From a virus: DNA of 22,092 bases. Location: the IMG/VR virus record IMGVR_UViG_3300030451_006700, positions 1 to 22,092 of that record, one strand, 5' to 3'. Each line of letters starts with the position of its first letter. Positions within the stretch are counted from its first letter, which is position 1. Under the pieces are notes generated by a model. That model was not told the DNA's origin. It saw only the letters and a program-made list of their open reading frames with translations, and made no database searches. Made by a program: the position numbers and the translations under genes. Below, one piece after another: positions 1 through 22,092 of the stretch.

Positions 1-176
1 TTTAATGCATCTTTGATATCTTGTATATCACTCTTCATCTGATCAATTTCATTTTTCTTCTTTTCAGATGCCTTCAGTGTGCGAATATAATTTTCATAGG
101 CAACATCATCACAGTTTACAATCGCACCTGTATTTTCGTCACGATAAAGATTTTTATGCCCTTCAACTCTAATCAT
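1..176 (-). CDS. Small conserved T4-like phage protein, N-terminal part (runs off the left edge)
   Basis: Fifty-eight codons are visible, beginning MIRVEGHKNLYRDENTGAIV, and the frame stays open to the window edge. The protein starts with a short polar segment (residues 1-30). It continues with a highly charged Lys/Glu/Asp-rich stretch (about 35-58, including ASEKKKNEIDQMKSDIQDIK) with heptad-like spacing of I, M and I residues, so a coiled coil is likely. Its ATG overlaps the stop of the large upstream gene in an ATGA arrangement. I see no strong Shine-Dalgarno, so translation is probably coupled. The RVEGHKNLYRDENTGAI opening looks like a small protein of unknown function that I recall from T4-like marine phages; that is memory, not a search. 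The position suggests a late or virion-related role, but function is unknown. The C-terminus lies outside the window. Confidence 0.82.
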   Translation of the reverse strand, partial: MIRVEGHKNLYRDENTGAIVNCDDVAYENYIRTLKASEKKKNEIDQMKSDIQDIKDAL

Positions 177-3100
177 CTTACAGCAATTGTTCTAAGGTCT
201 TTGATTCTTGGGGGTCTTGCTTGATTCTTACCAGACATCACTATCTTAATTACATAACCAGTAAATTCTGATAAGTTTTCAGCAGTGAATTGATATTCTA
301 AAAATTCATTTTCTAAACTAGCAGGTACGAACACATCTGGTCTACCATCATTTTTAGTTGAATCAATTACAAGATTTCCATTTCCATCATCAGTGGTATC
401 AATTATATTTTTATATCCAGGAAATAGTTCAAATCTAAGTTCATCACCATCATCTGGTTTCTTTAATGCGTATAGAACTCTAATGTCTGCAGTCTCGTCT
501 CTGTAAGCAGAGAATAAAACTTTAAGTGATGTGGCAGGTTTAACTAAATCAACTGTAGTTGACATATAAGTTGCTGCATGAGGATCATTTGCAATATTAC
601 CAACTCTGCCATCTATCGCATAATTTTCTGCACCAATAGGATCATTAAGACGATTGTTAATTAACTCAACAAACGCAGTATCTGTTCTAATAATTGGTGA
701 TAATCCAGAAGATGGTGATTTACTTAAAGTTAGATTTACTGTTAGTGATTTATTTCTAGGTAAATTACCAAGATATGTGTCTTCATTTAATTTAGATGCA
801 ACAATACGAGTTGAAGTTAATTGATTAAATTCATTAATTTCAACTGGTTCAAATCCTTGATCAACAAAAGGTGTTTCAGTTCCATCAACACTCTTTCCTG
901 AAACTGTTCTAATTGATGCAATAGTATCAGTATCAGAACCTGGATTTAATAAATTAAATGTTGGAACTACTGCACCATACATGATATTAGTTGATGAATG
1001 AACATTGCCACCTCCTACAAATTTTTGTTCATTAAATTGAAGTGCAGGTAATTTAGTATTTACACCAGTAACATTTGTATTAGTGCTTCTATTAATTCCT
1101 AAACTTCCAGTTGCACTTCTATCGAAAGTCACCATATATGAATCCAATTTAAGATCTGTATCTTTAACATTTTTAGTGACATTATTAATTCTTCTTAGGG
1201 AAACTCCACCAATTTCATATTTTTGTAACTCAACATCATTAACCTGACCATGAGGTTGTGCGACAGTGTTATCAATACCTCTTGTGAGTGAATCAAGAAA
1301 ACCTGCAGCAGTAACACCAGTGTAGGAAATAATTTCATCTCCTAGTTTGACATATCCTGGATTATTTGCATGAACTAATGCACCCTCAAAGGAATTGAAT
1401 TTTGATGTTTGTCCTGCTCCTACTTCCAATTGAGTATCAGTTGCAGAAATACTTCCCACTAATTTAACATTTGGAGTATCTGGTTTTATGCCTTGCAATT
1501 TAGTTTTATTTGTATTGGAATACATTCCATGTTCAAAATCTTCAATCCTAAAATGATTACCATCGAAAGGTGCTCCATTAGAAGTATATGAATGCACATT
1601 TACTCCAGAACTTAAAGATCCTTCACCACTACGATATTGTAAATCATTATTTTCTGAATCAGTCCAAGAATTATCTTCATCTTGAATGTTTGTCAAGTAC
1701 AATGTATCAACATTAACAATACTAGTGATACCTATCTGTGCACCTCTTCCTTTAAGACCAGAAACTGATGATGTAACGATTCCCACAATATCACCAACCC
1801 TATATCCACGGTGAGAATCACCGTCCACCGTTGAAATACCAGTGATAGTTCCAGTATCAGGATCAGCAGTAATATTAAGTGTTAATCCAGTTCCTTTTCC
1901 AAGAATATTATATGTTGAAACCTCAGTATCAGTAGCATAATTTGTACCTCCAGTTAATATACCAACAAAATGTGGTCTTCCACCAATTCCCTCAATCACA
2001 GCAGTGCTATCTACTTTATCAAATGCATTAATTTGTCTACCAGGAGATAAATTAGTTGCAAGAGTAGCATTATCGCTTGTTTTAAATGATACGATTCCAA
2101 CTTGTCCTTTCTTAGGTAGGGTTAAGATTGGATTATCTAACAATCTTGGAACTTCAACACTATTTTCATCTGGTGTAGGATCATCGGGAAGAGTTATATC
2201 AGGATTATAGAAAATAGCAGTTCCTGAATTAGATGTGAAGTTTGCTTTGTATAATTTAAACTTCATATCTTGATATTGATTTTCTGACCAGATTGAACCA
2301 TTTTGTGATTTGAATAATGCTCCCATTGCATACTGTGTAGAGTATGTGGTCACTTCAGCAGTTGGTAGATTTTGAGTATTTACAGTGGGTTCATTCATAA
2401 TTGCAGTCCACACTTCATAATCCATACTCTTATCAGATACTAATACTAACGCATATTCTGTACCGGGTGGTAAGTAAATTGGTTCAGGGAATGTTACCTT
2501 AGTTCCAACAGAACTATCAGTAGACGTATTATCCTTAAGTAAAATATCATTTCCTTCAGCATCTGTTCCAACTACAGAATCTGGGAAGAGAACAACAGGT
2601 GTTCCAATTACTCTTCTAGTAGGTATACCTAATTGTGTAGTTCTTATTTGGAAAGTAATGGGAGCAGATTTTTGATCACACTTTGCAAAATAAACTTCAA
2701 CTGATGTTAAATACGCACCATCAATATCATCATTCGTATCAATGTCAGAGGGTGCTTCAATATTTCCACCAACAACAAATGTCTGAGCAAGAGGATCATA
2801 GAACTCTGTTGTAATTGTATCAACATTGATGGTATTTACACTGAATCCAATATTAGCAGTCAAGTTAATATTATTAACTGTGTTTGCTGTTGTGACTTCA
2901 TTCTGCCATCTTTCTACAGTACCATTAGAAACATAATTTACCTCTGCAAAAGATATGTCGCTACTGCCTGGTAAACCAGGATCATTGTTTATATCAGATG
3001 ATAATCTAAATGTTTTTGTTCCAGTTTCGACTTTTACATTAGGTCCTGGTGGTTTTGAATTTGGATCTTTCAAGAAGAATGTTCCTAAAACATCACCACT

Positions 3101-6100
3101 GCCATCTGCAATTAATCTCACATCCTTAACATAAGCAACAGCACCACTTGTCCTTCCAACAAGTTTCATATCCTTCTTAACATATCCAGAGTAACTTCCC
3201 TCTGCCTCCTCTGCTAACGCCTCAGTATCGACATTTAATATAGATGATGTCTGACTGTATATTAATGGTAATCCCTCTGCTGTGCCTCCTGCAGGAACCT
3301 TAGAATAAGGATTTGATAAGTAGGTAGTTGTTGGATTATCGAACTTACCTCTCTTATGATTTGGTTGAGCAAGTCTGAATCTTAATCTTGTATCATTTCC
3401 AATTGTACCAACAACTGTTTCACCGATTTGAAAAACACCATCTGATCCATCAGTGCCATCTGATTTTTTAATTTCTATTAATTTTGGAACTAAGTCAACA
3501 CCCTTCTTATTATCTAAGAAATGATAGTAACGAGTTTTTGGTTTTAAGTTTGATGCAACGAACTCTGTATTTCTTGATCTCATAAATGAGTCAACATCAG
3601 AAGAAATTAATACGTTTCTTACTGATACATCTGTAGTCGTGAATGTATTTCTTGTTGTTTGATTGATATTCACATCTCTTTGTCTACCAGCACGAATTCT
3701 CGTTTCAGTGCTTGTTGTTCCGGCACGGCGACTGTTTGCTTGTCTTCTGTTTACATTTCTCCTGTTAATATCAGCAAAATTAAATCTACTTAAATCAATA
3801 TTTTGATTTAAATTAACTTCATTATTACGAGTTGTTGTTATATTCCTATCCTCTAACTGAACTGTTCTTGTCCAAACATCATTTGTCGGATCTAGAACAA
3901 TGTTTCCAGTATAAACTACAACATGGAAAGGGTTGACATTCTCTACAGTTGTTGCAAATGATTGCTCTAACCAATCAACTTCATCATATTTTAAAGTAAT
4001 TGCTCTTCCGGTTTTTTGTAAATTTGGATCAAGTAATGGGAAATTTCCAGAGTCATTATTTAAATCTGCTGGTGCTAAATCAAGTTTGATTGCGTTTCTC
4101 GATCTGATAGGAACTAATTCGTTTGTATTTGGATTTATCTCTGCAGAAGTAAATGCTCTATTAATAAAGTTAGTTGTAGAAAAATCGTCAACAAAGAAAC
4201 CAGATTTAAATCTATTTCTACCCTCCGCATCTTGAATTTGAAGAGTTTTAGTATCCATCTCAAGTAGTGTAAGAGATGTAGTTGTTTCTAAATTCTTTAC
4301 TCTATCATCAATATCACTGATATCTCTCATTGTATATCTGCGATTATCAATTAATTTAAATATTGCATCTTGTGGATTATAAAGATATGCTGGATATGAA
4401 ATCTGAGCAATTTCTAATAAACCCTCACTCTTTTGTGGTGGTTTTGGATATCTTGCTGAAACACCTTTTTGAACAATAAACTCTTCTTTTGAGTTTAAAT
4501 ATAGTTTATCAATTCTAGGAAGATAATATTCATAATTTACAACTGCACCTTCACTAGTTTTTAAGAATATATTGGACGAACTGTTAAAAGTTCTTGCAGT
4601 AAAATCAAATGGTGATTTATCGGTTGCTGTAAATTCATCAACTCTTGGTCTAAAATCAAGAGTATCTGATGCCTTGTATTGATCAATATAAGGGATATCA
4701 GTGGCATATCTTTCACCATCGTAACTTAATACAGTAAAGACATCTCCTGTATCATCAGATGGAACTGTATAATGATCGAAGATTACCAACAGTTGTCTAG
4801 TTGGTTCTGGAACACCTTGATTTCTAACAATACTTGAAAAGTCATAAAATTCACTATTCTGACCTTTGTCAAGTTTATATGAAGTTGTTAAATCTTTTCT
4901 AACTCCTGTCACTATTAATTCAATAGATGATTCAATATTAGATTCAGTAAATGTAACAACCTCTCCTGTGACAAAAGATGAGTTATTAAGATAAACAATT
5001 TCTATACTATTTGGATCAGCAGAACCGTTAATTTCTGCATTAGTTGATATTACTCTTGCGATAGCATCAGAATCAGATGCAGTTATTATTTCTCCTACTA
5101 CACAATTATTTGAAACTGCAACCGATGCACTAAATTTTAATTTATCTAAAGTTGGTTCGTTTGCATCAACTGATTCATATACTGCAATTAACTTAGCGAC
5201 ATCAGGTCGATTTAAAGATATTCTTTCATCTTGAACTCTTAAACCAAAAAATCTATTGAATAATAATCCATCAGCAAGTGCTGTTGTACCATCTCCAATT
5301 GCTGTGGTTACTCCCGAAATTTCATTTTTAGATTTATTTACAGTTAATTTTTGACTTCGATTGTATATTTTTAACTTACTTTCAATGAAATTTTTCTGAA
5401 CAGTTGTGTTTACAACTATATTATTACTATTTTCTAATCCAGAAATTGTAGCATCATTTCCTGATAATACAAATGTATCATCAGTTACTGTTCCAATTCC
5501 ACCACTGGTATAGTGAACTGAATATCTTTCCTCATCGAATGTTGCCCATGCTGCATCAGTTAAATTTGTCTGAGTTGTTTCTATAACTAATTGATTACCA
5601 GTTACTTCCTCTCCTGTAATCTGCCTACTTAATAATAAATTAGATCTATTTAAATCAATTGAAGAAATATTTTCATCAGGTAAAGGAGCAAACAGACCAG
5701 TTTCATTAGTACGTATAATTGGTACACCTAAATTGACATCAAAAGATCTTGATAGTGTACTAATTCCTGTTGGTAATTCACCTGTAAAAACATCAGTAGT
5801 ACCAGATCCAATCGCTTCTAATGTTATTGACTTACCATTATCATTGACAGAAATAATTCTATTATAAACTTCCTCACCATACTCTGGATTATTATATCTT
5901 ATTATAGAATCTGTTTTAATACCAGTAAAACCTCCACTGGCAAAGTTAGTTGCGGTTGCAATACCAGGTCGAGAACCATCCAAAATTATTTTATTCACAC
6001 CATTAGGTAAAGGTGCCTTTTGAAGAACAGTTCTTGCAAAGAATTGTGGAAAATCTGTTATGCCTGATTGTCCTATAGATTTTATATCCTCTACGCCAAA

Positions 6101-7699
6101 TGTATTTACAGTTCCAACACCAACAGGAAACTCAACTCCATTAATCTCTAATATTTCATTCTTTATAAACTTACCAGATGTTTGTCTTACACTTAATACT
6201 CCACCAGGTGTTCCATTTGATATAGAAAATCCTATGGCACCACTACTTTTACCAACAATTAAGGATGATAAAGGTGCTTCGGATGCATTAAGAGTTCTAT
6301 TTAAAATTAAATCAGTTTTTGTTTGAATATCGTATAGATGTAAATCCCATTTAGTAGAATCATTTTTATACTCACTATCCTTTAAATTAAATCCATACGC
6401 TCTTGCACTACCAATATTTTCTCCTGCTGTTTGCCCATCAATTGTATAAGACTTAAAAAGTTCAACAATTTCACCATTTTTAGGAACTCCTCTTACATTA
6501 TAAACTGTCAATTTATTTGGTGATGTAAATGGTATTGTTACACTGTTTATTTTTTCAGTATCTCTTGGTTTCTCTACATCAATAATTGTAGTATATGGTT
6601 TATCTACCTGATAACCTTTGATATATGCTCTACCTGATGATAATTTTATTACCGCTAAGTCATCTGATGGAGTATTCCCTTGATCTGTTTTTTGATCATC
6701 AAAGAAAATTCCATTACTACCAATTTTATCATTTAATGAATTATGAAGTGAAGGTATAAATGGTTTTGTTGTATAATTACCAGATTCATCATAAGTTCTT
6801 TCTGCGATATAGTCTTTTAGTAAATTATATCTGGTTTTTGTTTGAATTTTCTTTACTTTACCATCACTTACACGGAGTAATTCAACAAAATCAGTGTCAT
6901 CTATGTCAGTTATTAATTTTTTAGTTAATGAAAGAGTTATCTTTAATCTGTCAGCACCTGGTGCAGCAAAATTAGTGAATCCTTTAGCATTATCATATAA
7001 TGATTCATCATCTTTTGCACTTACAAAAGATTCTGTTACCTTTAATCCTACTCTATAAGTAGGTGTATTTGTATAATAATCTAAAATTAATGTTTGTTGT
7101 GATACATTGACAAAATAACCTCTTATAAAATAAACACCTTTACCGATTGATGCAGCAGAACCTATAGATGTGGCATCTACACTAATCAAAGAAGCAAAAT
7201 CTGTATTTGCTTGAATCGTTGTATTACCATATGGTATATTTTCATCACATATAAGTGCCTCCCCATCTTCGAATGAACTTGTTTCAAAGTTATCATTTCC
7301 ATCAATATATTTTACATATATTGTAATATCGTCAATAGGATCAGTAGTTGGTAATGCAACCTTTTCAACCGTTGCACTTACATTTGATATTTTTCCTGTG
7401 ATTGTTTTTCCAACAAGTTTATTAATGTATAGAGATATATCTATTCCGAAATTTGTAGAGTTTAACTTAACTGCATGATATCTACTATCAAATACAATAT
7501 TACCTGGTATGACAACAGATCCATTCTTGAATAAATGACTTCCAAAATCTTCAATTTGATTCTGCAAAATTGATTGTGAAGTAGTTAATTCTCTTGCCTG
7601 AACTGGGAAACCTGGATTAAATAATACCTTGTAAAAATTATTATCTGAATCGAAGTCATCGAAGTATGGACTTACATTTAAGTTTGATTTTTGTGCCAT
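173..7699 (-). CDS. Giant DUF4815-type virion structural protein (baseplate periphery or tail fibre)
   Basis: This 2508-residue protein has the opening typical of DUF4815 phage proteins: NVSPYFDDFDSDNNFYKVLF, then an NPGFPVQARELTTSQSILQ block (residues ~8-66). Other recognisable parts are a DIDDRVKNLE segment with an adjoining helix (~1127-1170) and an Arg/Asn-rich linker (~1287-1357). These are followed by an FMRSRNTEFVASNLKPKTRY segment (~1369-1390) and a DPLAQTFVV...GAYLTSVEVYF...PITFQIR beta-sandwich-like domain (~1632-1768). A GGTNY-type repeat lies near 1905-1980, and a GDEIISYTG...TRG module at ~2115-2153. The end, RPPRIKDLRTIAV, also looks family-typical. No signal peptide or membrane segment is evident. 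It starts 5 nt after gene 8, with a weak GGA 12 nt upstream, and its stop overlaps the next ATG. It occupies the place of T4 genes 9-12, so a peripheral baseplate or fibre-attachment role is inferred. The structural-protein call is firm; the exact role is not. Confidence 0.88.
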   Translation of the reverse strand: MAQKSNLNVSPYFDDFDSDNNFYKVLFNPGFPVQARELTTSQSILQNQIEDFGSHLFKNGSVVIPGNIVFDSRYHAVKLNSTNFGIDISLYINKLVGKTITGKISNVSATVEKVALPTTDPIDDITIYVKYIDGNDNFETSSFEDGEALICDENIPYGNTTIQANTDFASLISVDATSIGSAASIGKGVYFIRGYFVNVSQQTLILDYYTNTPTYRVGLKVTESFVSAKDDESLYDNAKGFTNFAAPGADRLKITLSLTKKLITDIDDTDFVELLRVSDGKVKKIQTKTRYNLLKDYIAERTYDESGNYTTKPFIPSLHNSLNDKIGSNGIFFDDQKTDQGNTPSDDLAVIKLSSGRAYIKGYQVDKPYTTIIDVEKPRDTEKINSVTIPFTSPNKLTVYNVRGVPKNGEIVELFKSYTIDGQTAGENIGSARAYGFNLKDSEYKNDSTKWDLHLYDIQTKTDLILNRTLNASEAPLSSLIVGKSSGAIGFSISNGTPGGVLSVRQTSGKFIKNEILEINGVEFPVGVGTVNTFGVEDIKSIGQSGITDFPQFFARTVLQKAPLPNGVNKIILDGSRPGIATATNFASGGFTGIKTDSIIRYNNPEYGEEVYNRIISVNDNGKSITLEAIGSGTTDVFTGELPTGISTLSRSFDVNLGVPIIRTNETGLFAPLPDENISSIDLNRSNLLLSRQITGEEVTGNQLVIETTQTNLTDAAWATFDEERYSVHYTSGGIGTVTDDTFVLSGNDATISGLENSNNIVVNTTVQKNFIESKLKIYNRSQKLTVNKSKNEISGVTTAIGDGTTALADGLLFNRFFGLRVQDERISLNRPDVAKLIAVYESVDANEPTLDKLKFSASVAVSNNCVVGEIITASDSDAIARVISTNAEINGSADPNSIEIVYLNNSSFVTGEVVTFTESNIESSIELIVTGVRKDLTTSYKLDKGQNSEFYDFSSIVRNQGVPEPTRQLLVIFDHYTVPSDDTGDVFTVLSYDGERYATDIPYIDQYKASDTLDFRPRVDEFTATDKSPFDFTARTFNSSSNIFLKTSEGAVVNYEYYLPRIDKLYLNSKEEFIVQKGVSARYPKPPQKSEGLLEIAQISYPAYLYNPQDAIFKLIDNRRYTMRDISDIDDRVKNLETTTSLTLLEMDTKTLQIQDAEGRNRFKSGFFVDDFSTTNFINRAFTSAEINPNTNELVPIRSRNAIKLDLAPADLNNDSGNFPLLDPNLQKTGRAITLKYDEVDWLEQSFATTVENVNPFHVVVYTGNIVLDPTNDVWTRTVQLEDRNITTTRNNEVNLNQNIDLSRFNFADINRRNVNRRQANSRRAGTTSTETRIRAGRQRDVNINQTTRNTFTTTDVSVRNVLISSDVDSFMRSRNTEFVASNLKPKTRYYHFLDNKKGVDLVPKLIEIKKSDGTDGSDGVFQIGETVVGTIGNDTRLRFRLAQPNHKRGKFDNPTTTYLSNPYSKVPAGGTAEGLPLIYSQTSSILNVDTEALAEEAEGSYSGYVKKDMKLVGRTSGAVAYVKDVRLIADGSGDVLGTFFLKDPNSKPPGPNVKVETGTKTFRLSSDINNDPGLPGSSDISFAEVNYVSNGTVERWQNEVTTANTVNNINLTANIGFSVNTINVDTITTEFYDPLAQTFVVGGNIEAPSDIDTNDDIDGAYLTSVEVYFAKCDQKSAPITFQIRTTQLGIPTRRVIGTPVVLFPDSVVGTDAEGNDILLKDNTSTDSSVGTKVTFPEPIYLPPGTEYALVLVSDKSMDYEVWTAIMNEPTVNTQNLPTAEVTTYSTQYAMGALFKSQNGSIWSENQYQDMKFKLYKANFTSNSGTAIFYNPDITLPDDPTPDENSVEVPRLLDNPILTLPKKGQVGIVSFKTSDNATLATNLSPGRQINAFDKVDSTAVIEGIGGRPHFVGILTGGTNYATDTEVSTYNILGKGTGLTLNITADPDTGTITGISTVDGDSHRGYRVGDIVGIVTSSVSGLKGRGAQIGITSIVNVDTLYLTNIQDEDNSWTDSENNDLQYRSGEGSLSSGVNVHSYTSNGAPFDGNHFRIEDFEHGMYSNTNKTKLQGIKPDTPNVKLVGSISATDTQLEVGAGQTSKFNSFEGALVHANNPGYVKLGDEIISYTGVTAAGFLDSLTRGIDNTVAQPHGQVNDVELQKYEIGGVSLRRINNVTKNVKDTDLKLDSYMVTFDRSATGSLGINRSTNTNVTGVNTKLPALQFNEQKFVGGGNVHSSTNIMYGAVVPTFNLLNPGSDTDTIASIRTVSGKSVDGTETPFVDQGFEPVEINEFNQLTSTRIVASKLNEDTYLGNLPRNKSLTVNLTLSKSPSSGLSPIIRTDTAFVELINNRLNDPIGAENYAIDGRVGNIANDPHAATYMSTTVDLVKPATSLKVLFSAYRDETADIRVLYALKKPDDGDELRFELFPGYKNIIDTTDDGNGNLVIDSTKNDGRPDVFVPASLENEFLEYQFTAENLSEFTGYVIKIVMSGKNQARPPRIKDLRTIAVR
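1240..1360 (-). repeat. DDEIxxYTG...TRG module, copy in the DUF4815-type protein
   Basis: Residues ~2113-2153 read YVKLGDEIISYTGVTAAGFL and LTRGIDNTVAQPHGQ. It aligns over its whole length with the copy at 21620-21728 in the gp7-like protein, two genes upstream, so the two proteins share this module. Confidence 0.6.
3631..3840 (-). other. Arg/Asn-rich linker inside the DUF4815-type protein
   Basis: Residues ~1287-1357 are dominated by Arg, Asn, Thr and Gln, with clusters such as NRRNVNRRQANSRRAG and GRQRDVNINQTTRN and almost no aromatic residues. It separates the helix-containing N-terminal half from the beta-rich C-terminal half. A flexible or positively charged linker is inferred. The reading frame is continuous through it. 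Confidence 0.6.
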
Positions 7700-7704
7700 T
7701 TGTT

Positions 7705-9276
7705 TTAGAATTCCAGAATGATTTTAACGTCTTCTTTTTGCCTTGCGTCCCTTGTTACTAGGCCACGATTATCAATATAAATTATTTCACCTGTCTGTTT
7801 ATTTATCTCAGGTTTAGCAAGACCATTTGTGAAATTTACACCCAAATTAACTACCTTATTGCTAACAACTGTAGTGCTACCACTGAAAGATGATATTCCT
7901 ATTCCAAGGGGGTCTACATTTCCCCCGCCTTGTACAAATTCGGTTATTCTACTTTCAGAACTTACTCCAACATAATCTGTTTGATTTGTTGGTGTATCAC
8001 CTCCAAAATACAAAGATCTATCTCTTGAATATTTTAAGACATTAGTCTGTGTATTATATGATGTTACATACCCCTTTGCTGTTCCCTGAGTTATAATACT
8101 TCCAACATTAGGTGTTGTACTAGGATTTCCTGATAATTTCATCGCAAAGGCAGATGAAAAATTTATTTCATCAAAAATTGTATCTTCATCTGCAAATGTT
8201 GAAGGATTTTTAATTATTCCAACTTGAGAAAATTTAGTGGTCGTTGGAAAATCAGGTGTGGAATCATCAAATCTTGTGTAAATTAAAATTTTATCTGCAC
8301 CAAGTTCTGTGTATAAGTCATATCCATGTCCTCTTGATGGAGGAATTATTGGTATTAATTTTGCTCTATTTTCTAATGAGATTGATGTTGTAACCTGAAT
8401 TGGACCTAAGTCTACAATACCGTAAGTATATCCAGTTCCACCACTCGTAACAATTGTTTTTGTTATTTTTCCATTTACATTAACTGTCACATTCACAATT
8501 CCACCTGTTCCATCACCTAAAATATTCAGAGAATGACTACCTTCCTGATAAGAAGAACTATTGGTGCTACCACCATCTTCTATATAAACTTTCTTAATTT
8601 GATTATTGTTTATTCTAGAGTCTCCTGCTTCTCTCACTGCTTGTATTTGAGAATCAGTTGATGTTGACCAGTCATTTGGTAATGCTATAAATTCTGTCGA
8701 ATCAAATTTTATGATATCACTCGGAGAAATTGTATAGAGATATTTCCAAACATATCCATCACCACTTGTACCAGCAGCAGATGGTTCTGTATCAGTAAAG
8801 GTTGGTTCATCAAGTGAGTTACCACCTTTTGCTGAATCACTACCAGGAATTCCTGACGAACCATTATCAATACACAAGTAAACTCTCAAATCACTATTTA
8901 CAACATAATATTTTGAATTATACAAACTTGACTGCTTTGAGTTGGGTGACTGATTAATTATGCTATAATCATGTCGATACATATCGTATCTTGTATTTGC
9001 AACCCAATTATTTCTTTTAACAACTCTTCTTACATTAGCACTAGAAATTTTCTTACCAAATAATATTGTGTCTTTATTATGAGAAAGATTTTGAAAATTA
9101 TCAACTGGATCCGATGGCCAAAAGGTAGAGGTTGTTCTACCAAAACCAGGATTAGTATCGTTGATAGGATTTGATAATCCTAAAAACACATAATAAGAAT
9201 TTGATGAGTCTAATAAAGAGTCAACGAAATTATTTGCATTAAATATTCTAAATTGATCTGTAACTATTGCTGGCAT
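7705..9276 (-). CDS. gp8: Baseplate wedge protein gp8 (T4 gp8 homologue, enlarged)
   Basis: The product has 523 residues; T4 gp8 has about 334. Blocks line up in order with T4 gp8 as I remember it: AIVTDQFR (residues 3-10; T4 AIVTSKFR), VVKRNNWVANTRY (~85-97; T4 VIPRRDWGDTRY), GDGYVWKYLYTI (~172-183; T4 GDGYVWEYLFEI), FSQVGIIKNP (~347-357; T4 FRQISIITNP) and TGEIIYIDNR...VKIILEF at the C-terminus (T4 SGEMIYMENR...INILFTF). In T4, gp8 is a baseplate wedge component joined to gp7 and gp10. The extra length lies before and after the FSQVGIIKNP block, and the first insertion carries a GGTGY repeat (~269-293). The gene follows the gp7-like gene, as in T4. It has its own late promoter 18 nt before the ATG but no clear Shine-Dalgarno. 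Confidence 0.9.
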   Translation of the reverse strand: MPAIVTDQFRIFNANNFVDSLLDSSNSYYVFLGLSNPINDTNPGFGRTTSTFWPSDPVDNFQNLSHNKDTILFGKKISSANVRRVVKRNNWVANTRYDMYRHDYSIINQSPNSKQSSLYNSKYYVVNSDLRVYLCIDNGSSGIPGSDSAKGGNSLDEPTFTDTEPSAAGTSGDGYVWKYLYTISPSDIIKFDSTEFIALPNDWSTSTDSQIQAVREAGDSRINNNQIKKVYIEDGGSTNSSSYQEGSHSLNILGDGTGGIVNVTVNVNGKITKTIVTSGGTGYTYGIVDLGPIQVTTSISLENRAKLIPIIPPSRGHGYDLYTELGADKILIYTRFDDSTPDFPTTTKFSQVGIIKNPSTFADEDTIFDEINFSSAFAMKLSGNPSTTPNVGSIITQGTAKGYVTSYNTQTNVLKYSRDRSLYFGGDTPTNQTDYVGVSSESRITEFVQGGGNVDPLGIGISSFSGSTTVVSNKVVNLGVNFTNGLAKPEINKQTGEIIYIDNRGLVTRDARQKEDVKIILEF

Positions 9277-9293
9277 ATTTATAGTTTTTTATA

Positions 9294-9301
9294 TATTTAT
9301 A
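9294..9301 (-). promoter_or_regulatory. T4-type late promoter (TATAAATA) for gp8 and downstream genes
   Basis: The minus strand reads TATAAATA, an exact match to the T4 late promoter -10 box recognised by the phage sigma factor gp55. It sits in the only real intergenic gap (9277-9306), between the gp7-like stop and the gp8 start. Transcription would begin around 9286-9289, leaving a leader of about 10-13 nt. A second exact TATAAATA (9276-9283) overlaps the first base of the gp8 start codon. By eye I found no other exact copy on the minus strand. The gap shows no hairpin plus U-tract terminator. Confidence 0.75.
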
Positions 9302-9306
9302 ACAGT

Positions 9307-12300
9307 TTATGGAGTCTTAGGTAAAGCACCAGTTTTTCTAAGAGTATAATCTCCACCCGACCTTTGAATTAATGGGAATGTAGATAATCCTGAATTCACT
9401 TCAAATCCTTTAACTGTTAGTGAAATAGGTGAATCAGATCTAGTCAGAGATGATAATTTACCAAATGATAAAGTACCAATGTTGGGTAAAACACCAGTAT
9501 CCAATGAATTATCAGGTGTAGTCACGGTTGCATTACATACTATTTCTGCATTTGAACCGGATTTTGAAATGGATGACACTTGATATATATTATCAAAAAA
9601 TGTTGTTCCAACACCAACTGTCGTTGCTCCACCACTTGTCCGTGATGTAACACCGTGACCATTTGTTGTGTTGCTGACGAATATGTAATTATCGTTAACT
9701 AAACTATCAAAATTACCTCCATCAGTTCTCGATGCATAGAATTTAATAGTTGTGTTACCACTTCCACCTACTTCTATTCTAGTGATAGTTGCAGAAAAAC
9801 CAGATACTGCTTGAACTTTAATGATTTCAGTTTCTGTAACAGGAGGTTGAACAAGAACAGTAGGAGCAATTGTATACCCAAAACCTGCATTAGTAATTGT
9901 AACTCCATTGATACCTCCACTATTCACGGTTACTGTGGCAGTGGCAGTTGTTCCAACTCCAACTCCAATTGATGGTGGAGCACTTATGCTTATTGTTGGT
10001 GCAGTTGTATAATTGCTTCCACTTGAAGCAATACTTATCGCATCTACCTGACCATTTGAAACTGTTGCTGATAGTATACCAACTGTTGGCACAGTAGCAT
10101 TAGAAATTAATTTAACAAAAAAGTCGGGACTTCCTTCACTCTCATAATTAAAGAAATCAGCATTATCAACAAATATGTCATTGGAACCAGCACCTGAAGA
10201 AGTAATATTTCTTATTACTTTTGCAGTAGGATATATTTGAGTTGCGATAGAATCTCTTGTTTTAGGTACAATTCTACCATTAATAATTTTATCATTCTTT
10301 TGCTTGTATACATTTAATGGTTTGAAATTAATTTCATCTATACCCTGTCCTTCATAAACATTAGTTTCAAATCTATCTTTGCTGGTGAGTTCAAATACAG
10401 TTCTTTCATCTTGTGAAATGGAAGTGTTTATTTCTGGAGTTCTTATTATTTGAACATTATCACCCTCTTCTAAGGTTTTGTTGATGTCTGTACTTAGAGC
10501 ACTATCAATTCCAGATGTTCCTTTATACACATAAATTGAAATATCATCATTTTCTGATGGAGCAGTAGTAAATGAAAATACGGTTCCACCTTCAAATTGA
10601 TAGTTTTCACCAGGTCTTTGAACTACACCATTTACAAATATAAGCAATATATTTTGAGCAATAATATCTGAATCATTATCTACTACCACACTCAATAGTT
10701 CTCCATTATAACGTAATGGAAATACTGTTCTAGATCCATTTTGTAGTGGTTTAATTGAATCAATAAAGTCAAATTCACCAAACTGCCAAGATGAGAAATT
10801 ATCTTGATAAATTTCTGAAACTTCAAGAACAAATGGTTCTGCTCTTGTAAAACTCTTGTCAGTAACTAAACCTACCGGTGTAAATTTATCACCCTTTCTG
10901 AAGTTATATCCAGTTCTGCTTAATTCAAAATTTAAAATTCCTGTTGTGGTAACTCCACTTACACTAATTAATGCACCAATACCAGTTTCAGGACCTGTTC
11001 CAAATCCAACTCTTGAAATACCTTCAATAGACATATTACTATATGATGGACTAGGAACAAATATTTCAGGTTCTTTGTAATTCTTTCCACCATCAACAAT
11101 ATTAAATGATAGTGTGCCACCAATTCCGATTGTGGTAGTAATTTTTGCTCCTGAACCTACATTTGCACCCACATTTACTGTAATTGTCTCAGCATTATAT
11201 GATAAAATGGAAGTAGATATACCTGCAACAGGATCTGTTGATCTTGGATATGGATGAATTGTTGAATAATTATCTTTTGAACAAGCGAATGATATGGAAC
11301 CTGTTGCGATCTGAACTGTATTACTATCTGTTAATCCATGTGTTTGAATTCCAGTGCCACTTATGAATAGGACTAAATCTCCTGTCACTGGATCATATGA
11401 TGCATCAGATGGGGTAAACACTATTCCTGTATTTGCTGTCACCGCGTTTGCATCTGCACTTATAAAATCATGTTCATAACCAGGATCAAATACTGTTGCT
11501 GCGACTGATACACCATTTGTTGTAACACCAGTATTGTATCCTGAACCAAACGTAAGATTACCAAACCAATTTTTTACAGTTCCTCCACCAACAAATGTGT
11601 GTGGGATTGTGCTTGGTCCAACTTGTGTCTTAAATGTATTTGTTGATGATATTGATACCACAGAGAACTTATCGCCTATTGTTCCATCGGGGAAAATAGT
11701 AGTCGTAACACCTGCATGAGGAGCAGCACAACTAAACTCTAAATTAGATAGAAAAACTTCATCGGCATAACCCATTCTCAAATTATGCTTACCAACAGTT
11801 GTAATTTCTAAAACTCCAGTATTATTATCATAAGAAGCAGTTGAAATATTATTAGATGCACCACTATATGCAACTCCCACTATAGATGTGATTGTTCCTC
11901 CGGTAGATATCTGAGGTTTTACAATTGCCGGAACTAAAGGTGCATAACCCAATCCACCTGAAGATCCAAGAGATACAATTACACCACCTCTAGGTAAATC
12001 ATTTTGATTCACATCCGTATCATTTGTAATAATATCTCCGTCTGCCACTGTTGTTATTCCAGAGAAAATCACAGTTGTTGTAGACACTCCAGAGGTAACA
12101 TTTTCAACAACTTTATAATTACCCCTTGAATTATTAACAGTTGATGGACTTTGGAATATATTATTAATAAAGAGAATACCGTTTCCTCCAGTATTTCCAA
12201 TACCTGATGTTGATATTCCTCCTGATTTTAATTCAAAATTCGTTCCAATACCTGTAAATTTATTTGAAATATCATCATATATTCTATTCGTGCTATAATC

Positions 12301-15300
12301 ATTTCTCAAATAAACTCTTCCCTCAAAATCAGACCTTGCTGGTGGCAAATTAAATTCATCGACATCTATTGAATTGTTACCCCTTGGTGCCTCAGTGAAG
12401 TGAATTTCTTTACCAACAATATTATAAGAACCTTTAAAAATAGTAACATTACTTGAATTGCTATGAGATGCAGCAGAACTTCCAACATAACCTCTCTGAA
12501 CATTAATTATTGGAAATGTCCCTAAACCACTGATAGGTCCTGTGGTTGATGTTCCGATTCCTACATTTGTAATTCTTACAAACTCATCATCTATTTTTGC
12601 AAGATCCTCAAGATTTATAGATGATATTCCACTCAAACTGAATATTGTTGAGGCAGCACTTATATTTCCATTTAGTTGATAAACTAAATCTGTTTGAGCG
12701 ATTGGATGTTGAACTAGACCATCAATTGTAATTAATGCCTTTGAAAGACCTTTTGCCATTTCAAATTGATGATTATTACCCTCTCCCGCATCGACTAGTG
12801 TTACAGCATTTCCTCCTCTTGTTGTTGATATTGAGAATTGATCATCAGTAGTTCTAATTGCAAACACTGAAGTAGGTAGTGGAGAAGTATTACTATCACC
12901 ATCATGTTTAAACATCATCGCTGTTGAACCAACTCCAACGAAAGATGCTTGGGGTGTGTAAATTAACTCTTCGTTTGTCCTAAAGAAATGATCCTTGATT
13001 GTGAATGTTTTACCAGTTCCAATATTTACAATTGATGTATTTGTTGGATTGAATGTTTTAGCAAAAATTGGAGTGTCGTTACTTGTTAACTCAAAGTTTC
13101 TTCTGTTTATTCGATCACCATTTATAGCATTGAAGAAATTTAAATTTGAGGACTGAGTAAGTTTTCCAAAGACTAATGGATTTGGATAATTAACAGATCC
13201 CAATTTAGTTTTTTCATCAGTATCTGAATAAAATACCTCATTTAAAGATCTTACTGTTGTTATACCAGTGGTAATATCTGGTATGAATTGTAGAATAAAA
13301 TTATCACCCTCAAATTTTGCATGGAAGGTTCCTATTCCAAGGGGAGGATTAGCAGAATTTTCTACTATACCATTTTCTATTGACAGATACTCACTTGAAC
13401 TAGTAAATATTTCAGTGCCATTATGTATAACATATACCTGATGCAATGCTTCTGATGTTGCAGTCGCTACATGAGCAGTCGATTTTAAAGCAATAAATTT
13501 ATTTTTATCTAGTGATGCAATCGTACTTATTCCTGCTTTCTGTTCAAATTTAGATTCAACTAACTGAGTTCTTTCACTCTCATCTGCTTGACCTGGTGCC
13601 AAGAATCTATATGTTCCAATACCAGCAGTAATACTGTTAAATCCAATGATACTTGATCTAACTCTTATTGGATTAGATCTTGTATTAGTTACATTAAATG
13701 ATATAATACTATTACCAATTCCAGAAAGTGATGGACTAAATGTTGCTAAGAAATTTGAGCTAAATGTTCCTTGATTTGAATCAAAATATGATTCTGTAAA
13801 ATATGTGTTTGTTGCATCTCTTCCAACCAGATGTTCAACGTAATTCATATCATTAGTCACAGTATCAGTGACTTGTGTTTTAATAAAGAGACTATCAGAT
13901 GCAAATGTACTGATAATTGAAGAGGTTGTTCCTACTCCAACATTAACAACTGATCCTGTTATATCTGCAAAACCAAATGAACTTGTTCCTGTTCCAGTTA
14001 AAGTTGTATTGAATTTAGTTTCAATTTGTTTAATATCATAATCAACATCAAATTTAAATTCATCTGATGGTGTAAATCTTAAATTATTTCTACCTGATTC
14101 GCTTACTAATTTAAAGTTTGTGAAATCAGATTCTGAACTCAACTTACTCTTTTCAAGAAGATATGAACCTGAATTATTATTTAAAATAATTAATTCTGCA
14201 ATTTGTGTCTGAGTGTTATCGGGATTTTTAACTAATGTAAGAACTCTATTCAAACCATCAGATGGTTGAACTTGTATAATATCTAAGAACGTATTTGGAT
14301 CACTATTTAAATTTGAATAACGTGAACTAATGTCATCAATATTCAAAACATTATTTGATTTTGCTACAATAAAATCTGTTAACTTAACTTTTTGAAGTTC
14401 TATAAACTTAGATTTCGATCTATCTAAATTTAAATCGGTCGTACCAGTTCCGACAAATATATCTCTTGCATTGTCAAAATTGTATATTGTGTCTACTCTT
14501 AATATCTCAGCAAATGTTGGTAAAACATCCAAGAGGGTTGTTACTTTTGCACTTCCATCTACTGGAAAGGCACTTGAGGTGGATGTTATTCCAGTATCTG
14601 AGAAATTTTTAAATCCTGATGTATGGACTAAATTATTAACAGGACTCTTCAGATCATTCCATTCAATTGGACTTTGAATTGAGTATGATAGATTCTGATA
14701 GTAATCATTATCAGGTAAAACTTGAATATCTTCGTTTAATTTTCCAACATTAGTTTCCCAACCTAAATCTTTAATCAGTGAATAATCAACTTCAAATTGA
14801 CCTTTGTTAAGGAATATATTAGTTGATTTTGCTCTGTTTCTGGAGATAGATCCAATTAAAATGTCATCCTCATTTAAATTATCTAGACCTTGCAACTTAA
14901 CAAAATTTTCACCCGATTCAACAACTGTTAAATCTGTTTCAACATCATTAATAATAATTTTTTCACCAATTGTAAAACCTGCTTCTTGTAAATTTAAATT
15001 GAATTTTGGATAAACATTTGAGTTTATAATATCTGCAAATCCTCCAACTGATGTGACAGCAACACCGGTGTTTGTGGTATATTCTGAAACATCGATAGTT
15101 ATTTTATCTAATGCTCCAGTTGTGTCTATACCAACTACTGATAAAAACTTATATCCATAATCAGAGGAGTTAAATCCAGATCCTGCAGCTCCAACTTTTT
15201 GCAATCCTTCAATAAAAACTGAATCGCCAACTTCAAAAGGATTATTTACATATCCTAACGCAGGTGTTGTTATAAAGACATCAAAGGTTGAGGTATTAGC

Positions 15301-18300
15301 AGAAGAATTAACTTTTTGAATACTTACACCGTTTGTATTACTAGTTGCAGCGATGGCAACATTTCCAACAGATATGCCAGTTGGTGATTTCTCAATATTT
15401 ACTCCCAATAATGAAGATCCAGATGTAATGGTTGGTGATGATAAGGTTGCAGTAATTAAACCATCATCAAACGGTACTCCTGTTTCTGTATCGACAACTA
15501 TCAGTTTTGGTGGAGTAATATAATTAGCACCACCATCAGTAACTTCTACACTTAAAATGGACTTTGATCCTCTCAATTGAACAAATTTAGGTAGAAGTGC
15601 TTCTGGTTGCAAAGTAGGATCAGAAGGATACTCAAAACCTTCGTTGATCACTCTCACATTTCTAATATTGCCAACATTATTTGATTTAGTTAATACATTT
15701 ACATCAACAACCGAAGTTGTTCCAACGCTTACAAAAGTGGGTAATTTTTTATAGTTTGAACCACCTGAAACTATTTTAACAGAATTTATAGGACCTGTTA
15801 CATTTTCTGATGTTGTGCTATAGAATAATTGAGAAGAATTTAATTTGTCAGTAATAGTTCTTAATGGTTCATCTACAGTATTAAAAGTAAATGTTTGCAA
15901 ACCAACGTTTGATATTTTAAAGGTGCCATTATAATTATTTTTTACAAATTCAATTTCAGAGTAATTTCTTACAGTATTATCAGCAGTTACTGCTACACCT
16001 AATTTTTCAATATTATAATACAATCTGTTAGGAATTTCATCATCATATGTTAACGTAAATTTGGAATTTGCCTCCCCTGCAGTTATGATACCTACTGGTG
16101 TATTAAAACTTTGACTAGATCCAGTAGACACAAATTCGTTTTTGAATTCTTTATCATGATAAACCTTAAATTTGTATCCAGAGAGAGATGAATCTGAGGT
16201 GTTGAATATTATATTGTTACTTTTCTCTACAAATATTTTTGGATTTATTTTAGAAAATGTATGTATTCCAGATCCTGTTGTTGATGTGATAGCAACGACT
16301 ATTGGAGGATTTGATGTAGCATTTTCAAAGGAGTCACATAAATTAAAAGTTCTATCATCAATAACACTAACAAAGTAATTACTATTACCTAAACCTATAG
16401 GAATATTTGTTGAAACAAGATTTACTTTTTGTCCTGTTGCAAAATTATGATTTTCTAGTGTTATGACATTTGCACCTGTTTGAAAACCAACAGCAGGTAA
16501 GGATGTTGTAATACCCGATGTTGGACATGAAACTGGATCTATAAGTATATTATCGGTTAAAGGATCTCTGCTAATTATAACCTCAGATAATGTTCCAATA
16601 CCTACTGATGTATTTGAAATTACATTTATTTTAATTAAATCGTTATCTTTTAGTTGATGGGAACTAGAACCTAATGAAACAACATTTTTTATATTTTTTA
16701 CACTTACCTTTCTTTCATTAAAATTAGATTTAAATGAATATGTATCTTTATCAGCAACTGCTGAACCACTAATTTCATCGTGGAAAAATACCTCAGATCC
16801 TCCAATAATTGTTTTTATTCCAATAACATTTTTGTTTTTATTGACTGCAAAAACAGTTGATGGCATTGAGGTAATTGTACCATCAGGTGTATCTGAATAA
16901 CCTATTGGATTCCCATCATTTATTACTGTTAATTTTTGATTTGTACTATACGGATGATTTTCTAGATATATTCCTTTAAATGGAATTGTTCTTGTAATTT
17001 TTGTCTCACCGAATGAAAATTCTACCAATCTTGATTGACCAGCAGTAGTACCAAATCCAACCGATTTAATAGGATTAAAAAATACTTTTTGATTTACTTT
17101 AGAGTCAAAATTGTTAACAGATTTTTCAATTGTGAATGAATCTGGAACGATATAAAGAGGTGTTGTTGCTGTGTGTGCTAATCCAGTATCACCTCTCTCA
17201 ACCGTAATTATGTTCGGTTGATCATATGTGTTTAAGACAGTAAGTGTCTCAATCCCTGCACGTATTTTGTCTCCGACCTTTACATACCTTGCAATATTAG
17301 AATAAATTTCAGTTGTCGCAGCACCTGCATTTGAAATTATAGGAGAGATGGCAGAAGAAACAACTGATGAAACACCTATAATATATGATCCATTTATATG
17401 TGAAAGTGATGATGTCAAACCTGATAAAACCACCAAATCACCATCAACTAAATTATGGAAATTTGGAGTTGTTATCCTTAAATTATCATTATCTTCTTTT
17501 GTGATTGTAGATTGATTATAAGTTAATGTATTTGATGTAATACTTGAAATAGAAACACCTTTAATTGATTCAACTTTTGCGATGAGACCGTCACCACCAG
17601 TTCCTGTATTATCAAAGTTTAATATATCACCAACTTTCTGATTAGTTCCATCTTCGATTATCTCAATTTTATTAATAGATCCAGACTCAACTGTCTCTAT
17701 TTCAATTTTTTGAGAATTTAAAGCATCCGATTCAGTAATGAAATCATTTCCAGCATCGCTCTCAGTTACATTATATGGAAAAGTATTTCTTCTTAGAGAT
17801 GAATTAAAAAAGTCAAATGACTGGTTAATTGATAAATTATCTTTTTCTAATTTTGATCTATACTTATTACCTATAAAGTAAGGGAACGCTGGAGCAAATC
17901 TTCCTGATGTAATAATTCCTGTCGCATGATATGCATAAACACCATTCGGATAATCATCATTTATTTCGTATCTACCATTAAATTCATCCAAATCACCACT
18001 ACCATCAAAAATATAATCTTCAATGAAAAATCCAGTGACAAATCCAACATTAGGTCTATCAATTACAGAGTTATCATCTAATTTATATCCACTCTTTAAT
18101 AACTTAATTACATTAGTTTTCTTTTCAGGATCTTCATATCCATATGGACCATATATTGGATTTCCATCATATGCCCATCCGATAATTTTTGATACATTAG
18201 TTCCATCGTCTTTGAATGAGTCACCAGAATAACCACTTACAACATTTTTCAATATACCTTCATGTTCTTCTAATCTACTAGAACTTGGTAAAGAATATTT

Positions 18301-21300
18301 CAAGTTATTATTTACATTGAGAGATCTAACATTTGCATTTATAACACCACCAATACCAGATGGAGTGACACGAATTGAAGTGGTTGACTCAGAATACCCA
18401 ATTCCAGCAGATATGACTTCCACACGATTCACTGAACCAGTTAGTTCCCCATCCAATTCATTCATTACAACTCTTAATTTTGCACCATTACCAATTCCTA
18501 AACTATCAATTACTTCTACCACAGGTGTTGAAAAGAATTTAGATCCTGAGTTGCCGATAGAAACTGTTGATATTCCACCGGTGATTGAATTAATAATTGG
18601 TTTTAATTCAGGTATTAAACCATCAGAACCATTTTTTATTTTTACGATTGGACTGTTTTCGAAATTTAAAATACTAGATCCATAACCTGTTCCCTTTTCA
18701 AGTAAATATATGTCACTTATTTCACCTTTTACAACAGGTGTGATATTTGCAATAACCTTCTCTGACCCAAATGTACCAATACCCAAATATTCAACTGATG
18801 CCACTATATCTGGATATTTAAATATTTGTGTGCCTATACCTGTTGACTCAAAGTTAACAAATTTTTTCTGATTAAAGTTAACTAATGATGTTCCACCTAT
18901 ACCAGCATCAGATAACTTAAATGAATTATCATCTACCTTTGTAATAATATATTGTTGATTTGGTTCTGTTGACAATCCTGTAATTGTAGTGCCATCATGT
19001 TTATAAACGATTTTATCACCATCTTTAAAATTATGATTTTCGAAGTTGATTTTATTGAAAATTGTTGATACATTTGATGGTTGAACTGATAATTTTCTAT
19101 TTTCGTACCCTTCTCCTCCGGAAAGAACGTTCACACTTAGAATAGTATTATTAACAGATCCAACAATAAGTCTTTGAATACCTCCAGCTGTTACTGCAAT
19201 ACCGATTGCCTCTGCTTTATCATTAGTAGCTGCTGCCACACTTTGAGAATTATGAAACCTAACTGTTTTATCATTAACAACACTTACAAAATATTCATTA
19301 TTTGATATAAAATCACCAACAGTTTGACCTATTGAAATTTGTCTATTAGAACTGTATATTACTCTGTCACCTGAATTTAAATTATGACGAGTTCTAAAGG
19401 TAAGAGTTCTTTCAGATTCATCAACACCAAAACCATTAGATGAAGTAAATTCAATAGCGTCGAATACTATTTCTCTTGACCTTTTACCTATAATTGGTTC
19501 TATTACTGCACCTGAACCATTTCCACCAGTAATCCCGATAGAAACTACCCTGTCAATATCAAAGTCTTGCGGATCAACAAAAGCGTCTACTATTTTTCCT
19601 TTAACACAAACTACTGATTTTGCACCAGTCCCAACTCCCTCTTCAATCTCTATCTTAGGTGGATTAATTACATCATATCCACTACCACCCGATAAAACAT
19701 TAAGATTACTTATAGGTCCAAAATATATTTTATCATCTGTCTTATAATTAAATATTTCTACACCATTTATCATTTTACCGATGGTACCTGGTAAAGTTAC
19801 ATCGACATCTCCGTCCTTTAAACTGGGATTTAATGGAAATTTGCTCAATGATTTTGAAGGACTTATTACATTTGATCTTTGCGAATATAAAGTAAATGTA
19901 TGTTCTGCTTCAATTATGTTACCCTCGTTATCTTTTGGAAAGTCTAACTCCAGAGCCGTGCCACTTGGTATAAATGATCTTGATGAATATAATTTCACTT
20001 TGCTGGAGTCTGCATCAGCAATTTCAATAAAATATGCTCCCGTATCTATTCCAACGATTTGAGCAGTTGTACCAACTCCAACTGAATTAAATGTAAGACC
20101 GCTTGATTCATAGAATACCTTATCACCTGTTAATAGTTTAATATTTTTACCTTGCTCATTGATTTGTATTGTTTTAAATTTGCCTGTGCTAACATTTAAA
20201 TCTTGAAATGTGTTAAATGTAATTTTATTCAGTTCAAAATCAATATTTTCAAAAAATGCATCGTCTGATGTAGGAGAATTTTTAGCAGATGGTAAAGAGT
20301 TTGATGCAACATAACCACTATCATCATCAAAGTATACGTTTGTTACATCTGATGTGATATTACCATACTTTAGAGGAACATGATTACTTACTGCTTTGTT
20401 TAGTTTTTTTCTTAAATTTGAATTAGTTCTAACAAGTTTTAAAGTAGTGCCTTGAAATCCACCATCTGGTAAACCTGCGATTTTTATAATTGTATCACTT
20501 AAAACATCTTCTACATATGGTTGGGTATCATTTGCTGATGGGTAAATAATTTCATCAGGTCTGCTTTGATTTACAAACTCTACTTTATCTCCTTTTTTAA
20601 ATATTGACCTGTCAATTTTTTTCTTTAGTGTAAATGTACTACTACCGTCATATTCATCAATTCCTATGAATGAAGATGTATTGTAAATCCAAGAATTTGC
20701 AAAAATCTCTTTATTAGTTTTAATTGTGGGATTCAATACTTTATCACCCAAATTCTTAATTGTAATTACATCCCCTTCGGAAATTATTGCATTTTCTGAT
20801 TTTTGTTTAAATTTTGATAAGATACCTGTAATTCTAAACTCAACTTTTTTTGTAACATCACCATCTTCGTAACCAAAATATATTTCATCTGAGAAAACAC
20901 TATCTGATGTTGAAATTTCAGATTCTACACCTGTGCATCCTAAAAACTGATTTACAGTTTTTTCACTATAAGAAATTGTATTGATGCCAGATAAAACTTT
21001 ACCACTAGAAGGAAATCCAATAGTAGAATCAACTGTAATGACTGAGGATCCAATAGATACATTTTCAATAGATTTACTACTAGGTGTAATCTTGAAATTA
21101 CCCTCTACCAACGATGCACCACTATATCCTATGAAAAGTGAAAATTTAAAGTATTGCTTTCCTTTCCTTGTAAATGGTTCTACCTCAGATACAGATGCTT
21201 GAGTTGATGGATCATTTAATTTTTCTATCTTTTTTATTGTCTGTCCTACTAATCCAATTGGATTTCCTGATAAAACTTCTACTATGACTGTCTCTCTTCT

Positions 21301-22023
21301 TAAATATTCTGCTGCTGATGGTTTGAACAGTAAATCCTCAAGATTTATAATTTTTGGATTTACACCATACAAAACTCGGAATAATATTTTGATTGCGTCA
21401 TCTGTTCCCTTTGTCTCATAGAATGATTTGACTTCTTTAAGAAAATTACCAATATTTAAATTTTTATTAAAATTTAAATTTTCAAAACCTGGTGCAAATG
21501 TGTACTTTATCTTTTTATAAAATTCATTCAAGAATAATGAACTTAAATTTTGGATTGATGAACCTGCTGTATGTACACTAGCATTAGATTTTGTGAATAC
21601 TAACTCTTCTTCATTTAACTCATCATGATAACTCGTTATACCACTAAATCCACGAGTTAAACCTGTAAATGTATTTGAGGTAATACCGGTATATGTTAAG
21701 ATTTCATCATCAATCTTTAGGAGACCATATTTATTGGGAAACCCCTTAGTGCTAGAAACAGTAACTTTGCTAACTTCATCAGTTCCTATATCAATTGACA
21801 AAGTAGTGTCGTTAGATAATTTTTCTGGAGTTAAATTATCAAAATCCAAGTATTGATCTAAATTTTCAGCAATATCTACTACGCCACTTTGAAATTCCTG
21901 TGAAATATAATATTGTTTTAAAAAATCAACAGTCTTCGGACTCTCTTCCAAAATAAAATTTGGAAGTTGAGAAGATACTACATCTTGTATTTTGACTCTC
22001 GATTCAATACCTGTCTGTATCAT
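9307..22023 (-). CDS. gp7: Giant baseplate wedge protein, gp7-like N-terminus with ~3900-residue repeat-rich extension
   Basis: A single uninterrupted frame encodes 4238 residues (roughly 450 kDa); T4 gp7 has 1032. Residues ~1-320 resemble the later part of T4 gp7: SFYETKGTDDAIKILFRVLYG (in two blocks near 190-215), LVGQTI (~255) and GYSGASLVEGNFKI (~300-313) against T4 DFYSTKGIEASYKFLFKVLY, LVGQTI and LLGRLIAGQEVKAE. The rest is Ser/Thr/Asn/Gly-rich and beta-predicted. It is built of GGxGY repeats, HNxxxGDxV repeats, a YHYH-like domain (~1280-1388), three NGVxQxP modules (~3100, 3287, 3797) and many (V/I)GVGTT turns. The C-terminus (STFPLIQRSG...LRKTGALPKTP) resembles the end of marine-phage structural proteins. 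In T4, gp7 pairs with a gp6 dimer in the wedge core, and the position between the putative gene 6 and gene 8 fits this. The start follows AAGAGA. The role of the extension is unknown; a peripheral or fibre-like structure is inferred. Confidence 0.85.
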   Translation of the reverse strand: MIQTGIESRVKIQDVVSSQLPNFILEESPKTVDFLKQYYISQEFQSGVVDIAENLDQYLDFDNLTPEKLSNDTTLSIDIGTDEVSKVTVSSTKGFPNKYGLLKIDDEILTYTGITSNTFTGLTRGFSGITSYHDELNEEELVFTKSNASVHTAGSSIQNLSSLFLNEFYKKIKYTFAPGFENLNFNKNLNIGNFLKEVKSFYETKGTDDAIKILFRVLYGVNPKIINLEDLLFKPSAAEYLRRETVIVEVLSGNPIGLVGQTIKKIEKLNDPSTQASVSEVEPFTRKGKQYFKFSLFIGYSGASLVEGNFKITPSSKSIENVSIGSSVITVDSTIGFPSSGKVLSGINTISYSEKTVNQFLGCTGVESEISTSDSVFSDEIYFGYEDGDVTKKVEFRITGILSKFKQKSENAIISEGDVITIKNLGDKVLNPTIKTNKEIFANSWIYNTSSFIGIDEYDGSSTFTLKKKIDRSIFKKGDKVEFVNQSRPDEIIYPSANDTQPYVEDVLSDTIIKIAGLPDGGFQGTTLKLVRTNSNLRKKLNKAVSNHVPLKYGNITSDVTNVYFDDDSGYVASNSLPSAKNSPTSDDAFFENIDFELNKITFNTFQDLNVSTGKFKTIQINEQGKNIKLLTGDKVFYESSGLTFNSVGVGTTAQIVGIDTGAYFIEIADADSSKVKLYSSRSFIPSGTALELDFPKDNEGNIIEAEHTFTLYSQRSNVISPSKSLSKFPLNPSLKDGDVDVTLPGTIGKMINGVEIFNYKTDDKIYFGPISNLNVLSGGSGYDVINPPKIEIEEGVGTGAKSVVCVKGKIVDAFVDPQDFDIDRVVSIGITGGNGSGAVIEPIIGKRSREIVFDAIEFTSSNGFGVDESERTLTFRTRHNLNSGDRVIYSSNRQISIGQTVGDFISNNEYFVSVVNDKTVRFHNSQSVAAATNDKAEAIGIAVTAGGIQRLIVGSVNNTILSVNVLSGGEGYENRKLSVQPSNVSTIFNKINFENHNFKDGDKIVYKHDGTTITGLSTEPNQQYIITKVDDNSFKLSDAGIGGTSLVNFNQKKFVNFESTGIGTQIFKYPDIVASVEYLGIGTFGSEKVIANITPVVKGEISDIYLLEKGTGYGSSILNFENSPIVKIKNGSDGLIPELKPIINSITGGISTVSIGNSGSKFFSTPVVEVIDSLGIGNGAKLRVVMNELDGELTGSVNRVEVISAGIGYSESTTSIRVTPSGIGGVINANVRSLNVNNNLKYSLPSSSRLEEHEGILKNVVSGYSGDSFKDDGTNVSKIIGWAYDGNPIYGPYGYEDPEKKTNVIKLLKSGYKLDDNSVIDRPNVGFVTGFFIEDYIFDGSGDLDEFNGRYEINDDYPNGVYAYHATGIITSGRFAPAFPYFIGNKYRSKLEKDNLSINQSFDFFNSSLRRNTFPYNVTESDAGNDFITESDALNSQKIEIETVESGSINKIEIIEDGTNQKVGDILNFDNTGTGGDGLIAKVESIKGVSISSITSNTLTYNQSTITKEDNDNLRITTPNFHNLVDGDLVVLSGLTSSLSHINGSYIIGVSSVVSSAISPIISNAGAATTEIYSNIARYVKVGDKIRAGIETLTVLNTYDQPNIITVERGDTGLAHTATTPLYIVPDSFTIEKSVNNFDSKVNQKVFFNPIKSVGFGTTAGQSRLVEFSFGETKITRTIPFKGIYLENHPYSTNQKLTVINDGNPIGYSDTPDGTITSMPSTVFAVNKNKNVIGIKTIIGGSEVFFHDEISGSAVADKDTYSFKSNFNERKVSVKNIKNVVSLGSSSHQLKDNDLIKINVISNTSVGIGTLSEVIISRDPLTDNILIDPVSCPTSGITTSLPAVGFQTGANVITLENHNFATGQKVNLVSTNIPIGLGNSNYFVSVIDDRTFNLCDSFENATSNPPIVVAITSTTGSGIHTFSKINPKIFVEKSNNIIFNTSDSSLSGYKFKVYHDKEFKNEFVSTGSSQSFNTPVGIITAGEANSKFTLTYDDEIPNRLYYNIEKLGVAVTADNTVRNYSEIEFVKNNYNGTFKISNVGLQTFTFNTVDEPLRTITDKLNSSQLFYSTTSENVTGPINSVKIVSGGSNYKKLPTFVSVGTTSVVDVNVLTKSNNVGNIRNVRVINEGFEYPSDPTLQPEALLPKFVQLRGSKSILSVEVTDGGANYITPPKLIVVDTETGVPFDDGLITATLSSPTITSGSSLLGVNIEKSPTGISVGNVAIAATSNTNGVSIQKVNSSANTSTFDVFITTPALGYVNNPFEVGDSVFIEGLQKVGAAGSGFNSSDYGYKFLSVVGIDTTGALDKITIDVSEYTTNTGVAVTSVGGFADIINSNVYPKFNLNLQEAGFTIGEKIIINDVETDLTVVESGENFVKLQGLDNLNEDDILIGSISRNRAKSTNIFLNKGQFEVDYSLIKDLGWETNVGKLNEDIQVLPDNDYYQNLSYSIQSPIEWNDLKSPVNNLVHTSGFKNFSDTGITSTSSAFPVDGSAKVTTLLDVLPTFAEILRVDTIYNFDNARDIFVGTGTTDLNLDRSKSKFIELQKVKLTDFIVAKSNNVLNIDDISSRYSNLNSDPNTFLDIIQVQPSDGLNRVLTLVKNPDNTQTQIAELIILNNNSGSYLLEKSKLSSESDFTNFKLVSESGRNNLRFTPSDEFKFDVDYDIKQIETKFNTTLTGTGTSSFGFADITGSVVNVGVGTTSSIISTFASDSLFIKTQVTDTVTNDMNYVEHLVGRDATNTYFTESYFDSNQGTFSSNFLATFSPSLSGIGNSIISFNVTNTRSNPIRVRSSIIGFNSITAGIGTYRFLAPGQADESERTQLVESKFEQKAGISTIASLDKNKFIALKSTAHVATATSEALHQVYVIHNGTEIFTSSSEYLSIENGIVENSANPPLGIGTFHAKFEGDNFILQFIPDITTGITTVRSLNEVFYSDTDEKTKLGSVNYPNPLVFGKLTQSSNLNFFNAINGDRINRRNFELTSNDTPIFAKTFNPTNTSIVNIGTGKTFTIKDHFFRTNEELIYTPQASFVGVGSTAMMFKHDGDSNTSPLPTSVFAIRTTDDQFSISTTRGGNAVTLVDAGEGNNHQFEMAKGLSKALITIDGLVQHPIAQTDLVYQLNGNISAASTIFSLSGISSINLEDLAKIDDEFVRITNVGIGTSTTGPISGLGTFPIINVQRGYVGSSAASHSNSSNVTIFKGSYNIVGKEIHFTEAPRGNNSIDVDEFNLPPARSDFEGRVYLRNDYSTNRIYDDISNKFTGIGTNFELKSGGISTSGIGNTGGNGILFINNIFQSPSTVNNSRGNYKVVENVTSGVSTTTVIFSGITTVADGDIITNDTDVNQNDLPRGGVIVSLGSSGGLGYAPLVPAIVKPQISTGGTITSIVGVAYSGASNNISTASYDNNTGVLEITTVGKHNLRMGYADEVFLSNLEFSCAAPHAGVTTTIFPDGTIGDKFSVVSISSTNTFKTQVGPSTIPHTFVGGGTVKNWFGNLTFGSGYNTGVTTNGVSVAATVFDPGYEHDFISADANAVTANTGIVFTPSDASYDPVTGDLVLFISGTGIQTHGLTDSNTVQIATGSISFACSKDNYSTIHPYPRSTDPVAGISTSILSYNAETITVNVGANVGSGAKITTTIGIGGTLSFNIVDGGKNYKEPEIFVPSPSYSNMSIEGISRVGFGTGPETGIGALISVSGVTTTGILNFELSRTGYNFRKGDKFTPVGLVTDKSFTRAEPFVLEVSEIYQDNFSSWQFGEFDFIDSIKPLQNGSRTVFPLRYNGELLSVVVDNDSDIIAQNILLIFVNGVVQRPGENYQFEGGTVFSFTTAPSENDDISIYVYKGTSGIDSALSTDINKTLEEGDNVQIIRTPEINTSISQDERTVFELTSKDRFETNVYEGQGIDEINFKPLNVYKQKNDKIINGRIVPKTRDSIATQIYPTAKVIRNITSSGAGSNDIFVDNADFFNYESEGSPDFFVKLISNATVPTVGILSATVSNGQVDAISIASSGSNYTTAPTISISAPPSIGVGVGTTATATVTVNSGGINGVTITNAGFGYTIAPTVLVQPPVTETEIIKVQAVSGFSATITRIEVGGSGNTTIKFYASRTDGGNFDSLVNDNYIFVSNTTNGHGVTSRTSGGATTVGVGTTFFDNIYQVSSISKSGSNAEIVCNATVTTPDNSLDTGVLPNIGTLSFGKLSSLTRSDSPISLTVKGFEVNSGLSTFPLIQRSGGDYTLRKTGALPKTP
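9838..10056 (-). repeat. Tandem GGxGY-type protein repeats near the gp7 C-terminus
   Basis: Two consecutive copies read VDAISIASSGSNYTTAPTIS and INGVTITNAGFGYTIAPTVL. Each has the pattern (I/V)xxVxIxxxGxxYxxxPxVxI. The copies are about 40 residues apart and divergent at DNA level, so this is a protein-level repeat. Confidence 0.7.
10612..10638 (-). repeat. NGVxQxP module (third copy) in gp7
   Basis: FVNGVVQRP (residues 3796-3804), followed by GENYQFEGG and FTTAPSENDDISIYVY, is the common tail-fibre module with a short beta element ending in a 'GDxI' strand. Related copies in the same protein are IDGLVQHP (12703-12726) and FINNIFQSP (12145-12171). Confidence 0.6.
15490..15792 (-). repeat. Cluster of three GGxGY-type protein repeats, middle of gp7
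   Basis: Three copies follow one another: INSVKIVSGGSNYKKLPTFV, IRNVRVINEGFEYPSDPTLQ and ILSVEVTDGGANYITPPKLI. Each gives a beta strand, a Gly turn with an aromatic residue, a Pro and a second strand. The spacing is about 40-45 residues. Confidence 0.7.
16330..16475 (-). repeat. Single HNFxxGQxV module in gp7
   Basis: LENHNFATGQKVNLVSTNIP...SNYFVSVIDDRTFNLCDSFE has the same order of elements as the modules at 18892-19396. Its YFVSV(I/V)xDxT string is especially close to the copy near 19270. Confidence 0.55.
17370..17470 (-). repeat. Single HNLxxGDxV module in gp7
   Basis: PNFHNLVDGDLVVLSGLTSS followed by GSYIIGVSSV is a shorter copy of the HNxxxGDxV module seen at 18892-19396. It lies just after an IxITTPNF strand. 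Confidence 0.5.
17866..18195 (-). other. YHYH-like domain embedded in the gp7-like protein
   Basis: Residues ~1277-1390 contain GWAYDGNPIYGPYGY (1282-1296), then NGRYEINDDYPNGVYAYHAT (H at 1366) and FPYFIG (1380-1385). This matches the YHYH family pattern (a GxxxDGxPIYGP block, then a YxYHAT block and a closing PYxIG). YHYH domains occur in secreted bacterial proteins and in some phage virion proteins, and their biochemical role is not firmly known. It is flanked on both sides by repeat modules of the same protein. Confidence 0.75.
18361..18726 (-). repeat. Cluster of three GGxGY-type protein repeats, N-terminal third of gp7
   Basis: The copies read ISDIYLLEKGTGYGSSILNF, ISTVSIGNSGSKFFSTPVVE and VNRVEVISAGIGYSESTTSI. 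The linkers contain G(I/V)G(N/T)GA-type segments such as LGIGNGAKLRVV. A further copy, LNVLSGGSGYDVINPPKIEI, lies near 19645-19705. Confidence 0.7.
18892..19396 (-). repeat. Two HNxxxGDxV (FCCH-like) modules in gp7
   Basis: RHNLNSGDRVIYSSNRQISI...NNEYFVSVVNDKTVRFHNSQ and ENHNFKDGDKIVYKHDGTTI...NQQYIITKVDDNSFKLSDAG share one pattern: a His-Asn start, GDxVxY, a Gly-rich turn, YxVxxVdxxxFxL, and a variable end. This resembles the small beta-barrel pattern often labelled 'E1 FCCH-like' in phage tail proteins. No ubiquitin function is implied. Confidence 0.6.
21064..22023 (-). other. gp7-homologous core domain of the giant wedge protein
   Basis: These first ~320 residues carry the only segment I can align with T4 gp7. 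They include a helical region beginning QLPNFILEESPKTVDFLKQY, then FLKEVKSFYETKGTDDAIKI, FRVLYG and LVGQTIKKIEKL. In T4 the matching blocks lie in the latter part of gp7, after several other domains; here they lie at the N-terminus. One DDEILTYTG...GLTRG module (~98-133) is embedded within it. Alignment is from memory of T4 gp7 and needs a profile search. Confidence 0.75.
21620..21728 (-). repeat. DDEIxxYTG...TRG module, copy in the gp7 core
   Basis: Residues ~98-135 read LKIDDEILTYTGITSNTFTG, then LTRGFSGITSYHD. The same module, YVKLGDEIISYTGVTAAGFL then LTRGIDNTVAQPHG, occurs in the DUF4815-type protein at 1240-1360. Weaker copies in gp7 are near 12445-12605 (AKIDDEFVRITNVG...QRGYVG...ASH) and 17155-17290 (KVGDKIRAGIETLT...VERGDTGLAH). 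Confidence 0.6.
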
Positions 22024-22024
22024 A

Positions 22025-22092
22025 TTATTCTCTTATTAAATTTCCATTTGAATAACTTGAAGTGTAATAATCTCTCACAAACTGTGTTCCTG
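22025..22092 (-). CDS. C-terminal end of upstream gene, probably baseplate wedge gp6 (runs off the right edge)
   Basis: The last 21 codons, GTQFVRDYYTSSYSNGNLIR then E and TAA, are open to the window edge. The stop lies 1 nt before the ATG of the giant gene. The Tyr/Ser/Asn-rich tail reads like phage structural protein. The assignment to gp6 rests mainly on order: gene 6 precedes gene 7 and gene 8 in T4, and the next two genes here are gp7-like and gp8. The fragment is too short for a family match of its own. Another minus-strand frame is also open here, but it gives an unlikely Lys/Phe/Leu-rich peptide. Confidence 0.6.
   Translation of the reverse strand, partial: GTQFVRDYYTSSYSNGNLIRE
22029..22034 (-). 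promoter_or_regulatory. Ribosome binding site of the giant gp7-like gene
   Basis: The minus strand carries AAGAGA followed by a 5-nt spacer before the ATG at 22021-22023. It lies inside the last codons of the upstream gene and supports the chosen start. It is the clearest Shine-Dalgarno-like sequence in the window. Confidence 0.6.

Follow-up and report, generated by a model that had tools for sequence, protein, structure and literature searches.

Cyanophages and pelagiphages of the T4-like kind are abundant in the ocean. In T4 itself, the baseplate wedge protein gp7 (1032 aa; PDB 5IV5 and 5HX2) is encoded between gp6 and gp8, and its unsplit core (residues 640-891), preceded by 646 residues, comprises a helical part, domain V and a piece carrying the motif HPxGF. 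Compact gp7s, such as those of Ochrobactrum phage OC (631 aa) and Desulfovibrio phage 7757, also have an unsplit core, and two places within it, here named slots A and B, are empty. In phage XM1, the 242-aa gp7 orthologue (gp17) shares the wedge scaffold role and binds a separate spike protein, rather than carrying fused arms, through residues 80-106, a loop in the helical domain, and residues 201-242 at the C-terminus (PMC10457771). Among marine relatives, annotated examples include ‘gp7’ of P-SSM2 (5195 aa), a 7312-aa protein of P-SSM4 and ‘gp7: baseplate wedge initiator’ of P-HM1 (4446 aa), and a gp7 row is present in a published table (PMC5349666). Because gp7 or PHROG_2885 is already annotated in these relatives, neither the giant size nor the gp7 link is new. 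On the other hand, a 2020 comparison describes gp7 as absent from pelagi- and cyanomyophages (PMC7029224), and another paper places gp7 in the non-cyanophage core (PMC3037559).

The window, meaning the whole stretch of 22,092 nucleotides analysed here, comes from a marine virus of bacteria, in a record that is itself a 24 kb fragment. It holds the following genes on one strand:

9307..22023, minus strand: giant gp7-type baseplate wedge protein, 4238 aa (PHROG_2885, 3170 bits, and gene neighbours)
7705..9276, minus strand: gp8 baseplate wedge protein, 523 aa (PF09215, E 2e-13; phrog_438)
173..7699, minus strand: DUF4815 (VrlC) protein, 2508 aa (PF16075, E 3e-56; phrog_358)

The giant protein, with a calculated mass of 456 kDa, is encoded in a single frame, stop included, and the 12.7 kb of uninterrupted reading frame given in the preliminary description are confirmed. 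An assembly accident is contradicted by ORFs of other contigs (L007, L008 and L010), which are collinear with it over ~3,730 residues at 90%, 80% and 68% protein identity. The best stretch against PHROG_2885 ‘baseplate wedge subunit’ runs from residues 2-3383 to positions 2-3327 of the 4179 in that profile. Upstream, at or beyond the window edge on the record, gp25 (PF04965, E 3.6e-12) and gp6 (PF21379, E 6e-17) were identified; this gp6 has a run of 10 N inside. The giant ORF thus occupies the gp7 position in the order gp25-gp6-gp7-gp8, in which gp25, gp6 and gp8 are recognised by Pfam, followed downstream by gp8 and DUF4815/VrlC. P-SSM2 has the same gp25-gp6-gp7-gp8 order, and T4 has gp6-gp7-gp8. 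Other profile matches were rejected: the match to PHROG_460 ‘head closure Hc2’, at its best over residues 3958-4066, coincides in part with a GGxGY repeat (3991-4058) of a kind also found in gp8 and was not accepted as a function, and the NCBIfam nadE and Pfam WD40_Prp19 matches were below cut-off and were dropped.

A continuous gp7 core is defined by four compact gp7s that align over ~310 residues: those of Ochrobactrum phage OC and Desulfovibrio phage 7757, plus two from IMG contigs. A hidden Markov model of ~290 residues was derived from them. The window protein matched this model, and with it the T4-type core, in three collinear pieces separated by insertions:

21829..22002, minus strand: gp7 core piece 1, residues 8-65 (compact-core HMM 7-64, 18.9 bits)
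21526..21828, minus strand: slot A insertion, residues 66-166, a gap between core pieces that holds a beta-module (73-147)
21268..21525, minus strand: gp7 core piece 2, residues 167-252, FYETKGT...LFRVLYG block (HMM 66-148, 18.7 bits; PF23786 at 187-222; T4 733-811 by HHalign)
20815..21309, minus strand: probable gp7 domain V-like beta-domain, residues 239-403, enclosing a second beta-module (316-387) (VIA-align of a model)
14761..21267, minus strand: slot B insertion, residues 253-2421 at its widest, a gap between core pieces
17920..18204, minus strand: YHYH domain, residues 1274-1368, inside slot B (PF14240, E 4e-24, 86.1 bits)
14584..14760, minus strand: gp7 core piece 3 (block 2), residues 2422-2480, LNEDIQVLPDNDYYQNLSYSIQS...VNNLVHTSG (HMM 232-289, 21.3 bits)
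9310..14583, minus strand: C-terminal extension, residues 2481-4238 (1,758 residues), after core piece 3

The whole-protein E value was 1.9e-18 in a search of 39 targets, four of them the seed. By way of control, the best of 300 shuffled sequences reached 3.5 bits, the reversed protein gave nothing, and 300-aa pieces of the window protein from residue 261 on, except the one with block 2, scored at most 0.5 bits. Block 2, which corresponds to about residues 848-891 of T4 gp7, was also recovered by BLASTP: with the whole window protein against shorter gp7s (529-1283 aa), a collinear match within 2401-2522 was obtained in 18 of 18, a small set in which 12 matches had E < 0.05. The same BLASTP also matched outside the blocks, best with L295 at window residues 1441-1489 (E 0.001), probably through shared modules. 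Among 80 loci, all 38 ORFs of at least 2700 aa contain block 2 (16.4-32.8 bits) and 37 contain both N-terminal pieces; these long ORFs are close relatives of one query and not independent events. The three pieces lie in one ORF in the complete genomes of P-SSM2, S-SRM01, Sf-CH8, S-ShM2, P-SSM4, P-HM1, S-H34, Mosig and HTVC008M. The Pfam family Baseplate_wedge (PF23786) stayed below its curated cut-off of 27 bits, with 18.9 bits for the whole protein and 23.4 bits for residues 1-480 (E 4.9e-5 at 187-222). Among 81 N-termini compared with it, 73 gave a match at E <= 0.1.

Judged from these alignments, the gp7 core of the window protein is split and not relocated; its pieces are predicted to pack together in the fold. 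The identification as gp7, a wedge subunit with a huge addition, made in the preliminary description holds; the proposals that similarity is confined to the first ~320 residues and that the core has moved to the N-terminus do not, given the last core piece at 2422-2480. Of the ~3900 new residues placed after the core, 1,758 do follow it, whereas up to ~2,170 lie inside it because of the position of that last piece. As had been noted, the leading ~640 residues of T4 have no detected counterpart, with 7 residues preceding the core in the window and 646 in T4; where T4 gp7 has this long leader and an unsplit core, the window protein has ~100 and ~2,100 residues inside the core.

Across the alignments, the additions are found at fixed places: slot A at core positions ~65/66, slot B after the beta-domain but ahead of the last core piece, and the C-terminus. 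Slot A has ~100 residues in the window, 588 in S-ShM2 and 607 in P-SSM4. Slot B reaches ~2,170 residues in the window, of which the first ~150 may still belong to domain V; in 39 gp7s, with matches of 8 bits or less dropped (T4’s weak second block included), it measures 0, 73-87, 143-146, 210-307, 456, 621, 717, 1547 or 2014-2662 residues. The C-terminal extension has its commonest length break near residues 3380-3620 and is alignable again from ~3614. P-SSM2 gp7 (PSSM2_111; PHROG_2885) is a close counterpart, with the same gene order and a three-piece core at nearly the same spacing (slot A of 107 and slot B of 2168 residues). Collinearity extends over most of the length, with 37% identity across window residues 2-3557; its C-terminal extension is longer (2655 vs 1758 residues). 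Stenotrophomonas phage DLP6 gp7 (1288 aa) likewise has an N-terminal core split at slot B and a C-terminal extension, yet its slot B has just 253 residues, slot A is absent and the extension consists of Thr-rich repeats. In the same set of 39, collected by core similarity with near-duplicates included and T4’s own relatives counted once, at most 31 residues precede the core in 37, compared with 646 in T4 and 227 in one IMG ORF for which no start was found. T4, with its long leader, looks like the odd gp7 in this comparison.

Direct similarity to T4 gp7 agrees with the resemblance first noted at the N-terminus: BLASTP aligned window residues 154-219 one-to-one with T4 680-752 (E 1.3e-4), and profile-profile HHalign aligned 200-294 with T4 733-811 (P 2.3e-5, probability 76%); marine N-termini against the single T4 sequence gave a probability of 29.7%. 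Block 2 is directly similar to T4 at a weak level (0.2 bits, E 0.87 with the HMM; T4 865-890, P 0.007, probability 5% with HHalign), and its correspondence to T4 rests on the compact gp7s and Klebsiella phage KP1 as bridges. Against all PDB sequences, the compact-gp7 profile found only T4-type gp7 at E < 0.01 (T4 1e-7; next 0.94). KP1 gp7 (E 1.9e-7) gave one contiguous alignment of residues 649-900 to model positions 10-288, so both blocks are adjacent in KP1 gp7. The compact-core profile was needed, as phmmer with the whole protein returned nothing from the PDB at E <= 1 and a profile of marine N-termini nothing at E <= 10. The Pfam models Gp7_helical, Gp7_5th (T4 766-861) and Gp7_6th, cut from T4 gp7, all match T4 and none matches the window at E <= 0.1; they look narrow, since the gp7s of DLP6, S-H34 and P-HM1 were missed too.

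AlphaFold models were made of the window N-terminus (480 aa) and of the compact core, so that blocks 1 and 2 of the window never stand in one model, and both are poor (pLDDT 67.6 and 55.6, pTM 0.37 and 0.33). With the compact-core model, Foldseek ranks 1-3 were chains of KP1 or T4 gp7 length from gp7-holding entries (E 5e-11 to 2e-8); 5hx2_A is named gp7 in the PDB. VIA-align matched residues 2-270 of this model to T4 640-891 (Z 10.2; next unrelated row 6.9), with an rmsd near 20 A that limits the support to local fold and order. The gp7 matches of the window model were marginal (E 4.8e-4, 1.3e-3 and 0.019), with unrelated chains interspersed, and its VIA-align match to T4 760-843 (80 aligned, rmsd 2.6, Z 7.8, rank 8) was not above the noise of the tool; residues 239-403 are probably a beta-domain like domain V of gp7. 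A small beta-barrel module (312-380), similar to the barrels of tail tubes and F1-ATPase, dominates the VIA-align list of this model; it is a common fold, and no function was read from it.

A mainly enzymatic purpose for the additions, with the YHYH domain breaching the cell wall by metal-dependent hydrolysis, appears improbable. The domain itself is clear, as its score exceeds the PF14240 curated cut-off of 25 bits and PF14240 occurs in slot B of the window, S-H34, P-HM1, S-SRM01 and Sf-CH8; a hydrolase was predicted for tail-linked YHYH domains, with conserved histidines and an aspartate as the criterion (PMC7824862). In an alignment confined to eight gp7 copies (the S-H34 row being the second half only), the histidine of HSP before GWAYDG is kept in six of the seven covering rows, but the window has valine there. 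None of the histidines is invariant, and in place of the eponymous Y-H-Y-H the window has Y-A-Y-H and other copies have Y-A-Y-F, Y-A-Y-Y or Y-C-Y-F. Moreover, the domain spans ~95 of ~3,900 extra residues.

It is also quite improbable that block 2 is a stray duplicated module outside the core, with the N-terminus alone working as gp7. Model overlap across slot B in S-ShM2 (176-207), L303 (200-237) and L295 (157-217) does suggest a duplicated beta-module near the junction, but each protein has one good match to core positions ~230-290, any others scoring below 0 bits, and these positions are kept in every one of the 38 long ORFs; in S-H34 they lie near the C-terminus.

The published view that gp7 is missing, with VrlC (DUF4815) in its place and the giant protein an unrelated structural or fibre protein whose N-terminus resembles gp7 by chance, is very improbable. 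It follows from the statements in PMC7029224 and PMC3037559, and the faint single-sequence similarity to T4 is consistent with it. Against it stand the three collinear core pieces in nine complete genomes, among them HTVC008M, the reference pelagiphage of PMC7029224, where the gene is labelled ‘head closure Hc2’. VrlC, of the family phrog_358 in both, stands beside the giant gp7 in the window and in HTVC008M, and DLP6 and phiM12 have gp7 and VrlC both annotated. A second gp7 was sought in the nine complete records with a three-piece core and none was found, apart from one weak partial match in S-H34, a 2479-aa ORF downstream of gp8 (E 0.004, model 147-207). On this profile evidence, gp7 is present in these marine phages, contradicting the 2020 statement. 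The cut-apart core helps to explain why the gene was reported missing and why records call it ‘structural protein’, ‘hypothetical’ or ‘head closure Hc2’. Out of 465 records, 60 were sampled at even steps, and 12 of these carried a gp7 or baseplate-wedge name, in line with the earlier remark that many annotations omit the link. The S-CREM2 ‘baseplate wedge protein, intermediate’ (ORF122, 77594-83407) is reported to have given 91 unique peptides in the virion (PMC10665884), and the S-H34 C-terminal stretch with block 2 matches that gene at 82904-83404, which indicates orthology. A fusion of several genes by assembly or frameshift artefact, suggested by the fragmentary record and the N run in gp6, is already contradicted by long ORFs collinear with this one, present on other contigs as well as in the complete genomes of isolates, and its probability is negligible.

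The gene is thus very probably gp7, the scaffold of the contractile-tail wedge, with a core split by giant slot additions whose arms most likely make up the baseplate's outer skirt and adhesion surface. The arms hold small beta-modules, some recurring in gp8 and VrlC, plus the one YHYH domain, and the most likely function is that of wedge-anchored arms of beta-modules built into gp7. If the core pieces co-fold, the slot B polypeptide would emerge from the wedge and return to it, making a looped arm ~2,100 residues long, with a second arm formed by the last ~1,760 residues. With six copies, the number in T4 (PMC3004832), the assembly would reach about 2.7 MDa. Homology, the three-piece core, the shared slots and the gene order are shown by sequence, whereas co-folding of the pieces, arm shape, copy number and adhesion role are inferred. 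As skirt and adhesion surface, the arms would most likely take over part of the role of T4 gp10-gp11-gp12, and of the separate spikes docked on the gp7 of simple phages. The backing for a replacement of gp10-gp12 is partial: none of 11 non-T4 genomes matched Pfam GP11 (T4 itself 1.0e-116), a missed profile match not being proof of absence, but three of the 11 (S-ShM2, P-SSM4 and Mosig) matched Pfam T4_gp9_10_N. By analogy, slot A and the C-terminal extension may occupy positions equivalent to the spike-docking loop and C-terminus of XM1 gp17. Tentatively, and with considerable doubt, marine T4-like gp7 could itself be the adsorption apparatus, with six sets of giant adhesive arms per virion and the core-tethered slot B arm relaying host contact to the contraction-triggering (gp6)2-gp7 bundle; the spike-docking loops and end of a simple-phage wedge scaffold would then have grown into the arms.

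Among the paper listings searched in an open-access library, none describes a split gp7 core. The split core settles the conflict between the annotation of gp7 in some cyanophages and its reported absence in the 2020 comparison, and it predicts that residues 170-250 pack with 2422-2480. It also reveals a graded range of sizes for one wedge protein, ~450 to ~7,300 residues, with the additions at fixed places. Host recognition by the baseplates of T4-like cyanophages and pelagiphages is poorly understood, and slot B and the C-terminal extension now mark the residues that are candidate host-contact arms.

The gp7-type wedge protein is read on the minus strand from 22023 to 9307 as 4238 amino acids without an internal stop, in line with the preliminary description, and its calculated mass is 456 kDa. 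An assembly accident as the source of this frame was ruled out, because three contigs (90%, 80% and 68% identical) are collinear with the protein over about 3,730 residues. Alignments with relatives break off most often near residues 3380-3620 and resume at about 3614-3632. In the 24,330-base viral source record, the minus-strand gene order and the main features of gp7 are as follows:

Gene order and features of the giant gp7
gp25, minus strand, cut off at the record's end (PF04965, E 3.6e-12)
gp6, minus strand, between gp25 and the giant gp7 (PF21379, E 6e-17)
giant gp7, minus strand, 22023 to 9307
residues 8-65, core piece 1 (compact-core HMM 7-64, 18.9 bits)
residues 73-147, small beta-module, copy 1, in slot A, the insertion between core pieces 1 and 2
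residues 167-252, core piece 2 (HMM 66-148, 18.7 bits)
residues 316-387, small beta-module, copy 2, at the start of slot B, the insertion before piece 3
residues 1274-1368 (window 17920-18204), YHYH domain, in slot B
residues 2422-2480, core piece 3, or block 2 (HMM 232-289, 21.3 bits)
gp8, minus strand, after the giant gp7 (PF09215, E 2e-13)
DUF4815 protein, minus strand, after gp8 (PF16075, E 3e-56), in one PHROG, phrog_358, with 'VrlC' of phage HTVC008M

In the best stretch of phrog_26741, window residues 2420-2495 pair with positions 376-450 of 497, in the C-terminal part of the profile, while on DLP6 the N-terminal part is matched; for PF23786 on S-H34 the best stretch is 1850-1891 against 236-281 of 284. 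Given these matches, gp7s compact enough for an unbroken core were sought. Such a core, within about 310 residues, was found in Ochrobactrum phage OC, Desulfovibrio phage 7757 and two IMG contigs, and an HMM seeded with these four gp7s matched the window protein in three collinear pieces. The top score over 300 shuffles was 3.5 bits, 300-residue window segments outside the blocks gave at most 0.5 bits, and the reversed protein gave no match. BLASTP with the whole protein returned a collinear match inside 2401-2522 in 18 of 18 shorter gp7s (529-1283 aa), 12 of them with E < 0.05 in this small 18-protein set; scattered matches also fall outside the blocks, the strongest being that of one gp7 at 1441-1489 (E 0.001).

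Against all PDB sequences, the four-protein profile matched T4 gp7 at 647-758 (E 1e-7), continuing weakly and below significance at 848-891, and KP1 gp7 at 649-900 as a single contiguous stretch (model 10-288, E 1.9e-7). These alignments indicate that the blocks are adjacent in T4-like gp7, whereas the detected pieces lie 2,169 residues apart in the window. The core had been described as moved to the N-terminus, with only the first ~320 residues aligning; it is instead split, with a further gp7 block at 2422-2480. The gp7 identity itself stands. The protein matches PHROG_2885 'baseplate wedge subunit' with 3170 bits. One-to-one BLASTP paired window 154-219 with T4 680-752 (E 1.3e-4), and HHalign, comparing a profile built from 42 marine N-termini with one of T4-family gp7s, placed window 200-294 on T4 733-811 (probability 76%, P 2.3e-5). 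PF23786 matched window 187-222 below its cut-off, and was present at E <= 0.1 in 73 of 81 N-termini.

The AlphaFold model of residues 1-480 (81 rows) was of moderate quality (pLDDT 67.6, pTM 0.37). Foldseek ranked first a KP1 chain of gp7 length (E 4.8e-4), T4 gp7 chains second and fifth, and unrelated chains third and fourth; VIA-align placed 239-403 on T4 760-843 at rank 8 (Z 7.8, a level VIA-align calls common; rmsd 2.6, 80 residues), a stretch overlapping Pfam gp7 domain V (766-861). For the compact gp7 of contig L296 (17 rows, pLDDT 55.6, with the core modelled better than the tail), KP1 and T4 chains took ranks 1-3 (E 5.1e-11, 2.8e-10, 2.1e-8), ahead of another phage baseplate (E 0.03). 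VIA-align placed its residues 2-270 on T4 640-891 with Z 10.2 and an rmsd near 20 A, so support from this predicted model is limited to order and local fold.

What is new is that the gp7 core is split and that its insertions occupy fixed slots; no description of such an arrangement was found in the open-access literature searched. Across 39 gp7s (matches > 8 bits, a filter that removed T4's second block), slot B is empty (0 residues) in the four seeds and measures 73-87, 143-146, 210-307, 456, 621, 717, 1547 and 2014-2662 residues in the others. In shorter gp7s the left match stops at model 208-237 and the right one begins at 157-228; in giants the corresponding ranges are 139-243 and 176-232, and the spread in giants leaves the left edge of the window's slot B uncertain by about 100-150 residues. 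Slot A is present in nine gp7s (97-120 residues in seven, 588 in S-ShM2, 607 in P-SSM4), and C-terminal extensions range from 6 to 3717 residues. Among ORFs of at least 2700 aa (80 loci), all close relatives of the window, block 2 occurs in 38 of 38 and both N-terminal pieces in 37. When whole records were searched in six frames, the pieces fell within a single ORF in P-SSM2, S-SRM01, Sf-CH8, S-ShM2, P-SSM4, P-HM1, S-H34, Mosig and HTVC008M, and no second gp7 was found in these nine; S-H34 gave one extra partial match, a weak one (E 0.004), in an ORF of 2479 aa that lies downstream of gp8. In S-SKS1 (HQ633071.1; locus L003, 15992-26183) the pieces lie in two frames of 710 and 1113 aa, separated by sequence that carries no annotation; the cause is either a broken gene or a sequencing error.

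In some gp7s, core-model ~176-237 is matched on both flanks of slot B (S-ShM2 649-820 and 3413-3535; contig L303 7-236 and 541-638). In these gp7s, slot B looks as if it had begun from a duplicated beta-module. Iterated profile searches found, besides the two small beta-modules, five 'HN..GD' modules in the window and eight GGxGY matches, of which two overlap. Together these account for part of the additions only. A further small beta-module in VrlC and a further GGxGY copy in gp8 suggest module exchange among neighbouring virion genes. The YHYH domain occupies the same slot in S-H34, P-HM1, S-SRM01 and Sf-CH8, and its name-giving motif is missing (Y-A-Y-H in the window, Y-A-Y-F or similar in relatives). 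A published report proposes a tail-linked YHYH domain as a hydrolase (PMC7824862); since no histidine is invariant across eight aligned gp7 copies, and the one conserved in 6 of 7 covering rows is valine in the window, that proposal is not supported for the window's version.

Relatives of the N-terminal 401 residues occur in 462 of 50,697 phage records (E <= 1e-5). From record coordinates, orthologues measure 7312 (P-SSM4), 6198 (S-ShM2), 5195 (P-SSM2), 4878 (Sf-CH8), 4446 (P-HM1), 3895 (S-SRM01), 1942 (S-H34), 1288 (DLP6) and 1032 aa (T4); the window's 4238 aa is mid-range, and giant size is ordinary within the group. P-SSM2 and P-HM1 records already carry the name gp7, and a gp7 or baseplate-wedge name appears in 12 of 60 records sampled at even steps from 465, the remainder being 'structural', 'hypothetical', 'predicted' or unannotated. 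The Ochrobactrum phage OC record (locus L290, 2121-5896) notes both its gp6-like and gp7 genes as 'T4-like gp7'. The C-terminal several hundred residues of DLP6 gp7 (L276, 7983-11849) are Thr-rich repeats; an IMG contig (L062, 9992-14551) has a stop after about 1520 aa, yet a block 2 match on the same locus. In P-SSM4, a gp9/gp10-type N-terminal domain starts immediately after gp7 (NC_006884.2 79118-79330).

Published work states that pelagi- and cyanomyophages lack T4 gp7, which appears to be substituted by VrlC (PMC7029224), and places a very divergent gp7 in the non-cyanophage core (PMC3037559). HTVC008M, the reference pelagimyophage of PMC7029224, has an ORF of 1016 aa between gp6 and gp8 (NC_020484.1 33435-36485; L308 4001-7051) that contains all three core pieces, and by these profile matches the reported absence is corrected. 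RefSeq labels this ORF 'head closure Hc2', as does its own PHROG, phrog_3465; phrog_2885 also matches it (E 1.1e-38). The label may stem from a GGxGY module common with phrog_460.

According to PMC3004832, T4 gp7 is present in six copies, forms part of the pins with gp10 and gp11, and swings its domain A outward during the switch. In the simple phage XM1, the wedge core is made of a 242-residue gp7 orthologue and two gp16, the former holding spikes via a helical-domain loop and its C-terminus (PMC10457771). The marine additions lie in slot A, a loop that may be comparable to that of XM1, in slot B, a second loop, and at the C-terminus. On this presumed equivalence, we propose that the additions would be built-in arms, forming a skirt and an adhesion surface. 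An orthologue, by our comparison, is S-CREM2 ORF122, reported in the virion with 91 unique peptides (PMC10665884). Of 11 non-T4 genomes, none gave a match to the T4 gp11 family and three gave one to the gp9/gp10 N-terminal domain, a distribution that fits, though it does not prove, a partial takeover by gp7 arms.
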